A stretch of 64,000 nucleotides of DNA from the NCBI RefSeq assembly GCF_000328765.2, contig NC_019954.2, positions 2,363,769-2,427,768 on the forward strand, in the 5' to 3' direction. A program made the position numbers and the translations under genes. The notes beneath the pieces were generated by a model. The model ran no database searches, was not told the origin of the DNA, and saw only the letters and a program-made list of their open reading frames with translations. Shown here piece after piece: positions 1 to 64,000 of the stretch (position 1 is the first letter of the stretch; every line of letters begins with the position of its first letter). This stretch comes from Tepidanaerobacter acetatoxydans Re1 (GTDB lineage: Bacteria > Bacillota > Thermosediminibacteria > Thermosediminibacterales > Tepidanaerobacteraceae).

Positions 1-103
1 GCGTGCCTCCGTTCTTATTGCAAAAGTTTTTCAACCGGTAGATAGGTTGCATAATTTATTTTTATTATAGAACAGGCTTTGTTTAATTTGTATACCAGGT
101 ATT

Positions 104-118
104 GCACTTGTCAAGTGC
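104..118. promoter_or_regulatory. Short inverted repeat upstream of PTS regulator gene
   Basis: The perfect inverted repeat GCACTT-GTC-AAGTGC lies about 95 bases upstream of the regulator start at 212. Its position would suit an operator or a small hairpin. The rest of 1-211 is AT-rich promoter-like sequence with no gene seen. The functional role is inferred from position only. Confidence 0.3.
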
Positions 119-211
119 GAGTTCAAATATTTACTATCCTACAGTAATAGCATATACTGTATTATAGAGGTTGTACCTATAAGATGTTTCGATTGAAGAG
201 GGTGCATTGGT

Positions 212-2140
212 ATGACGAGCAAGGAACTTACTATACTAAAATTTCTAAGTACTCAGGACAGCTGGGTTACGTCTTTTTCTATGTCTGCATTTCTGGATAT
301 TTCGGTCAGAACCATCAAAAGCTATATTAGCAACATTAACTCTGAATTTCCAAATCTGATCGAATCCTCCCGCAACGGTTATATTGTAAGGGATAAAAAG
401 CAGCTGTCAAATGTTATAAGCTCGGCAAAAAAAATACTCTATTCCCCACAAACCGTAATAGATCGAAAAAAGTTCATTTTGCAGAAGCTATTGCTGGAAA
501 CTGACAGGTATGACTTTGACAACCTTGCAAATGAATTGTTCATTTCTCCGGTAACCTTAACAAATGAGCTGCAAAAACTGAAAAAGGAGCTTGCCGACTA
601 TGAGCTTACTATAAAGACAAAAGACAATCTGGTCTTTATTGACGGACAGGAAACAACCAAAAAAAAGCTGATAAGTAAGCTTATTTACGAGGATTCTAAA
701 GACTCGTTCCTAAGCATAAATCTTATGCAAAGTTACTTACCCCATTTCGATCTGACTATCGTAAAACAAATAGTGTCGGATAAGCTAAGTGAACATCATT
801 ATTTTATGGACGACTTCTCATTGCTTAATTTGGTACTGCAAATAGCCATAACCATGGAAAGGAAGCTAATAAGAAAAACTGGTAAGGAAGTCACTGGCAC
901 CGACAGCTGGAAAAGCTTAGTCAACGCACATATTCAAGAGATAGTAATGGATATTACCGAACATATAGAAAAGCAGTTTGGCATGGAGTTTGTCGATGGT
1001 GAGATTTATGACTTTGCCCTACTTATAATGACTCGAGCAATTTCTAACTCCATAAATGATATCAACATGGATCAGTTGAGCGAATTTGTCGGAGAGGATA
1101 TTATTCGGCTAGTTTCCTTGATACAGACCCGTACCAAAGAAACTTATAATATAACAATAATACGCCAGGATTTCACAGTGAGGTTCGCACTGCATATAAA
1201 GAACCTGCTTATCCGGCTTAAACATAATATCGTTCTACGTAATCCGCAGGTATTGGACATTAAGAACTCATACCCATTTATCTACGATGTTTCTGTATTT
1301 ATCGCTAATATCATCACACAAGAGGAAGGTTATGTGTTAACCGAAGATGAGATATCATATATTGCACTTCACCTGGGGGTTTTAATTGAAGAAAGGAAGG
1401 CAATAAAGCATGATGTTAGAGCAATATTAGTAAATCCTCAATACTTAAATAAATCGGTGGATATAGCGAATAGACTTAGTTCGATCTTTGAAGATAACCT
1501 ACTGATAACCGAGATAGTTTCTACGCAGCATGAACTTGAGGCTTATTCCGATTACGACTTAATTATTACAACTATCCCATTTGAAGTATATCCCGGCAAA
1601 CCCTACGTGCAAATATCTGCTTACCTCACCAATAAGGACATATTATCTGTTTCCAAAAAAATAGAAGAGGTACTGAAGGATAGGATAAAAGCAAAGGTGA
1701 AGTCGAAGCTGGAAGTGATGTTTAAGGAAGAACTGTTTTTTGTAGACGAAAGCTTTAAGGACCAAAATGACGCCATAAATGTTATGGCCGATGTACTTGA
1801 AAAGCAGGGCATCGTTGACAGCTCTTTTAAAGAAAAGTTATTTGAACGGGAGCGGGTCAGTTCCAGCGCATATATGAACATAGCCATGCCTCATCCGCTG
1901 GAAATGTGCGCGCGAAACTCCGCTATAGCTGTATCTATTCACCCAAATGCCATTATGTGGAATAACAACAAGGTTAATATAATTTTTATGCTTGCTATTA
2001 ATATCCGAGACAGTCTGTTTTTAAAAGATATTTTTGATTTCATTACCGAGGTGATTTCCGAAGAGAAAAAGCTGAAAACCATACTGGATGTAAAAACATA
2101 TGACGATTTTATTGCAGCACTGGTATCCTTTGCAAAATAG
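212..2140 (+). CDS. BglG/MtlR-type PTS-regulated transcriptional regulator
   Basis: This 642-residue protein has the layout of Mga/MtlR/LicR-type activators: N-terminal helix-turn-helix domains (about 1-150), two PTS regulation domains (PRD, about 165-390), an EIIB-like segment (about 400-490) and a C-terminal fructose/mannitol-type EIIA domain (about 495-642). PRD2 keeps its phosphorylatable histidines (H328 in FALHIKN, H387 in YIALHLG), and EIIA keeps its active histidine (H561 in MPHP). PRD1 has Gln (Q210) where a His is usual and no obvious second His. The EIIB-like part lacks the normal cysteine. ATG 212 follows a GAGGGTG ribosome site. No PTS transporter lies downstream, so the regulated genes are probably left of the window. 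The family is clear; the sugar is unknown. Confidence 0.88.
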   Translation: MTSKELTILKFLSTQDSWVTSFSMSAFLDISVRTIKSYISNINSEFPNLIESSRNGYIVRDKKQLSNVISSAKKILYSPQTVIDRKKFILQKLLLETDRYDFDNLANELFISPVTLTNELQKLKKELADYELTIKTKDNLVFIDGQETTKKKLISKLIYEDSKDSFLSINLMQSYLPHFDLTIVKQIVSDKLSEHHYFMDDFSLLNLVLQIAITMERKLIRKTGKEVTGTDSWKSLVNAHIQEIVMDITEHIEKQFGMEFVDGEIYDFALLIMTRAISNSINDINMDQLSEFVGEDIIRLVSLIQTRTKETYNITIIRQDFTVRFALHIKNLLIRLKHNIVLRNPQVLDIKNSYPFIYDVSVFIANIITQEEGYVLTEDEISYIALHLGVLIEERKAIKHDVRAILVNPQYLNKSVDIANRLSSIFEDNLLITEIVSTQHELEAYSDYDLIITTIPFEVYPGKPYVQISAYLTNKDILSVSKKIEEVLKDRIKAKVKSKLEVMFKEELFFVDESFKDQNDAINVMADVLEKQGIVDSSFKEKLFERERVSSSAYMNIAMPHPLEMCARNSAIAVSIHPNAIMWNNNKVNIIFMLAINIRDSLFLKDIFDFITEVISEEKKLKTILDVKTYDDFIAALVSFAK

Positions 2141-2202
2141 GAGAAACCATCATTGCGGGCCAAACAGTTTCACTATTCACATATTTCTATATCTCCTCTT
2201 TT

Positions 2203-2223
2203 TATCCCCCTATGGGGGGGATA
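2203..2223 (+). terminator. Hairpin after the PTS regulator gene
   Basis: TATCCCCC pairs with GGGGGATA 63 bases past the stop of the upstream gene. The stem is very GC-rich for this region, but only a weak T run follows, so its strength as an intrinsic terminator is uncertain. Confidence 0.5.
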
Positions 2224-2261
2224 TTCTTGTTGCATCACTATTATCTTTAAATTCCAATAAA

Positions 2262-2306
2262 AAACATGGCCTACAGAACTTTCTCTTGTCCTGATAAGCC
2301 ATGTTT
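2262..2306 (-). terminator. Intrinsic terminator of the chemoreceptor gene
   Basis: AAACATGGC and GCCATGTTT form a nine-pair stem, with further pairing (CAGGAC/GTTCTG) inside the loop. Read on the minus strand a run of T residues follows the second arm. It lies about 60 bases past the stop of the 2363-3469 gene, so it probably ends the long minus-strand transcription unit. Confidence 0.7.
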
Positions 2307-2362
2307 CCCAAAATAACTTTATTAATAATTTGCAAAATGATAGTGGTTTATTTTAGCGATAA

Positions 2363-3469
2363 TTATTTCTGGAATTGTTGTGAAAGTCCAGCTTTTTGCC
2401 CTGCTTCCGAAAGTTTCTTGCCTATTTTCTGAAGTTCTTCAAGCATTCTTGCTATTGCTTGTGCTGCATTAGCTTGCTCTTGTGTAATTATGTCTATATT
2501 TTTAACGTTTTTGAGTACAGATTCAACCGAATTTTGAAATTTCTTAAGCATTATATTTATTCTTTGAACAGAATTATTGCTTTCATTCGCTAGCTTGCGC
2601 ACTTCTCCGGCCACCACCGAAAAGCCTCGACCATATTCGCCGGCTCTTGCAGCTTCAATAGCCGCATTTAGACCCAGTAGGTTAGTTTGCTGAGCAACAT
2701 GCCTGATTATCTCCAATATTTCCTCAGTATTGCTAACATCCTGAAAAGCTGTCTGTGCGGCACCGGCGGCTTCACTGCTTATTACTGCAAGCTCTTGAGA
2801 TGATGCCGTTAATTCTTCGGTTTCTGCAACCGCATGTTCTATTGCTTTATATATTTCACTAGCATACTGTTGAGTTTGTTGTAAATTTTCCGCTGCAAGC
2901 AATCGTTCCTTTTCCCTTTCTCTTGCAATTTTTGCAGCTTCTTCAATAGCGCGCTTAATGGAAGCTTTGCCTGAATCCAAAAGTTCTGTAGTAAGGCCGT
3001 AGCTCTTAGCTATTTCAGTTGGTTTCAAGCTGCCTACAATTCCCTGAACTCCTAGCGCTGCAAGCTGCTCAATAATTTGTTCTGGTTTAACCTTTTCATG
3101 CCATGGGCGCATGTAAATTTTTACATCCGATATATTAAAGTCCCGCTCACTAATAACACTTGCATGGGTCACAATACCTATTTTTTTAATACCCATATCG
3201 CATATTTTTTCGATGGGAGTTAAAAAATCTTCAATTGTTGATGTGATCTCAACTACAGTCTTGCCATACAATTTATTTAAGGTTTCAGCAGCAGCACCCC
3301 TGCTGATAAAAACATCTATATCATTATAAGTTGAAACCAAATTTTCAAATTCGCTCATTTTACTCACTACTATCGGTAACTCTATGTCCAGTTCCGCAGC
3401 AGCCTCTGCAGCGCTTTTTGCCATTGTCTTTGACACTGCTACAAAAAGGATTGGCTCTATTTTAATCAC
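2363..3469 (-). CDS. Soluble chemoreceptor: PrpR-type sensor domain fused to MCP signalling domain
   Basis: Residues about 1-175 resemble the PrpR N-terminal sensory domain known from propionate-catabolism activators (e.g. [17 protein letters not shown]-type strands, a second lobe with [10 protein letters not shown]). Residues about 195-368 are a methyl-accepting chemotaxis signalling region with the conserved hairpin tip ([19 protein letters not shown]). There are no membrane segments, so the receptor should be cytosolic. The signalling hairpin is short. By family knowledge PrpR_N binds methylcitrate-like ligands; I infer that this protein couples intracellular tri/dicarboxylate levels to motility. 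The start is odd: a perfect GGAGGTG overlaps the GTG at 3469, and an ATA (3458-3460) sits at normal spacing, as if an original ATG had mutated. The gene closes the citrate-lyase locus, after citG-citX. Confidence 0.82.
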
Positions 3470-3547
3470 CTCCCATGAAATTTTATATTAAAAAGTGAAA
3501 TGTTTCAGTAAAAGGTTTAGTAAATGTTAATAGAAAGTTCTTATTAT

Positions 3548-4098
3548 TTATATATATAATTTATTATGAGTACTTATCGGCTGCGAAAATTGCATTTCTA
3601 TTAGTTCTTTGATTTGTTCCACATAAAGATAAATTTCTTGTTCTGAATGGAGTTTTCTGGATACACAAGTTGCGGCAGGGTTTTCACATATAAAACATTT
3701 CCTTGGCGGTAATTCTATATCTCTACGACTAATTGGCTCTCCGGTGCTGTCCATAACATCAATATCCAATATGCGCCCACCTATAGTAGACTCTTCAAAC
3801 TCCACGCAAATTCTTTTAATCTTTTTAGCATCGGTCTTAGCAGATATGAAGAAAGCAGGGCCATCATGCTACGCATGCATCCCTCAAAACAAACCTGATA
3901 GCCACCGGAAATTAACGCCCTGAAAAATTTCTTGCAAAGTTGCAGGAAAAGCATGTAAAATTCCTCATCTTTTCGAAAAATAATAGGGACACATAGGGTA
4001 ATAGTAATTATACAACCGTTCCGCTTTTCCACCAGCTTTTTCCGCGTGTTCCACCGCTGCTCTCTTGCCTCAAGCACTTTCAACAGCTCTATATCCAT
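3548..4098 (-). pseudogene. citX: Apo-citrate lyase phosphoribosyl-dephospho-CoA transferase (CitX), frameshifted
   Basis: CitX attaches the prosthetic group made by CitG to the citrate lyase acyl carrier protein. The N-terminal half is read from ATG 4098 (VLEAREQRW, then ITITL). The C-terminal half is in another frame (DAKKIKRICVEFEE, GGRILDIDV, RKCFICENPAATC). Extending the second frame upstream gives GPAFFISAKTDAKK, which matches the CitX core, so the break is a small frameshift near 3862-3880. The composite is about 180 residues, normal for CitX. It lies about 50 bases after citG in the same direction. Either the lyase is activated by another CitX or the frameshift is a sequence error. 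Confidence 0.8.
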
Positions 4099-4145
4099 TT
4101 TTTTCTCCTTATATGAATTAAAAACTTAGGTGATAATAGTTATCC

Positions 4146-5006
4146 TTATATGTTTTCTAGCAAATATAGCGTGATAGCTACAGAAAGTAAATCCGCACAC
4201 CCACCCGGACTGATATTGTGCTTTGTAAAATCCTCATCCATCCGAAAAAGCTCTTCTCTACCATGGAGTGACAAAGCACCACCCATGGAGAGTACATTTC
4301 TTACGGAGCTTTTCACATATTCTATTGCTTCGATGCCACATCTGGAAATAACGTTTGTATCCACAACATGCATCATCAGATGTAACAACGCCTGTAAATA
4401 AATATCATTCTTGCTATATTCACCGCTAAGAACAAGTTTTTGCATAACCGGAAGGGCATACTTTCTTACAGAGAAAAAGCCAGAAGCCGCTTCTCCTCGA
4501 ATTCCGCGTATACCGTGGGCAGCATAAAGCTTGAGCCCATTGGTCATGGACGCAGTGTCATTTGTTAATAAAAAATCTTTTTCTGCTGACTTGGCGATTT
4601 TTGCCGAAACATAACATACTGTATTTGCTGAAAAACCTAATCCTTTTTTGTAGCAGTATCCGGCAGCAGCGGCAAGTATTCCCAGAGAAAATATCGCTCC
4701 CTTATGAGTGTTTATACCTTTAGTGGCATTAAACATTGCTTTTTCACATTTGATACCTAAAGGCCGTATCTTGTCAAGACTTTTTTCATTTATTTCATCA
4801 AAACTATACCCTATTTCTGCAAAATTTCTGAAATAGGGTGAAATAGCTGCTATGCTTTCTACAAAAGTAAAAAAGTTCATATCGGTATGAGCACCGCTAT
4901 TTATACGGTCGACCAAACCCGGTTTTGGCGATGTATAAACTTCGGAAAGGAGGGCAGTTGTGCAGCAACTTCCAATCTGTTCATAAATATCTGTTGTTAT
5001 TATCAT
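4146..5006 (-). CDS. citG: Triphosphoribosyl-dephospho-CoA synthase (CitG)
   Basis: CitG condenses dephospho-CoA with ATP to make the precursor of the citrate lyase prosthetic group. The 286-residue protein carries the family signatures SPKPGLVDR near residue 27, SGAHTDMNFFTF and NTHKGAIFSLG, and has the usual length. ATG 5006 follows a GGAGGG site. It precedes citX in the same direction and belongs with citDEF further upstream, forming the assembly half of the lyase system. The call rests on motif recognition and context. Confidence 0.93.
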   Translation of the reverse strand: MIITTDIYEQIGSCCTTALLSEVYTSPKPGLVDRINSGAHTDMNFFTFVESIAAISPYFRNFAEIGYSFDEINEKSLDKIRPLGIKCEKAMFNATKGINTHKGAIFSLGILAAAAGYCYKKGLGFSANTVCYVSAKIAKSAEKDFLLTNDTASMTNGLKLYAAHGIRGIRGEAASGFFSVRKYALPVMQKLVLSGEYSKNDIYLQALLHLMMHVVDTNVISRCGIEAIEYVKSSVRNVLSMGGALSLHGREELFRMDEDFTKHNISPGGCADLLSVAITLYLLENI

Positions 5007-5017
5007 GAAAGCCCTCC

Positions 5018-5041
5018 TTTTTTCGATTCGAATCGGAAAAA
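5018..5041. promoter_or_regulatory. Palindrome in the citG leader
   Basis: A 24-base palindrome centred on TTCGAA (core CGATTCGAATCG, one mismatched pair in the outer A/T arms) ends just upstream of the citG ribosome site. It could be an operator or a leader hairpin affecting citG translation. The remaining gap up to 5246 is AT-rich with nothing else recognised. Confidence 0.4.
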
Positions 5042-5246
5042 ATCGTTAAGTAGCTAAGTAAATTCCAATATCTTTTCTACATATTTTATTGAACTACAAA
5101 AGCAATTAATTATTTCTCATACCTGTATTAATAAGCATAGCACTTAATTAATATAGAAAAAGTATTCCAATAGTATTTTGTAAAACCGATTGCAAAACAA
5201 ATAATTTATCTTACCGCTAGCTATTATCATTTGTTAGTTAAAGTCT

Positions 5247-6546
5247 TTAACCTAAGATAGTAGAAATAATAATACTCATTACTGTAGAAGCCGCGAGGCA
5301 CATAGGCACTGCTCGAAACATTAACTTGGGAAACATTTCAGCACGATCTTCCTCTGTAGCGCAAGAACCCAATATCAGACTCCCACCAGAAGAAAAGGGG
5401 GAAATAGATGTTGCCTGTGATCCAATAACAACACATGTAAATAAAACCTTAGCTTTAATTCCTGTTGCAGCTGCAAGGGATGGGATAATAGGAAAAAGAG
5501 CAGGGCATACAACTCCCAATGTACTGCTGAAAAAAGACATAATTCCAGCAACAATACACATTACAATGGGTATTAAGAATGAAGGCATGTTGGCTTCCAC
5601 CCAGCCTGAAAGAATATCAATGGTTCCTGCTTTGATTGCCACAGAAATTAACATACCAACACCACAAATCATAATCAGGGTATTCCACGGAACCTTAGCA
5701 ATAACCTCTTTCTCGTCAGCAAGCTTAAGTAGAAGTGCAACAACAGAAAGAACAATCGCAATAAGACCAATATCAATTTTAGAATTAATAAATGCAATGA
5801 CCTTATTATCAGGAAAAATTGAATGCAAAACTGGAGCAGCAAGAGCAATTGCCACCATTGACACAATGAGATAAAGATTACTTCTCTGTTTATGATTTAA
5901 GGGCTCCGGTTCTTTGATTTCAAGATTTTCTCCAAATTCATTCCAACTTTTAGAGAATAACACTAAACCAGATATTACAAGAATGGGAATGATCATCGTA
6001 GCAACAAAAATATTGGTTGAACAAGCAAAAGCAGAATCAGCCAAACCTGCGTCTTCAATCAAGCCTCTAAAGATAATACCACTAGCACTGGTCATAAAAT
6101 TAGCACCTGCCAGCGCACCATAGTTTACAGAAACTGCACCCACAATTTTATTCATACCTGTTTTTTCACAAAGCAGAAGTGTAATAGGAGCTAGTGATGC
6201 CATTACTGTAAAGTAACCCGCGCCTAAGCTGGCAATCAGTGTTGCCGCCAGGAAAATAGCAAAAGGAAGTAATTTTGGTGCTTTGCGGCAGCGATAAAGT
6301 AGAGCCTGAGAAAGCTTTTCCAATGTTCCATTCACAAGCGCAAAATTATAAAAAAGCGAAACAAGCAAAAATGACAAAGAAGATTTTTATGGGCCACATG
6401 TTTATAATTTCTCCGGTCTTTAGGTCTAAAAAAAAGCATCCGATGATGTAAGCAAAGGAAATGGCAAAAAATCCAGTGTTAATCTTAGTCTTATAACCTA
6501 AGGCAATTGAAATGACAATTGCTAATACCACAATTAAACTAATCAT
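5247..6546 (-). pseudogene. MatC-type dicarboxylate carrier, one-base frameshift
   Basis: The N-terminal piece (ATG 6546, after AAAGGAGAT) has the MatC N-domain look: GYKTKINTGFFAISFAY and MWPIKIFF. A second frame continues with FYNFALVNGTLEKL and a long hydrophobic carrier body to 5247. The join is a run of six A residues on the plus strand (6350-6355); one more base would restore a single protein of about 430 residues, normal for this family of ion-coupled dicarboxylate/malonate carriers. About ten membrane segments are visible. Its place between the TRAP/DUF6282 genes and citG suggests uptake of a carboxylate feeding the pathway, or product exchange. As read, the carrier is broken; a homopolymer error is an equally good explanation. 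Confidence 0.78.
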
Positions 6547-6584
6547 AATAATCTCCTTTCTTTATATCATAATATTTTACAAAA

Positions 6585-6875
6585 CTACTTATTCAAACCA
6601 AGTAACATGAATGGAATCTTCCGTATCAAAAAATCAATCTGCTCCTCTGTGTCCACCATTACATTTTTGTAACCGACTTCGTTAATTATCTGCAGATTGT
6701 CCTTAAGGTTGCTTTTATCAACACTGGCACCCATGGGCTGAGCATAGCATCTCTCTAAGAAAACATCATAGTCTTTTACAATTCTCGATTGGTCGTCACG
6801 AGACATCCCTACGGCCAAAAATTCCGGATGAGTTACGACAATTTTGTTTATACCTATAGCTTGCCTGATACTTAT
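6585..6875 (-). pseudogene. C-terminal remnant of a DUF6282-like TIM-barrel protein
   Basis: The open frame begins right after an in-frame TAG and encodes INKIVVTHPEF and MSRDDQ, followed by about 70 residues ending at 6585. THPEF resembles THPFF in the intact neighbour at 7109-7993, so this looks like the last third of a related hydrolase-fold protein whose 5' part was lost. No good start codon or ribosome site precedes it. I regard it as decayed, with relationship to the neighbour inferred from the short motif and location. Confidence 0.55.
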
Positions 6876-6962
6876 CTATCAATGTGAGAAACTTATCATG
6901 CCTCCTTTGGAACTAGACATGAGGTTTTTTATCCGATTCTTTACTAATACTTGCAAAACATT

Positions 6963-7045
6963 GATTCTACTGTAAAATGTTGGTTTTATCTAGCAAATAT
7001 CCAAATAATGTGTCTAATTATAAAAAAGGTTTTTACAGTAGAATC
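6963..7045. repeat. 83-bp element bounded by perfect 15-bp inverted repeats
   Basis: GATTCTACTGTAAAA (6963-6977) is repeated exactly in inverse orientation at 7031-7045, enclosing 53 AT-rich bases. It lies in the gap between the DUF6282 remnant and the intact DUF6282-like gene. It could be a miniature inverted-repeat element or a long hairpin. No transposase is present. Confidence 0.6.
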
Positions 7046-7108
7046 AGCACTAATGTTGTAAATGTAAATATATGTGGATTATAATCTATAAGATATTCAT
7101 TAAAATAA

Positions 7109-7993
7109 TCAATCTAAGTCTAAAAGATTATTATAGTTGTAACAGAGCATTGCAGACAGATCTTTCTCAGGCACTCCCATATAATTTAAAGTTTGGGCAA
7201 ACATCCTCATGGTTTCTGGGGCAAGAGTTTTTCTCGGTTGCCCTGTATCACTAGAAATTATCAGATTTTTGCTTCCCACGATATCTATTGTTTCCTTATA
7301 AAGAGATATTGGAATCGGTTTTGGTATTGGACTAAGTGCATTTCCAGCGCAAAATTCCACATATGCTCCCATATCCACGGCTTTTTTTACCTGCTCAACT
7401 GTGCAAGAAGGCGGTGCAAAGAAAGGATGGGTCAAGACAACCTTCTGACATCCGATTTCTCTTGCAGCAGCAATGACCATTAGTGCTTCCTTAGCAGATA
7501 AATGACTTGTACCAATTATTGCATTATACTTCTTAACCATCTCTAATATGGTATATACCTGAGGAATCAGTTTTCCGTTTTCATCTAAAACAGTAATTCC
7601 CTTTATTGGATAATTTGTTACCCCATCACCTTGATGACCATAAGCACCCAATTTTCCGGTTTCATTATAATGAGCAAGCGAATGGTAGGATGGCATCCAT
7701 ACCTGTACAGCACCTAGCTTTAAGGCTACATCGACTGCAGCAGGATTAATCCCACCTGACTGATGATTCAATACCACACCACCGAAAACTTTAATTCCCT
7801 CTACCTGATTTTGAGTGTGATAAGCTCTTACCATAGTTGTATCTGCATGACACTTAAAAACTATTGCACGCATTCCTGCATCCCGACATATCGTTGCAGT
7901 TTCAACATCATTTGCAAGACGGTCAAAAATATCAGGAGAGGTATGAATGTGTAAATCACAAGCCCCTTTAATACTAATTCTCGTTCTAGCCAC
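7109..7993 (-). CDS. DUF6282-family, amidohydrolase-like TIM-barrel protein
   Basis: The 294-residue protein begins with CDLHIHTSPDIFDR, a metal-binding HxH signature typical of amidohydrolase/PHP-like barrels, and later has KVVLTHPFF and IISSDTGQP, which could provide further metal ligands. Family assignment is by resemblance; the substrate is unknown. Its GTG start directly abuts the TAA of the TRAP permease gene, showing tight co-translation with the transporter, so it probably acts on the imported carboxylate or a breakdown product such as a lactone. A decayed relative lies just downstream. Confidence 0.7.
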   Translation of the reverse strand: MARTRISIKGACDLHIHTSPDIFDRLANDVETATICRDAGMRAIVFKCHADTTMVRAYHTQNQVEGIKVFGGVVLNHQSGGINPAAVDVALKLGAVQVWMPSYHSLAHYNETGKLGAYGHQGDGVTNYPIKGITVLDENGKLIPQVYTILEMVKKYNAIIGTSHLSAKEALMVIAAAREIGCQKVVLTHPFFAPPSCTVEQVKKAVDMGAYVEFCAGNALSPIPKPIPISLYKETIDIVGSKNLIISSDTGQPRKTLAPETMRMFAQTLNYMGVPEKDLSAMLCYNYNNLLDLD

Positions 7994-9877
7994 TTAAGCC
8001 ACTCCTTCCTCTTTTTTTTTGCCTGCATTACTACTAATAAAAAAAGAAATACAGCAAATAACCAGTCCTATAATGCTCCACATAAGATTTGGAATTAACA
8101 ATAAAATACCTCCTAAAAACATAGTAGATCTAGCAATTATACTCATATCTTTATTTGTGTAACCAGCTATCGCAATACCAGTAAAAACTACTCCAATAAC
8201 TGCAGTTATGGTTCCTACTATGATATTATATGGGTTACCCATCAACAGCAGAGCTGGATTGTAAGAAAAAGTATATGGAACTACAAAAGCTGGTATAGCA
8301 ATAAGACAAGATAACCATCCTGTTTTCAACCAGTTGGCCTCTGCAATTCCAGAGCTGAGAAATACAGCAGCACAAACAGGTGGAGTAATAGTTGCAAGAG
8401 TTGAAAAGTAAAAAACAAAAAGATGTGCAATTAATGGTGATAATTCAAGAGAAATCAAAGCAGGTGCCAGAATAGCTGCCGCTAGTACATAAGCCGCTGT
8501 AGTTGGAAGTCCCATACCTAAAATAATACAGACACACATTGAAAGAAATAGACATAAAAACATATTATTTTGACCAATACTAACAATTAGATCTGATAAT
8601 TTAACTCCAACGCCCGTCATAGAAATCAATGAAATAGTAATCTGCGAACCAGCCAAAAGAGAAGCCATATCCAAAATACTCGCAGCACCTTTCAGTGACA
8701 CATCAAAGCAAAGCGCCCCAGTATCTTTTGCTGCTCTTGAAATGCTTTTTGTTTTTAGAAAGTAGCAAGCAGCACAGGTGATTATAGCACCAATAGTTGC
8801 GTAAAAAGCTGCTACTGTGACTGTATAAGCCTTTATCAAAAAAAATACAAATATAGCAATAGGGACAAATATAATTGCATATTCTGTAAATAAAATTTTT
8901 TCTTTCATCGCTTCTCCTCGAATTTGTAGCTTTAGAGAAATAAAATGTATCGCTACAAAAGCTCCAAGATAATACAGCAATGCAGGAATAATTGCTGATA
9001 CTGCAATTTTTAAGTATGGCACACTAATTAACTGTGCCATAATAAAAGCTCCAGCTCCCATCATCGGAGGCATAATCTGACCACCTGTAGATCCTACCGC
9101 AGAAATCGCTGCTGCCCACTCGTTAGAATATCTAGATTTTTTCATTAGTGGAATTGTAAAAGTCCCTGTAGCTACTACGTTTGCCATGGCACTTCCAGAA
9201 ATCATTCCAAAAAGGCCGCTTGCGATAAGTGCAACCTTGCCAGGTCCGCCTACAGCTTTACCAGTACAAATCTGTCCTAACTTCACAAATGTCTCCGAAC
9301 CACCTGTTGCTGATAATACAGATCCAAAAATGCCAAACATAGCTAGCATCGTTGCCGAGAGGCCTACCATGGTTCCCCATATACCGTTAGTACTGTGATA
9401 GAAGTTCTGAAAAATATAGTTAAAAGAAAATTGTTGATGACCCCACATGCCTGGGAAATATTCCCCGAAATATGCATATACCAAAAGTATTACTGCCATT
9501 ATAGGAAATGTTAAACCTACAGTTCTTCTGCTGGCTTCTAACACCAAAATTACCAATACAACCGCAAAAAACTTGTCCAATGTGCTTATCCACTGAAGAG
9601 GATCCCATAATATCTTTTGATAGTTTAAAAACATATATAACGTTGATGCAGCCGCCAATATGGAAAGAACAATATCAATGATAGGAACTTTATCTAAATC
9701 CTTACCCTTATGCATTGGTTTTAGAATAAAACATAGTGTAAGTACAAAAAAGAGGTGGACGCTTCGCTGAACGATATCCGGAAAAGCACCAAAACCTGAT
9801 GTATAAAGCTGAAATATCACTAATGAGATTGATAAAGCAGTAACTACCGATTTCCAAAAGCCAGTTAACTTTCTCAT
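7994..9877 (-). CDS. TRAP transporter fused 4TM/12TM permease (TAXI type)
   Basis: At 627 residues with continuous hydrophobic segments, this is the fused DctQ-DctM permease typical of TAXI-type TRAP systems. The N-terminal part (about 1-150) holds the small-subunit-like helices. The rest has family features such as FGIFGSVLSATGGSETF, GGPGKVALIASG, GSTGGQIMPPMMGAGAF and LGMGLPTTAAYV. TRAP systems use ion gradients to import carboxylates captured by an external binding protein. That protein is encoded immediately upstream (10074-11102), so the two form one transporter. The substrate is inferred to be a tri- or dicarboxylate from the surrounding citrate lyase genes. Confidence 0.93.
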   Translation of the reverse strand: MRKLTGFWKSVVTALSISLVIFQLYTSGFGAFPDIVQRSVHLFFVLTLCFILKPMHKGKDLDKVPIIDIVLSILAAASTLYMFLNYQKILWDPLQWISTLDKFFAVVLVILVLEASRRTVGLTFPIMAVILLVYAYFGEYFPGMWGHQQFSFNYIFQNFYHSTNGIWGTMVGLSATMLAMFGIFGSVLSATGGSETFVKLGQICTGKAVGGPGKVALIASGLFGMISGSAMANVVATGTFTIPLMKKSRYSNEWAAAISAVGSTGGQIMPPMMGAGAFIMAQLISVPYLKIAVSAIIPALLYYLGAFVAIHFISLKLQIRGEAMKEKILFTEYAIIFVPIAIFVFFLIKAYTVTVAAFYATIGAIITCAACYFLKTKSISRAAKDTGALCFDVSLKGAASILDMASLLAGSQITISLISMTGVGVKLSDLIVSIGQNNMFLCLFLSMCVCIILGMGLPTTAAYVLAAAILAPALISLELSPLIAHLFVFYFSTLATITPPVCAAVFLSSGIAEANWLKTGWLSCLIAIPAFVVPYTFSYNPALLLMGNPYNIIVGTITAVIGVVFTGIAIAGYTNKDMSIIARSTMFLGGILLLIPNLMWSIIGLVICCISFFISSNAGKKKEEGVA

Positions 9878-9977
9878 ATCGTAACATCCTTTCTTGATTT
9901 AGAACTTAAAAACTTTCTCATTTTACTAAGTCGAATATCCATAAAAAAATTAAAAAAGAATTTAGGAAAAAGAAGGA

Positions 9978-10047
9978 TTCCCTTTTCGGGAAACAGTTTA
10001 TAGGTAATTGTAAACATAATCAACAAATTTAAAGAAGGAAATCCTTC
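9978..10047 (-). promoter_or_regulatory. Hairpins between binding-protein and permease genes
   Basis: The 196-base gap between the two TRAP genes holds GAAGGA-AA-TCCTTC (10034-10047) and TTCCC-TTTTC-GGGAA (9978-9992). Hairpins here often trim or slow transcription so that the binding protein is made in excess over the permease. That role is inferred; only the repeats are seen. Confidence 0.4.
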
Positions 10048-10073
10048 ACATCCATATTTAAGTGTCATTCGAC

Positions 10074-11102
10074 TTATTCTTTGTATTCTGGCGGGATTAA
10101 TGATGCAGGTACATCATAGCCTTGTTCTTTCAGATATTGCACAGTTCCTGCATGAAGTGGAACAGAAGATCTTAATGATAACTCAAGAATGTTATTTTGA
10201 GCTCCAATCGTATACGCACTCTGCCAAATTTCCTTACCCTCTTCCCACATTGCTTTAATCATCTTATAGCCATCCTCTTGAGTGAGTTTAGTAGTAGTTT
10301 GCGCGCCTTGGATAGTGGCAATTGTCTTCACATCATAATCAACACCTTGATAAGTTCCTGCTGGAATAGTTACTGGAATCAAATAAGGAAACTCTTTAAT
10401 TATCTTTTCAATATCCTCATCAGAAAAATTTATCAGATTAGCTGGCTGGGATGCAATTAACTGCATAACGTAACTATCGTTAATAGGGCCGAGTTTTACT
10501 GTTCCTATGATCTGTCTATTCGCATATGCATCAGCAGCATCCGCCTGGCCAGCCTCAAAATAGTCGGGTGATACACCTAAAAATTCTAAAATTGAAAAGG
10601 TAATAGACGCTGCCGAAGTCCCTGTCCCACCTGGATTAAATTTTTTTCCGTTCAGATCATAGACTGTATTTACACCCGAGGTTTTCGAAACTACAAATTG
10701 CTCAGGTGTAGTTTCGTAGTACCATAGTATCCTAAGGTCTTCATTCGGATCCCCATCAAAAACTCCTACACCATGATAATTCTCGTAGTCAGTACTAGAT
10801 ACGCAATTTCCTACAATAACTTCACCGCTACGGATACGCTTTGCAATATCCACTGCACCTTGTGACTCAGATACAGTAATTTGAAATTCAGGGTATGTTG
10901 TTGAGATTGCTTTTCCAACTGATACCCAATAAGGATAAAGTGCAGAGCTTGCAGGTGGCGCTGCAAATGTTAAATACTGTTTTTTAACAGTTTGAACTGT
11001 TTTTTCACCGCTATCATTGCCGGATGAATCTTTTTTTGAGCAGCCTGCCAACAAAGTAAATACCAGCACTATTAATAATAACAATGCAATTTTCTTTTTC
11101 AA
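10074..11102 (-). CDS. TAXI-family TRAP transporter substrate-binding lipoprotein
   Basis: The protein starts with a lipoprotein signal peptide (lipobox LLAGC, Cys21), followed by a Ser/Gly-rich tether and a TAXI-type binding domain (TFAAPPASSALYPYWVSVG near the start; FNPGGTGTSAASITF in the middle; 342 residues in total). It should be anchored to the outer face of the membrane and hand ligand to the fused permease encoded next. Known TAXI proteins bind acidic compounds such as glutamate or other carboxylates. Given the operon, a citrate- or aconitate-like ligand is inferred. Confidence 0.93.
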   Translation of the reverse strand: MKKKIALLLLIVLVFTLLAGCSKKDSSGNDSGEKTVQTVKKQYLTFAAPPASSALYPYWVSVGKAISTTYPEFQITVSESQGAVDIAKRIRSGEVIVGNCVSSTDYENYHGVGVFDGDPNEDLRILWYYETTPEQFVVSKTSGVNTVYDLNGKKFNPGGTGTSAASITFSILEFLGVSPDYFEAGQADAADAYANRQIIGTVKLGPINDSYVMQLIASQPANLINFSDEDIEKIIKEFPYLIPVTIPAGTYQGVDYDVKTIATIQGAQTTTKLTQEDGYKMIKAMWEEGKEIWQSAYTIGAQNNILELSLRSSVPLHAGTVQYLKEQGYDVPASLIPPEYKE

Positions 11103-11127
11103 CTTAACATCTCCTCATAATTAATAA

Positions 11128-12399
11128 TTATTTTATTAACACATGCGGTATAATATTTACCGCACGCGGTAATACGATGATTTTCTCAGGAGCTTTTTCA
11201 CAACAAGTTTTATCAATTGCTGTCTGCAAATTAGGAGCCCATTCCAACATCATTTCGTTCAGGTCTTTTTCCTTAATGTTTTCTGTAACGATAATGACTC
11301 TCCCTTTTGTCATGGCTCTTGCATACATAAAAGCTTTGTTGCTTCCGACACTATAGCCTTCTCTTTTGAATCTTTCAATTACCTCCTGTGGGGTTTTTGC
11401 TTCTACCAACCACTTGCGAAACACGCCTTCTCCAATACCTTCCTCTGCATTAGCAACAAGTATATAGGTGCAATTCGGCTTTCCAAGTGGTTCTGCAACA
11501 GATAATGCCTTTTGTGCTTGATACAGATTACAATCTCTTGGATAACCTCCAGGGCTGGCAATTACGATATCTGCCAGACCACTTATTTCGACTCTGCTAA
11601 CTTTTTTACATATTTCCACACCCTTTGCATGGGCTTGTTCAATTTCACCGGCAACAAATGCTATATTTTGCTTATGGGGGTCTTGAACGGCGTTTACCAT
11701 AAACTTTACATTTAGTTTCTTCGCAGCCTCTAAAGCAACCTCGTGAAAAGGGTTTCCATAAATGAACCCCATAGAAGGTTCAAAAGGTCTTATGGGCAAA
11801 GAATGATGTATTTTTAAGGTATCTATTCCGGCCACACCCGGAACTATGCTTTTTCTCCCTCCACTGTATCCAGCAGTATGATGTGGTGATATTAATCCAG
11901 TAGTAATGCAGAATGTGCACTGAGCAACCAGTTTATTTACATAAATTGGAACATCTGAAGTCGTATTACCTATATAAACGATATTCTCTTTGTCCATGCA
12001 GTCGTGAACAACTACTTCAAATCTTGACTTATACTCCGAACCGATAATTTGTGAAATTTCTTCTTCAGTAGTTTTTCTATGGCTGCCAGTCGCTACAATG
12101 AATTTAATATGATCATCCATGACCCCCGCCGACTTTAGTCTGTTTATCACCTCCTTTACAATTGTTCTAGTTGGTCCAGGCCTTGTATGGTCATTAACTA
12201 CAATAACTACTTGATCATTCTTTGTGACAAGGTTCTCAACCCTATCAGAACCAATGGGATTGTCCATAGCTTCTTTTATCAGTCGCTCTTCACTTATATT
12301 CACTTTGGGCACATCTACATCAATTACCTGCAACTCGATATCATCACTGATAAAAGCCTCTTGAGCAGTTTCGCCATAAGGAACGCTAATCTTAGCCAC
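11128..12399 (-). CDS. LarA-family nickel-pincer racemase/epimerase homologue
   Basis: This 423-residue protein belongs to the LarA (lactate racemase, DUF2088) family. It has NDHTRP near residue 69, ATGSHRKTT, and HHTAGYSGGRKSIVPG, where LarA carries the lysine that holds the nickel-pincer cofactor plus a nearby His pair. GTG 12399 follows AAAGGAGA, 12 bases after the citF stop, so it is part of the citDEF operon. LarA relatives racemise or epimerise 2-hydroxyacids by hydride transfer. Here the likely substrate is a hydroxy-carboxylate of the citrate/malate kind, which is inference. No larB, larC or larE cofactor genes lie in the window. Confidence 0.85.
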   Translation of the reverse strand: MAKISVPYGETAQEAFISDDIELQVIDVDVPKVNISEERLIKEAMDNPIGSDRVENLVTKNDQVVIVVNDHTRPGPTRTIVKEVINRLKSAGVMDDHIKFIVATGSHRKTTEEEISQIIGSEYKSRFEVVVHDCMDKENIVYIGNTTSDVPIYVNKLVAQCTFCITTGLISPHHTAGYSGGRKSIVPGVAGIDTLKIHHSLPIRPFEPSMGFIYGNPFHEVALEAAKKLNVKFMVNAVQDPHKQNIAFVAGEIEQAHAKGVEICKKVSRVEISGLADIVIASPGGYPRDCNLYQAQKALSVAEPLGKPNCTYILVANAEEGIGEGVFRKWLVEAKTPQEVIERFKREGYSVGSNKAFMYARAMTKGRVIIVTENIKEKDLNEMMLEWAPNLQTAIDKTCCEKAPEKIIVLPRAVNIIPHVLIK

Positions 12400-12411
12400 G
12401 GTAATCTCCTT

Positions 12412-13950
12412 TCAAACTTTCTTAATTACATCAATTACGCTGTTGTCTCGATAATAAACCAGCCCTACAATCTTTTCACCATATTCAACAGGCTTTGGTT
12501 TGCCTACAATTTGCTCCGAAATCTCTTTCAGTTCTTCAATAGTATGTAGTTTTATTCCTACTGACGTCAGCTTTTGAATCAGATCCTTACGTAATGGGTT
12601 TACTGCAGCACCATATTCTGTAACAAATACATCAACTGTACTGCCCGGAGTTACAATAGTATTAACTTTATCAAGAACTGTAGGAATTCTTCCTCGAATA
12701 AGGGGTGCTACTACTATGGTCATTTTTGCCCCTGACGCTGTATCCGGATGGCCGCCTATTGCACCTCTTATAACTCCGTCTGAGCCTGTTAAAACATTTA
12801 CGTTAAAATTCGTATCAATCTCTAGTGCGCTAAGGACTACCATATCCAATTGATCTACTGCCGAGCCTTCTATGCCTGAGCCTGCATAATGATGACCACT
12901 TACAACACAGTGAAAAGGATTCTCTCTAGCGCTCCTTACAGCTTCAAGATCAAAGTCCTGAACATCTAATAACTTTTTAATAAGACCTTCTTCGTGAAGT
13001 TTGGCTATAGCACCGGTAATCCCTCCTAGTGCAAAACTTGCTTTAATACCTTTTTTAAGCATTTTATCGTGTAAAAAGCGTGTCACTGCAAGAGAAGCGC
13101 CACCGGTTCCTGTTTGGAAAGAGAAGCCGTTTTTAAAGTAACCTGAATGCTCCATTATATCTGATGCCATCTTAGCTATTTTTAGTTCTCTAGGATTTGT
13201 TGTATATCTGGTTGCACCACTTACTATCCCTTTTGGGTCGCCTATTTCATCTACTTTAACAATATAGTCTACATTAATTTCCGGTATGGCACAGGGAGTA
13301 TTAGGATATGGTACGATATTATTTGTAAGAATTATTGTCTTATCGGCATACTCAGCATCGGGCATGGCATATCCAAGGGAGCCACAGTCATAGGAATTGT
13401 CACCATCTCTGTTGAATCCGTTGACATTACCTGCACAGTCACAGGAAGGCGCCCCCAGAAATGCTACATCAATTTTTAACTCCCCGGAAGCAATGGCATA
13501 AGCCCTGCCACCATGCGAACGAAATATAACAGGGATATCCATTAGGCCTGCTGATACGGCATTTGCGAGTTCTCCACGAAGTCCACTGGTTTCTATACGT
13601 TTTACAACACCGCTTTTAATATGTTCAATCATTGGTGCGTGACAGTGGGTTAACGAACTGGCTGCTACTACCATATCTTTAAAGCCCATTTTCGCTAAAG
13701 TTTCAAGTACCATATTGACTATGTAATCGCCATTGCGGAAATGATGATGGAAAGATATTGTCATGCCATCTCTAAGGCCAGAAAGTTCAATTGCCTTTTC
13801 TAAGGATTCTACAATTTTATTATTACGTCCATTTGGAGATTTTAGTTTTGCTTCAAAAGGAGTCCCACTATGACGCTTGCCGTCGAATGCTTTTAATTCG
13901 CCTATTCCTTCGATGTATTGCGGAAACTCAATCCCTAATATGTTTCGCAT
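12412..13950 (-). CDS. citF: Citrate lyase alpha subunit (citrate CoA-transferase)
   Basis: CitF moves the acyl-carrier-bound acetyl group onto citrate, making citryl-ACP for cleavage by CitE. The 512-residue sequence has the standard length and family features such as FHHHFRNGDYI, SGLRGELANAVSAGLM, FRSHGGRA and FQTGTGGASLAVT. Its ATG overlaps the citE stop as TGATG, so citE and citF are translationally coupled. The gene order citD-citE-citF is the usual one. Confidence 0.97.
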   Translation of the reverse strand: MRNILGIEFPQYIEGIGELKAFDGKRHSGTPFEAKLKSPNGRNNKIVESLEKAIELSGLRDGMTISFHHHFRNGDYIVNMVLETLAKMGFKDMVVAASSLTHCHAPMIEHIKSGVVKRIETSGLRGELANAVSAGLMDIPVIFRSHGGRAYAIASGELKIDVAFLGAPSCDCAGNVNGFNRDGDNSYDCGSLGYAMPDAEYADKTIILTNNIVPYPNTPCAIPEINVDYIVKVDEIGDPKGIVSGATRYTTNPRELKIAKMASDIMEHSGYFKNGFSFQTGTGGASLAVTRFLHDKMLKKGIKASFALGGITGAIAKLHEEGLIKKLLDVQDFDLEAVRSARENPFHCVVSGHHYAGSGIEGSAVDQLDMVVLSALEIDTNFNVNVLTGSDGVIRGAIGGHPDTASGAKMTIVVAPLIRGRIPTVLDKVNTIVTPGSTVDVFVTEYGAAVNPLRKDLIQKLTSVGIKLHTIEELKEISEQIVGKPKPVEYGEKIVGLVYYRDNSVIDVIKKV

Positions 13951-14861
13951 CAGTTCTCCCCCCTTTTTTGTCTATTGTAAATACCGGCAGCTTCTGCCAG
14001 CTCAAGAGTGCGTTGTGCTCTGATTACTACTGGCTTATCAATCATCTTACCATCAAGGCTGATTACACCAAGACCTTTGGATTCTGCTTCTTTTAATGCC
14101 TCAATAACTCTTTCGGCATGGTCTATTTCCTTTTGTGTCGGTGTAAATATTTCAATAACAGGCCCAATTTGTCTGGGATTAAGCACCGATTTTCCATCAA
14201 ATCCTAAATCCTTAATTAGCTGTACCTCCTTGCGGAAACCATCCTCATCATTTACATCGGAAAACACCGTATCCAGTGCTGCAATACCCGCTGCTCTAGA
14301 AGCTATCACAATTTGTGTTCTTGCGGCAAAAAGCTCTATCCCAGAAGGGGTTCTTGAAGTTTTGAGGTCAGTAACATAATCTTCTGCACCAAGTGCAATT
14401 CCTATGAGGCGATTACTTGCTGTAGCAATTGAATATGCGTTAATGACCCCCAATGCACTCTCAATAGCAGCCATCATGCCTGTACTACCGACTTCCATAC
14501 CATATTTTATCTCACATTCAGTAATATACTTATCTACTTCTATAACATCCTCTGCAGTTTCTGATTTCGGCAGTCTGATTACATCGACACCGGCTTTAAC
14601 CATGGCATCAATATCAGCCTTACCAAATTCAGTATTCAAAGGATTTATACGAACCACTTTCTCTACATCACCATAATTTAGAGTTGTTAGAGCATTATAA
14701 ACAAGAAATCTGGCTGCATCTTTTTCTGATAATTTTACTGAATCTTCCAGGTCAAACATCAAAGAATCTGCACCATATAAGTGCGCATCTTTCATCATGC
14801 CAGGATTGTTACCGGGAACAAACATCATAGTTCTTCTAAGTCTTTCTTTTTGATATGCCAT
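13950..14861 (-). CDS. citE: Citrate lyase beta subunit (citryl-ACP lyase)
   Basis: CitE cleaves citryl-ACP to oxaloacetate and acetyl-ACP. The protein shows the HpcH/CitE fold signatures RRTMMFVPGNNPGM, DSLMFDLEDSV, IRLPKSETAEDV, LGAEDYVTDL and GFDGKSVLNPRQI. I start it at ATG 14861 (MAYQKERLRR), one base past the citD stop and at the family's usual N-terminus. An in-frame start at 14900 would lie inside citD. Length is then about 303 residues, as expected. Confidence 0.96.
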   Translation of the reverse strand: MAYQKERLRRTMMFVPGNNPGMMKDAHLYGADSLMFDLEDSVKLSEKDAARFLVYNALTTLNYGDVEKVVRINPLNTEFGKADIDAMVKAGVDVIRLPKSETAEDVIEVDKYITECEIKYGMEVGSTGMMAAIESALGVINAYSIATASNRLIGIALGAEDYVTDLKTSRTPSGIELFAARTQIVIASRAAGIAALDTVFSDVNDEDGFRKEVQLIKDLGFDGKSVLNPRQIGPVIEIFTPTQKEIDHAERVIEALKEAESKGLGVISLDGKMIDKPVVIRAQRTLELAEAAGIYNRQKRGEN

Positions 14862-14862
14862 G

Positions 14863-15156
14863 TTATTCACCATCACCCCACTTGTAGTCTGTAGATTCAA
14901 TTGCTCTATAGTATGCCGCCATGACCCTGGCTTTTATTGTGCAATCCAGTGCACCTCTGTCCTTTGCAACTACCTTTGCATTTCTTACGCCTAAATCCAT
15001 AAGGGTATGTTTTATGACTTCACTTATATGTTCACCATACTGTTTTTCAACAGTGCTGTTAAGATCAATCTCGATTCCATTATCACCCTCTTCTAAAATT
15101 ATCATAATGTCACCGGACTCCAATGTTCCAGCAGAAGCAGTGTTTTTTATTTGCAT
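14863..15156 (-). CDS. citD: Citrate lyase acyl carrier protein (gamma subunit)
   Basis: CitD is the 97-residue carrier that bears the phosphoribosyl-dephospho-CoA group. The motif TASAGTLESGDI holds the serine to which the group is attached in this family. The C-terminal RGALDCTIKARVMAAYYRA is typical. It heads citDEF and is separated from the aconitase gene upstream by a 285-base gap with a large palindrome. Confidence 0.96.
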   Translation of the reverse strand: MQIKNTASAGTLESGDIMIILEEGDNGIEIDLNSTVEKQYGEHISEVIKHTLMDLGVRNAKVVAKDRGALDCTIKARVMAAYYRAIESTDYKWGDGE

Positions 15157-15347
15157 TCAAACATGCACAACCTTTCAGTAATTTTGTTTGCATTTTGAAG
15201 TATGAAAAATGCTGATTAAGAAAAATTTTTCTAACTTTAATAAATAAAATTAATCATTAATATTTATAGGCTGTTTTACTTAGATTGTTACTTATTCTCT
15301 TAAATGCAAAGTTTAACGTTTTGTATGTAGTCGGTTAATTAGAACCT

Positions 15348-15387
15348 TTGTATTGGTTGGAAATTTTAAAATTTCCAACCAATACAA
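15348..15387. repeat. Perfect 40-bp palindrome between aconitase and citD
   Basis: Twenty bases from 15348 (TTGTATTGGTTGGAAATTTT) are followed at once by their exact reverse complement to 15387, with no spacer. Transcribed, it would form a very stable hairpin about 55 bases after the aconitase stop and 190 bases before citD. No T tract follows on either strand, so it is not a standard intrinsic terminator. A processing or stabilising hairpin, an operator, or a mobile palindromic element are all possible. The rest of 15157-15441 is AT-rich with no gene seen. Confidence 0.7.
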
Positions 15388-15441
15388 TTAGGGGGAAAAA
15401 CGTGGATGAGGAATGAAGTTATATTAGTTGTATTTTAAATC

Positions 15442-17391
15442 TTAATAATGTTTATTTATCTTGCTTTTATTCTGAATGAATCTTAGTCTACCACCTGCTA
15501 TAATCAGCTCAACTTCTCTGTCAGTTAGATCTACAATTGTTTCAAAAAACGTGTTTTTTGTTTTATTTAGGATTTTAACTTTTTTGGTCCTAATCTGACT
15601 GATTGCATCTTCAATATAGAGACAATCACCTTGTTCAATACTGTCGTAAGCAGCACTGTCAGCAAATAATAGAGGTATTACGCCATGGTTAACCAGATTA
15701 TTTTTATGTATTCTTGCCATCGATTTAGCTATAACTGCCTTTACGCCCAAGTACATTGGTGCAATTGCAGCATGTTCTCTACTCGAACCTTGTCCGTAAT
15801 TTTCCCCGCCTATGATAATGCTCTTTTTATACTCCTTTGCCCTTGAATAAAAGCCCGGATCAATACGGCCAAAGGTTATCTCGCTTATCGCAGGAATATT
15901 GGAACGTAAAGCTGAAAATTGAGCACTGGCAGGAATAATGTCATCAGTGGTAATGTTATCGCCAAACTTTGCAACAACCCTAGCTTCAATTATTTCCTCC
16001 ATCGGATCATTGACTGGCATTGGCTTAATGTTCGGCCCCCTTATTATTTCAATGTTTTCGTTAGTTTCTATTGGATTAATAACCATATTATCGTTAATAA
16101 TATATTCTCGTGGTTCTTCAATATTTTCCAAGAGCTTAGAGTCAATAACATCTCTCGGATCTGTAATATAACCTGTTAATGCCGTAGCAGCAGCCACTTC
16201 CGGGCTAGCAAGATAGAGGTAAGCATCTAGAGTGCCACCTCGACCTCTAAAATTTCTATTGGAGGTTCTCAAAGAAATTCCCCCAGTATTCGGTGCTTGC
16301 CCAATACCAACACATGGGCCACAACCGCATTCCAACACCCTGGCACCGGAAGCAACGAGCTTAGAGATAATGCCGTCTCTCAAAAGCATGCTAAATATTT
16401 GGCGACTTCCCGGAGCAATGCTTAAACTGACATCATCATGTACAACCTTGTTTTCCATTATCTTTGCGGCTTTTACAAAATCAGTATAAGAGGCATTTGT
16501 GCAACTTCCAATAAATACCTGATTCACTTTAACATCTTTAAGCTCAGATACTTTTACCACATTATCAGGCATGTGAGGCTTTGCAACCATAGGTTCTAAT
16601 GTATTCAAATCAATTTCTATAACACCATCATAGTAAGCGTCTTTATCAGGATATAATTCAACCCAATCTGCTTCTCTTTTCTGATGAGTAAAGAATTTAT
16701 GAACTGTTTCATCGCTGGGAAATATTGACGTGGTTGCACCCATTTCCGCACCCATGTTAGCAATAGTTGCCCGGTCATAAACGCTTAGACAATCAAGGCC
16801 TTGACCAGTATATTCAAAAACCTTGCCTAGACCGCCTTTTACGCCGATCCTTCTAAGCATCTCTAAAATAATGTCTTTCGCAGATACTCCGCCTCTTAGT
16901 TTACCTTTTAAGTTTACATTTATAATATACGGCATCTTTATATATAGCGGTTCCCCTGCCATAGCCATTGCTACATCCATTCCGCCCGCACCAATAGAAA
17001 GCATGCCAATAGCTCCTCCTGTAGGAGTATGACTATCTGATCCCAGCAGTGTTTTGCCAGGTATTCCGAAACGTTCAAGATGAACAATATGGCAAATACC
17101 GTTGCCGGCTCTTGAAAGATAAAGACCATACTTTTTTGCAATCGACTGCAAATACAAATGATCATCCATATTTTTGTTATCAGTATAAAGGAGGTTATGG
17201 TCAATATAGCTTACAGATTTCTCTGTTTTTACCCTGGGAATGCCTAAGGTTTCAAAAGCCAAATATGCCTGTGTACCTGTAACATCATGCGTTAGAGTAT
17301 GGTCAATTCTAATGGCAACTTCTTCACCCGCAACCATATTACCAGAAATATAATGATCCTCTATTATTTTTCTTGTCATGCTTTTATTCAT
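15442..17391 (-). CDS. Aconitate hydratase (aconitase, ~650-residue type)
   Basis: Aconitase interconverts citrate, cis-aconitate and isocitrate using a 4Fe-4S cluster. The 649-residue protein has the cluster cysteines in FIGSCTNASY and CGCGPCVGIGQAPN, the LLGSDSHTPTGGAIG motif, and the swivel domain near the C-terminus (GENYGQGSSREHAAI). Its length fits the short anaerobe-type aconitases that unite the large and small LeuC/LeuD-like domains. ATG 17391 follows an AGGTGAG site. It lies between the YbhJ-like hydratase and citD, linking aconitate to citrate lyase. Confidence 0.93.
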   Translation of the reverse strand: MNKSMTRKIIEDHYISGNMVAGEEVAIRIDHTLTHDVTGTQAYLAFETLGIPRVKTEKSVSYIDHNLLYTDNKNMDDHLYLQSIAKKYGLYLSRAGNGICHIVHLERFGIPGKTLLGSDSHTPTGGAIGMLSIGAGGMDVAMAMAGEPLYIKMPYIINVNLKGKLRGGVSAKDIILEMLRRIGVKGGLGKVFEYTGQGLDCLSVYDRATIANMGAEMGATTSIFPSDETVHKFFTHQKREADWVELYPDKDAYYDGVIEIDLNTLEPMVAKPHMPDNVVKVSELKDVKVNQVFIGSCTNASYTDFVKAAKIMENKVVHDDVSLSIAPGSRQIFSMLLRDGIISKLVASGARVLECGCGPCVGIGQAPNTGGISLRTSNRNFRGRGGTLDAYLYLASPEVAAATALTGYITDPRDVIDSKLLENIEEPREYIINDNMVINPIETNENIEIIRGPNIKPMPVNDPMEEIIEARVVAKFGDNITTDDIIPASAQFSALRSNIPAISEITFGRIDPGFYSRAKEYKKSIIIGGENYGQGSSREHAAIAPMYLGVKAVIAKSMARIHKNNLVNHGVIPLLFADSAAYDSIEQGDCLYIEDAISQIRTKKVKILNKTKNTFFETIVDLTDREVELIIAGGRLRFIQNKSKINKHY

Positions 17392-17439
17392 ATCTTCGTA
17401 CTCACCTCACTTATCTTAATAACTACTTATCATCATTAT

Positions 17440-19740
17440 TTATTGTTTCATTTTATAGTAATTAATTAAGCAACCTGCTGCAATAATGTGTTTTTCATCC
17501 TCTGTTAGATCATCTACAGAAACAGTAAACTCAGTAATTTCATCACTGACTACATATGCTTTAATTTCTGCTTTGCCCTCGAATATAGCGTTTCTTAAAT
17601 CGGGAATGAATATATAGTCATCCTTCTTAAATGGAGGCTCTTCTTTAATGATAAACGGAATCATACCCCAGTTGATAAGATTTGAACGATATCGTTTAGT
17701 TGCATACTCTCGAGCTATGTTGGCCCATCCGCCAAGAACTCGCTGGCAGGAAGCCGCCTGCTCCCTTGCTGAGCCATCACCTGGTTTGTTAGCGAAAATT
17801 GTGCTGCCAATTCCTATATTCTTGGGGTCAATATTTTCGAATCCCTTTATTGTCCTAATTTTGTCATAAGCTTTCTTGATTTCTTCTGAAATGGTGCTTG
17901 GATCCTTTCCACTTTCTCTTTCGATTTCATATCTTTGCACTTCTTTAGCCTTATTCACATATGCCGGATCTTTCCTGGATAAGGTAAACTCTGCTAGTCT
18001 CATCGGATTTGAACGGTAAGATGAAGTTTCTCCCGATGGAATAAGCTCATCAGTTGTTGTGACAGGATCTGTAATATAACTTACAACCTTTAAAAGTAAG
18101 TCATTCGTTAGACTGGGAATTGTCGGCCAGTCTTTGATGTTGGGACCGAATTTTAGCTCCGTATCAGGTTCTGCCTTGCCAAAACCATTAAATACACGTT
18201 TATCATATATACTTTTATTAAAAAAGTACTTGGGTTTGGTATAGTTTGCATCTATTTCTGTTGCAGCCGTCAGCTTGCCTTTATTTATAGCAGTAGCTGC
18301 AATTGAGCGTGCATCCATAAGTGCAACGTATGAAAGCTGACCTTCTGTAGGTTTAGAACCTTCGCGATTAGGGAAGTTCCTGGTTGTGTGTCTTATAGAA
18401 AGTTCCTGGTTGGCAGGCGTATCTCCAGCACCAAAGCAGGGACCGCAGAATGCGGACCTGACAATTACACCGGCATTCATTAATTTTTCTATGGTCCCGT
18501 TTTTAACCATTTCTACATAAGCTGGTTGGCTTGCGGGGTAAACGCTCATTTTAAATGTACTATTGCCGATTGACTTTCCATCTATTATATCTGCAATGTC
18601 AACAATGTTATCATAAATACCGCCTGCGCAGCCTGCTACAATACCCTGATCTGCATAAACTTGTCCGTCTTTTATTTTGCTCACAAGATCTAATTTTATA
18701 TCGGGATTATCAAATTGCTTGCTGCCTTCTTTCTGCACATGATTCATTATTTCGATGGGGTTTGCCTTTAGCTCCTCGATGGTGTATATATTGCTGGGAT
18801 GAAACGGCATCGCAATTGTTGGCTTGATTTTAGAAAGGTCTACATAGACAAGGCCATCGTAATATGCTACATCTTGTGCTTCAAGTTTTGAATAGTCTTC
18901 TGCTCTGCCATGAATGCTGTAATATTCTTTTACTTTTTCATCCGTCTGCCATATAGAGGACCAGCAGGTAGTTTCGGTTGTCATTACATCGATACCGTTT
19001 CTGTATTCTACACTTAGATTATGGATACCATCACCGATGAACTCCATAACCTTGTTTTTTACATAACCGTTTTTATAAACACTTCCTACTATGGTAAGTG
19101 CGACATCCATAGGCCCTACGCCTTTTTGTGGCTTACCGGTTAAGTAGATGCCTATAACCTTTGGTCTTGCAATATCATATGTCTTTCCTAGAAGTTGCTT
19201 AACCAGCTCACCGCCGCCTTCACCTACACCCATTGTTCCAAGTGCACCATATCTTGTATGGCTATCTGAACCAAGAATCATTGTACCGCATTTACTTATT
19301 ACTTCTCTATTATAAGCATGAATTACCGCTAAATGGGGAGGTACATAAATGCCCCCGTATTTTTTAGCCGCAGAAAGAGCAAACATGTGATCATCTTCGT
19401 TTATAGTGCCTCCAACAGCACAAAGACTATTATGACAGTTGGTCATAACAAATGGAACCGGAAATGTTTGCATACCGCTAGCTCTTGCTGTCTGGATTAT
19501 ACCAACATATGTAATATCATGGGCAGTTAAAGCATCAAATTTAATCTTCAGATTCTCTGTATCATCAGAGACTACATCATGATGATTTACAATTGAATAT
19601 GCTATGGTTCCCTTTCGTGCTTCCTCTTTTGATACAGCCATGCCAGTTTTATTTTTGATTATTGCAGTGGCATTTTTATCATCGCAGATTATTTCTTTTT
19701 TATTTAAAAGAAAAACGCCGGTATCATATAATTTAATCAT
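17440..19740 (-). CDS. YbhJ-like aconitase-superfamily hydratase
   Basis: At 766 residues, this resembles the E. coli YbhJ branch of the aconitase superfamily, whose reaction is not established. Iron-sulphur cysteines are present in GIVAGCAGGIYD and AFCGPCFGAGDTPAN, the substrate loop in LGSDSHTRYGALGTMG, and a C-terminal swivel domain around GDGSAREQAAS. Its presence beside a standard aconitase suggests a different substrate, for example a methylated or otherwise altered citrate or aconitate. It is followed 48 bases later by the aconitase gene. Confidence 0.85.
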   Translation of the reverse strand: MIKLYDTGVFLLNKKEIICDDKNATAIIKNKTGMAVSKEEARKGTIAYSIVNHHDVVSDDTENLKIKFDALTAHDITYVGIIQTARASGMQTFPVPFVMTNCHNSLCAVGGTINEDDHMFALSAAKKYGGIYVPPHLAVIHAYNREVISKCGTMILGSDSHTRYGALGTMGVGEGGGELVKQLLGKTYDIARPKVIGIYLTGKPQKGVGPMDVALTIVGSVYKNGYVKNKVMEFIGDGIHNLSVEYRNGIDVMTTETTCWSSIWQTDEKVKEYYSIHGRAEDYSKLEAQDVAYYDGLVYVDLSKIKPTIAMPFHPSNIYTIEELKANPIEIMNHVQKEGSKQFDNPDIKLDLVSKIKDGQVYADQGIVAGCAGGIYDNIVDIADIIDGKSIGNSTFKMSVYPASQPAYVEMVKNGTIEKLMNAGVIVRSAFCGPCFGAGDTPANQELSIRHTTRNFPNREGSKPTEGQLSYVALMDARSIAATAINKGKLTAATEIDANYTKPKYFFNKSIYDKRVFNGFGKAEPDTELKFGPNIKDWPTIPSLTNDLLLKVVSYITDPVTTTDELIPSGETSSYRSNPMRLAEFTLSRKDPAYVNKAKEVQRYEIERESGKDPSTISEEIKKAYDKIRTIKGFENIDPKNIGIGSTIFANKPGDGSAREQAASCQRVLGGWANIAREYATKRYRSNLINWGMIPFIIKEEPPFKKDDYIFIPDLRNAIFEGKAEIKAYVVSDEITEFTVSVDDLTEDEKHIIAAGCLINYYKMKQ

Positions 19741-19782
19741 TAATATTTCGTCCTTTCACATTATAATAATCATAATAATTTG

Positions 19783-20952
19783 CTAGTTAACTGTACCTAT
19801 TCTTTTCAATGTTTCTAACAAGTAATCAGTAAACTCCGCAGCAGAGGCATCGGTTTTTTTAGTTGTTACCACGACTTTACGCTCAGTTATAGTGCAAATT
19901 TCCAATGCTTTGTCAAGTTGGAAAGATTTATCATTATATCCTATATGCGATAATAACATTGCAACTGCTCTTAATAAGCTGCAAGGATTGGCATAATCTC
20001 CTCTTCCATTATTAATTAGATCAGGAGCCGTACCATGAATTGCTTCAAACACAGCGTATCTTTTCCCGATATTTGCACTGCCTGCTGTACCCAGGCCACC
20101 TTGAATTTCGGCAGCAATATCTGTAATAATGTCACCATATAAATTAGGCAGCACAAAAACCTCTAAACCCTTATTAAATTCAGGATTGTTCAACTTCGCT
20201 GCTGTTGCGTCTACGTATCTTTCCTGGATATCAATATCCGGATATTCTTGACCAACCTTTCTGACTGCTTTTATGAAGTTGCCATCAGTTAATTTCACTA
20301 TATTTGCTTTAGTTACTACGGTAATGTTTTTCTTGCCGTTATTTTTTGCATATTCAAAAGCAGCTCTGGCAATTCTATCGGAACCTTGTTTCGTTTCTAC
20401 TACAAAATCTATTGCAAGATCTTCATTAACCTGGATACCTTTACTTCCAAGAATATATGCTCCTTCTATGTTTTCTCTGAAAAAAGCCCAATCTATATTC
20501 TTTTCCGGTATTTTTACAGGCCTTAAATTGGCAAATAAGTCTAATTCGCGTCTTAAGGTCGCATTAGCACTGGGAAGGTTCGGCCAGGGGTCAGTAGCTT
20601 TTGGGGTAACGGTTGGACCCTTAAGAATAACATTACATTTTTTAATTGCTTCAAGCACATCATCCGGAACTGTCTGCATTTTTGCTGAGCGGTTTTCAAT
20701 AGTCAACCCGTCAATAATCCGAATTTCTATCTTTTTTTCAGCAATTTCTTTTTGTAACAAATGATTTAACACCCTAAGCGCTTGTTTCATAATAATAGGT
20801 CCAACACCGTCACCCGGTAAAATTCCGATAATCACCTTGTCAAGTTTTTTGTAATCTATAAAATCATCCTGGCTTTTCATCTTTTCAATTCTTTTAAGTT
20901 CGGAATCAATCAGGGACTCAAATTTTTTTAAGGCTTCATTTATATAATTCAT
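19783..20952 (-). CDS. Isocitrate/isopropylmalate dehydrogenase-family enzyme
   Basis: The protein (389 residues) shows the beta-decarboxylating dehydrogenase signatures: IIGILPGDGVGP near residue 41, the substrate-binding LRRELDLFANLRPVK, and NLYGDIITDIAAEIQGGLGTAGSANIG near the active aspartates, then FEAIHGTAPD. A 35-40 residue N-terminal extension precedes the usual start. Activity on isocitrate, homoisocitrate or methylisocitrate cannot be separated from sequence alone. In this operon it would provide an oxidative route from isocitrate-like acids to a 2-oxoacid. Confidence 0.9.
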   Translation of the reverse strand: MNYINEALKKFESLIDSELKRIEKMKSQDDFIDYKKLDKVIIGILPGDGVGPIIMKQALRVLNHLLQKEIAEKKIEIRIIDGLTIENRSAKMQTVPDDVLEAIKKCNVILKGPTVTPKATDPWPNLPSANATLRRELDLFANLRPVKIPEKNIDWAFFRENIEGAYILGSKGIQVNEDLAIDFVVETKQGSDRIARAAFEYAKNNGKKNITVVTKANIVKLTDGNFIKAVRKVGQEYPDIDIQERYVDATAAKLNNPEFNKGLEVFVLPNLYGDIITDIAAEIQGGLGTAGSANIGKRYAVFEAIHGTAPDLINNGRGDYANPCSLLRAVAMLLSHIGYNDKSFQLDKALEICTITERKVVVTTKKTDASAAEFTDYLLETLKRIGTVN

Positions 20953-21015
20953 ATTATTTATCTACCTTTCTATAATTAGATAACACATGTGCATATATAA
21001 ATCGCTCAAAACCTT

Positions 21016-22146
21016 CTAATCCTTAATATAAACATATCCATCCATAATTTTTCTAGCAGTTCTCTGGCAAGCTATGCCATTAAAACGAATTTGCCCATCA
21101 GTAATTTCATAATCCACATATACCTTCATCACCCCGCTCGGATGACCGATTCTAACAGTGTCAGTTAATTTCCTGCCATCAAGATATTGCTGCATGATGG
21201 AATCTTTTATAAATGCGGCACCTCCAATGGCTGTTGCGCCTGTTAAGGGACAAGCCTTATGTACTGCACCAACAGAAACTACTCTTACGCAAATATCCAT
21301 ATCATCTTTTTTTACGGCTCTACCTGCTATGTCTATATAGTCCATAGGTGGTGATAGAACTATCAGTTTGGGAGAACCAGCCGTTTTAGTCGCCGCATCC
21401 TGCCACTTGTCCACAAGGCCTATTTCTTGTGCGGCGGTTCCTCTTATGCGTTCAAAAATGTCTAAAAGTTTTTTATCATTATTTAGTTCAGCAGGCAGTT
21501 CATCACCATTTATGCCAACATCATAATTATTGACAAAAACAAAAACATTGGATATATCTATTATGGATACAGATATAACTCCCAAACCTTCAACCATAAT
21601 CTTGTCCGCTGCTTTTCCTGTTGGAAATAACGTATTAGTTTTTGCTCCTGCAGGGTCAAGGAAATTGACTTTAAGTTCAGCTCCTGTGCCATCAACACCA
21701 GCGATGGCACAATTACCGTCTTCTTCCACAATGCCATTTCTAGTAGGAACATATTCCTCAATTATCTTATTAGTATTGAGGTTTAACATTCTCACCTTCG
21801 TTATAGGATCACGAGCATGAACCAAACCCTGAGATATTGCATAAGGTCCAACTGCTGAGGTCATATTGCCGCAATTAGCAGAATAATCTACTACAGGTTC
21901 GCCTACTACTACCTGTGCCACAAGATATTCAACGTCAACATCAGTTCGATGGCTGGGAGAAACTATTACTATCTTATTGTTGGACGAAACTGTTCCACCA
22001 AGACCATCAATTTGCTTTGGATCAGGACCGCCCATAACCTTTAAAAAAATATTATCCCATTGTCTTTTGTCTCTAGGCAAATCCTTTTCGCAAAATATAA
22101 CGCCCTTACTTGTGCCGCCTCTCATATATACACACGGTATTTTCAC
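21016..22146 (-). CDS. PrpF-family aconitate-type isomerase, copy 1
   Basis: PrpF-family enzymes shift or isomerise double bonds in aconitate, 2-methylaconitate, oxalomesaconate or methylitaconate. The signatures YMRGGTSKGVIF, IDGLGGTVSSNNKIVIV, NCGNMTSAVGPYA (holding a catalytic-site cysteine) and IGHPSGVM are present over 376 residues. Translation starts at GTG 22146, seven bases after AAGGAGG. A second, clearly distinct paralogue precedes it by 36 bases. The substrate is inferred from the aconitase neighbours. Confidence 0.93.
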   Translation of the reverse strand: MKIPCVYMRGGTSKGVIFCEKDLPRDKRQWDNIFLKVMGGPDPKQIDGLGGTVSSNNKIVIVSPSHRTDVDVEYLVAQVVVGEPVVDYSANCGNMTSAVGPYAISQGLVHARDPITKVRMLNLNTNKIIEEYVPTRNGIVEEDGNCAIAGVDGTGAELKVNFLDPAGAKTNTLFPTGKAADKIMVEGLGVISVSIIDISNVFVFVNNYDVGINGDELPAELNNDKKLLDIFERIRGTAAQEIGLVDKWQDAATKTAGSPKLIVLSPPMDYIDIAGRAVKKDDMDICVRVVSVGAVHKACPLTGATAIGGAAFIKDSIMQQYLDGRKLTDTVRIGHPSGVMKVYVDYEITDGQIRFNGIACQRTARKIMDGYVYIKD

Positions 22147-22182
22147 ACATTTCCCTCCTTTTGCTCGACTAAATATCCCTCA

Positions 22183-23331
22183 CTATTTTTGCCTGTTTAA
22201 ATAAAACGCAGTTCCTCGCATAAGCATACGAGCTGTTCTATAACCAATTGCCCAGGTAATATTTATTGATCCGTCTATTTCCATTTGATACTCTACACCC
22301 GCATGCATAATTCCTCCGGGATGCCCTATTAATAGTTTCCTAGAATCAAAGTCTTTTTTCACTAATTCATTAACAATTGTTCCTTCTATTACTGCAGCGG
22401 ATGCAGTACACATGGCACCTGTTAAAGCATAATTTTTGTGGGTTTTCTGCATAGACATCATTCTGCATGAAATATCATATTTATCTGGTCTAACTTCCTT
22501 ACCGTTTGTTGTAACATACTTCTGAGAAACGGAAACCATAGATAACTTTGGAACGGTAGGGGATTTTCTCCGTGATTCATTATAGTTGTTAATAAACCCT
22601 AGTTTGACTGCCGCTATACCTCTGATTCTCTCGAGCAGTTCCATCAATTGGGTATTTGAATCTATCTCATCCGGTAATTCCTTACCTGTCATTCCAATGT
22701 CTTTCGCTCTAATAAAGACAAGAGGGTTTGAAGAATCTACAAATGAGGCCTCAATATGACCAAATCCCGGAATAAAAATGGTGTCTACAGCATTTCCAGT
22801 AGGTAGAAGTTTGCCTGTTACCGAACCAGATGGATTTTGAAACGCCATTTTTATACAAGCAGATGTGCCTGGAACACCGGCAATCTCAAAGTTACCTTCA
22901 TACATTACTTTATTATCCCTTGTAGGAACATACGCATATATTAATTTATCTGTATTAACATTATGTATCCTTACGACTGTCTCCGGGTCAGTTGCCTTTA
23001 TCAAGCCAGACTCAATTGCAAAAGGACCTACTGCCGAACAAATATTTCCGCAATTTCCCCTATACGAAACAATCGGCTTATCCACTGCAACTTGTGCGAA
23101 TAAATAGTCTATGTCATATTTATCAGAATCTGCAACGGAAATAATAGCTACCTTACTAGCAGTTGCTATACCACCTCCTAAACCATCTACCTGAAGATGA
23201 TCTGGACTACCCATAAGAGATAAAAAAATATCCGACCATAAATCCTTATTTAGGGGAAGATCCGATTTCAAAAAGAACAGTCCTTTGCTAGTACCGCCTC
23301 TAAAAAGGGCACACTTTATTCCTTTTAACAT
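22183..23331 (-). CDS. PrpF-family aconitate-type isomerase, copy 2
   Basis: This 382-residue paralogue of the next gene carries FRGGTSKGLFF, VDGLGGGIATASKVAII, NCGNICSAVGPFA and IGHPGGIM. It lies 10 bases after the MmgE/PrpD gene and 36 bases before the first copy. Two non-identical PrpF proteins side by side may act on different isomers, or may form a heteromer. Neither can be decided from sequence. Confidence 0.92.
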   Translation of the reverse strand: MLKGIKCALFRGGTSKGLFFLKSDLPLNKDLWSDIFLSLMGSPDHLQVDGLGGGIATASKVAIISVADSDKYDIDYLFAQVAVDKPIVSYRGNCGNICSAVGPFAIESGLIKATDPETVVRIHNVNTDKLIYAYVPTRDNKVMYEGNFEIAGVPGTSACIKMAFQNPSGSVTGKLLPTGNAVDTIFIPGFGHIEASFVDSSNPLVFIRAKDIGMTGKELPDEIDSNTQLMELLERIRGIAAVKLGFINNYNESRRKSPTVPKLSMVSVSQKYVTTNGKEVRPDKYDISCRMMSMQKTHKNYALTGAMCTASAAVIEGTIVNELVKKDFDSRKLLIGHPGGIMHAGVEYQMEIDGSINITWAIGYRTARMLMRGTAFYLNRQK

Positions 23332-23341
23332 TTTGCACCTC

Positions 23342-24697
23342 TTATAATGCAGGTATTATTTGAGCATCATCGATAGTCAAAATTATATCTATAATCCGAG
23401 ACGCCTCCTCCGGATAAATATCTTCTAATAACGTCAATGCCTTGGACTTTACCTGTTCTGTTGTAAGTGGATTGTATATGCTTCCTGATGCATCAGTAAT
23501 CTCTTCGGTTAACTCCCTTCCATCTTTACATATAACTTTTAGCTCACATCCCCAGTGTTCGGGATACGCTTTAGTAAACTTGTCTTTAGGAATTACTTTT
23601 ACTTTTCTAAGTAAATTCTTTACTCTTGGGTTATCAATAATTTCCTGCTTAAATTGATTTAATGTTACTTCGCCGAAGATGAAAGCACAGGCAACTGTAA
23701 AAGGAGTTGAAAATTTAGCATCAACAGATTTTACTGGGTTTAAGCTGCCTTCACTTACACCACACTGTTTATAGCCCACTAAATATGTATTAACTTCTAT
23801 ACAATGGATATCATCCTCGGTAATACCATATTTGTTTTTTATTGCAAGGGCAGCATCTATGGCACAGTGCGTACTTCTGCAGCAGGGATAGGGCTTGTTA
23901 TCCATATATAATAACTCATATTTTTTACCTAAATCTTTAGAAACCAAACTCAAATCATACTCATCAGATGTAGCTGGAAATAAACCACCGTCTTCTGCAT
24001 CTAAAATGTGTTCAGGGCCAGTCATGCCAGATTTTGCAAGAAATGACGCTTCTGTACCGCTGGCGGCCGCCCTGGCAGGATGTAGAATTTTGCAATTCGC
24101 ACCATCGGCTAAAAACGCCCATAGACCAAAGGATTGTGTTCCTGCCATTCCCAGTGCTGAGAGAGTTTCTTCTTCGTCTAATTTAAGCAGTTTTGATGCA
24201 GCAGCAGCAGCCCCAAAAGTACCTGCTGTACTGGTAACATGCCAACCTCGATTGCGGTGACTGGATACGCCAAATCCCATTCCTATCCTTGACATGGTTT
24301 CATATCCGCAAACGACAGCTTCTATAAGCTCTTTTCCGCTGCATCCAAGATACTCTGCCAGTGACCATGCAGTAGGAACTACTACCGTCCCTATGTGCGT
24401 TTTAGATTTTGTATGGACATCATCCAGTTCTAGAGCGTGACCCATCATTGCATTAAAAAAAATTGCAGTAAGTACCGGAACTTTTCTTTTTTGCCCCCAA
24501 CAATATGCACTTGAACTTTCTCCTACGATATTACTATAAGTGTTTAATATGTTTTTTATGAGACTATTATCGGCAGCCCCTAATGCAACACTTACAGTGT
24601 CCAGCACGCGCAGCTTTGCTGTATTTTGTACCTCTTTAGGAATATCATTTAAATTTAACTCCGAAATATATTTTGCTAATCTACGAATCTCTGTCAT
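23342..24697 (-). CDS. MmgE/PrpD-family dehydratase or decarboxylase
   Basis: The family includes 2-methylcitrate dehydratase (PrpD), related citrate dehydratases and cis-aconitate decarboxylase. The 451-residue protein has the expected length and motifs (HALELDDVH, HVTSTAGTFGAAAAASKLL, KPYPCCRSTH). It is the first gene of the minus-strand operon, divergent from the LysR gene, so it should be under LysR control. It may generate or consume an aconitate-type acid that the following PrpF proteins isomerise. Confidence 0.9.
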   Translation of the reverse strand: MTEIRRLAKYISELNLNDIPKEVQNTAKLRVLDTVSVALGAADNSLIKNILNTYSNIVGESSSAYCWGQKRKVPVLTAIFFNAMMGHALELDDVHTKSKTHIGTVVVPTAWSLAEYLGCSGKELIEAVVCGYETMSRIGMGFGVSSHRNRGWHVTSTAGTFGAAAAASKLLKLDEEETLSALGMAGTQSFGLWAFLADGANCKILHPARAAASGTEASFLAKSGMTGPEHILDAEDGGLFPATSDEYDLSLVSKDLGKKYELLYMDNKPYPCCRSTHCAIDAALAIKNKYGITEDDIHCIEVNTYLVGYKQCGVSEGSLNPVKSVDAKFSTPFTVACAFIFGEVTLNQFKQEIIDNPRVKNLLRKVKVIPKDKFTKAYPEHWGCELKVICKDGRELTEEITDASGSIYNPLTTEQVKSKALTLLEDIYPEEASRIIDIILTIDDAQIIPAL

Positions 24698-24845
24698 ACT
24701 TTTTTCAACCCCTCGCTAATTATCTGTTAGAATATTATAAGTTCGTAAATACAGATAATTTAGTTAAATGTTTATATTTGTATTATTATATTGTTTTAAA
24801 ATCATCATTGTATTATTTCTAATTTTATTTTATAATATGTGTATG

Positions 24846-24865
24846 ATATAGGCAAATACCTATAT
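24846..24865. promoter_or_regulatory. Candidate LysR operator in the divergent promoter region
   Basis: ATATAGG-N6-CCTATAT is a perfect hyphenated palindrome that also fits the T-N11-A form used by LysR-type proteins. It is in the 24698-24921 gap between the dehydratase operon and the LysR gene, about 57 bases from the LysR start. I infer autoregulation and control of both directions. Confidence 0.45.
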
Positions 24866-24921
24866 TTTTATAGCCCATATAACTTTTAGTTATACCCAAT
24901 CGAAGGAGATGATGATTTACA

Positions 24922-25869
24922 ATGACCGAGCGTGAACTACTATATATAAAGACGATCGTGGAGGAAAAAAGTATATCAAAAGCAGCACAGAAGCTCTTTT
25001 TGACTCAGCCTTCTCTGAGCAAATGTGTTCAAAAAATAGAAACTTCTCTTGGTACCACACTGTTTAAACGCACAAATACCGGCTTGATACCTACTTTTGC
25101 CGGCCAAAGATACTATCAGGTTGCTACCGAAATCTTGAAAATGTATAATGATTTTGAAATTGAGATAAGCGATATAAATAATCTAAAAAAAGGCAGGATT
25201 ACAATCGGATGCACTATATATCTAGCAACGCATATTTTACCTGTAATCCTTCCTATTTTTAAAAGAGAGTGCCCAAATATAGAATTGTTTGTTGTCGAAA
25301 AAAACTCTACAGAACTGGAAAAAGATCTGTCCGCAGGAAAAGTCGACTTTGCTCTCATGCACACTTCTCCTGTTTATAAGATTTCGAATATGTCAAATAT
25401 AGATTTTCATCCCTTATTTAAGGACCCTTTCCTTCTTGTAACAAAAAAAGACCATCCTTTAAAGCGATATGCCGTCAAAATCGAGAATTCGGATTATCCT
25501 AAAATAGATATCACTTTATTTGCTAATGAACCGTTTATTTTAGTAAAACGTGAACAAAGAATCAGACAAGTTTCTGAATTGATTTTGCAGAAAGCTAATA
25601 TTAATCCAAACATTGTGCTTACTACAAAAAGTTTTGAGATTGCAAGGCGCTTGGCCTGTCAAGGAATTGGAGTGACTTTTGTACCCCTACAGTATTCACA
25701 AATTTTCCCCGGCACCTATGAACCTGCTTACTACTCTATTGATGAAAAATATTCACCTTATTGGACAATGTGTATAGCAGTGCAAAAGGATGCATATATT
25801 TCTAAAGCTGCCAAACTATTTATAAGAATGGTTAGTGAAAGATTTGGTTCAAAAATATTGGATTTATAA
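24922..25869 (+). CDS. LysR-family transcriptional regulator
   Basis: The first 60 residues form a typical LysR winged helix-turn-helix (IVEEKSISKAAQKLFLTQPSLSKCVQKIE), written here as a long family signature of which SISKAAQKLF and QPSLSKCV are the core. Residues about 90-315 are the periplasmic-binding-protein-like effector domain. Length (315) is standard. ATG 24922 follows AAGGAGATGATG. It is divergent from the dehydratase/isomerase operon and lies 41 bases before the AbrB-like gene and citC, so it probably senses a pathway acid and controls both units. Confidence 0.92.
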   Translation: MTERELLYIKTIVEEKSISKAAQKLFLTQPSLSKCVQKIETSLGTTLFKRTNTGLIPTFAGQRYYQVATEILKMYNDFEIEISDINNLKKGRITIGCTIYLATHILPVILPIFKRECPNIELFVVEKNSTELEKDLSAGKVDFALMHTSPVYKISNMSNIDFHPLFKDPFLLVTKKDHPLKRYAVKIENSDYPKIDITLFANEPFILVKREQRIRQVSELILQKANINPNIVLTTKSFEIARRLACQGIGVTFVPLQYSQIFPGTYEPAYYSIDEKYSPYWTMCIAVQKDAYISKAAKLFIRMVSERFGSKILDL

Positions 25870-25910
25870 CAAGTTAGCCTGTAACTTAATTTTATTACAT
25901 TAGGGGTGAA

Positions 25911-26981
25911 ATGTATATGGTAAATTTATGCTTAACATTTTTGGTGGGTCTGATTTTCGGCTATTTTTTTTATAAAATTCGGGTTCCCGGAGGCATGATG
26001 GTCGGAGCGATTATTGGTGTGGCAACTCTAAATATTTTTTTTGGCAGAGCCTATATGCCTTCTTACGCTAAGTATGCTGCACAGATTACTGCAGGTGCTT
26101 TCATTGGCTGTTCAGTGGAAAAAAATGATATTTTTCAACTAAAAAAACTAATAAAACCTGCTTTGTTTATTCTAACCGTCCTATTATTGCTTAACCTTAC
26201 CATAGGATTTCTGATTTATTTTATTAGTCCCTTAGATTTGTTGACATCTATGATGAGCTGTATTCCTGGCGGCATGAACGACATTCCGATCATCAGCGCA
26301 GATATGGGAGCAGATGCACCCAAGGTTGTAGTTATGCAATTTATCCGTATGGCAGCAGGTATAGGTCTGTTTCCTTCGCTAATCTCCATAGTTGCAAGTC
26401 GTCAAAATAAAAAAATAAATGACGACTTGCAACTCAATACGTCTAAATCCATTAAAGAACAAGCTATTTCTCTAGACTTTAATACCAAATCAGCATTTGT
26501 CCGGACCGCAGCGGTAGCTACAGTTTGTGGAATTATTGGTAAATTGTTAAATATACCCGCAGGAATACTTATTTTTTCTATGATTGGGGTTGGTTACTAT
26601 AAACTGCGTTTTGACAATGCTTTTATGCCTATGTGGACAAAACGTATTGCACAGGTTCTTTCCGGTGCTTATATAGGCTGTTGTATCAGCTTTAGTGATG
26701 TAAAAGAACTAAAATACCTTGTCATTCCGGCATTGCTTTTATTAATAGGTTACTTTTCAACTTGTATACTTGGAGGCAAGATCCTTAGTAAATACTTTAA
26801 CATGTCTACAAAAGAAGCCATGTTGGCATTAACACCTGCAGGAGCATCGGATATGGCACTGATATCCTCGGACTTGGGCATACATAGTACTGACCTAAAT
26901 GTTTTGCAAGTAATTCGATTGGTGGTTGTTGTTTCGGTATTTCCTCAAATTATCAATATAATAGTTAAGTTGTTTGGTTGA
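25911..26981 (+). CDS. AbrB-family integral membrane protein (candidate transporter)
   Basis: The 356-residue hydrophobic protein shows an internal duplication typical of the AbrB membrane family: KIRVPGGMMVGAIIG with ITAGAFIGCS in the first half, and IPAGILIFSMIGVG with VLSGAYIGCC in the second. About ten helices are visible. Function in this family is poorly defined (regulator or transporter). Co-transcription with lysR and citC suggests movement of citrate-pathway acids, which is inference. Confidence 0.8.
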   Translation: MYMVNLCLTFLVGLIFGYFFYKIRVPGGMMVGAIIGVATLNIFFGRAYMPSYAKYAAQITAGAFIGCSVEKNDIFQLKKLIKPALFILTVLLLLNLTIGFLIYFISPLDLLTSMMSCIPGGMNDIPIISADMGADAPKVVVMQFIRMAAGIGLFPSLISIVASRQNKKINDDLQLNTSKSIKEQAISLDFNTKSAFVRTAAVATVCGIIGKLLNIPAGILIFSMIGVGYYKLRFDNAFMPMWTKRIAQVLSGAYIGCCISFSDVKELKYLVIPALLLLIGYFSTCILGGKILSKYFNMSTKEAMLALTPAGASDMALISSDLGIHSTDLNVLQVIRLVVVVSVFPQIINIIVKLFG

Positions 26982-27008
26982 ATATTTTAAGATGGGTAGG
27001 TTTTGGGA

Positions 27009-28040
27009 ATGTTCATAGAACGACGTTTATCCGATATAAGTCAAGCTGAAGAGCTGATTAAGAAATGCGGTTTAACCATAAACTATAATGTAGATTACAC
27101 GGTAGGTATATTTTATAATGATGAACTTGTAGCAACCGGTTCTCTTTCAGGAGACATGATACAGATGCTTGCGGTGTCACCTGATTATCAGGGAGAAAAT
27201 TTATCTGCTATTGTTATTACTCATTTGATAAAATATGCTCTTGAAATGAAAAAAAGTAATCTCTACCTTTTTACCAAGCCGGAGAATGTAAGTATATTTG
27301 AATCTCTCGGTTTTAATGTCGTGGCTGTGGCAAAACCTTATGCAGCATTTATGGAATGGGGTAGACCGGGTATTGCAGAATATTGCCTTCATATTAAATC
27401 ACTTGCAGGAAAAATAGACAAAGATGATGACATATCAGCAATTGTGATGAACTGCAATCCATTTACCCTCGGCCACCTTTATCTTATTGAAACGGCATCT
27501 GCACAAAGCGATAAGGTGTTTGTATTGTTGGTTCAGGAAGATCTTTCTGTATTTCCTTTTGATGTGCGCTATAAACTTGTCATCGAAGGAACAAAGCACT
27601 TACCTAATGTTAAAGTAATCCCCGGCGGAAGATATGTAATTTCTTATCTCACTTTTCCCTCTTATTTCACAAAGGACACAAAGCTCGCATATGCTCAAAG
27701 TGCCATAGATGTAGAAATCTTCTTAAAGCATATTGTCCCGACTCTAACCATCAAAAGGAGGTATATTGGTACCGAACCCTTTTCTCCGGTGACAGAAATA
27801 TGCAACAAAACCATAAAGGAACGTCTCATTCCGGCAGGAATAGAGGTAGTGGAAGTCCCGCGATTAGAAAAAGGAGGATCGGCAGTCAGTGCTTCACACG
27901 TTCGGCAACTGCTTTCACAGGGAAATATAACAACAGTGAAGGAGTTGGTTCCTGCAACTACATATAACTATCTTATAAGCGAAGATGCCTTACCAATAAT
28001 AAACAAGCTTAAAGGTAATAACAAAAAGGGGCACTTCTAG
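27009..28040 (+). CDS. citC: [Citrate (pro-3S)-lyase] ligase (CitC)
   Basis: CitC acetylates the citrate lyase carrier to switch the enzyme on, using ATP and acetate. An N-terminal acetyltransferase-like segment (about 1-120) is followed by a nucleotidyl-transferase core with the HxGH-like NPFTLGHLYLIE, and SASHVRQLL near the C-terminus. I prefer ATG 27009 over the upstream TTG at 27003. The gene is separated from citDEF but divergently linked through the LysR gene. Confidence 0.94.
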   Translation: MFIERRLSDISQAEELIKKCGLTINYNVDYTVGIFYNDELVATGSLSGDMIQMLAVSPDYQGENLSAIVITHLIKYALEMKKSNLYLFTKPENVSIFESLGFNVVAVAKPYAAFMEWGRPGIAEYCLHIKSLAGKIDKDDDISAIVMNCNPFTLGHLYLIETASAQSDKVFVLLVQEDLSVFPFDVRYKLVIEGTKHLPNVKVIPGGRYVISYLTFPSYFTKDTKLAYAQSAIDVEIFLKHIVPTLTIKRRYIGTEPFSPVTEICNKTIKERLIPAGIEVVEVPRLEKGGSAVSASHVRQLLSQGNITTVKELVPATTYNYLISEDALPIINKLKGNNKKGHF

Positions 28041-28169
28041 CTATTTGTAATTGATATAGTAACATAACTTTTTCACCGACAAGATAAAGATGCACTAGGG
28101 TAAATGGATTTGCATTCATAGCCAAAGTATATAATACCTACTATCCATCTTGTATCTCATTTTACCGTT

Positions 28170-28435
28170 CTATCTCGATATACGACTAAAGTAATTGAAT
28201 TTAATAGTAACCGCTAGAAGGGCTGCCGACACGAATGCTACAGCACCTGTTGTATCCATAAGTGCAGACCATTCCTCAATTTTTCCCAGATTACATCTTA
28301 ATCTTTAGTTGAAGTTCTTGTGACTTGCAATGATCATTCGCTTTGATGCATGCCGGCTCACTAACCCCGGATAATAACCTTTTGAATTCCTCTGCAGTTT
28401 GATGATGCGGTTTCCTTTTAATAATACCTCTTTAA
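28170..28435 (-). pseudogene. Decayed coding sequence in the gap after citC
   Basis: The 28041-28447 gap has no intact gene, but the minus strand holds two open stretches without starts. One (about 28291-28435) reads TAEEFKRLLSGVSEPACIK and ends at TAA 28291. The other (28170-28290) reads KIEEWSALMDTTGAVAFVS and then a hydrophobic helix. Their protein-like composition suggests remnants of one or two genes. I do not recognise the families. Confidence 0.4.
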
Positions 28436-28447
28436 TTGCTCGCTTTA

Positions 28448-28957
28448 TTAATAAAACCACTTTGTAGGTATCAAGAATGTCCATGGTGCCGTAAAAACAG
28501 CAATGGACAGTGCAATCTTAAGCCTTAACGTGTGTTCCTGAATTTGATTTCTAAAAATCAATCTATAGTTAAATAAAAAAATTAATGCAGCCGATACTAC
28601 TATAGAACTCACTGTTATTACAACTGCCAAAGGATGGCTAAATGGATCATAGCATATTGCCGATACTAATTCATAGGGTAAGCCAAACCTATCTCCACAT
28701 ATTCCAAGCAAAAATAATATTGCAGCGCCTATAAAATCCGCTAGAAATCCATATAGCCAGACTTTTAATATGCACTCTTTATAAAATATTTTCAGGTTAA
28801 ATCCTAAATTTGCTAACTTATACACAAAAAAGCAGGCTGTTACTACCAAAGAATCTATAATGTAGTTGCCAAATAATGTTATAAGTATTACAGGTGGGAA
28901 AAACAGTAACAGCCAGACAGGAAAAATCACATTGTACAACTTTATGGCTCTTTTCAT
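28448..28957 (-). CDS. Hypothetical clostridial-type membrane protein
   Basis: The 169-residue protein has about five hydrophobic helices. It begins MKRAIKLYNVIFPVWLLLF and ends with a TAPWTFLIPT segment, a pattern I associate with an uncharacterised membrane protein family common in Clostridia. It has no visible catalytic motif. It stands alone between the decayed region and the arsenic genes. Confidence 0.7.
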   Translation of the reverse strand: MKRAIKLYNVIFPVWLLLFFPPVILITLFGNYIIDSLVVTACFFVYKLANLGFNLKIFYKECILKVWLYGFLADFIGAAILFLLGICGDRFGLPYELVSAICYDPFSHPLAVVITVSSIVVSAALIFLFNYRLIFRNQIQEHTLRLKIALSIAVFTAPWTFLIPTKWFY

Positions 28958-29189
28958 GGTTATATAGCCCCTCTCACTCTAAAGCCCTATCGCCCCAAAT
29001 AATTTATAGAACTTTATCTCTTTCTCGCTCAGATTATCATACTTTAGCCATCTGAGCAATCCAATTCAATCATTTTTTAAAACAGATAAGAAAAACTAAA
29101 GCTGAGTTAAATAACAATTAAATATTTGGTGACTTTTCATAGTACATCTCTAAAATTAATAAATTAGGTCGGATTCCTACCAGGATTCC

Positions 29190-29417
29190 TCATAAATACT
29201 TCTTTATTTCTTCCACTGTTGGAACTTTTCCTGCTATTTTAACCTGTTCATCTACCACCAAAGCAGGTGTTCTCATCACACCATATGATGCAATATCCTT
29301 AAAATCTTGCACTTTTTCAATTGTGGCTTCGATTCCTAATTCTTTAACAGCCTCTTTAACATTAGCCTCTAATTTTTTGCAATTTGCGCATCCTGAACCT
29401 AGAACTTTAATTACCAT
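29190..29417 (-). CDS. Small thioredoxin-fold redox protein
   Basis: The sequence MVIKVLGSGCANCKKLE carries a CxxC redox pair (Cys10 and Cys13) at the start of a thioredoxin-like fold of about 75 residues, with TPALVVDEQVKIAGK as the cis-proline region. GAGGAGG six bases upstream fixes the start at ATG 29417, not the TTG at 29432. It follows the ArsP-type permease by 33 bases; such proteins commonly accompany these permeases in arsenic or metal operons. Electron delivery to arsenate reductase is possible but inferred. Confidence 0.87.
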   Translation of the reverse strand: MVIKVLGSGCANCKKLEANVKEAVKELGIEATIEKVQDFKDIASYGVMRTPALVVDEQVKIAGKVPTVEEIKKYL

Positions 29418-29450
29418 AGTTATCCTCCTCAATTGATTAATTCAATTTAT

Positions 29451-30467
29451 TTATATAAAAATATACGAAAAAGCATTGAATAGATATCCAATAATTATAA
29501 TTCCTACTGATATAATGGATACAAAGATTGCTAGAAGTTTAGTTTTTACTACTTTACTAAGCATTATCATAGAAGGAAGTGACAAAGCAGTTACTGCCAT
29601 AATAAGGGATAATACTGTCCCTATTCCTACTCCTTTTGTAGCTAAAGCCTCTGCTATTGGTAATGTACCAAATATATCAGCATACATCGGAATACCAACT
29701 ACTGTAGCCATTAAAACTGCAAATGGATTATTTTCCCCAATCACATTTTCTATAACTGATTGAGGAATCCAATTATGAATTGCTGACCCTACCCCTACCC
29801 CAATTAATACATATAACCATACCTTATGGATAATATCCTTAACTTGTTCTTTTGAATAAGAAATTCTTTCATCACGACTCATTTCTATAAAATCGGTATC
29901 TATATTCTCTATCTCTCTAACATATCCCTCTACATATTTTTCAAGTCCCAACTTTTCAATTAAAGTACCTCCGACAACCGCAAGAATAAGACCTACAATC
30001 ACATAGGCTATGGCAATTTTGGCACCGAAAAATGACATTAAAAGCATTAATGATGCTAAATCTACCATTGGTGAAGAAATCAAGAAAGAGAAAGTTACAC
30101 CTAAAGGTAATCCAGCCGAAGTAAATCCTATAAAAATCGGTATACTTGAACAACTACAAAATGGTGTAATAGTTCCAAGTAGTGCCCCAAGTATGTTTCC
30201 TTTTATACCCTTTATTCTACCGAGTATTTTTTTAGTCCTTTCTGGTGGAAAATAACTTTGGATATAAGATATAATAAAAATTAATACCGATAATAAAATA
30301 AAAATTTTAATAGTATCATAGATAAAGAAGTGAATACTTCCACCTATTCTATCATTAATCGACAAGCCAAATACCTTCTCCACAAAAAGCCTTATAAGTT
30401 CTGAAAGCCATTTCATTTTTAATAATTGGTCATTCAACCAGCCAAACAGCATAGTTAGTATATTCAT
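29451..30467 (-). CDS. ArsP/YraQ-family permease
   Basis: This membrane protein of about 338 residues has the DUF318 permease hallmarks: ITPFCSCSSIPIFIGF, with the conserved cysteine cluster, and SFLISSPMVDLASL. Related ArsP proteins export organoarsenicals, while others are of unknown substrate. ATG 30467 follows GGGGGGAA; the open frame extends upstream of it. It overlaps the small upstream gene and precedes the thioredoxin-like gene, forming an arsenic-type operon with arsC. Confidence 0.88.
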   Translation of the reverse strand: MNILTMLFGWLNDQLLKMKWLSELIRLFVEKVFGLSINDRIGGSIHFFIYDTIKIFILLSVLIFIISYIQSYFPPERTKKILGRIKGIKGNILGALLGTITPFCSCSSIPIFIGFTSAGLPLGVTFSFLISSPMVDLASLMLLMSFFGAKIAIAYVIVGLILAVVGGTLIEKLGLEKYVEGYVREIENIDTDFIEMSRDERISYSKEQVKDIIHKVWLYVLIGVGVGSAIHNWIPQSVIENVIGENNPFAVLMATVVGIPMYADIFGTLPIAEALATKGVGIGTVLSLIMAVTALSLPSMIMLSKVVKTKLLAIFVSIISVGIIIIGYLFNAFSYIFI

Positions 30468-30663
30468 ATAATTCCCCCCTGTTTTCCACAACTACAAGAT
30501 AGCCTTCAACATTCGTACACTTTTTAATATCTCTTTTAAGTTTCAAATAATCGTCTATACTATCTTTTATCTCCTCCAGCATCGTCTTGCACACTTCCTC
30601 TTTAAGACTTAAAAGAAAAAGTGCACGGATTTTTCTCTCCGCTAACATCTTTTTTATATTCAT
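30430..30663 (-). CDS. Small hypothetical protein coupled to arsC
   Basis: A 77-residue, mostly helical, charged protein whose ATG overlaps the arsC stop as TAATG, a strong sign of translational coupling. Its 3' end overlaps the ArsP-type gene start by about 38 bases. It has one cysteine in EEVCKTM and one in KKCTNVEG. I do not recognise the family. Position suggests a role with arsenate reduction or export. Confidence 0.6.
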   Translation of the reverse strand: MNIKKMLAERKIRALFLLSLKEEVCKTMLEEIKDSIDDYLKLKRDIKKCTNVEGYLVVVENRGELYEYTNYAVWLVE

Positions 30664-31064
30664 TAAATTTGTTTGCTTTTTACCCTCTGTATCAAATCCA
30701 TTACTTTTTCTTTAACAATATTCCTTGTTTTTCTGTAATCCTCTATTGGTCCGCCTGATGGGTCCTCAATACCCCAATCTTCTCTGTACCTGCATGGTAC
30801 ATAAGGGCATGCTACGTTACAACCCATAGTTATTAAAATATCTACTTCCTTTGGAATATCACTTAATAATTTTGGATAATATCCGCCCATATCTACCCCT
30901 TCTTCCTCCATTACTTGTACTGCCAGCGGTTTTACTTCAGGATAATTTTCTGTTCCCGCCGAATATGCTTCCAATACATCACTTCCCAATTTCTTTGCCA
31001 AACCTTCCGCCATCTGAGAACGACAGGAATTGTGCACACATACAAATGCCACTTTCTTTTTCAT
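30663..31064 (-). CDS. arsC: Thioredoxin-coupled arsenate reductase
   Basis: ArsC reduces arsenate to arsenite. The 133-residue protein has the low-molecular-weight phosphatase loop CVHNSCR (Cys9, Arg15) and the redox cysteines Cys82 and Cys91 in GCNVACPYVPC, plus EDWGIEDPSG. This matches the Staphylococcus/Bacillus type that is recycled by thioredoxin. Only a fragment of an Acr3 arsenite exporter lies just upstream, so export may depend on another gene. Confidence 0.95.
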   Translation of the reverse strand: MKKKVAFVCVHNSCRSQMAEGLAKKLGSDVLEAYSAGTENYPEVKPLAVQVMEEEGVDMGGYYPKLLSDIPKEVDILITMGCNVACPYVPCRYREDWGIEDPSGGPIEDYRKTRNIVKEKVMDLIQRVKSKQI

Positions 31065-31090
31065 GTGTTTTATATTCCCCTTTCACCAGT

Positions 31091-31231
31091 TTATCTAAAC
31101 CAGTATCTTGTGTTGTTGGCTATTCTAACAAGTGCGGGCATGACAGGAACTTCAACTATTATACCTACAACTGTTGCAAGATCAACTCCAGAATCCAATC
31201 CAAAAAGTGAAATGGCTACTGCATCCGCAAG
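31091..31231 (-). pseudogene. C-terminal remnant of an Acr3-type arsenite exporter
   Basis: The minus strand reads [17 protein letters not shown] and [14 protein letters not shown], then NNTRYWFR and a stop at 31091, which is the last transmembrane region of Acr3 arsenite permeases. Upstream of about 31231 the similarity ends and no start exists. About 85 percent of the gene is missing. It lies between arsR and arsC, where acr3 is expected. Confidence 0.75.
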
Positions 31232-31270
31232 GTAGACTGTCGCTAAATACTATGTTCAAGAAAAAAGCTG

Positions 31271-31690
31271 CTATCGAAGAAACTTTAGAACTTGTTTTTT
31301 ATCTTCTCCTAATTGCTCACAAGTAAAGCCGCTGCTTTTATATTTTTTAAGCCTTTCAACATCTTTTAGGCATTGTACATTTTCGTTTATCTTGTTTTTA
31401 AGAAATTCATACAGTAAATTATTTTCCTTAATAAATTCGTTATTTATTCCATAATAAACCCATTGCGATTTTTTATCACTAGTTATGATACCTGCATTTT
31501 TTAATTTGTTTAAATGTCTTGAAGCGTTGGACTGAGTCATTCCCAGCATTGTCTCTATTTCACATACACACAGTTCTTCTCTCATTAACAGATTTAATAT
31601 TCTAATTCTATTTTCATCTCCTAATGCCTTAAATATTTCTATGAAATCCAACTTATCACCACCCATATGACTATATTCGATTATACTCAT
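31271..31690 (-). CDS. arsR: ArsR-family metalloregulator
   Basis: This 139-residue winged-helix repressor has ELCVCEIE in the helix where As(III)-sensing ArsR proteins bind metal, and a recognition helix around MTQSNASRHLNKLKNAG. A C-terminal FTCEQLGE adds one more cysteine. It heads the arsenic group and probably represses it until arsenite or antimonite binds. A close paralogue at 37828-38238 is inactivated. Confidence 0.92.
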   Translation of the reverse strand: MSIIEYSHMGGDKLDFIEIFKALGDENRIRILNLLMREELCVCEIETMLGMTQSNASRHLNKLKNAGIITSDKKSQWVYYGINNEFIKENNLLYEFLKNKINENVQCLKDVERLKKYKSSGFTCEQLGEDKKQVLKFLR

Positions 31691-31934
31691 ATAATAGTGC
31701 TAATTTGTTTTTCTGTCAATAAATATATTATCCTTTAAACTTGCAACTTACGCCTTAATTATCAGCCTTTTAAAATAAAAATCCCGGAATAAATCAGGAA
31801 TCATCCTGCGAAGTCTTTTCAGCTGTTTCAGCCATATTATGAGACCCAGTAACAGAAAGTATTGGCTCTCAATATTTGCCTTTTCTATCTTAAATAGTAT
31901 ATTGCCCATCTTTCAGACAGGCAATATATAGTCA

Positions 31935-32456
31935 TTATCTACTTTTTTCTTGATGCATCTTTTGAGTCTTTATTTGGAATAAATGCTTAATACCTCCATT
32001 CTCTAATATATTCATGGCATGTTCGGATATTTTCTGCCCTTGTATGATTTCTCTTTTTGTTTTGTTTAATACTATTCCTTCCCTTAGGTTCACTTCCAAT
32101 ATATCTCCATTAGATACTTTTTTACTTATTCCCGGACATACCATTAGTGGAAGTGCTAGATTTATTGAGTTTCTAAAAAAGATCCTTGCAAAGGATTCTG
32201 CCAGCACTACGCTTACGCCAGCACTTATCAATGCTATTACTGCATGTTCACGACTTGAGCCACATCCAAAATTCGTTCCAGCTACGATTATATCCCCGTA
32301 AGACATACGTTCAACAAATGTAGGGTCTGCCCCTTCCATACAATGCTTTGCTATATCTTTAGGATCTACAAGTTCTAGATATCTGCCTGGATATATTTGA
32401 TCCGTATCAATATTATTATTATAAACAAAGGCTTTGCCAGTTAATACGCTATGCAT
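31935..32456 (-). CDS. LeuD-type small subunit of an aconitase-superfamily dehydratase
   Basis: The 173-residue swivel-domain protein has NNNIDTDQIYPGRYL near the N-terminus and the catalytic GTNFGCGSSREHA. ATG 32456 follows AAGGAGG and overlaps the large-subunit gene by eight bases, so both are co-translated. LeuD-type subunits work in isopropylmalate, homoaconitate, citraconate or 2,3-dimethylmalate hydration. No leucine genes (leuA, leuB) are nearby and the next gene is a GntP permease, so a catabolic role is more likely than leucine synthesis. Confidence 0.88.
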   Translation of the reverse strand: MHSVLTGKAFVYNNNIDTDQIYPGRYLELVDPKDIAKHCMEGADPTFVERMSYGDIIVAGTNFGCGSSREHAVIALISAGVSVVLAESFARIFFRNSINLALPLMVCPGISKKVSNGDILEVNLREGIVLNKTKREIIQGQKISEHAMNILENGGIKHLFQIKTQKMHQEKSR

Positions 32457-33720
32457 TTTCTTTCGCCTCCTTAAGTAATTCTCTTGGGTCGGTTATTTTG
32501 CCTTCTAATGCACTTGCAGCAACGCACGCAGGTGAAGCAAGATATATCTTGGCGCCTGTACTGCCCATGCGTCCGGGAAAATTACGATTTGTAGCAGAGA
32601 TACACACCTCTCCCTCTGTAAGTAAACCCTCATGTACTCCCAAGCATGGCCCACAGCCAGGTGAAGCAAATGTTGCACCGGCTTTTACTAGCGATTGTAT
32701 ATAGCCAAGCTTCATTGCATGTTGAAATACTTCCGTAGAGGCAGGTATGATAATCAATCTTGTGTCAGGATGTATTTTTTTTCCATTAAGTATTTTAAAT
32801 GCTGCCTCGATATCTTCTATTCTTCCTCCTGTGCAAGAACCTATAAATGCTTGGTTAATCTTCACCTTGTCGACATTTTCTATAGAGTAAACGTTATCAA
32901 CGCTGTGAGGCACGGCCAATTGTGGCGACAATTTGCTTACATCAAAAACATACGTTTCTGAGTAGTCGTAGTCTAAATCAGTTTCTTCAATGACAAATTC
33001 TTCATTCATCCTTGTGCTCAGATATTCGAAAACTTTATCATTTGGTTTCATATAAGCAGTTTTAGCGCCCATTTCAACAGCCATGTTACATATTGTCATT
33101 CTATCTGCTACATCAAGGTTTTCAATGTAATTACCGCAGAATTCAATCGCCTTGTAAACAGCTGCATCTGCTTTGAGCTTCCCAATTATGTGTAGTATAA
33201 CATCTTTGGCATATACACCTTCTTGGAGCTGCCCATTGATTTCGATTTTTATTACTTCAGGAACTCTAAACCAAAGCTCGCCCGAAATCAGAACAGTAGC
33301 CATGTCCGTTGCTCCTATACCTGTGCCGAATGCTCCAAAGGCACCATGGGTTGTAGTATGTGAATCTGTTGCTACAAGAATCATTCCCGGCCACACTATT
33401 CCACTCTCAGCCAAGACTTGATGGCATACACCAGTATTAATATCAAAATGGTGTGCAAACCCCTGTTCCTTGGCAAACTGCCTCATTTCCTTATGTATTT
33501 GCGCACTATTTATTGTAGGTGCCGGTGAATAATGATCGAATACAAATGCCACTTTGTCCTTATCCCAGACTTTTTCACCCCCCATTTCATAAAAAGAATA
33601 TATAGTTTGAAGATAAAGATCGTTTATTTCAGCAAAGTCAATCCTACAATTAACTATTTCGCCAGCGTGAACTTCATCTTTTCCTGCAGCCTTTGCTAAA
33701 ATTTTTTCAATAGCATGCAT
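32449..33720 (-). CDS. LeuC-type large subunit of an aconitase-superfamily dehydratase
   Basis: The protein has the 4Fe-4S cysteines in FIGSCTGGRIED and CGPCLGVHEG, together with ATDSHTTTHGAFGAFG, over about 423 residues. ATG 33720 (MHAIEKILA) lies seven bases after GGAGGG, better than the upstream in-frame start at 33750. It pairs with the overlapping small subunit. It follows the GntP gene in the same direction and is probably co-transcribed from the sigma-54 promoter upstream of it. Confidence 0.9.
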   Translation of the reverse strand: MHAIEKILAKAAGKDEVHAGEIVNCRIDFAEINDLYLQTIYSFYEMGGEKVWDKDKVAFVFDHYSPAPTINSAQIHKEMRQFAKEQGFAHHFDINTGVCHQVLAESGIVWPGMILVATDSHTTTHGAFGAFGTGIGATDMATVLISGELWFRVPEVIKIEINGQLQEGVYAKDVILHIIGKLKADAAVYKAIEFCGNYIENLDVADRMTICNMAVEMGAKTAYMKPNDKVFEYLSTRMNEEFVIEETDLDYDYSETYVFDVSKLSPQLAVPHSVDNVYSIENVDKVKINQAFIGSCTGGRIEDIEAAFKILNGKKIHPDTRLIIIPASTEVFQHAMKLGYIQSLVKAGATFASPGCGPCLGVHEGLLTEGEVCISATNRNFPGRMGSTGAKIYLASPACVAASALEGKITDPRELLKEAKENA

Positions 33721-33811
33721 TAAATATCCCTCCGTCTTGCTTATTAGCAAATTTGAATATCTTAATTAAATTGATTTTTATATAAAAATTGTCAAGATAA
33801 GCCAACCTATT

Positions 33812-35134
33812 CTAAACCCACAAACTTACGATATATGTTGCTAATAATCCTCCTAAAGCCATAAATGGATTTGAAAGACTTAATGTACTAAGTCCGGTTT
33901 TCATATCAAAACCGCTCATTTTTGTATAAACCCAGAAATAACTATCATTAACATGACAGAAAGATCTTGCTCCTGCTCCTGTTGCAAGGAAAATCAAAAT
34001 TGGGTCTATCCCTAATTGTTGAGCCAATGGTGCTGTCAAAGTTGCAGCTGTAACAACCGCAACAGTTCCTGATCCCTGAATTATTTTTAATAACGCTGCA
34101 ATAGCAAAGGGAATAAGTATAAAAGGTAACCCGCTATTCATAACAGCTTCGGCCATAGCCGTACCCGCTCCTGAACTTTTCAGTATAGCACCTAAAGCGC
34201 CTCCTGCCGCAGTTATAAAAATAATCGAACCAGCCTCACTTAACGATCTATCCATTACTTTTAAGACTTTTTCTTTGCCAAGCCTTTTTCCTAATAGGAC
34301 TACGCAAGCAATTACTCCTATAGCAAGTGCTATATTCGAATCTCCAATAAAGGACATCATTTTTACAAAAGTCGATTCTTTTGGCAAAATTGCTTTAGAT
34401 GTGGTATTCAATAATATCAAAAACATCGGTAATAGTAATGGAAAAATTGAAGCAAACATACCCGGAAGGTCCTGTTCTGATAAATTATCTTCAGTTACTG
34501 ATTCTTCAAACTCAGGCTTAAACACATCTCCTTTTTTAGCTAGATAAAATTGGGCAAATGCCCATCCAAAAAAGGTCATAAAAATCGCGGCAAAGGATCC
34601 ATAAAGTATCGCCCTTCCTATATCTATACCTAGCATTCCTGCCGCTGCCAAAGGCCCTGGAGTTGGCGGAACATAAACATGTGTAGCCAATAATCCTGCC
34701 GATAGCGAAACCCCTAAGACCGCCATCGGTATTTTGGTTTTTTGGGAAATAGCCTTTGCAAACGGAGCAAGTATAACATACCCAACATCACTAAAAACCG
34801 GTATAGAAACCAAATAGCCGCTTATGGCCATTGCAATGGAGGAATTCTTTTCACCTACCATTCGCACGGCACCTAAAGCCATTTTATGTGCACCTCCTGA
34901 ATCCTCCAAATATTTACCTAACATAACACCAAATATTATTACGATGCCTATGCTGCTTACAGTACTTCCAAACCCTTCTGTAATTGTTTTAATGATATCT
35001 ACAGTATCCATTCTTGATAGTAATCCAATTACAACTGCAGTTGCTAAAAGAGAAATAAAAGCGTTAAGGCGGAACTTAATAGCTAAAACTAACAATACTA
35101 TCATACCAATAACAAAAGCTAATTCTATTGACAT
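33812..35134 (-). CDS. GntP-family hydroxyacid/gluconate permease
   Basis: The 440-residue, roughly 12-helix protein has GntP hallmarks such as SIPVFSDVGYVILAPFAKA, HVYVPPTPGPLAAAGMLG and IQGSGTVAVVTAATL. GntP proteins import gluconate and related hydroxyacids with protons. Co-direction with the LeuCD-type genes suggests uptake of the hydroxyacid they dehydrate. A sigma-54-type promoter lies about 75 bases upstream. Confidence 0.92.
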   Translation of the reverse strand: MSIELAFVIGMIVLLVLAIKFRLNAFISLLATAVVIGLLSRMDTVDIIKTITEGFGSTVSSIGIVIIFGVMLGKYLEDSGGAHKMALGAVRMVGEKNSSIAMAISGYLVSIPVFSDVGYVILAPFAKAISQKTKIPMAVLGVSLSAGLLATHVYVPPTPGPLAAAGMLGIDIGRAILYGSFAAIFMTFFGWAFAQFYLAKKGDVFKPEFEESVTEDNLSEQDLPGMFASIFPLLLPMFLILLNTTSKAILPKESTFVKMMSFIGDSNIALAIGVIACVVLLGKRLGKEKVLKVMDRSLSEAGSIIFITAAGGALGAILKSSGAGTAMAEAVMNSGLPFILIPFAIAALLKIIQGSGTVAVVTAATLTAPLAQQLGIDPILIFLATGAGARSFCHVNDSYFWVYTKMSGFDMKTGLSTLSLSNPFMALGGLLATYIVSLWV

Positions 35135-35208
35135 AGCCTAACCTCCTAATATTGATTTATAAAAATTAATTAAAACGCAAAAGCTTTTGATATTCTACTA
35201 ATATTTAA

Positions 35209-35225
35209 TGCAATTACTATGCCAA
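35209..35225 (-). promoter_or_regulatory. Candidate sigma-54 (-24/-12) promoter for GntP-LeuCD genes
   Basis: On the minus strand TTGGCATAGTAATTGCA fits the -24/-12 consensus TGGCAC-N5-TTGCA with correct GG-to-GC spacing and one mismatch. It lies about 75 bases before the gntP-type start, beside the gene for a sigma-54 activator. This supports direct control by that activator. Confidence 0.65.
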
Positions 35226-35290
35226 TATTTGAAAATCATATTTTAGGTGACTTGCGGGATTTGTAAAGCAATATTAGGTATAAACCAAGA

Positions 35291-35343
35291 GTAAATTCGC
35301 TACATAATGCAACAATTACAGTTACATTATGTAGCGAATTTAC
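35291..35343. promoter_or_regulatory. 19-bp-arm palindrome, likely activator-binding site
   Basis: GTAAATTCGCTACATAATG (35291-35309) and its exact reverse complement (35325-35343) flank 15 bases. It sits 66-118 bases upstream of the -24 element, a good place for a sigma-54 activator enhancer site, and 14 bases past the stop of the activator gene. No T run follows, so a simple terminator is less likely. Confidence 0.55.
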
Positions 35344-35356
35344 CGTTGCGGTCTAG

Positions 35357-36926
35357 CTACTTCTTGTAATTATTTATAAGCCTCCAAAGGTGTGTGCGAC
35401 TGATTCCGAGACGTTTAGCAGCTAATGTCTGGTTTCCCCCGCACTCTGATAAAACCTTCAAAATATGTTTATTTTTTATAATTTCTAGGGAATCTTTGTT
35501 CTCAGCGTCTTCCTCAACATTTTCGCCGATCAATTCGTCAACTTGTGCCTCAGTAATAATATCATCAGCCAAAACAATAAGACTTTCAATTATATTTTCA
35601 AGTTCTCTTATATTCCCTGGCCATGAATAACGCTGTAATCTGTCTAAAGCGCCTTCAGTAATACTCACTACCTTTTTATATTTTAATGAGATTTTACTAA
35701 CAAAATATCTGCTGAGTAGCTTAATATCTTCTTTTCTTTCTCTTAAAGCTGGAACTTTCAATTTTAGTATATTTAACCTATAATATAGATCTCTTCTAAA
35801 TGCTCCTTTTTGTATTTCTTGCAGAAGATCTTTATTGGTAGCAGCAATTATGCGTACATCTATAGGAATTACTTTATTAGAACCCACGGGCCTAACTTCC
35901 CTCTCTTGAATTACCCTTAGTAATGCCACTTGTAGTTCAGTGCTCATTTCCCCGATTTCATCTAAAAATATGGTTCCTCCATGTGCTTCAGTAAATAGAC
36001 CTGACTTGCCTTCTTTTCTTGCGCCTGTAAATGCACCTCCCTGATATCCAAAAAGCTCACTTTCTAACAAGTTTTGAGGTATTGCTGTGCAATTTACAGC
36101 AACAAAAGGTCCATTTCTTCTTTCGCTTTCCAGATGTATGCTTTGAGCAAACATCTCTTTACCTGTACCACTTTCGCCAATAATCAACACAGTGCCATTA
36201 GTAGCAGCATATTTCTTTGCTTTTTCTTTAGTCTTTAATAAAACATCACTTTCTCCAATAATATCTGAAAACTTATACTTGGCTACCTGTCCTTTTACTA
36301 GAAGCTTGGTCCTGATTTTCTGCTCATACTCCTGTATTTTTGTTATATCCTCAATAGTTGTAACAGCACCAACCATTTTATTGTTAATTATTATTGGTAC
36401 CCGGTTTGCTAAAACCTGAGCTTGCCCAATACGAAGCACCTGGCCTAATTCAGCTTTATTCTTTTCTATAACACTGTTGAGTATTGTTTCAGGAACTAAT
36501 TCATCTATTGAACGGCCTATAGCTTCTTTCTCGGAAATTCCCATGATTCTTCCTGCAGCAGGATTAAACACAGTAATTTCTCCATTGCTATTTATTGCTA
36601 TTATACCCTCGCTGATATGATTCAGAACTGCTTTGAACTGTTCAGTTTTTTCCTTATTTTTTAGCAGAATTTACAGCATTAAGCAAATCATACGGAGAAA
36701 CCGGTATTTCAACCACAGGTATTGATGAAACAGTTTTTTTGATGATATTTGCCGTACCGCCTCTAGATATTATTATTTCCACTCCTTGTTTCTCAGCATT
36801 TTTTGATATTTCAATTGCTCTGTCCAATAATCCCATTACCACATCCACATCACTGTAATCCTCAACCACTTTTCGTGCAATTTGTTCCACTCTTCTATGA
36901 GGTGCAATTATTAAAATTGGTTTCAA
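35357..36926 (-). pseudogene. PrpR-type sigma-54 activator, frameshifted and with a shortened sensor
   Basis: The N-terminal frame (36926-36654) encodes about 90 residues of a PrpR_N sensor (IIISRGGTANIIKK, VVEIPVSPYD). After a T6 run (36657-36662), another frame continues with a PAS domain, then a sigma-54 AAA+ domain ([29 protein letters not shown]) and a Fis-type helix-turn-helix to 35357. Removing one base in the T6 run joins both frames. The sensor would still be about half the usual length, as if its second lobe were deleted. An alternative is that the 404-residue downstream frame is expressed alone as a sensor-less activator. It should control the adjacent sigma-54 promoter. Confidence 0.75.
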
Positions 36927-37092
36927 TTATATTCCCTCTTTTTATATTTTATTAACTAATCTTACAATTCTTCTTTTTTTAAATATCGATGGTGGCTAGC
37001 CTCAGAATACCAGACATGTATGTCTAACGGAAAACAGCCTAAGGAGCTTAGTATAATTTCACGATGTCGTTAAAAAGTGCTATAAATGCACT

Positions 37093-37126
37093 CTGTCTCT
37101 TAGAGGCAGAAAGCCCTAAGAGACAG
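37093..37126 (-). terminator. Hairpin after the DUF2703 gene
   Basis: CTGTCTCTTA and TAAGAGACAG form a perfect ten-pair stem with a 14-base loop, 28 bases past the stop of the DUF2703 gene. No T run is evident, so termination is uncertain. Nothing else is seen in 36927-37153. Confidence 0.45.
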
Positions 37127-37153
37127 ATATCTTCCGGTAATATAAATATATAT

Positions 37154-37687
37154 TTAGATGTATTTTTTGTTTGATTCAAAAAATCTTCTTAAATTTTCCG
37201 GCAATTGATACGGTTCTTTATTAGCCTCGTTATCAGGCATTTTTTCGGTGTTGCCATATACTTCGCGCAGGATAGCATCAATAATCATAGCTTTCGGAGG
37301 AACATTGTATTCCTTCCCTTTATATACCCACACTCGACAATCCACCTCATTACCGCATAAATCTCCACATGGCTCACATAAAGATTCTTTGAAATCCATT
37401 TGTATATCTCTTCCATTTACTCGTATAGTTGGTGAAGTAACAAATCTATATTGTATTGCTTTTTCCTTACTATTGATATGAATCTTATTTACAACTATTT
37501 CTATTCCTGCTGACTCGAGCACTTTTGCTACATCTGCAATAGCTTCTTCTAGGCCTTCGCCAGTCCCCTGGCATCGATTACAGATATTTAAATCTAAATA
37601 TAGAAAATCAATGATTATTTTATTTTCCCCTTCAACGCGATTGTTTTCTGTGCTTCCGCAGCATCCTGTATTACATTTGCAGTCCAT
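37154..37687 (-). CDS. DUF2703-family cysteine-rich protein
   Basis: The 177-residue protein opens with a cysteine cluster (MDCKCNTGCCGS), followed by DLNICNRCQGTGEGLEEAI, a thioredoxin-like CxxC region, and CEPCGDLCGNEVDC. DUF2703 proteins are frequently found in arsenic and metal operons and are thought to be thioredoxin-like. The neighbouring arsR pseudogene upstream in the same direction supports a metal-response origin. Confidence 0.8.
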   Translation of the reverse strand: MDCKCNTGCCGSTENNRVEGENKIIIDFLYLDLNICNRCQGTGEGLEEAIADVAKVLESAGIEIVVNKIHINSKEKAIQYRFVTSPTIRVNGRDIQMDFKESLCEPCGDLCGNEVDCRVWVYKGKEYNVPPKAMIIDAILREVYGNTEKMPDNEANKEPYQLPENLRRFFESNKKYI

Positions 37688-37827
37688 GAATGTTCCCTCC
37701 TCTAAATAAGTCTATATTAAACTTTTAAATTTATATCACTATAAACTATTCCTGATTCTTATCCTGTATTTTTTACACAAGCCTCTAGCTTTTTACAATT
37801 CATGCACCGGCGTACCTCCTATTACAT

Positions 37828-38238
37828 TTATTTTTGAAATATATTTCTCCATCCTTTAAAATCATCACAAGAAAACCCACTTTTCCTGTATTTATCTAGT
37901 GCCTCTAAATCTTCTTTATATATTTTTAGTTTTATCAATTCATTATCTAATATCTCTTTAATAAAACCATACTCCTTCAAAGTATTTTCGTTTATTTTGT
38001 AGTAAACCTACTGTGCCCTCTTCTTAGAGCTTATAATTTGGGCATTTGTGAGTCTGCTAAGATGTCTAGAAGTATTGGATTGATTTATGTCAAGCAACAT
38101 TTCTAATTCGCAGACACATAGTTCTTCATGCCATAATAAATTTAAAATACGCAATCGAGTTTCATCAGATAGTGCTTTTAATATTTGCATAAGTATCATT
38201 TTATCCGCTCCTGCATGATTATATTCGCTTATACTCAT
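37828..38238 (-). pseudogene. Second arsR, inactivated by a nonsense codon
   Basis: The frame opens as a close relative of the 31271-31690 ArsR (ELCVCELEMLLDINQSN) and stops at TAG 38008-38010. The same frame then continues VYYKINENTLKEYGF to a normal end with SGFSCDDF at TAA 37828. In the intact paralogue the equivalent codon is Trp in SQWVYY, so TGG to TAG explains the stop. The truncated protein keeps the DNA-binding helix but loses the C-terminal dimer helix. Confidence 0.85.
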
Positions 38239-38425
38239 ATAATATAATTTTAATTTATGCTTGTAAATGTCCTTTAATGTGTGACAAAACTCAAAAATGT
38301 TATTTAAAAATTATGCCAAAATTTATTGCAAGAGCTTACCACTTATTGGAGTCACCCTTGATATACTAGAAAGATATACCCACTCTATAGTTTAGCACAT
38401 ATACCAATTTTTCTAATATATTAAT

Positions 38426-38590
38426 CAAATTGTTTTGATGAATGAAGAGCTTATAAATGAGGTATGTTTTAATTCTTTTATTTCGCTATCAGTGAATTTT
38501 ACAGTAATAATACAAGAGGCTTGGTCTATAACAAACTCATCCCCTGGCTCATACACAAAGGATTGAAGGGGGAAGACTGCCATGCCCCAT
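38426..38590 (-). pseudogene. Fragment resembling the end of the adjacent lipoprotein gene
   Basis: The minus strand reads YEPGDEFVIDQASCIITVKF and ends TDSEIKELKH..., with a stop at 38426. The layout resembles the C-terminus VVTLTFTDKEL of the lipoprotein at 38647-39267. No start is present. The 38239-38646 gap holds nothing else I can identify. Confidence 0.35.
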
Positions 38591-38646
38591 AAAAAATTAA
38601 GTGATGACTCTTAGGGCGATTCTAAAATAATGTTCTAAATTGAGAC

Positions 38647-39267
38647 TTACAACTCCTTATCAGTAAAAGTTAATGTTACTACCTGCACTAAATCCATTCC
38701 TTCAAATACTGAAGGATTAAAATAATCCTGGAGTGAGTAGCCTCTCATACTTGTACCGCTATCATAAACCATCAAAGCAACAGGTTTTTCTTTATTGAGT
38801 TCTATATTCTGAAATTCCTGTAAGAATGCTTTAGTAGAGGCCATTGTTTCTGTATCAAGTATAATTTCGTCTGTTTTAAATGACGCCCTTCCTCCAGCAT
38901 TTATATTGAAATCAATCGCATGGTTTTCTTTTAGTTGCATTGTGAAAGTTCCGGACAGTTGCTTAATGGGCTCTCTATCTATGCCTATTGAAATAGCCCC
39001 GCCACCAATACTGCTCCAATTTTCATTATCGTCTAGTATATAAACATTTACATTTAAAGTTATTGCTTCTTTTGGTGCCAAAAAAGAAATAATTTGCGAA
39101 CTATCTTCCATTCCAAAAGATTGTAATATATATTTCTCGCTTTCTGATAATTTGTAAGGCATAATTCCTTCTTTTGTTAAAAGTTTATGAGAATCTGTCT
39201 TGTTTGAACAAGCAATTAATGCAATTGCAAGAGTAAATATTAAAATTAGTGAAAAAAGTCGTTTCAT
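38647..39267 (-). CDS. Hypothetical lipoprotein
   Basis: A signal peptide with lipobox LIAC (Cys20) precedes about 185 residues rich in beta-type segments (ITLNVNVYILDD, GTFTMQL). It should be membrane-anchored outside the cell. I recognise no family. It stands alone near the left edge of the defence region, with a possible remnant relative just downstream. Confidence 0.7.
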   Translation of the reverse strand: MKRLFSLILIFTLAIALIACSNKTDSHKLLTKEGIMPYKLSESEKYILQSFGMEDSSQIISFLAPKEAITLNVNVYILDDNENWSSIGGGAISIGIDREPIKQLSGTFTMQLKENHAIDFNINAGGRASFKTDEIILDTETMASTKAFLQEFQNIELNKEKPVALMVYDSGTSMRGYSLQDYFNPSVFEGMDLVQVVTLTFTDKEL

Positions 39268-39749
39268 TTTATAATCAGTCCTCTTGTTTTATAGTTTGAT
39301 TCGTGAATATCTTCTTGTTAGAAATAATATAAACTATCCTTACCTCGTAATAATCTGCTAATGTTATATACCTTCATTTTACACTATATAACTTATAAAG
39401 GCATCTACTCCATACATCTTACTACTTTTTAAGCAACTCTCCTAATAACCTCTCAACCTTTTTTGCAACCTGTTTCCTATATTCGCATAAATAATATAGC
39501 TTTATTTTCTTTTTGATAGGATTTCCTTAGGGAGAAGGTTTAAGGAAAAATCTAATAAAAAAACCATAGTTCCAAGGTATTTCTTATACCTTTTCCCTAT
39601 GGTTTTCTACAACAACTTTATTTACTTCCTAAAATAAATTTGCATAATGATAGGACTTTATTTGATGTAGATATAGATACAGGAACAAGGGGTAAGGGGC
39701 AAGTGAATAAGGATACAATAATATATATCAATTTGTTGCCGATTTCAGA
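39268..39749. other. Gap without intact genes
   Basis: This 480-base AT-rich stretch between the lipoprotein gene and the nuclease candidate holds one clear terminator (39561-39605). A short purine-rich patch, AAGGGGTAAGGGGC, lies at about 39690. I see no convincing gene. Confidence 0.5.
39561..39605 (-). terminator. Intrinsic terminator left of the nuclease candidate
   Basis: AAACCATAG pairs with CTATGGTTT, with inner pairing AAGGTAT/ATACCTT. On the minus strand a T7 run follows. It lies about 145 bases past the stop of the gene ending at 39750 and marks the end of that transcription unit. Confidence 0.75.
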
Positions 39750-40499
39750 TTATCTTTTATTTATATAATTTTTATACCAACATTCTTTTCCTTCCCGTTT
39801 TATTTCAATTCTATCATACTCAATTGATTCTCCGACTAAATATCTCCATACTTCAACATCATCAAGTATTCCATCATATCTTCTTATAAAAGTTTCTACT
39901 AGACTTTCTCCTTTTTTATTAAAATCATCTTGGAAAACTATAACTTTTCTTTCAGCAATTATTCTAGAAAGATAAAAGACTGCTTCTATTGCAGTTGATA
40001 TTTTAGCAGAAGGAAAATTATCATCCTTTGTCCAAGTATAACTTTTACATTCCGCCACAATGGAGTTATCCAATGAAACCAAATCAAACTTATGAACTTT
40101 ATTAACGCCTACAATTAATGGCTTTTCATAGAAACTATCCTTACATTTTTTATTTAAATATAATCCTACTCTATTTTCAAATTTGTCAAAAGGGAGCCTT
40201 GAAAAAACACCGTTATTATTTATATTTTGTAGATTCGAGCGATGATTCTGACTGCTTACTGCATTGTTTACCACTTCGTTATTATACGTATGACTAATGC
40301 CATTTACTATTTTAATCTTTTTACAGTATGAGCATTCGCCTTTACGGCGGCTTATCATATCTTGCCTAAATAATTTATTACATACAGCATTAATAGTTTG
40401 ACGTGGTTCTATGCTCAGCAATTTTGATAAACAGTCATCGCAGAAGTATTTATCTTTATAATCTAAATAGTTTTTAATTACTTCACTGTATTTATCCAT
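39750..40499 (-). CDS. Zinc-ribbon plus PD-(D/E)XK nuclease-like protein
   Basis: The N-terminal part holds paired cysteines (Cys20/Cys23 in FCDDC, Cys56/Cys59 in ECSYC) suggesting a zinc site. The C-terminal half has the restriction-nuclease pattern: Glu109 in FENRVGLYL, Asp139 in HKFDLVSL, and Glu150-Cys-Lys152 in VAECKSYTW. Length is 249 residues. I recognise no named family; a DNA endonuclease in defence is inferred. Its start overlaps the MazF-like stump by 22 bases. Confidence 0.55.
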   Translation of the reverse strand: MDKYSEVIKNYLDYKDKYFCDDCLSKLLSIEPRQTINAVCNKLFRQDMISRRKGECSYCKKIKIVNGISHTYNNEVVNNAVSSQNHRSNLQNINNNGVFSRLPFDKFENRVGLYLNKKCKDSFYEKPLIVGVNKVHKFDLVSLDNSIVAECKSYTWTKDDNFPSAKISTAIEAVFYLSRIIAERKVIVFQDDFNKKGESLVETFIRRYDGILDDVEVWRYLVGESIEYDRIEIKREGKECWYKNYINKR

Positions 40500-40807
40500 T
40501 CTATTTCTCCTCGTATAATATATTTATCCGATATTATTTGTTCATTAGGTTCTGTTTCAATGCCACCAATCATCATCCATGCACGTGACACTTGTTGCAT
40601 AATATTATCATTGATATGTCCCATTTTATTCCTAAGACTTTTCTTCTCGATTGTCAACACTTTTTCTAATAATACAACACTATCTACATCCATGCCAGAA
40701 TGTTCTTTGTCTATTGTAATATGAGTCGGTAATATTGTCTTACTCTTCAATGAAGTGATCGGAGCAACAATTATAGTTGGAGCATATTTAATGGTATTAG
40801 AAATCAA
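40478..40807 (-). pseudogene. MazF/PemK-type toxin lacking its N-terminus
   Basis: The frame matches the MazF endoribonuclease core: TIIVAPITSLKSKTILPTHI, DSVVLLEKVLTIEKKSL and NDNIMQQVSRAWMMIGG. The first 25 or so residues of MazF, with the conserved GEIW...GSEQ region, are absent, and the sequence upstream of 40807 reads as terminator-like DNA. The only start is TTG within the core. No MazE antitoxin is seen. It has a 35-residue C-terminal tail. Confidence 0.6.
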
Positions 40808-40850
40808 ACCTATTCTTATATAGGAAAGATAAGAAAAACTAAAATCACAA

Positions 40851-40896
40851 AAAAGGCTTCCGTTAGAAAAATTCTAACAATCAAGGAAACCTTTTT
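40851..40896 (-). terminator. Terminator after the PIN-domain gene
   Basis: Outer arms AAAAGGCTTCC/GGAAACCTTTT (one mismatch) and inner arms GTTAGAA/TTCTAAC form a hairpin. A T run follows on the minus strand, about 25 bases past the stop at 40919. Confidence 0.7.
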
Positions 40897-40918
40897 ATCA
40901 TAAAGTTAGTCTAATACA

Positions 40919-41788
40919 TTAAAAAATTATATGCATTGTACTATCTTTTAACATTTCTAAAAAGATAACATTATCAATAATTTTATCTTGCTCTTCAATT
41001 GAATTATCCTGCTTTTTTCTCGTAAATTTTATTCTCCTCGCCTGTCTATTACTTTCCACAAAAGTATTAATGTTATCTTCACTTATATATCCAAACCTTG
41101 TCCATTCATAAATCAAAAAGTCATTCGATTTGAAGGTTATAGAAGTGTTCTTTCTATTTTTAAAGTGCTCATCTTTATAAAGCATTTCCTTAGCCTTAGA
41201 AACAAATTCATAGGCATCCCTGTCGCTGCTGAAGATAGTTATAGTATCAATGTTTCTGCTATAGTAATAGGAAAGAATATAACTTAAAACAGAAATTGAA
41301 ATCTCTCCTGCATTCTTCCTTTGAATTCTACCATTTGAAAGTTCCCTATAGTCTAATCCCTCTTTATAAAATATATTTAACCATTCCTCACAGGGATCTA
41401 AATCCTCCACTGGCCTATTTCTTAGAATGTTTTTCTTGATAAAACTAACAAGCCTGCTCACATTGTAGCAGCAGTACAGAAACAAATAATATAATTCTGC
41501 TTCTTTATAATCCACTAACATTAAATAGTCAACTTCATCTATAATTTGGACCTTCGAATAATGTTTTAAGTCATTTATGTAATTTTCCCTATTCTCACTG
41601 TCACATACCTCAACCCATACCCACCCCGGAATAAGAATAATATCATACTGACTAAATATATTTTCAGGGTTAATGCTACCATGTATCCATGTTAAAAATT
41701 CAATTGAGTTATTATCCAAAATACAAACTTTAAGAGACTTGCCTGCTGAAAGGTATCTTTTCAAGTAGTTAATATCTTCCCCTTTCAT
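40919..41788 (-). CDS. PIN-like protein of an XRE-ImmA-PIN module
   Basis: The 289-residue protein has a PIN-like layout: KVCILDNNSIEFL (Asp25) near the start, an acidic WVEVCDSEN, AGEISISVLSY in the middle, and IFSSDRDAYEF, where PIN ribonucleases place their last acidic residues. Its ATG overlaps the ImmA/IrrE gene stop by four bases. With the HTH and metallopeptidase genes it looks like a toxin-antitoxin-type unit in which this protein is the toxin. Catalytic assignment is tentative. Confidence 0.6.
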   Translation of the reverse strand: MKGEDINYLKRYLSAGKSLKVCILDNNSIEFLTWIHGSINPENIFSQYDIILIPGWVWVEVCDSENRENYINDLKHYSKVQIIDEVDYLMLVDYKEAELYYLFLYCCYNVSRLVSFIKKNILRNRPVEDLDPCEEWLNIFYKEGLDYRELSNGRIQRKNAGEISISVLSYILSYYYSRNIDTITIFSSDRDAYEFVSKAKEMLYKDEHFKNRKNTSITFKSNDFLIYEWTRFGYISEDNINTFVESNRQARRIKFTRKKQDNSIEEQDKIIDNVIFLEMLKDSTMHIIF

Positions 41789-42579
41789 TTGACAAGCCCC
41801 TCCATTTCTTTTTTAATTTTATCCTTTAGCGTAAGTAGAAACTCATAATTGTCTTTATGATGGGAAACATCTGGGTTATCTTTCATAACACTTTGTATCT
41901 TTTTCTCTAACCCACCTAAATTTACAACACATGAAGGCTTTACTAATTCTGAATCTAATCCCAGATCTATAAATTTTTGTACTAAATCTTCAGGCTTATT
42001 ATCAAAATGCTCCAGAATTTTTTCTTTTAAATCTAAATCATTGTATTTTGTTGTGGCTTCTTCAAACAGTTCTATTAGCACAGCCTTATATGGTGCCTTA
42101 TATACATCCATACATTTCATAACTCTATCAATGAAATCTTCATCATCTAATGAATAATAGTACTCATATACATTGCCAAAAATCATTTTTGCAGCAAAAT
42201 AATCTGCTTTTCTTTCGTTTAGGTCCATATCAATGGCAATATTATGTGTCTCTTCAATTAAATTAAGGTCATAGAGCAAATGGTATATTTCATGCCATGC
42301 TACAAAGTATTGATAAACACGGGGCTGGGCAGTATTTATAACTGGTATTTTTATATTTTCCTTTGTAATAATGGCTCCACCCCAATATTTGTCATCAATA
42401 GGAATCTGGATTAAATGCTTTTCTTTCAACACCGAAAAAGATAGTTTGTCTTGTCCTGTCACCCCAGACTTATTGTATCTAACTGTAAAATCGTTTGTTA
42501 ATCTTAGTATATCATCTTTAATCAGTTTGTTTTTTTCAATAACTTGTTCAAGGTTCTTATTCGTTATTAATTCCGACAT
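41785..42579 (-). CDS. ImmA/IrrE-family metallopeptidase
   Basis: The 264-residue protein has the zinc-peptidase motif HEIYH (residues 96-100), followed by LNERKADYFAAKMIFG, which should supply the third ligand. In phage and ICE systems such peptidases cut the partner XRE repressor to induce genes. The XRE gene lies 12 bases upstream, and the PIN-like gene overlaps its end, so cleavage-controlled release of the PIN protein is a reasonable inference. Confidence 0.85.
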   Translation of the reverse strand: MSELITNKNLEQVIEKNKLIKDDILRLTNDFTVRYNKSGVTGQDKLSFSVLKEKHLIQIPIDDKYWGGAIITKENIKIPVINTAQPRVYQYFVAWHEIYHLLYDLNLIEETHNIAIDMDLNERKADYFAAKMIFGNVYEYYYSLDDEDFIDRVMKCMDVYKAPYKAVLIELFEEATTKYNDLDLKEKILEHFDNKPEDLVQKFIDLGLDSELVKPSCVVNLGGLEKKIQSVMKDNPDVSHHKDNYEFLLTLKDKIKKEMEGLVK

Positions 42580-42591
42580 AATTCCACCTTC

Positions 42592-42960
42592 TTAATTGTA
42601 ATACAGTTCATACATATGGACTATATCTTCTAAAATACCAAACATCTCTTGAGCCTTAGGGTTCAGGACATGATTATCGGGTGCATTGTCAGACAGCGCA
42701 AAAACAAGTTCCTTTTTCTCCTTGTACCTTGGAACATAATTCATAAGTTGTTCTTCATCCATGTTCTGGCTTTCTAAGATTTTTTGAACATGGGTTTTAA
42801 AGGTGGCAAAGCTATCAACTTCTCCTTTAATTAGTTTATCTAAAGTAGGCCTTGAAATGTCCGTAAGCCTTGAAAAAGAAGATTTTGTATATCCATTATC
42901 TTTAATGATATTCAATATATTTTCACCAATTAGTTTTCTATTTTCGAACAATAATTCCAT
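42592..42960 (-). CDS. XRE-family helix-turn-helix regulator
   Basis: Residues about 12-60 form an HTH (GYTKSSFSRLTDISRPTLDK), with a 60-residue acidic C-terminal part. Its ribosome site is AGGAGGTG. It heads the three-gene module with ImmA/IrrE and PIN-like genes and probably represses its own promoter through the palindrome at 43019-43039. Confidence 0.85.
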   Translation of the reverse strand: MELLFENRKLIGENILNIIKDNGYTKSSFSRLTDISRPTLDKLIKGEVDSFATFKTHVQKILESQNMDEEQLMNYVPRYKEKKELVFALSDNAPDNHVLNPKAQEMFGILEDIVHMYELYYN

Positions 42961-42985
42961 AGTCGTTTTTTACACCTCCTACTAT

Positions 42986-43039
42986 ATTATATACCAAAAG
43001 CCCTTAAAAAGATACAATTTGTAAAAAATATTTTTACAA
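42986..43039 (-). promoter_or_regulatory. Promoter and operator of the XRE module
   Basis: On the minus strand TATAAT (42986-42991) and a weak TATCTT at 17-base spacing form a promoter. The palindrome TTGTAAAAA-ATA-TTTTTACAA (43019-43039) lies just upstream, and a further TTGTAAAA half-site is at about 43061. This is a likely binding site for the XRE protein. Confidence 0.6.
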
Positions 43040-43078
43040 CACATGAGTTTACCTTTTCAGTTGTAAAATTCTTTATTA

Positions 43079-43120
43079 GAAAAAGCATTACCAGAATCTA
43101 TTTCCCACTAATGCTTTTTC
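43079..43120. terminator. Hairpin terminator between defence units
   Basis: GAAAAAGCATTA and TAATGCTTTTTC form a perfect 12-pair stem with an 18-base loop. It can work in both directions because both arms end in A/T runs. It separates the broken gene at 43.2-43.7 kb from the XRE module. Confidence 0.7.
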
Positions 43121-43212
43121 ATATTGGTTAATGGAAAGCGTAATCTTTCATATTATAATCTTTGGTGCAATTCTAAACCCTTTTATCCCCTCAACCCTTT
43201 GCCCCTATGAAT

Positions 43213-43675
43213 TCATATAATGGGTCTTTTATCTATTAATTTTTCATCAAATTTTTTCATTATTGTTTCATATTTTTTAAAATCTCTCTCTTCCTCTTCC
43301 TTATCTGTACTATAATTGCGTATGTGTATTTCTAAATCAAGAAAACTTATATCATTACGTTCTAACACAACATAATCTCCATAGGTTTCTATATTATCCT
43401 TTATTATTTTTTTAATTCTTTCACAATCCTGTCTATCTTTTCTGCAATTCTCCACTATCTTCCATTCATTCTGTTTTATAAACATTTCCTCTTCTTCGTT
43501 TGCATAGCCTATATCTTCATCGATGAAATCTAATAAATCTCTACTTCTTTTTCAGTAAGATATAATTTTCTTTTTCTTTCTTTAAGATGAAAACCCCGAG
43601 AGGATTTATGTTTTTGTTCAATTTTTTTAATCTATAGTTATCCAAACTTACTATATTATCTATATTGTTTTCCAT
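43213..43675 (-). pseudogene. Frameshifted hypothetical gene
   Basis: From ATG 43675 a frame reads NNIDNIVSLDNYRLKK up to ILLKKK and a stop. A second frame gives TEKEVEIY, and a third continues RDLLDFIDEDIGYANEEEE into the 90-residue frame ending at 43213. Together they look like one acidic protein of about 154 residues broken by two small shifts around 43536-43556. The family is not recognised. Confidence 0.5.
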
Positions 43676-43838
43676 TTTATATGTTCCCCACCTTTTCCTT
43701 TATTTACTTTTAGCATAACACGAAAATTTTCTAGAGTCACCAAAAAATCAGAATAATATAAAGATTATGTTACAATTATATTAAGTTTAAGTTGCAAAAA
43801 AATGTTAGCAAATAAATCGCCAACACCCTAATCCTTTA

Positions 43839-44279
43839 TCAATTTAAAATAGCCTTATTGACTTTATAGTTATAAATGTAATCCTTGTATTCCTTTATAT
43901 CCCTTTTATTCAGCATAGAATATATGCTTTCTATTTGCCGTACAAGGTCCTCATATTTCTTATTGTACATGCCCATTAATTGTAAGTTTAAGTGTACACA
44001 CTCCCTAAAAACTAAAAATTCTGCTATATTTAGTTCAAGTATAATTTCCTTTCTATCGTACGGTTCAGCCATTAAGATTAACAGTTTAACCATTATCATT
44101 TCTGCATGATTTATGTTATCTTGTATTGCAAAATTATCTATAATTCCTTGCTCATAACTTAATGCTTCCAAGTGCCTATTTAACTGCTGGAGCAGCGGAA
44201 ATAGTAATTCCTTACTAACCTTAATCTCAACATCTTCCTCAATAAACATAGAATAACTTTTTTCTGCTCTAGATAACAT
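43839..44279 (-). CDS. Hypothetical helical protein beside Hachiman genes
   Basis: A 146-residue, probably all-helical protein (ELLFPLLQQLNRHLEAL, then IAEFLVFRECVHLNL). ATG 44279 follows GGGAGGG. It lies 121 bases after the HamB-like helicase in the same direction and may be part of the same transcription unit. No motif is recognised. Confidence 0.6.
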   Translation of the reverse strand: MLSRAEKSYSMFIEEDVEIKVSKELLFPLLQQLNRHLEALSYEQGIIDNFAIQDNINHAEMIMVKLLILMAEPYDRKEIILELNIAEFLVFRECVHLNLQLMGMYNKKYEDLVRQIESIYSMLNKRDIKEYKDYIYNYKVNKAILN

Positions 44280-44400
44280 ATTATAAGCCCTCCCTATATT
44301 ACAAAATTCCTGTTTCTTGAACTCTATATAATATAAAGAGGGCTACATATTCTTATCAAGTTTTCTAATCAAGCAAATGGAAAGTTTTTTTACATACTCT

Positions 44401-47400
44401 TTAATTGCCAATAGTTATCTTTACCTCTACTTTTCTGGGTGTTAACCTGGTAATTTCCACTTTTAAATCATCGTCACCCTGAATATACTCGAATATTTCT
44501 TCTGAATATTCAGCAGGAACATAGCCAATTTTTTCCCCTTTTAGTGTTTTAACTTCAATAGCGAATTCATCATATAAGTTTTGAGGCTCATGATTTAATA
44601 ACATTTGTGTATCCTTATTTATAGTCTTGTTACTGTATAAAGCAAAATAATTGTAAAACTGTAATCCTTTTACTTCGCATATAATTTTGCCTATATCTCT
44701 TAAAAATGAAGTTCTGTTTCTTAATTTAGTTCTAACTCTTGCAATTTGCCTTATAGAAATATCGTCTATTCCTTTTATATTTTTTTCAAAATAGAAAAAG
44801 GAGGTTTCTAAAATCCACTTATCAATTGCCCATTCGGGATCTTTGGATGAGTCCTTTTCATATAGTAGTGCTAATATATTAGCCAATTCTCTGGATTCAA
44901 TACCTAATGTGCATAATTTAACGGCTTCCGAATTCTGCACACCATATTTTATTTTAGCAGGTAAATCTTTTAGGATAATATCAGCGAACATTAAATCATC
45001 TTCGGCTAAAGCATATAAAGAACTAAATGCCCAAGGTAATTTATATAAAAACATATCATTGATATAATTAGCACAAGTCTGGGTTCTGTTTGAGATATTA
45101 TTATCTTCATAAAATATAGAGTCGCGGATTTTAAGAAAACCATCTCCACTAACCCAACTCATAAAAGCATTATAATGGTCTATATCATAATCAACATTCT
45201 TATTACCAACTTTATAGTAATATGGTTTAGGACTAATTTCCTTTAAATCAAGTATTTTTTGAAATATTTCTGGAGTAATAATTGCTTGCAACCGAAAATC
45301 AAATTCATTTTCATTTTTTGAAATCTCGTTAATAATTTCTAACAAAATGCGATTAGACCTAAAACTGAGTCCTGTCTTATTAAATTTTTCTAAAGTATTT
45401 TTATTTAATTCATCAAGGAAATTATAATATTTTATACATATCTTATTGAACTTATCTAATACTTTATCATCCACTTGTTGGGCAAATAGTGAATTCATTA
45501 AAAGTTCATACAAATCATCATAACTATCTATGTAGTTAATATACTCTTCATATAGACTAAAAATAAAAACCTGTAACCTATCAATGAAATCCAATAGGGA
45601 TTTTTCTACATCCTGTATGGATAATTCTATTACTTCCTCTAATTGGTCGAGAATTGAGTATATGCTATCAAGTTCTCCAATTATGGAACTTGAAACATTA
45701 GTTTCCTGAGATTCACAAAATAAAAGCTGTCTGAAGTAACTTTTCTTACTTTCTTCATAATATTCTGGATGAAAAATTAAAAATATCTTCCCTTCTGTAT
45801 CAATATATGCTCTTCCAGCCCTGCCTACTATATTTTTGAAATCTGCAATAGATAATTTATATTTTCCTTCATACGATGTAAAAGAACCCAAAACAAAATT
45901 TTTTATTGGCAAATTAACTCCATCAGATAACGTTGTGGTACATGCTAGAATATCTATTAAATCTGCTTTATAGGCTTTTTCTATCTCTTTTCTTACTTCA
46001 ATAGGCAAATCTCCATGATGATAGGCAACTCCATATAATATGCTATTGACAAGAGGGTGTTCACTTCCCAGTCGGCTCTCTAAAAATGTTTTTAGATGCT
46101 TTATTCTTTCATCATTCTTTAAAGGCAAATATTTATCTGAATACTTAATAAAACGCTCTAGGTCTATTTTTGTAAAAAAGTAAACCAAAACCTTACCGTT
46201 ATTTAATGTTGTTATGAACTTAAAACAACGGTCGTATTTAGTATCACATTTACTATAATTTTTTATCCAACGACCATTTGTATTTCCCTTTTCAACTATA
46301 TTTGTAAATACATCTTCGATTACCTTTCCATTTTCTTGATACTTAAAAATTAAATGATAGGGAGTAAACTCTTGCCTTTTTTTCTTGTTAATTCTTACAA
46401 TTTTAGTTTGTTGGTAATCAGGATTTAAAACTCCATATACTCTTCTACTTGGGGTCCATTCCGACAATACAGGCTTAAACTCATCATTTCCAAGCCAAAC
46501 ATTGACTTCTTCGTTATTACTAACAATAGCCGACATTAGTATAATTTTATAATTATATTGCTGCTGTTTAATCATAAACCATGTTATAAGTGTTTCTAGT
46601 AACCAGCCCCTATTGTTATCAGACACTTTATGAAATTCATCAAAAATAATCAAATTTATTCTTTCAATAAATTCTTTATGTCTCCGCATCAGTAAATCCA
46701 GTTTTTCAGGTGTTACTACAAGAACATTAGCATGATTTAGTAAATCATTTTCATACTCATTCTCGTCAGTATCAAGAACTGATGTTACATTATATCCAAC
46801 TTTTCTTAACCTATAAAATAAATTACTTTCAATCTCCGACATAAGTGCTCGTGTTGGGGTTACGTATATACATACTTTATCTTCCTCTAACTGTAGTGAC
46901 TTTACTATCGCTAATTCTGCAATAAAACTTTTACCTGCACTTGTTGGCATAGAAATAAGTACCCTTTTTATGCTATCACTTAGATAATTAAATCCATTAT
47001 CATTGTGCCTCAAAGCATCTAACTGAGACCTCCATAATTCGTATACATTTTTACTATCATATTTTGTTAGCACGTTTATATATTCGTTTAAAAAACCTTC
47101 CTGGGAAAGTATTGTCCAGACACTTTTACTGTGCATTTTTTGCAATACTTCACTAAATAATGAAATATAGAATAATGTCTCTATATCATCCTGGATAACC
47201 AAAAAGTTCTTTAGTTCCTCTATATTCCTAAATACTCTTTTATTATCACCTCCGTCAACGAAGCAACAAGCATTTTGGATTAAAATTCTATTCAAAAATT
47301 CCCATATGGTGTTATTCGATAATTTAATGGGTAAACCTAATTTATTCCTATCTTTGTAAATTGTCTTAAGTTCTCTAGTTAAAGTAAAAGAAATATATCT

Positions 47401-47865
47401 ACATGACTCTTTAATATCAACTTCCAAATTAATACGTTTATCATTTTCAATTATAGACTTTAATCTTCTCCCTATGACCGCTGCACTTGCTTCTTTATCT
47501 GATAAACTGTATGAAACTGATGAATAAAATAAATACTGATACTTTTTTTCAGGGTCTTCAAATTCTATATCAGCAAGCAATTCAAATATAAGTCCAGCAA
47601 TATTTAGTCCTTCAACATAAAAGTCTTGAATATATTTTTTCATTTCTTCACTTGTTACATTAGTTAACAATGAAAGTAAATACATTGAAATGCTTTCCAT
47701 AGAAAATCGGTCAATATTATCTACTTCTTTTCTATTGAGTAAGATTTTTTGTATGTAAAAGTGGAGGTCAAGAATAATTTCCCTAACCTTTTCCACATCT
47801 TCCCTATTATCTATAATATCCTTTAAGCAAAGGTATAACTTATTAATATCTATAAGTTTTTCCAT
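44401..47865 (-). CDS. hamB: Hachiman HamB-type superfamily 2 helicase
   Basis: The 1154-residue protein has a Ski2-like helicase core: motif I MPTSAGKSFIAELA (near residue 310), DEFH (Asp409), SAIV, and motif VI NIVGRAGRAY. The C-terminal 80 residues (NLYDEFAIEVKTLKG, IGYVPAEYSEEIF) resemble a HIRAN domain, a fold linked with recognising DNA ends or forks. It overlaps the upstream nuclease gene by 16 bases. HamA nuclease plus HamB helicase is the Hachiman anti-phage system, in which the helicase senses DNA and licenses the nuclease. The HIRAN-like tail is my reading and may be a variation. Confidence 0.82.
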   Translation of the reverse strand: MEKLIDINKLYLCLKDIIDNREDVEKVREIILDLHFYIQKILLNRKEVDNIDRFSMESISMYLLSLLTNVTSEEMKKYIQDFYVEGLNIAGLIFELLADIEFEDPEKKYQYLFYSSVSYSLSDKEASAAVIGRRLKSIIENDKRINLEVDIKESCRYISFTLTRELKTIYKDRNKLGLPIKLSNNTIWEFLNRILIQNACCFVDGGDNKRVFRNIEELKNFLVIQDDIETLFYISLFSEVLQKMHSKSVWTILSQEGFLNEYINVLTKYDSKNVYELWRSQLDALRHNDNGFNYLSDSIKRVLISMPTSAGKSFIAELAIVKSLQLEEDKVCIYVTPTRALMSEIESNLFYRLRKVGYNVTSVLDTDENEYENDLLNHANVLVVTPEKLDLLMRRHKEFIERINLIIFDEFHKVSDNNRGWLLETLITWFMIKQQQYNYKIILMSAIVSNNEEVNVWLGNDEFKPVLSEWTPSRRVYGVLNPDYQQTKIVRINKKKRQEFTPYHLIFKYQENGKVIEDVFTNIVEKGNTNGRWIKNYSKCDTKYDRCFKFITTLNNGKVLVYFFTKIDLERFIKYSDKYLPLKNDERIKHLKTFLESRLGSEHPLVNSILYGVAYHHGDLPIEVRKEIEKAYKADLIDILACTTTLSDGVNLPIKNFVLGSFTSYEGKYKLSIADFKNIVGRAGRAYIDTEGKIFLIFHPEYYEESKKSYFRQLLFCESQETNVSSSIIGELDSIYSILDQLEEVIELSIQDVEKSLLDFIDRLQVFIFSLYEEYINYIDSYDDLYELLMNSLFAQQVDDKVLDKFNKICIKYYNFLDELNKNTLEKFNKTGLSFRSNRILLEIINEISKNENEFDFRLQAIITPEIFQKILDLKEISPKPYYYKVGNKNVDYDIDHYNAFMSWVSGDGFLKIRDSIFYEDNNISNRTQTCANYINDMFLYKLPWAFSSLYALAEDDLMFADIILKDLPAKIKYGVQNSEAVKLCTLGIESRELANILALLYEKDSSKDPEWAIDKWILETSFFYFEKNIKGIDDISIRQIARVRTKLRNRTSFLRDIGKIICEVKGLQFYNYFALYSNKTINKDTQMLLNHEPQNLYDEFAIEVKTLKGEKIGYVPAEYSEEIFEYIQGDDDLKVEITRLTPRKVEVKITIGN

Positions 47866-48761
47866 ATCACTTCCAGCACTCTTTCTTTGATATTTTTGAT
47901 TCCTTTGATACCTATTAATTTTACTCTCCTACACTCACTACTATCATACAAATGATTTGTACATTTAGTATTAAAGTTTTGAAATACAGTCTGTTGTGGA
48001 GAAGAGTTCCTTCCGTAATTAATTACTCCTGCAAATCTTTTCTGTGCTGTAGGATTCTTACCCATAAAGTATATTGGCATCCTGCTAATAAAATTCTTTA
48101 AATCTTCAGGTCCACTATGCTTGGTTCTTTCTTTAAAGGCATTTATTTCTTGATGTATTAGGTGTACAGGTCTTTTTATCAAAGAATCAATAATTTTGTC
48201 AGGATAACTCCCAATTGTATTATCGGTTGTTTTAACTTCTCCAATAATAAAATAATAATCATCTTCATTTTTCCTTATTTCTACATAGTCCAAACCTGAT
48301 TGTTTCGAATTTGTTTTTGGGCAACTTGGCTCAATCATTATCTTTTCATCTTCAAGACATTGTTCTCTTACAATATAGAATAATACTTCACCAAAATACC
48401 CATTAAATAAATCTCTATCTAAGGATTCAGCACAATTCTTTGTTTCATCATACCTAGACTGACTTACCATTCCATCGAAAAAAATATATTCAGCAAGATA
48501 CTTCTTTTCTTTTTCCTCCAATTCAACCTCATTATCAATTGCTTGCTGAAACTTATAACATAAATCTTCGCCATTATCCTCCAATATCAATTCACCATTA
48601 CACCGTAATCTGCAAATCAACTTTGCAAATTCAATCGCAAAACACTGTATATCGTCATCTTCTAGGTTATCCTTCCATAACAGTGTAATTGTCTTACATT
48701 TATTATGTTCATAGTATTCACTTATATTAAACCAATTACGTAAATCCAGAAATTGTTTCAT
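47850..48761 (-). CDS. hamA: Hachiman HamA-type (DUF1837) nuclease
   Basis: The 303-residue protein has the DUF1837 pattern: Glu125 in LFNGYFGEVLFYI, Asp158 in SGLDYVEIR, and Glu175-Val-Lys177 in IIGEVKTTD, forming a PD-(D/E)XK active site. It begins the two-gene unit with the overlapping helicase. In described Hachiman systems HamA degrades DNA when released by HamB. All catalytic residues appear intact. Confidence 0.8.
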   Translation of the reverse strand: MKQFLDLRNWFNISEYYEHNKCKTITLLWKDNLEDDDIQCFAIEFAKLICRLRCNGELILEDNGEDLCYKFQQAIDNEVELEEKEKKYLAEYIFFDGMVSQSRYDETKNCAESLDRDLFNGYFGEVLFYIVREQCLEDEKIMIEPSCPKTNSKQSGLDYVEIRKNEDDYYFIIGEVKTTDNTIGSYPDKIIDSLIKRPVHLIHQEINAFKERTKHSGPEDLKNFISRMPIYFMGKNPTAQKRFAGVINYGRNSSPQQTVFQNFNTKCTNHLYDSSECRRVKLIGIKGIKNIKERVLEVIWKNL

Positions 48762-49283
48762 ACCTTAACCCCACAAAATATATTTATAACCTATATAAAT
48801 TATAGGACAAACTTCATAACTTTTCCACAAAATTTGTCAACAAAATATGTGTTCTGTGGATAATACTATAAAAACCTACTACTCTTTTGTAACAATTAGA
48901 GATAATAAGCCCTTAAAAATTGTCCACAAAACTTTTAGTCTCCTTTTTAACCCTTAAATCAACCTGCCATATTGACTTGAAATCTATATTAGACCTTCTT
49001 AAAATCGTGGTAAAGGTTATGGAAAGGAGTTTAGTCATGGATACAAAGGAATATTACTTGGATATTCTATACTAAAAATATAATGACATAAGGGTTTTTA
49101 ACTTTATGGAATTGTTTATGAAAGATAATTTTTTATAATAAACATGCATTCGCATGAAAGTTGTAAAAACTTATTGAAAAATATGATCATTAAATGTAAA
49201 ATTAAAATAACGACAAGGTGTCCGGATGCCTTCGGATTCACTGTCCGGATAAGCCGGAATACGCACCTCCTCTTTATTATAAG
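48762..49283. other. Gap with clustered DnaA-box-like sites and a decayed short frame
   Basis: This 520-base gap separates hamA from the SEFIR gene. It holds one perfect DnaA box (TTATCCACA on the minus strand, 48855-48863) and two one-mismatch copies on the plus strand (TTTTCCACA 48821-48829; TTGTCCACA 48920-48928), in AT-rich DNA. A short plus-strand frame from ATG 49037 (MDTKEYYLDILY) after AAAGGAG stops early and reads on as KYNDIRVFNF; it looks like a remnant. The promoter for hamA should also be here. Confidence 0.45.
49217..49267. other. GC-rich structured element
   Basis: Within very AT-rich DNA, this 51-base stretch repeats GTCCGGAT twice and has complementary ends (GGTG/CACC and CCGG/CCGG). 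It lies 17 bases past the SEFIR gene stop. It could end that transcript or be a small structured RNA or mobile repeat. Confidence 0.4.
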
Positions 49284-50258
49284 TTAGTAGCCTAGATATT
49301 GAACAATATTTTCCCATATTTTAACAGCAATGCCATACGCATCACCTGCATTATTTTCAGCCATAAAATTCATTGTCATTTTTAATTTTAAATCTTTATT
49401 TTTAGTTACTTCACATTCAATCACATTATTAAATGAGTTATCACTATCAATGCTAAGCCACCCATATGACAGATATATATTTTGACTTATACCACCGAGC
49501 AAATTCCCCAGCCATATTTTAATCGCATACTTTTCCATACCGTTTATATAGAATCTTATAATAGCCTTTTGATTGTGTATAATATCTTTTTCATAATCAA
49601 AATTATTATTTTTTCGTTTAGTCTGCTCCGCAAAGTCAGATAAATGGGATAATATTTCAGCATAACTTTGTTTCATAAATTTATTTTTATCCAAATCCGT
49701 TATTTCTTTAAAGTTGGGAATTATACCAATATCTCCATTTTCCACCCCATCATAAATAATTTTCTTTGAATCTAATTTAGGTTTGGCTCCTACTTTTGGT
49801 ACATCAATTACATCTACCTGATAAATCCTATGCAGTAATTCATCAAACTTAATATCAAATTGCTCATCATGTGAAAAGTCAATAAAATGAAACCCTTCCA
49901 GATAAAATGGGACGGCTTTTCTATAGTCTCCCTTATGCCTCATTATTAAGATTATTTTATCTAGATTATCTTTTATATATTGTATTAACAAGTTCGTTTC
50001 ATAGCCAACTCCACCCTGGAAAGTATCTGCTTTATTAGCATAGTTCTCAGTAAGAATGAGTAAGATATTATCACTATTTTTTATCTTTTCTACCATCATT
50101 CTGTTCAAGTTAACAGTCCTACTTTGTGTTTCAAATTTATCAATTGTTGCAGCAACACCATTTTCTCTTAATTTAGCCGCTAAAACTGTTACCCAGTCTT
50201 CGTGTTTCTCATTATCCCAACTATAACTGATGAATACTGAAGGATGTTCTTTTGACAT
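49284..50258 (-). CDS. SEFIR (TIR-like) domain protein
   Basis: Residues about 5-155 form a SEFIR domain: VFISYSWDNEKHEDWV, LRENGVAATIDKFE, MMVEKIKNSDNILLILTENY. SEFIR domains are TIR relatives; bacterial SEFIR proteins have been linked to NAD+ depletion and abortive infection. The remaining 170 residues have no recognised motif and may sense the trigger. It lies 95 bases after the coiled-coil gene, so it may be the last gene of the large operon or an independent defence gene. Confidence 0.82.
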   Translation of the reverse strand: MSKEHPSVFISYSWDNEKHEDWVTVLAAKLRENGVAATIDKFETQSRTVNLNRMMVEKIKNSDNILLILTENYANKADTFQGGVGYETNLLIQYIKDNLDKIILIMRHKGDYRKAVPFYLEGFHFIDFSHDEQFDIKFDELLHRIYQVDVIDVPKVGAKPKLDSKKIIYDGVENGDIGIIPNFKEITDLDKNKFMKQSYAEILSHLSDFAEQTKRKNNNFDYEKDIIHNQKAIIRFYINGMEKYAIKIWLGNLLGGISQNIYLSYGWLSIDSDNSFNNVIECEVTKNKDLKLKMTMNFMAENNAGDAYGIAVKIWENIVQYLGY

Positions 50259-50353
50259 TTTTATCGCCTTGTATAATATATTTAGGTTAATAAAGGCAAC
50301 CTATAATCCTTTTTTAACTGATAAATTATACTTAAAATTGTATAATTAAATTA

Positions 50354-51022
50354 TTAAATGCTCTCTAACCATTTTAATATATACTCAGGGCTTTCCCTTA
50401 AAACATACATTCTCTTATAATTCTCTTTATTTTCTAGTATATTTTCTTTTATGAGAACTTTAATAACGCTGTATACAAGCGTCTTTGGAGACTTTTTATA
50501 ATTTGTTTCTTGAATAATTTTATCATTCAATAGTGAAGATATCGTAGATGTCTTTATATAATCCTTATTATATCTAACAAATTGATCTATGATAGTTCGA
50601 ACAATTTCTTCAAATATGTGTATTGGAATTATATTGGGATAACTACTGCTTCCATCAGGCCTTGCCGTTTCAATTCTTATGTTTTCATTTTCCTTCTTCC
50701 ACGTTGTTCTATCTGCTACATCTTTTATGTCTTTTTCATTCTCCTCTTCAATTTCTTCGTTATCTTCTTCCTGGTCATTATCAATTATGTAATCTCCAAA
50801 TATCTCTTTGTAAGAGCCCTTTAAATTTGCTAGTTCATTCATATGGTTTTTAACTTTTTCAAACATTTGTAATGCATTTTGTATTTCTTCAACTTGACCA
50901 TTTTTACTGCAATCAGGTATATGCTCTTGCAGGATTTTATTTTTTAGATTTTCTAAACTATCCTCCAATAAGTCGTATGAAGCGCTTATGTCCTCAATTT
51001 CCTTTTTAAAAACCGTATTCAT
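50354..51022 (-). CDS. Coiled-coil plus winged-helix protein
   Basis: The 222-residue protein has a predicted coiled coil (about 1-65), a highly acidic linker (EEDNEEIEEENEKD), and a C-terminal domain (about 130-222) that looks like a winged helix (TSTISSLLNDKIIQ, SVIKVLIKENILE). It follows the kinase gene by 102 bases. No family is recognised. A DNA-binding adaptor, or a substrate of the kinase, would fit. Confidence 0.6.
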   Translation of the reverse strand: MNTVFKKEIEDISASYDLLEDSLENLKNKILQEHIPDCSKNGQVEEIQNALQMFEKVKNHMNELANLKGSYKEIFGDYIIDNDQEEDNEEIEEENEKDIKDVADRTTWKKENENIRIETARPDGSSSYPNIIPIHIFEEIVRTIIDQFVRYNKDYIKTSTISSLLNDKIIQETNYKKSPKTLVYSVIKVLIKENILENKENYKRMYVLRESPEYILKWLESI

Positions 51023-51124
51023 GCTTATACCCCCGATATTTTTTTGTAAATATAACTGACCTGCTCACATCTTTAAAGTTCTTTAATATTAAAATGTAAT
51101 TTTACCTACTATTACTAACTCACC

Positions 51125-52588
51125 CTAATACCTCAGATAACCTAAATACTTGCCATATTCCTCTAGCCTGTCCCTAATCAACTCATCATTTGGGTCAAGC
51201 CTCATTGCATAATTAAAATAAGCCCTTGCCTTTTTAAAATCTTTCTTCTGGTCATATGCATGCCCCAGTTTTTTTACTATATAAAGCATTCCAGGAGTCT
51301 TTTTGTTAATTTCCTCTAATATATCTATGGCATTTTCCTGTTCGCTATTTAAACCATAAGCACACGCTAGCCTATATCTGTAATTTAAGTCATCGGGATT
51401 TCTTGATACAAGTTTTTCGTAAACTTTGACTGCTTCCTCGTATCTTTTTAGTTCAAAGAATAATTTCCCTTTTAAATATAGAAGATTATCTTCCAATGCC
51501 TCTCTTCTTATTTCTTCTACTTTTTCAATATCTATGCTTTTTAACATATCAATGCTATCAAAATATCTTCGCTGCTGAAAATACGTGTAGGCAGTGTGAT
51601 ATAATACATCAGCAGATTTATTTCCATTCTCATATTCCGTTTTTAGCAGTAATTCTGCTTTATCAAATTTTTTATTCTTGTAGCACTGGATTACCTTTTC
51701 TATCCAATCAGTGCCCTTATTCCTTACTTCAAAGTTTTCATCGTAAGAAATAATATCGTAGTTCCCATTTTTAAACACTTCTTCAAAATCCCTTTTGATA
51801 TCTTTTACATTTTGATACCTTTCTTCTGGATTTCTTTTGAGTAACTTCATAATAATTTTTTCAACAGATTCAGGTATATTGTCATTTATTTCTCTTGGTC
51901 TAGGATAAGGCATATTATTTATTAATTGATTAGCAGTTTCATGTGGCGTCCTGCCAGTTAAAAACTTATATAAAAGCACTCCCAATCCATAAATATCAGA
52001 ATTCAGATATCTGCGGTTTGAACCAGCAACTTCAGGAGCCATATATGCCCAAGTTCCCCCACCATCAATTGTTTTTATAAATAAGTCTTCTATCAGTTTA
52101 CTTGTGCCAAAATCAGTTATTTTAACTGTTGTCCCATTCGTTAAAATATTCTGAGGTTTAATATCTCCGTGGCAGATATTTTTTGAATGAATATATTCTA
52201 TTCCATCAAGTATCTGAAAAAACATACTATATATTTCTTCAAAAGTTCGAGGACTCATAAATCCCGTTTCACATAATTCATCTGATAGTTTATGCCCATT
52301 AAAATATTCCATTTCAATGAGAAAAACTCCATCTACCCGTCCCATCCAGTATATAGTAATTACATTTGGATGATGATTTCCAATGAATTCTTTTCCTTCG
52401 GATAAAGTATTATCTCCCCGTTCTTGGTCCTTAGGTATTTTAAGTGCCACAATTTCTTTGCTTTCAAGATTTACAGCCCTCCATACATAACCAAAAGAAC
52501 CTTCATCAATAAATTCCTTTAGTAAATACTTGTCTCCTATATTCATATCTACCTGTGGGCGAAAATTAACGGCTTTCTTTTTTCTCAT
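51125..52588 (-). CDS. Ser/Thr protein kinase with C-terminal TPR repeats
   Basis: The N-terminal 275 residues are a eukaryotic-like kinase: glycine loop EGSFGYVW, Lys50 in VALKIPK, HGDIKPQN with catalytic Asp142, DFG (Asp159) and MAPEVAG. Residues about 300-487 contain TPR-like helical pairs (YHTAYTYFQQRRYFDSIDML, ARAYFNYAMRLDPNDE). There is no membrane segment, unlike PASTA kinases. I start at ATG 52588, one base past the previous stop. A kinase in an operon with HerA, a NurA-like protein and HsdS points to signal control of a DNA-acting defence complex. Confidence 0.9.
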   Translation of the reverse strand: MRKKKAVNFRPQVDMNIGDKYLLKEFIDEGSFGYVWRAVNLESKEIVALKIPKDQERGDNTLSEGKEFIGNHHPNVITIYWMGRVDGVFLIEMEYFNGHKLSDELCETGFMSPRTFEEIYSMFFQILDGIEYIHSKNICHGDIKPQNILTNGTTVKITDFGTSKLIEDLFIKTIDGGGTWAYMAPEVAGSNRRYLNSDIYGLGVLLYKFLTGRTPHETANQLINNMPYPRPREINDNIPESVEKIIMKLLKRNPEERYQNVKDIKRDFEEVFKNGNYDIISYDENFEVRNKGTDWIEKVIQCYKNKKFDKAELLLKTEYENGNKSADVLYHTAYTYFQQRRYFDSIDMLKSIDIEKVEEIRREALEDNLLYLKGKLFFELKRYEEAVKVYEKLVSRNPDDLNYRYRLACAYGLNSEQENAIDILEEINKKTPGMLYIVKKLGHAYDQKKDFKKARAYFNYAMRLDPNDELIRDRLEEYGKYLGYLRY

Positions 52589-52589
52589 T

Positions 52590-53231
52590 TTATCCAACCT
52601 CTACCCATTGATTTAACATAAGATTATCAGCATTACCTGAAGCAACACACCGATATATTAAATACTTAGTTTTTAATGCATTAATTCCTCTTATATAGGA
52701 ACCATCACTTTTTTTAAATCCATTATCTAATATGGATATATATTCTTCAATCTCTCCCGGATTTTCCCCGGCATAACTCCAATATACAAATAATATGATA
52801 GGGATATTCCCGCCTAGTTGATGATAAGCAATAAGCAAGTTTTCTATTTTTTCTTTGACTTTTAAATCTTTTCTTCTATTCTTTTCATATCTTTCAAATT
52901 CGCAAATCAATATAGGGTTATTATCTTCTTTTGAATACCAAATAGAATCTGGCCTTACCTCATTAACTTTAACTTCGTAATTGGCTTGGTTTTCTGCAAC
53001 CATTTGTCCATAATAACCTGTTTGTGAATATGGATATACAGGACATTCTGAAAGGGATGTAATTCCTTCTACATGTCTCCCTATAGCAGTTATGTAATTA
53101 AGACCTACAGTATGAACAGTTTCTGAATAATCCCTTATCCCAAATTGTGTCATCATGGGGAACATTTCATTTCTAATATTTCCTTCTTTAAATTCTTTTT
53201 TTATAAAATCAATAATCTTTTGCCTATTCAT
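52590..53231 (-). CDS. Hypothetical defence-operon protein, possibly nuclease-like
   Basis: About 213 residues from ATG 53231 (MNRQKIIDF), which overlaps the HerA stop by eight bases and has a GGGG ribosome site. The stretch VRPDSIWYS followed by ILICEFERYEKNRR looks like an Asp...Glu-x-Glu core of a restriction-like fold but lacks the usual lysine. Its start and end overlap or abut its neighbours. Function is unknown. Confidence 0.6.
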   Translation of the reverse strand: MNRQKIIDFIKKEFKEGNIRNEMFPMMTQFGIRDYSETVHTVGLNYITAIGRHVEGITSLSECPVYPYSQTGYYGQMVAENQANYEVKVNEVRPDSIWYSKEDNNPILICEFERYEKNRRKDLKVKEKIENLLIAYHQLGGNIPIILFVYWSYAGENPGEIEEYISILDNGFKKSDGSYIRGINALKTKYLIYRCVASGNADNLMLNQWVEVG

Positions 53232-54909
53232 TGAATGAGCCCCATTCCTTAATAACTTCAGGAGATTCTCCACCATGTATAAGCGCTTTTGTTCCTATTT
53301 TTACAAGTAGTGGCGCGGGTATTGACCTACCATTTATCAATGCTTCTCCCGTTGATAAAGATGGCAATTCCTCAATATCAGATGTTGAAAACATATCTGA
53401 TGTTTTTGCAATAAACCTTTGGTCATCTGGATTTTTTAACCTCATTGTAATAATTGTATTACATTGTGATGTAACATCTGGGTCCAGTTTCGATGGCCTT
53501 TGGGATATAATTGCAAACCCTGTACCAAACTTTCTTCCTTCTGCAGCAATTTTCTTTATAATTTTTTTAGATATACTCGGTATACCTGCTGGTGCAAAAT
53601 TATGTCCCTCTTCGTAAACAAGGAAACATGGTCTTATCTGCCTTTTCTTATCTGATGCTGCTCTCATTATCTCACTGGATATCAATGCTGTAATAATTTG
53701 CTTTGCATCGTCAGATAAGCCTTGTAAATCTATAATTACAAGCCTTCCAACACTCTTTCCTCTTTCTCCAATCATTTCATAAATATCTGTAGGTTCGCCG
53801 ATAGCCCTTGTATAAAAACTCTTTGCTTCATTTATTACTCTAGTCAACTTCAGAGAAGCAACTGCTGCACTTCTATTGTTTAATGCTTTTGCTTCTCCTT
53901 CAGTCAAGTTATCCCAACTCTTTAATTCTTCTAATCCTCGCTCATCTGAGAGCAAATATGTTAAATCCTGAATATCTCTAGGAGGATTATTGTACTTTGC
54001 CTTCCAATATCTTATTGCAACATCTAATACTCTTTCTTGAGCCTCCGTTAACCCAGGAAGAATAGATGACAAATCATCCATATCAAATCTGTCAAATTGC
54101 AGAGCCAAATGATGATTCTTTGCACTATATTTATAATCAAAAGAATCAATCTGAGGAGTATATACTTTTATTCCGCCACCAGCATTGAGCATCTTTGATA
54201 AATTTTCCTGAATCTTTTGTATACTCTCCTTTTCTTTCTCATCCTCAATATAATCGAAATTGTTATTAAAGTGTATCTCTCCCTTTTCAAATGCTTTCCC
54301 GTACTCCCCATGAACATCAAATACTACTACTGTTCCATTCATTTCTGCAACAAGTCTTTCAATAATCCTGCCTACAGTGTATGATTTACCTGAACCAGTC
54401 ATAGCCAGCACTGCCATATGCTCTGTAACCAGTTTATTTACATCAAGATAAACTGGAACTATATTGCTCCCCTTATCGTATCCAATAAGATTTCCTATAT
54501 TAAGGCTAGTATTTTCATCAAATTTATAAAATTTTGATAAAAACTCATAATCAACACCATATACCTTTTCCCCTGGGTTAAGAGGTCTCCTTGGTATTTT
54601 TATCTGCCCATAATTATCTCTATACCCTACTAATTCTATGGTTCCAAATAGTGTCTCTCCTGTAATTTGCGCACCTGGTAATATTTCAAGGGATGATAAC
54701 CCCTCACCCATGTTGGAGTTATATAGAATATTGCTTCTGGATATGGAAACAATTCTTCCTAGAACATAGGTATCTCCATCTTCTTCAGTTTCTCTATGTT
54801 TAATTTTTACAAACTCACCCCTTTTAGCAGAAAAACTATTTTCAAGGGCAATCTTTAAATCATTAGGATTCCCAGTGTTACCGATAAGTTTGCCTATGTA
54901 TTTGTCCAT
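53224..54909 (-). CDS. HerA-like hexameric ATPase
   Basis: The 561-residue protein has a beta-barrel-type N-terminus (about 1-150), Walker A AMTGSGKSYTVG (residues 169-180), VFDVHGEYG, a Walker B-like FLVYEEGHNFAP and the ISQRPSKLDP sensor region. HerA/FtsK-type translocases pump DNA and pair with NurA nucleases. A NurA-like gene lies 22 bases upstream. In defence operons such pairs degrade or process foreign DNA. Confidence 0.92.
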   Translation of the reverse strand: MDKYIGKLIGNTGNPNDLKIALENSFSAKRGEFVKIKHRETEEDGDTYVLGRIVSISRSNILYNSNMGEGLSSLEILPGAQITGETLFGTIELVGYRDNYGQIKIPRRPLNPGEKVYGVDYEFLSKFYKFDENTSLNIGNLIGYDKGSNIVPVYLDVNKLVTEHMAVLAMTGSGKSYTVGRIIERLVAEMNGTVVVFDVHGEYGKAFEKGEIHFNNNFDYIEDEKEKESIQKIQENLSKMLNAGGGIKVYTPQIDSFDYKYSAKNHHLALQFDRFDMDDLSSILPGLTEAQERVLDVAIRYWKAKYNNPPRDIQDLTYLLSDERGLEELKSWDNLTEGEAKALNNRSAAVASLKLTRVINEAKSFYTRAIGEPTDIYEMIGERGKSVGRLVIIDLQGLSDDAKQIITALISSEIMRAASDKKRQIRPCFLVYEEGHNFAPAGIPSISKKIIKKIAAEGRKFGTGFAIISQRPSKLDPDVTSQCNTIITMRLKNPDDQRFIAKTSDMFSTSDIEELPSLSTGEALINGRSIPAPLLVKIGTKALIHGGESPEVIKEWGSFNE

Positions 54910-54931
54910 AAATAATACTCACCCCTTCCTT

Positions 54932-56098
54932 TTATTCTTCAAATACATCTAAGTCTTCTTTCCAAATACTTTCTAACTCCTCATTTTTAAGCATCTCTCT
55001 TGCTTGTGATTTATAGTATTGTAAGATAACATTTTTCCCGTTATTTGTTGCTTCAACTGGTTTTAAAGCATATTTTGCGTACCATAATGGTAATGGCATT
55101 GCTTTTTGCTGGTCAAATGTAATTAATGATATAATCTGTGAAGCCAATTCATCGAGCATTTCTGTTGTCCACACTTCTTTACTGCCTAAAATTTCTACAA
55201 GCATTGGAGGAGTAGTGTTTCCAGCCTTAATATGCATTCCTACCATCTCATATTTTCCAACAGATTGAGGTTCCAGCCTATTTCTCTCTTCCTCATTGAT
55301 TCTGCTAATCTCATATGCTGCTGTTCTCGTTCTCTTAACCAGAATTCCTGTTAAAAGCCTTTTTACACCAACATCCTGTAGTTTCGGTATTATGCCATTC
55401 ATATTCTTAATAATATTCCTGTCGATATCATCAACAACATATTTCACTTTGTCTTGTGTTAGAGCAAATATTACTGCACCAAATCGTTTGTTACCAACTG
55501 ACGCTATTTTAATGCCATTATCATCAAATGGATATATTTTTTCTTTATACTTAACCCAAAATTCTTCTATTGTATCAACACACTGTTTATAGACTTTTTC
55601 AAGGTCTTTTCTACCTGATATAGGTACGTCCTGTTGCTCTAACAATATTGGTACATCCACCAAAACAAGTTCGGGTTTTTCATCGTCCTCCATTAAATCT
55701 CCAAGCAATTTATATACATTAATGATATCTATAAACTTTAATTTTTTCTGGTTATCTAAATCATCTATTTCGTCTACATCTACTATACTTTCCTGCCTTG
55801 TTTTATAGATAGAACCATCATCGATGAGAACATCCTGTCGTACTGCCCCAGCAACATATAAAATTCCACCAAATGCATTAGAAGTCCTGTTAGTTGCCGA
55901 AATTCCTGAAGCATTAATGGTAAGAGGATTAATTAGTTCTATGTTTCTAATCACTCCACTTTCTTTTAACGTGGGGGCTATTTTATCTATAAACCGCATT
56001 TTTGATGACAACTTGGAAACTGTGGCCGGTAGTCCCAACTGAATATTAGCAACTATACTTTGGGATATAGGGGTACCGCTTTCTTTAAATCCATCCAT
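54932..56098 (-). CDS. NurA-like nuclease candidate
   Basis: About 388 residues from ATG 56098, with IDDGSIYKT and LVLVDVPILLEQ placed like the acidic strands of NurA nucleases, and GNKRFGAVIFAL and LVKRTRTAAYEI further on. The assignment rests on these weak motifs and on the adjacent herA. An internal overlap of 14 bases with the previous gene shows operon coupling. It may be a 5'-3' nuclease fed by HerA. Confidence 0.6.
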   Translation of the reverse strand: MDGFKESGTPISQSIVANIQLGLPATVSKLSSKMRFIDKIAPTLKESGVIRNIELINPLTINASGISATNRTSNAFGGILYVAGAVRQDVLIDDGSIYKTRQESIVDVDEIDDLDNQKKLKFIDIINVYKLLGDLMEDDEKPELVLVDVPILLEQQDVPISGRKDLEKVYKQCVDTIEEFWVKYKEKIYPFDDNGIKIASVGNKRFGAVIFALTQDKVKYVVDDIDRNIIKNMNGIIPKLQDVGVKRLLTGILVKRTRTAAYEISRINEEERNRLEPQSVGKYEMVGMHIKAGNTTPPMLVEILGSKEVWTTEMLDELASQIISLITFDQQKAMPLPLWYAKYALKPVEATNNGKNVILQYYKSQAREMLKNEELESIWKEDLDVFEE

Positions 56099-56885
56099 CT
56101 TCTTTTTCACCTCTCTTTTTTACAACCTGAATAAAAGGTTTTAACTTCTTTTCCTTCACTATGTCCATACCCTTATTCGTTAATCCATCGACATTTATAT
56201 ACTGATGAGCCACTAAATCTTTATACATTCCCATAGCAGTTTCCTCATCAACTGTGACTCCAAAGTATTTCTTAATTTTTTTAGACATTTGATTAACCAA
56301 ATCCACTTGGGCACCTAATAAAATAATTAAATAAATATGTATATCGTTTAAAGCAAAATTTTTTATCTCCACTGTAGATTCTTGTGCTGAAACGTCAACC
56401 TGAAACAAGGAATCAAATAAATTTTTTAATTTATACTCAAACTGGATTAGCCTATAGTCTAATAACGGTAGAGTAACTACCGTTATTAGACCTGTTCCTG
56501 TATTTCTTCTATAGTTAACACTAAAAATCTTTCCATCCTGCTGAAATATAATATCTTTTACTGTGGCTTCGATTTTATAATCTACTGGGATTTTATCAAA
56601 ACTGCTATCTGTTTTAGTAATTAATATATCTATTGATGAATCGAAAAAATTTTTTAAGTTCATTTCAATCCATGTAGGTATCAGTATTAACTGATTGCTG
56701 CTGTCTTTCAGCCAGATATTTAGTAAATTCAATTGTTCCTTATCTATCCTATTTAAAAGAATACCAGGTAAAACTAGAACTCCTTTTTGAAGTGCATCTA
56801 GGTTTGCTATTTGACAGTTATAGAAACCTTTAAGCATTCTATATTCTGTTCTGTTTTTATATTCATCTAATATTTGAACAAACAT
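56085..56885 (-). CDS. Hypothetical protein of the defence operon
   Basis: About 266 residues from ATG 56885, which overlaps the stop of the large ATPase gene as TGATG. A Rossmann-like N-terminal half (GVLVLPGILLNRIDKEQ, LILIPTWIEMNL) is followed by a C-terminal part resembling a winged helix (KKIKKYFGVTVDEET, HQYINVDGLTNKG). No family recognised. Tight coupling suggests it acts with the ATPase. Confidence 0.6.
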   Translation of the reverse strand: MFVQILDEYKNRTEYRMLKGFYNCQIANLDALQKGVLVLPGILLNRIDKEQLNLLNIWLKDSSNQLILIPTWIEMNLKNFFDSSIDILITKTDSSFDKIPVDYKIEATVKDIIFQQDGKIFSVNYRRNTGTGLITVVTLPLLDYRLIQFEYKLKNLFDSLFQVDVSAQESTVEIKNFALNDIHIYLIILLGAQVDLVNQMSKKIKKYFGVTVDEETAMGMYKDLVAHQYINVDGLTNKGMDIVKEKKLKPFIQVVKKRGEKEDGWI

Positions 56886-59800
56886 CACAGCACCTCAACC
56901 TTTGTCCGAATCAGTTTCACTAATTCCAGTTCCCTCTTTTCTTCAGGGTAATCATCCCATGTAATATCACCATCTTTTTCAACCACCTGTTTAAAGAAAC
57001 CAAAAGTAGTCTTTTTAATTGATGATGAATTTTTAAAGAAAGATTCTCCTTCATTGGTAAAGGCATTCATTTTATCCTGTATTGCTATCTTGGTAGCCTC
57101 ATATGTTGACTCTTCCGGATACTCCTCCATATTTATTTGGGCAGATATAGGATTCTTTCCTTGTACTTTTCGTACCTTGTCCAAAGTTTTTATAAGTAGT
57201 ATGTCATAAAATTCATTCTTTCTTGTCCTTGCCAAGTTCATAACGTTTGTTCTATAACCCTCAATGAGCCCCACATACTGCTGCATATCTTCAACACTCT
57301 TTTTAAGAAGTGCTAAAAAGTCATCAGGCTTACTCAGCATAACAGGTTCGTTATCTTCAATTTCCTGTTCAAGTCCGCCATTTACAAATAGTTCTATTTC
57401 CCTAATGCAGTTGCTTAAATTTCTTACTTCAGAGTGGTTTTTTAATTTTTCTGGGGCATCCGAGAAATAATCAACCCATCTTTTACTTTCAGGTAATTTC
57501 TTATAACAGTCTATAATTGAGGTAAAGTTCTTATAGATTGTCCTGTACTCACCTATTATCCCTTTATCATTTGCCCACTTTAACTCATTATTTTCGATGA
57601 CTTCCAAGCCACAGGCATCAAGAATATCTTCAATTCGTTTATATGCCCCACTAAAATCCCCATCCATTAACTTATATGCCAGAGTATTTATATAGGAAAC
57701 CATAGTACCTGTACCTGCTATGGTCATCTTTTGATAATCCGTAGAATTTTCCAACTCATTGCAATATTTTTGCAATATATTCGTTATTGGAGAAATAGGA
57801 AGCATGAATTCTTCATATATACAATTATTTTTAATTTCTTCTATCTTCTTCATAATGCTCTTTACGGCTGGGTCTTTCAAATTATTAATATAGTCTATAA
57901 ACAATCTTATATGCCTTACCCTAAACCATAAAGGCTTATCCTTATCATCAATTTTAATATCCTTTATGATATTTGGGTTATAGGTTTTGATGTTATTCCA
58001 TCCATCACTGTCATATACTTGATAGCAAACACCTAAAAATTCCTCAACCTTAGAAATGACCTCTCTGAAGTTTTCCATGTTCTTATCATCTTTTTCTGAT
58101 AACTTATCAGCATTAATGCTATCCTTAATTTTTTCAGCATCTTGAAGTTGCACTTTATAGTAGGGCACTTGATTCTTTTCAAGAACATCCAAATAAGGAC
58201 CGTTTATAACCTTCTTCATACTGCTAATTTCCTTTTTGCAGTCATCTTCAAGCCACTTTTTAACCACAGAATACTTTCCATTCAACTCATAGTTGGATAT
58301 TCTCTCTATAAAGCCTTCCCTAGTCTTTAACAGAAGGTTTAAACCCATCATGAACTCTATCCATTGTTCTACAATACGTTTTGGCTTTACCTCATGTATA
58401 AGGCTAAAGAAGAACTTATTACCATAGTCAGCCAAAGATTGGTTGTGGTTCCCATTAAACTTCAGTATCCTATTCATGCAAGAAGGTATATTTATACTAT
58501 ATTTGTTTTCATCCTCTTTGATGAACAATCCTGTCTCTTTATACCCTTGGCCTTCATTCATTCTTCCTATAGTAGTTGATTTTAAAACAATCTTTAACTC
58601 CGTATATTCTGCATCTGATAGTCTCACATCTTTCTTACTGCCAAGTTCCTCAAAATCAAGGTCATATATAAGCATTTTTTTAAAAGCATTAGAAAGAACT
58701 GCTAGTTGTTTTTCATCATGTTTCTTATAGATAATAGGCCTTAAAATCCAGCCTTCTTCATCTAATTTTTCAAACCATTCTCCCGCTTTTAGATTAAAAT
58801 GGTCTCTAATCTTTCGAATTCTATCCCTAAAGGTAGATGTGATAACATTTCTATTTTCCCTTATATCCAATATATCCTTATCTAAGGACATAACTTCTAA
58901 AATATCCTTTTGGAGTCTGGTTATATTAACAAATATCAAGCACTTTCCTATACCTTCATACTTTTCCTTAACAAATTTATCAGTATACTCTGTACTTATT
59001 ACCGAATCAGAAATCACAATTACAGGATGAACCCCGTCTTTTAAGAGCCTATTATCAAGCAATACTCCTTTTAGTTTTTCTTCATCCTTACCCCATATAA
59101 TATCTACTATTTTATCTCCGTGGACATCCAGATAAGGACCCCCTTCTACCTTAGTCCTGACGCATTCAACACCATTAATAGTATAAAAACTCTCTTCAGG
59201 ATAATTTATCTCTAAAGCCCTGCATGCCCCTGAAAGAACCCTTTTCACTTCTTCTTTTCTATTTTTACTTCTTTCTTTTATTAACTCTTCAATCTCTTTG
59301 TTCTTTTCCGTATCAGGAACAAATCCAAAGTCATCTTTTTCTACCCTATATCTTTTATCAAGTCGGCTTAAATAGGCAAAATTGGGACCAATATATTCTG
59401 CTTCTTTTACATCTTCTTTTTCTAATTTTTCAATTATATAACTATATATATATCTTGCTGCTTCTTCAATATCTTCTTTTGGATATAACATCCTTACCTG
59501 GTCTAAAAATGTTTCTTCTTCTTTACCTACAATGTACTCATTTTCTTTTACATTAAGAGAAAAAGTTTTCAGACTTCTAAAAAGTATACCTAGGTCAAAA
59601 CTGCTGCCAAAGTTATTGATAAAATTATCCCCCAATTCTCTTTTGTAGCCCTGTGAATTAAGGTAAACGGCCAAATCATCTTTTTCTAATTTTACACGGT
59701 AAAACTCTTTAAATAACTTCTCCCCATCTTCTGCCTTGGCATCCATCATGGCTATAATTTCTTCATCTGAATAATTGGATTTTTTCTGAGGAATTTGACC

Positions 59801-60946
59801 TAGAAGAGCATGTTTAACCGTCTGTCTAAACCTATCATCACACCTAATATAATCAAAGGCTGGTTTATCAATTAAACTTTCCTTAAAGCGATTGCTGGAG
59901 TTTAGTATATTTTCAAAGATGTGCCCTGTATCTTTCCTAATAGTATTATCCTCCATCTTTTGGTCTACGTTGTGCATGATAACATTAAACCAGCCAAAAT
60001 TACCTCCTGCTATAGTATAGGCTGCTTCCACCAACCCCTTTGGATATTCTGGTATCATACCTTTTTTGTTTAGAAAATATATAAAATCTGATATGTCTGC
60101 AAAGGAGTTCTGAAGCATTTCATACATTTCCGTCCTTCTATCTAGTGCACCTATTCCTTGGATACTTCCTCCAATGGCTGTAGAGCACAACAAAAGGAAA
60201 GAAACCTCTGGATATTTTTTTCTTGGGTCTTCATGTTTTATTGCACTGGTAATTACCTGAATTGCTTCCCCATCAACTTTGTTTACGAGTTCCTTATCTT
60301 TTTCAATTCCATACTTTGCGATTTCTCCTGCTGTTTCCATTTCATCGCAAATAATCATAAAATGCTCAATATCAAACTGTTTGACATACTCCATTCCTTT
60401 TCGGGTTAACTCATCCAGCCTTTCTTTACTTATTACCAATTCATCTGTATTTACGTTATTTAATTGCAGCAAATCTCCTAAGGTATTTCTATCAAAACCC
60501 ATAGGAATTAGGGCATCTTGGATAGATTCCATAATCTTTCCTTGGATACTTCCATCGGATTCTCTACTTAAATAAGATAAGGCTGTATAAATACCATAAG
60601 CCACCCAGTTATCCCCTAGCAAATCAGGGTGACACATTTGAGAATACCTTATGTATAACGGAAGAACCTTATCTTCGAAGTTAGGCTTAAAAATCCTTAC
60701 TTCCTTTTGTTCTCCATCTTCATTAATAATCCAGCCCTTATCCATCCCAAGAGGTTCTGAGATAAGTTCAAACCCAATTCGGGATTTACCTACACCCCAC
60801 TTTGAAATCAATGGGAATATGGTCGCCATCCCTGCATTTTTCATGGTTTTTGTAAAGCCTTTAAAAATATCATAAAACTCTTTTTGTCCAACCATTGGCT
60901 GGTTTAATGGAAAATCGCTAGTGCCAAAGGGTGCCCATATAGACAT
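56885..60946 (-). CDS. Giant P-loop ATPase of the defence operon
   Basis: About 1353 residues from ATG 60946 (MSIWAPFGTSDFPL), seven bases after AGGAGG. A Walker A-like SKWGVGKSRIG lies near residue 50, with Ser where Gly or Ala is usual, and a Walker B HFMIICDEMETAG near residue 200. The rest is mainly helical and charged, without domains I can name. Size and layout recall the large ATPases of BREX (BrxC/PglY) and MADS-type systems. It probably senses or marks invading DNA and drives the complex. Confidence 0.75.
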   Translation of the reverse strand: MSIWAPFGTSDFPLNQPMVGQKEFYDIFKGFTKTMKNAGMATIFPLISKWGVGKSRIGFELISEPLGMDKGWIINEDGEQKEVRIFKPNFEDKVLPLYIRYSQMCHPDLLGDNWVAYGIYTALSYLSRESDGSIQGKIMESIQDALIPMGFDRNTLGDLLQLNNVNTDELVISKERLDELTRKGMEYVKQFDIEHFMIICDEMETAGEIAKYGIEKDKELVNKVDGEAIQVITSAIKHEDPRKKYPEVSFLLLCSTAIGGSIQGIGALDRRTEMYEMLQNSFADISDFIYFLNKKGMIPEYPKGLVEAAYTIAGGNFGWFNVIMHNVDQKMEDNTIRKDTGHIFENILNSSNRFKESLIDKPAFDYIRCDDRFRQTVKHALLGQIPQKKSNYSDEEIIAMMDAKAEDGEKLFKEFYRVKLEKDDLAVYLNSQGYKRELGDNFINNFGSSFDLGILFRSLKTFSLNVKENEYIVGKEEETFLDQVRMLYPKEDIEEAARYIYSYIIEKLEKEDVKEAEYIGPNFAYLSRLDKRYRVEKDDFGFVPDTEKNKEIEELIKERSKNRKEEVKRVLSGACRALEINYPEESFYTINGVECVRTKVEGGPYLDVHGDKIVDIIWGKDEEKLKGVLLDNRLLKDGVHPVIVISDSVISTEYTDKFVKEKYEGIGKCLIFVNITRLQKDILEVMSLDKDILDIRENRNVITSTFRDRIRKIRDHFNLKAGEWFEKLDEEGWILRPIIYKKHDEKQLAVLSNAFKKMLIYDLDFEELGSKKDVRLSDAEYTELKIVLKSTTIGRMNEGQGYKETGLFIKEDENKYSINIPSCMNRILKFNGNHNQSLADYGNKFFFSLIHEVKPKRIVEQWIEFMMGLNLLLKTREGFIERISNYELNGKYSVVKKWLEDDCKKEISSMKKVINGPYLDVLEKNQVPYYKVQLQDAEKIKDSINADKLSEKDDKNMENFREVISKVEEFLGVCYQVYDSDGWNNIKTYNPNIIKDIKIDDKDKPLWFRVRHIRLFIDYINNLKDPAVKSIMKKIEEIKNNCIYEEFMLPISPITNILQKYCNELENSTDYQKMTIAGTGTMVSYINTLAYKLMDGDFSGAYKRIEDILDACGLEVIENNELKWANDKGIIGEYRTIYKNFTSIIDCYKKLPESKRWVDYFSDAPEKLKNHSEVRNLSNCIREIELFVNGGLEQEIEDNEPVMLSKPDDFLALLKKSVEDMQQYVGLIEGYRTNVMNLARTRKNEFYDILLIKTLDKVRKVQGKNPISAQINMEEYPEESTYEATKIAIQDKMNAFTNEGESFFKNSSSIKKTTFGFFKQVVEKDGDITWDDYPEEKRELELVKLIRTKVEVL

Positions 60947-60957
60947 ACCCATACCTC

Positions 60958-62014
60958 CTAACCTATAATTTCTAATTTTATTAATTGATAATCTCTTTTA
61001 CCTAAAAGTCCCCTGCCATGCCTTGGCTGTCCTTGCTCATGATTCTTAATCCTAAACCTTCCCTGGTTTATTCCCGTAATAAAATAATGGTCAATCCACT
61101 GTTCTTCTGTCATATTGCTTTGGCTATCGATACTAGTTTTAAGCATGGAGCCTACAATTCCTATTGGGAAAAATCCTCTTGCATCAGAATATTCTTTTAT
61201 TAATTGTTCTAATATTTCTAATTCATCTGCATTCGCCCCATTTACTAGACTTTCATATACACTTTGACCTGCGTCGTTTTTTTATTTTCTGCTTATCTAA
61301 TATGTACTTTCCATCTTCATATTCAATAATCCAGCCCAAATAATCAAATAACAGCATTGGTATTTTTAAATATGTACTCATGGAGCCTAATGAAGGATAA
61401 TCCTTGTTAATTCCTCTAAACATTATTTCTTCTGGTTCATCTATGTTAAGTTCCTTTCCCCAAAAATCCCCTAATATTTTTAAAGTGTTTTCACTCATTA
61501 AATCATTTATATTTATTTCTTCTGGTTTATTGCTAAATACATAATATTCCTTGTTGTTAAAGATTATATAAGCCTTAGCGAAGTTTTTCATATATCCTTT
61601 TTCAAAAAGAAGTTGTCCTCCATTTAACATTGCAAAAGCAATAGTTCTAACCCTTATAGAATACTTTAATAATTGACTTGCCAATACCTTTTCCCATCCC
61701 GCATTTTGTTTGTACCGCTCTACCAGTTCAATAGCACCCTCTGTAAGTTCGTATCCATATTCATTCTCTTTAATGAAATTACATCCAACGATAGTTACAG
61801 AGTCTTTTGTCTTTTCAACCCCAAATAGGCCATATACCTCATCAGCATTTACAATCCTTCCGCCCTCATCAACCTTGTAATCTAAATAGTCTCTGGCTAT
61901 ATCTTTTTTGCTGGTGCAAGGTATTTTTTCTGGTAAGGATTTTAAAATTTCCGCCCATCTTTCTATGTTAGATGGTTTTACCCAGAATCTATCAGTACCT
62001 ATTTTAATAATCAT
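60958..62014 (-). pseudogene. Defence-operon gene with a one-base homopolymer frameshift
   Basis: The first frame (ATG 62014, overlapping the upstream stop as ATGA) encodes about 245 residues (FWVKPSNIERWAEIL, YDYL-type repeats) up to ILDKQKIKK. After a T7 run (61277-61283), the coding sense moves to another frame: NDAGQSVYESLVNGANADEL, then GFFPIGIVGSML, WIDHYFITG and GRGLLGKRDYQLIKL, ending at 60958. Removing one base gives a single protein of about 350 residues that ends just before the giant ATPase gene. The family is unknown. Basic C-terminal residues suggest nucleic-acid contact. Confidence 0.65.
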
Positions 62015-63063
62015 AATGTATTCCTCAACTTTTCTATGTAATCTTTAAGGATGTTTTTAAACTTTCTGGAACGGTTTTTAATAATAATATCCTTGGAGTA
62101 TATCAGGTCTTTAAACTTTTCATTAAGGACATATTCTCCATCTTTAAAATCTATTTTTTGTTCGTCCATCATATCAAAAATCACCTTGTCTACTTCTGGA
62201 GCCTTGTCGGGAAATAAGTATATGTCATTCTCTAAACAAAACTCATATACAAAATCATTGAGCATTCCTACCCTAACCTCTCTCCCTTTTGTATTGAAAA
62301 TGTATAAGTCTAAGGCTTGTACTGCATAGTAATTGTTGTGGTCTGTAGGTCTTATGGCTAAACCTTCAAAGCCAGCCGTCTGGTATTCCAGGGCTACCAT
62401 AGTCAACAAGGTTAAAAAGGTTTTCCACGGGTAAGAAAGAACTTCTCTCACTGGTTCCTCCACTGAAAAATCCCTATATTCGTAAGGGGTAAATGTATAT
62501 TTATTTTTATCTAACTTTGCAAGAGTTATTGATGAAGTTACCTTTCTGCCTTTTGTCCATATTTCATTAGGATTCTTTCCCATGTAATCCGAATCTACAT
62601 CTTCTATATTCTCTACTAACTGCATGGTCTTAAGTTTGTTAAGTATTGAGGGATATTGTGGATAACCATTAAATATAGCCTGATAAAATCCCTTTACCTC
62701 TCCTGTTTCATCTATAGTCTCATCTTTTATCTTTAATATTGTTTCGACAAATTCAGGGATACTGTCTATAAACTCATATAGGGCTTTACTGTCCCCCCTC
62801 CGACCTATAATACATGCCTCTGCGTAAACCTTTTGCAACAGTTTATGTAATAATGGAGGATAGAAACAGAGAAGAGAGGATATAAAGTCTTCTCTGTTTA
62901 CCTTTCCACTAAATTTAATCCATTTTTTCGTAATAACCATCCTATCCTCTATAAGCCTAATAAAATTTTGGTCTATAAGGTATTGCAAATCTATATTGTT
63001 TTTTATTTCTCCATAATCGTATAGGAAGTTTAAACTTTTAACCAACTCGTTTATGTTTACCAA
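62011..63063 (-). CDS. Hypothetical protein of the defence operon
   Basis: A 350-residue protein starting at TTG 63063, eight bases after GAGGGTG. It reads as an alpha/beta protein (IEDRMVITKKWIKFSG, VEEPVREVLSYPWKTFL, LAIRPTDHNNYYAVQAL) with no motif I recognise. Its stop overlaps the next start (ATGA), and it follows the YjcQ-like gene by 32 bases. Confidence 0.65.
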   Translation of the reverse strand: MVNINELVKSLNFLYDYGEIKNNIDLQYLIDQNFIRLIEDRMVITKKWIKFSGKVNREDFISSLLCFYPPLLHKLLQKVYAEACIIGRRGDSKALYEFIDSIPEFVETILKIKDETIDETGEVKGFYQAIFNGYPQYPSILNKLKTMQLVENIEDVDSDYMGKNPNEIWTKGRKVTSSITLAKLDKNKYTFTPYEYRDFSVEEPVREVLSYPWKTFLTLLTMVALEYQTAGFEGLAIRPTDHNNYYAVQALDLYIFNTKGREVRVGMLNDFVYEFCLENDIYLFPDKAPEVDKVIFDMMDEQKIDFKDGEYVLNEKFKDLIYSKDIIIKNRSRKFKNILKDYIEKLRNTL

Positions 63064-63095
63064 TAAATATCACCCTCTTTCATCTCCATGATCAT

Positions 63096-63422
63096 TTATA
63101 TTCCTGGAATTAAGTCCTTAATTTCCTTTGCTGCTCTTAATATTTTTGCAGTGGATGAGTTTTCCGCTAAATACTCTATTCCTTTTAAGGTTATTTTCAT
63201 ATTATCTAAAAAAGCCATAATAGGTGCTCTATTATTTCCATCTCTAATAAAATTAACTCCCTTGATAAGGCCAGCATCTTGCATCATTTCTAGTATATAA
63301 TTTCTTCTTTCTTCACTTATTCCAAGTGATTCTGGACTTAAATCCGTAAAATCTGGATTGTTTTCATCGAGTGTCTCATCCAACTTTTGAAGTATTTTAT
63401 ATACTACATCTTGAGTTTTCAA
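63096..63422 (-). CDS. YjcQ-like winged-helix protein
   Basis: The 108-residue protein has the YjcQ-type pattern: VVYKILQKLDETLDENN, LGISEERRNYILEMMQDAGLI as the helix-turn-helix, and ITLKGIEYLAENSS. It starts at TTG 63422 after GGGGGA, 26 bases after the HsdS stop. YjcQ domains are found in phages and defence operons, with a likely DNA-binding role. Confidence 0.75.
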   Translation of the reverse strand: MKTQDVVYKILQKLDETLDENNPDFTDLSPESLGISEERRNYILEMMQDAGLIKGVNFIRDGNNRAPIMAFLDNMKITLKGIEYLAENSSTAKILRAAKEIKDLIPGI

Positions 63423-63448
63423 CTTATCTCCCCCTAATTTGCAACCTT

Positions 63449-64000
63449 TTATTTTTTCATGCTAAAGTTGCCTTCTATCAAATCTTCTACATCTTGCTTG
63501 GCTTCTTTTATCAATTGTTTCGATAAAAACATATTATCTATTGCTTTTATTACTATTATGTTTATTTCTCGCTTTAACTTATTATCTATAACAGGTATAA
63601 AAATGTCGCCTATGTGCTCTAACGATAAGTGCCTATTTGTTGCACCAGTTATCCCCTTTAAAATACTTATTTGTCCAATAATCGATTTTAAATATAGCAG
63701 TACATATGCTGCATCATTTTTATCTTTCAATCTTACAAAGGCTGTATCAGACGATAAAGTTGCTTTACTACACTTGTTATTATAAAACAATGATACTTTT
63801 CCTATTGTTGCTCCTGTAATTGCAAAAATTAAATCATATTGTTCTAACTGGCTTGATTTTTTTTCTGAATATGTTTTTTTATCTACCATTTCCACACTAT
63901 CAAAATTAATAAGCAAATCATCTAAATCTGAAATTCTAATATAAGGAATTGATTTTTTATCTAAACTTGTATAACTAAATCCCTTGCCGACACTTGCAAC
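63449..64000 (-). CDS. Type I-like specificity subunit HsdS, C-terminal part
   Basis: The gene is cut by the window edge; the same frame runs without a stop from 63449 to 64000. It shows the second target-recognition domain (SIPYIRISDLD, YDLIFAITGATIGKVSLFY, GATNRHLSLEHIGDIFIP) and the long helix (VIKAIDNMFLSKQLIKEAKQ) typical of HsdS. This subunit chooses the DNA sequence for a methyltransferase, so an HsdM-type gene should lie beyond the right edge. No HsdR motor is seen in the window. Confidence 0.88.
   Translation of the reverse strand, partial: VASVGKGFSYTSLDKKSIPYIRISDLDDLLINFDSVEMVDKKTYSEKKSSQLEQYDLIFAITGATIGKVSLFYNNKCSKATLSSDTAFVRLKDKNDAAYVLLYLKSIIGQISILKGITGATNRHLSLEHIGDIFIPVIDNKLKREINIIVIKAIDNMFLSKQLIKEAKQDVEDLIEGNFSMKK

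Follow-up and report, generated by a model that had tools for sequence, protein, structure and literature searches.

A single soluble chain encoded by Tepidanaerobacter acetatoxydans Re1 carries both a PrpR_N sensor domain and an MCP signalling domain. The gene is located at positions 2363-3469, on the minus strand, of the 64,000-nucleotide stretch of DNA analysed here (the window). It is listed with a GTG start and encodes a predicted soluble chemoreceptor of 368 amino acids. Only two Pfam domains scored above cut-off in this protein: PrpR_N (PF06506) at residues 26-188 (positions 2906-3394, minus strand; 99.8 bits against a cut-off of 29.1, E 1.7e-28) and MCPsignal (PF00015) at residues 243-355 (positions 2405-2743, minus strand; 98.9 bits against 34.6, E 4e-28). 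The AAA+ and HTH parts of the sigma-54 activator PrpR gave no Pfam match above cut-off in the fusion. No membrane helix was found, the highest 19-residue Kyte-Doolittle mean being 1.07, and a transmembrane receptor was rejected on this value. These searches bear out the sequence-only reading of this DNA, which had proposed a PrpR_N domain joined to an MCP domain with no membrane helix.

An AlphaFold2 model built from 43 aligned sequences (mean pLDDT 92.0, pTM 0.69) contained a two-lobe alpha/beta domain followed by a single long, helical hairpin. In the model the sensor fold begins at about residue 5, and the last PrpR_N helix is continuous with the MCP hairpin (helix 168-367). VIA-align matched residues 1-186 of the modelled sensor to 2q5c (Z 18.5, 183 residues aligned) and residues 3-187 to 2pju, which is E. 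coli PrpR (Z 18.1). The N-terminal part, the point on which the sequence-only reading could have failed, is therefore PrpR_N by fold as well as by profile score. The short hairpin matched 1qu7, the soluble 3g67 and the YfmS-CheW model 9a72 in the same way (Z 14.3-14.7). In sequence searches the PrpR_N half found 2q5c at E 1.6e-4, and the MCP half matched many MCPs. The 18-residue hairpin tip (positions 2636-2689, minus strand), which we take from E. coli Tsr to be the region that contacts CheA and CheW in known MCPs, includes a 15-residue stretch that is exact in 14 of 15 fusions.

The fusion architecture is rare, but not unique. Fifteen complete fusions were found in 14 genomes (one of which, G451, has two), so that a single-species oddity was rejected, and conservation of the two-domain architecture in relatives with 42-69% full-length identity indicates that the fusion did not arise by chance. 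Carriers include Desulfosporosinus lacus, D. acididurans, D. sp. FKB, Ca. Dichloromethanomonas elyunquensis and the metagenome-assembled Clostridiaceae bacterium UBA7994. Full-length fusions were present in at least 6 of 398 genomes sampled from the phylum, the window genome included; this count is a lower bound, as five candidates were scored per genome at E ≤ 1e-30. The survey of frequency that the sequence-only reading had called for returned a low figure. A search of 22 genomes of the same order, with the window protein as query and a limit of E ≤ 1e-25, found no carrier other than the window genome itself. The 26 genomes of its class contained 42 PF06506 matches, and the window protein was the only fusion among them; 34 of the 42 were in frames of at least 600 amino acids, consistent with the earlier statement that PrpR_N normally sits on sigma-54 activators. 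Fusions were found in 12 of 82 genomes in the class of another carrier, G146 (one of them interrupted by a contig end), and in 2 of 22 genomes in the order of L093, the nearest relative. When contigs were scanned, the PrpR_N half alone returned nothing and an alignment used as query returned six loci. These surveys could miss a PrpR_N domain joined to an unrelated MCP. No paper on a PrpR_N-MCP fusion, or on PrpR_N with chemotaxis, was found in a literature search that covered few of the subscription journals.

All 15 fusions were included in phylogenetic trees of each half. The PrpR_N halves formed one clade with respect to 29 regulators (support 99/97), and the MCP halves also formed one clade (support 100/100). 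Because both halves were monophyletic, there was probably a single fusion event, for which vertical inheritance combined with lateral spread would be the simplest subsequent history; separate fusions in different lineages are disfavoured by the same result. The inner order of the fusions disagreed between the two trees and was poorly supported in the MCP tree. The 29 rows designated sigma-54 were chosen by length (>560 amino acids), and GAFTGA and a Walker-type motif were present in 28 of them, L048 lacking GAFTGA. Next to the fusion clade in the PrpR_N tree was a sigma-54 regulator from the family of the window genome (L024), which is surrounded by what by eye is a sugar-type ABC transporter, with no clue to a carboxylate.

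The MCP clade of the fusions nests among short soluble MCPs, a group set apart from ten other MCPs of the window genome (support 95/98). The nearest relatives of the fusions in this tree carry Diacid_rec, the sensor domain of CdaR, a label based on two tested proteins (L014 and L065) of 13, and others carry a Rossmann-type domain, a label based on a GFO_IDH_MocA match in one of six (L028), with the other five assigned by similarity. In the careful MCP tree neither type was cleanly monophyletic, and one protein, L031, was kept outside the groups in this comparison. The short soluble MCPs L025, L026, L028, L029, L071 and L073 have an N-terminal NAD-binding Rossmann-like domain and are possibly redox or metabolite sensors.

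The fusion gene closes a long co-directional array on the minus strand that encodes aconitases, CitDEF, a racemase, transporters, CitG and CitX. In this and the other neighbourhoods part of the genes were named by profile matches and the rest by eye. Closest to the fusion are a frameshifted citX (3548-4098), citG for triphosphoribosyl-dephospho-CoA synthase (4146-5006, above cut-off) and a MatC_N/CitMHS-type carboxylate transporter (5247-6377). These are followed by genes for a DUF6282 protein (7109-7993), a TRAP transporter fused permease (7994-9877), a TAXI-family TRAP solute-binding protein (10074-11102) and a LarA-type nickel racemase (11128-12399) nearest to the LarAH6 malate racemase (493 bits, just below the cut-off of 500). 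Citrate lyase is encoded by citF (12412-13950), citE (13950-14900) and an open reading frame for a 97-residue acyl carrier protein named citD-like by eye (14863-15156). Further upstream in the array are genes for an aconitate hydratase (15442-17391), a second aconitase-family hydratase (17440-19740), a member of the isocitrate/isopropylmalate dehydrogenase family (19783-20952, below all cut-offs), two PrpF/OMA-tautomerase-like isomerases (21016-22146 and 22183-23331, below cut-offs) and a weakly matching MmgE/PrpD-like protein (23342-24697), all on the minus strand. The citrate lyase ligase gene, citC (27003-28040), is on the plus strand. PrpF of Shewanella isomerises trans-aconitate to cis-aconitate (PMC5690661), and on this basis the window cluster could turn aconitate via citrate into acetate and oxaloacetate. 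The region from 10074 to 27000, where genes for a pair of aconitases and a pair of PrpF-like isomerases accompany those for citrate lyase and a LarA resembling malate racemase, perhaps serves the anaerobic use of trans-aconitate.

Comparison of the loci of the other fusions pointed to a link with local catabolism in some of them. In L093 (68.6% identity over 360 residues) the genes citF, a LarA-type racemase, tctC, a tctB-like gene named by eye, tctA, the fusion, citG and an intact citX all run in one direction; its transporter type differs from that of the window, and the association with citrate lyase is common to both. The fusion of G430 follows genes for galactarate dehydratase, tartronate semialdehyde reductase and glycerate kinase, though its contig assignment is less sure because the assembly is 79% complete with 6% contamination. 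The fusion of G489 is about 2 kb past a galactarate-type gene set, and three genes for small membrane proteins intervene. No obvious catabolic partner genes were found beside the remaining 11 of the 15 fusions. With two fusions in citrate-lyase clusters and two within or next to galactarate clusters, the sensor probably binds whichever carboxylate its gene neighbourhood handles; for the window protein this would be citrate or aconitate. The four cluster-linked fusions are suggestive evidence on the ligand, not proof.

The sensor sequence itself showed a related pattern. ISRG-[GA]-T, a feature that emerged from this comparison and has no published definition, was present in 29 of 29 regulators, whereas the window protein has lost its threonine and reads ISRGAAAE. 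The residues after ISRG tracked the gene context of the fusions: GT in G430, RT in G489, AA in the window protein and L093, and LM in the eleven others. In addition, R121, P122 and W123 were nearly invariant in the fusions (14, 15 and 14 of 15, respectively). The altered motif marks the window PrpR_N as a diverged member of its domain family, so 2-methylcitrate, the signal listed for PrpR (PMC4987338), is not to be assumed for it. That compound was also unsupported as an evident ligand by the window cluster, which lacks prpB; the best match to the prpB model in the window genome is located outside the cluster and falls below the cut-off (318 bits against 354), so that 2-methylcitrate may yet be the signal. 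PrpR_N alone carries no implication of a tricarboxylate.

We favour, with somewhat better than even confidence, the explanation that the protein is a cytosolic chemoreceptor in which PrpR_N binds the carboxylate handled by neighbouring genes, here of the citrate/aconitate type, and the short MCP hairpin joins CheW and CheA and biases swimming. The intracellular acid would bind in the PrpR_N cleft and move the lobes, and the shared helix would pass this change to the hairpin tip, which would join CheA/CheW signalling and so control CheA and bias swimming; the receptor presumably acts as a dimer. The machinery for such a response is encoded in the window genome, a single contig of 2.76 Mb with 13 MCPsignal matches (the fusion included), three CheW-domain matches (one of them within a CheA-like protein), a full CheR match and two flagellin-N matches, the second of which by eye is probably a hook-associated protein. 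A strict methylation motif was present in 12 of the 15 fusions and absent from the window protein, L093 and L104, and adaptation of the window receptor may therefore be weak; the window protein has a near-motif at residues 214 and 221. Counting against the chemoreceptor explanation are the 11 of 15 fusions without carboxylate neighbours, the changed ISRG motif, the missing strict methylation motif, the odd start codon and the broken citX; a PrpR_N with bound ligand was not found either.

The sequence-only reading had the cell swimming in response to internal tricarboxylate. This idea is plausible, and gene context favours it more than that reading had cited: it is strengthened by the citrate-lyase and aconitase genes, by the tripartite tricarboxylate transporter beside the fusion of L093 and by the presence of CheA, CheW, CheR and flagellin, and weakened by the galactarate-associated relatives, the eleven partnerless fusions and the changed ISRG motif. 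Most studied chemoreceptors face outward. The sensor of a metabolic regulator, on a receptor that travels with pathway genes, would couple taxis directly to how much of a substrate the cell contains. Metabolism-dependent taxis could then be tested with a defined protein, and the fusion offers a small soluble handle on PrpR_N ligands, which are poorly known so far.

Other explanations of the protein were weighed against the cytosolic carboxylate receptor. It may be a true cytosolic receptor whose PrpR_N domain senses another common metabolite, or only dimerises, rather than responding to the acid of the neighbourhood. The change of ISRG-[GA]-T to ISRG-AA or ISRG-LM in 13 of 15 fusions fits this, as do the new and near-invariant R121-P122-W123, which look as if meant for a different ligand or contact, and the fact that most Desulfosporosinus-type fusions stand alone. 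However, the PrpR_N fold is wholly retained at high model confidence, and the window and L093 have citrate-lyase neighbours in common despite their differing transporters, which makes this reading unlikely, if one to be taken seriously. A role outside motility, in which the PrpR_N half pairs with the PrpR_N of sigma-54 activators and tunes transcription, or the MCP half scaffolds another pathway, appears improbable. Two intact long PrpR_N proteins (L001 and L002) are encoded elsewhere in the window genome, and the sister of the fusion PrpR_N clade is a sigma-54 regulator of the same family, but the residues of the hairpin tip are conserved and a related short soluble protein, YfmS of Bacillus subtilis, has a model with CheW in the PDB. 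Moreover, CheW was found in every fusion genome examined, with a match under all 16 handles of fusion-bearing genomes (two repeat the same genomes, and G489 is not among them).

The remaining alternative, gene decay at the window locus with little or no protein made, is very improbable. A Shine-Dalgarno-like GGAGGTGA (3466-3473, minus strand) overlaps the GTG called as the start. At the position where 12 of the 15 aligned fusions have ATG and one has GTG, the window protein and L093 have ATA (3458-3460, minus strand, in the window; 5401-5403 in L093), and the strong GGAGGTGA is located at a normal distance from ATA in both. The citX gene nearby is frameshifted, being divided into open reading frames at 3548-3805 and 3781-4098 with the break between residues that align with positions 112 and 114 of L093 CitX, which is unbroken, and a broken PrpR is encoded in the same window. 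The odd start codon and the frameshifted citX beside it indicate that the locus may be decaying. Against this, the frame of the fusion is open at full length with all domains, and the frameshift in citX could be a sequence error rather than a mutation. Since L093 has the same Shine-Dalgarno-ATA arrangement together with its intact citX, the arrangement predates any local decay, and ATA is a possible conserved non-standard initiation codon in both genes.

With the carboxylate-sensing receptor as the preferred reading, the fusion can be compared with known systems. It shares its sensor family and fold with PrpR and the other PrpR_N-containing sigma-54 activators and differs from PrpR in having an MCP hairpin in place of the AAA+ and DNA-binding parts. 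It resembles the Diacid_rec-MCP proteins, which are also soluble (about 285 amino acids) and combine the same short cassette with a transcription-regulator sensor of the CdaR type; the sensor differs, being PrpR_N in the one and Diacid_rec in the other. One of these, of 283 amino acids (L014, at L086 9605-10453), is a parallel case: its gene neighbours encode a CdaR-like regulator, a GntP-like transporter and a glycerate kinase. YfmS and HemAT of B. subtilis and the 3g67 protein of Thermotoga maritima (presumably TM14) are likewise soluble chemoreceptors, and the hairpin matches 9a72 and 3g67, but these proteins have a different sensor domain or none. HemAT is a model of cytosolic sensing (PMC7542364), and soluble receptors form cytoplasmic arrays in R. 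sphaeroides and V. cholerae (PMC3964821), a precedent that involves other receptors without PrpR_N. Of 1274 Diacid_rec proteins in a published table, 30 are MCPs (PMC4822843).

Taken together, the sensors on this cassette suggest a broader reading, held tentatively and at slightly less than even confidence, in which one short soluble MCP cassette was joined to sensor parts taken from various transcription regulators or from enzymes (PrpR_N, Diacid_rec and Rossmann domains) and the products can travel in catabolic clusters, so that a pathway and taxis to the internal level of its acid were gained together. Examples would be the window and L093 (citrate/aconitate), G430 and G489 (galactarate) and the Diacid_rec-MCP beside CdaR.

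The first half of another PrpR_N domain is encoded at 36657-36926 on the minus strand of the window. It ends in a stop and is separated from a sigma-54 activator open reading frame (35357-36571). Compared with L001, residues 103-196 (about 94) are missing and the activator resumes in another frame; the earlier proposal that this second sensor serves transcription is not supported. Beyond this locus, the region from 40900 to 63900 has genes that by eye resemble mobile or defence functions, including a helicase, a TIR-like protein, a HerA-like ATPase and a kinase.

Follow-up and report, generated by a model that had tools for sequence, protein, structure and literature searches.

Results

Gene organization of the locus

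The window analysed here (64,000 nucleotides of the Tepidanaerobacter acetatoxydans Re1 genome) carries at positions 50354-64000 an operon which is real and continues beyond the window edge. An earlier note had claimed a series of minus-strand genes in this tract, and all the genes that it listed were found; the tight spacing it described was likewise borne out, with gaps of -53 to +32 bp and two exceptions (102 bp between the kinase and coiled-coil genes and 106 bp between p253 and p62). Beyond the edge, 12 bp separate HsdS1 from HsdM and HsdM from p123, and 123 bp separate p123 from HsdS2. The genes, listed below in their right-to-left order of transcription, belong to a conserved bacterial operon of 11 to 13 genes (coordinates beyond 64000 are window-equivalent).

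67268-68551, minus strand, beyond the edge: HsdS2, MAD5-like S subunit
66773-67144, minus strand, beyond the edge: p123
64877-66760, minus strand, beyond the edge: HsdM, N6-methyltransferase
63449-64864, minus strand (63449-64000 inside the window): HsdS1, type I specificity subunit, 471 aa
63096-63422, minus strand: YjcQ-family protein, accessory insert (PF09639, 6.6e-35)
62011-63063, minus strand: p350, core protein without known family, position kept
60958-62014, minus strand: p351, core protein without known family, read as p253 (61253-62014) plus p62 (60958-61146)
56885-60952, minus strand: giant P-loop ATPase, 1355 aa, with Walker A and B motifs
56085-56888, minus strand: p267, core protein without known family, overlapping both neighbours
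54932-56110, minus strand: divergent NurA-like protein, a weak assignment from a collinear NurA profile match, directly preceding HerA
53224-54909, minus strand: HerA hexameric DNA translocase with HAS-barrel (PF01935, 2.5e-47; PF09378, 1.2e-13)
52590-53276, minus strand: p228, predicted PD-(D/E)xK nuclease (AF2, Foldseek, motif), overlapping HerA by 53 bp
51125-52597, minus strand: Ser/Thr kinase with C-terminal TPRs (PF00069, 7.7e-44)
50354-51022, minus strand: acidic coiled-coil protein, in close relatives only

The gene previously taken for a partial HsdS does encode an HsdS, and it is complete, merely cut by the end of the window. The YjcQ-like gene kept its family assignment but not its place in the system: it occurs in this copy only, and its absence from relatives ruled it out as a component. 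The coiled-coil gene is missing after the kinase in loci L018 and L038. An Rfam search gave no match.

Eleven core genes stay in the same order even where ATPase identity has fallen to 37-39%, so the synteny that the earlier note proposed to check is indeed conserved, and recurrence of this order in loci from several Bacillota families is more than chance would give. The giant ATPase was found in 6 of the 398 Bacillota genomes sampled. Searches of plasmids with the ATPase, NurA-like and p228 proteins and, at E 1e-30, with HerA, and of phages and viral contigs with the ATPase retrieved no relatives. Hachiman and bSEFIR lie just downstream as defence-island neighbours, and in locus L010 DarT and macro-domain genes have been inserted.

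A frameshift in p351

The stretch 61253-62014, which had been counted as a separate protein, is one half of p351, and a 62-residue ORF at 60958-61146 is the other. In every relative p351 is a single gene of 349-351 aa with an invariant GQPRHGRGL near its C-terminus, which rules out p253 and p62 as two genes; here it is split by a +1 frameshift in an A7 run (61277-61283). This frameshift could mark the operon of this strain as a decaying remnant, broken in p351, but we consider that extremely unlikely: the other operon genes are intact, dN/dS is about 0.10-0.12 before the shift as well as after it, and homopolymer length is a known error of Ion Torrent sequencing. Since Ion Torrent reads were reported in the Re1 genome announcement (PMC3587937) and dN/dS stays at about 0.1 on both sides, the data point to an error in sequencing or else to an event that happened recently.

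A type I-like modification arm with two S subunits

A methyltransferase had been predicted past the right edge, and the N6-methyltransferase HsdM is located just there, in the same operon, with motif I and NPPF present. Type I restriction-modification features were evident in the matches of HsdM to PF02384 (7.9e-23) and of HsdS to PF01420 (3.1e-10), and HsdM scored 1361 bits with a generic type I methyltransferase model versus 61 bits with mad2. HsdS1 is a specificity subunit of the classical type I kind, and its recognition domains are hypervariable and exchangeable. Across loci in which HsdM, the ATPase and HerA share about 96% identity, and the proteins other than HsdS1 82-96%, its central and C-terminal spacers are 85-90% conserved whereas its recognition domains reach only 15-30%, and the HsdS1 proteins of loci L007 and L021 are alike in their first half (80%) but not in their second (36%). 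This half-exchange, together with the spacer and domain pattern, is the signature of a modification system changing its sequence specificity. HsdS2 behaves in the opposite way, with conserved recognition domains. A plasmid search with HsdS2 recovered distant S subunits only, in Thermus and Hymenobacter plasmids; the Hymenobacter one adjoins a methyltransferase and a 1379-residue kinase.

HsdR is absent both from the operon and from the 10 kb of upstream sequence that was read, which calls for a different effector. This arm might simply be a type I-like HsdM-HsdS pair that travels with an independent HerA-nuclease-kinase system without cooperating with it, as the strong matches of HsdM and HsdS1 to generic type I families would allow, and HerA-nuclease pairs such as DUF4297-HerA and Sir2-HerA defend without methylation (PMC12948488). 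Such a pair of neighbours seems unlikely to us, given that every complete locus, L018 with its 38% ATPase identity among them, keeps HsdM-HsdS1 and the HerA part in the same order and on the same strand, with gaps of 12-32 bp across the junction.

The giant ATPase and the HerA-kinase arm with a predicted nuclease

The giant ATPase belongs to no known family; it carries a variant Walker A (SKWGVGKS, residue 50) and a Walker B (IICDE, residue 200), and profile comparison ruled it out as BrxC. A PDB sequence search yielded nothing significant for the ATPase, the NurA-like protein or p228. The p350 protein, which has no Pfam match, is kept down to 26% identity (L018).

HerA and the Ser/Thr kinase with TPRs were both firmly identified, as the earlier note had proposed. 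Walker A and B are intact in HerA, which keeps 74% identity even in the loci furthest away, and the kinase retains HGDIKPQN, DFG and VALK; a genome search with the kinase matched nearly every Bacillota genome and was hence uninformative. The NurA-like assignment fared less well: there is no Pfam NurA match, and what speaks for it is a collinear profile-profile match over residues 41-344 (probability 12.8, score 30.8 versus 22.4 for the best shuffled decoy), in which the position aligned with the motif I aspartate of NurA does not conserve that residue. Its AF2 model (pLDDT 33) was unusable.

The gene lying between HerA and the kinase, whose product had been described as a small protein, encodes p228, a 228-residue protein with a predicted nuclease-like fold. 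We regard it as probably a PD-(D/E)xK nuclease because of its AlphaFold model (pLDDT 78, pTM 0.77) and its Foldseek matches, among which type II restriction enzymes rank first (BstEII best, at 2.7e-3), although the TM-scores are low, about 0.3. The protein contains the motif RPD(110) x15 E(126)xE(128), and conservation of D..ExE was seen; a distant homologue in genome G077 lacks D110 and stands alone.

Discussion

A proposed mechanism

Our best explanation, which we favour by a little over an even chance, is that the operon encodes a mobile, methylation-gated HerA-nuclease restriction system, presumably serving antiviral defence. HsdM with the exchangeable HsdS1 would mark host DNA as self by N6-adenine methylation, while the methylase/specificity arm, the giant ATPase and p350/p351 would recognise unmarked incoming DNA, to which the constant HsdS2 perhaps adds a fixed contact. 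The HerA hexamer would then be loaded and pump the DNA through, so that the putative p228 nuclease and the NurA-like subunit receive and cut it; phosphorylation by the TPR-kinase may license or limit this. The core protein p267 may also contribute. A more specific proposal, to which we give somewhat less than an even chance, is that the operon represents a so far undescribed class of HerA restriction system, gated by methylation, regulated by a kinase and built around an unclassified giant ATPase. In it, swapping one S subunit would re-target the self mark, while the second, MAD5-like S-type protein would hold its specificity constant and play a fixed part in sensing or loading.

How unmodified DNA is destroyed lacks a clear account in modification-based defence beyond classical restriction-modification (BREX, DISARM, MADS). 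Because a single syntenic unit here combines type I-like marking with a HerA motor and a plausible restriction nuclease, this link becomes directly testable, and the two S-type subunits, which behave in opposite ways, allow a target-setting role to be compared with a fixed one in a natural setting. PADLOC-DB 2023 lacks several of the core proteins, so annotation based on it would show only scattered restriction-modification, kinase and HerA matches.

Comparison with known systems

The operon shares with type I restriction-modification HsdM and a two-domain HsdS whose spacers are conserved and whose recognition domains can be exchanged, but a multi-gene HerA/ATPase/kinase arm replaces HsdR. As in the HerA/FtsK capture systems DndFGH (PMC10853773) and BREX-Related Capture (PMC12839542), a HerA/FtsK translocase shares one locus with a second large NTPase and, by fold prediction, a restriction-like nuclease; unlike them, the operon has N6-methylation with HsdS and a kinase among its core proteins, and PADLOC and Pfam models for phosphorothioation genes, PglZ and DUF6079 matched nothing in it. 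The NurA-like gene immediately upstream of HerA recalls the cellular HerA-NurA end-resection pair, from which it differs by being very divergent; a separate canonical pair lies elsewhere in this genome (C1:34271 and 36286).

BREX, which the earlier note had named as a possible placement, also combines a methyltransferase with a giant P-loop ATPase; HsdM is distantly related to PglX (hhalign 96.5%), and one published BREX system is a composite that includes HerA (PMC12839542). A BREX-related system, with methylase and ATPase blocking phage replication and the nucleases as backup, is nevertheless very unlikely: hhalign of the operon proteins against profiles from 12 Bacillota BREX loci left PglZ/BrxZ, BrxC/PglY, BrxA and BrxB all below 5%, no BrxL relative appeared, and a genuine BREX BrxC sits elsewhere in this genome. 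The operon is not BREX.

MADS, the methylation-associated defence system, reportedly comprises mad1-8 and is said to have been described by Maestri and colleagues in 2024. The earlier note had called the operon MADS-like, and at the domain level the resemblance holds, with an N6-methyltransferase, an S subunit, a Ser/Thr kinase and a HerA-type ATPase common to both. Membership does not hold, and the operon is not MADS. The best NCBIfam match of HsdS2 is MAD5 (1.5e-29), but at 103 bits against a cut-off of 400; the kinase reaches 136.5 bits with MAD6 against a cut-off of 460, mad6 being nonetheless its top PADLOC model (186 bits over part of the profile); and HerA scores 93 bits with PADLOC mad8, below generic HerA models at 200. 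The MAD8 model NF047742 found nothing in this genome at E up to 10, nor in any control genome. Among the operon proteins mad1, mad3, mad4 and mad7 were unmatched at E up to 10 within HMMER's filters, and mad7 matched none of the 398 Bacillota genomes, operon carriers included, nor any control. A divergent MADS, whose diverged mad1/3/4/7 would be the ATPase, p350, p351 and p267 or the nuclease, is therefore fairly unlikely. Compared with MADS, whose gene functions are taken here from model names, the operon has 11-13 genes, two S-like subunits that evolve in opposite ways, NurA-like and predicted PD-(D/E)xK proteins and an unclassified 1355-residue ATPase. The distinct system that the earlier note offered alongside MADS was thus the better half of its proposal, and the operon reads best as a variant of its own on the MADS/BREX/Dnd theme.

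Organization of the operon

The source genome (Bacillota) is a single contig of 2,761,252 bp, in which the operon continues past the right edge of the window (C1:2363769-2427768) into an adjoining stretch, L003, whose position p corresponds to window position 59931+p.

Genes of the operon in transcription order (window coordinates)
67268-68551, minus, HsdS2, an S-type protein, first and past the window edge
66773-67144, minus, p123
64877-66760, minus, HsdM, N6-methyltransferase
63449-64864, minus, HsdS1, an S-type protein
63096-63422, minus, YjcQ
62011-63063, minus, p350
62014-60958, minus, p351 (split)
60952-56885, minus, giant ATPase
56888-56085, minus, p267
56110-54932, minus, NurA-like
54909-53224, minus, HerA
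53276-52590, minus, p228
52597-51125, minus, kinase-TPR
51022-50354, minus, coiled-coil, last

The majority of the junctions overlap or are shorter than 35 bp. A promoter-like site lies ~60 bp 5' of HsdS2, such sites being as common in shuffled sequences, with no excess, and a terminator-like hairpin is found farther upstream. Also upstream, a gene pair (L003 10756-13687) encodes a 412-aa protein of no assigned family and a 557-aa protein that matches an endonuclease effector model of PADLOC (6.9e-42). Downstream, 95 bp after the coiled-coil gene, there is a bSEFIR/TIR-domain protein (window 49284-50258; PADLOC bSEFIR, 2.4e-53), a shortened form of which follows the same operon in loci L007 and L009, and then a Hachiman-type pair (window 44401-48761) made up of HamA (PF08878, 2.2e-8) and the helicase HamB (PADLOC HamB, 5e-84), which carries a HIRAN domain at its C-terminus. 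Elsewhere, the genome carries a BREX locus with clustered partner genes (L092, G000:C1:562000-581900; BrxC, 1359 bits).

The two fragments of p351, p253 and p62, form a single protein of 349-351 aa in every relative, with an invariant GQPRHGRGL. The frame shifts at an A7 run (window 61277-61283) that relatives lack at this place. Because dN/dS against L008 (NG86) is ~0.10 after the shift versus ~0.115 before it, the half downstream of it shows no decay. Either a sequencing error in the homopolymer or a mutation that arose very recently could account for the frameshift; the strain's genome announcement gives Ion Torrent PGM reads (PMC3587937).

Conservation and spread

Using tblastn and gene calls, we found the same gene order in L007-L011 (Tepidanaerobacter sp. 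GT38 and EBM-38, Herbinix, Clostridium sp. N3C and a Thermoanaerobacteraceae MAG), L018, L019, L021, L022 and L038, with ATPase identity falling from 89% to 52% (L019) and 37-39% (L018, L038); contig ends truncate L019 within the ATPase and L038 before HsdS1. L018 lacks HsdS2 upstream of p123, and in neither L018 nor L038 is the kinase followed by the coiled-coil gene; the core is therefore p123, HsdM, HsdS1, p350, p351, ATPase, p267, NurA-like, HerA, p228 and the kinase. In Clostridium sp. N3C, a DarT and macro-domain (DarG-like) pair interrupts the operon between NurA-like and HerA (L010 16025-18100), and in genome G341 a helicase with an MrfA zinc-binding domain (PF09369) lies immediately upstream on the same strand (L019 18-2411).

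Our profile survey of Bacillota genomes detected the ATPase in 6 of 398 evenly sampled genomes, and searches of two further classes added G438 and G463. Near-identical operons occur in different families with differing flanks, which suggests horizontal transfer.

Two contrasting specificity proteins

Among eight close loci, median identity is ~96% for HsdM, ATPase, HerA and NurA-like, and only 34% for HsdS1 compared with 82-95% for the remaining proteins. The central and C-terminal spacers of HsdS1 are 85-90% identical, its two recognition domains 15-30%, and the L007 and L021 copies share 80% in the first half and 36% in the second, which is the known pattern of recognition-domain exchange in type I S subunits. 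HsdS2 shows the opposite, with 88-92% in the recognition-domain regions and ~75% in the middle spacer; its top NCBIfam match is MAD5 (1.5e-29), at a quarter of the cut-off. An S subunit 33% identical to HsdS2 over a third is encoded on Hymenobacter plasmid NZ_CP110138.1 (L041 9782-24423), in a cluster with an MTase, a 1379-aa kinase, an unknown protein and a giant protein, possibly a further kinase-linked methylation system.

HerA, its candidate nucleases and the giant ATPase

HerA is the most conserved operon protein and has intact Walker A (MTGSGKS, residue 170) and Walker B (VYEE, residue 431) motifs; its gene overlaps that of p228 by 53 bp. The AF2 model of p228 is good (pLDDT 78, pTM 0.77), with PD-(D/E)xK restriction enzymes as top Foldseek matches (BstEII, 2.7e-3, then EcoO109I, PaqCI, BsoBI and EcoT38I); p228 is thus a predicted PD-(D/E)xK nuclease, at superfamily level only because TM-scores are low. 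Its invariant D110 and E126-x-E128 fit a D...ExE active site like that of BamHI. A standalone homologue in genome G077 (L110 14865-15485; 38% identical) has the presumed catalytic D110 replaced and no visible defence locus around it.

No Pfam family matches the NurA-like protein, whose AF2 model is poor (pLDDT 33). Among NurA, BREX and reversed-decoy profiles NurA matched best (collinear over 41-344, E 0.002, match probability only 12.8%), with a score of 30.8, compared with a maximum of 22.4 among 40 shuffles, and the alignment shows no conserved aspartate at the motif I position. The assignment is plausible, not established, and the protein is possibly catalytically altered.

The ATPase carries a variant P-loop, SKWGVGKSR, and IICDE, with no significant match in Pfam, NCBIfam, PADLOC or PDB; profile comparison gave no match to BrxC. 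The operon proteins p350, p351, p267 and p123 carry no family assignment.

Proposed mechanism and comparison with known systems

Given HsdM and the recognition-domain exchange in HsdS1, methylation would serve as the self mark. Since no HsdR lies in the operon or in the 10 kb read upstream of it, and by analogy with HerA-nuclease systems (PMC12948488) and the HerA/FtsK capture concept (PMC10853773), HerA, p228 and perhaps the NurA-like protein would be the natural cutting arm; the kinase also belongs to the core. We lean slightly towards this overall model, while any particular order of events within it is unlikely to be the right one.

No paper describing this gene set was found in a literature search with subscription journals mostly outside its scope, and the novelty of the set is provisional. 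The operon shares some parts with MADS, with BREX, with type I R-M and with the HerA capture systems. The first three each depart from it in at least one tested defining feature, type I R-M by possessing HsdR, whereas the broad HerA capture category does not.
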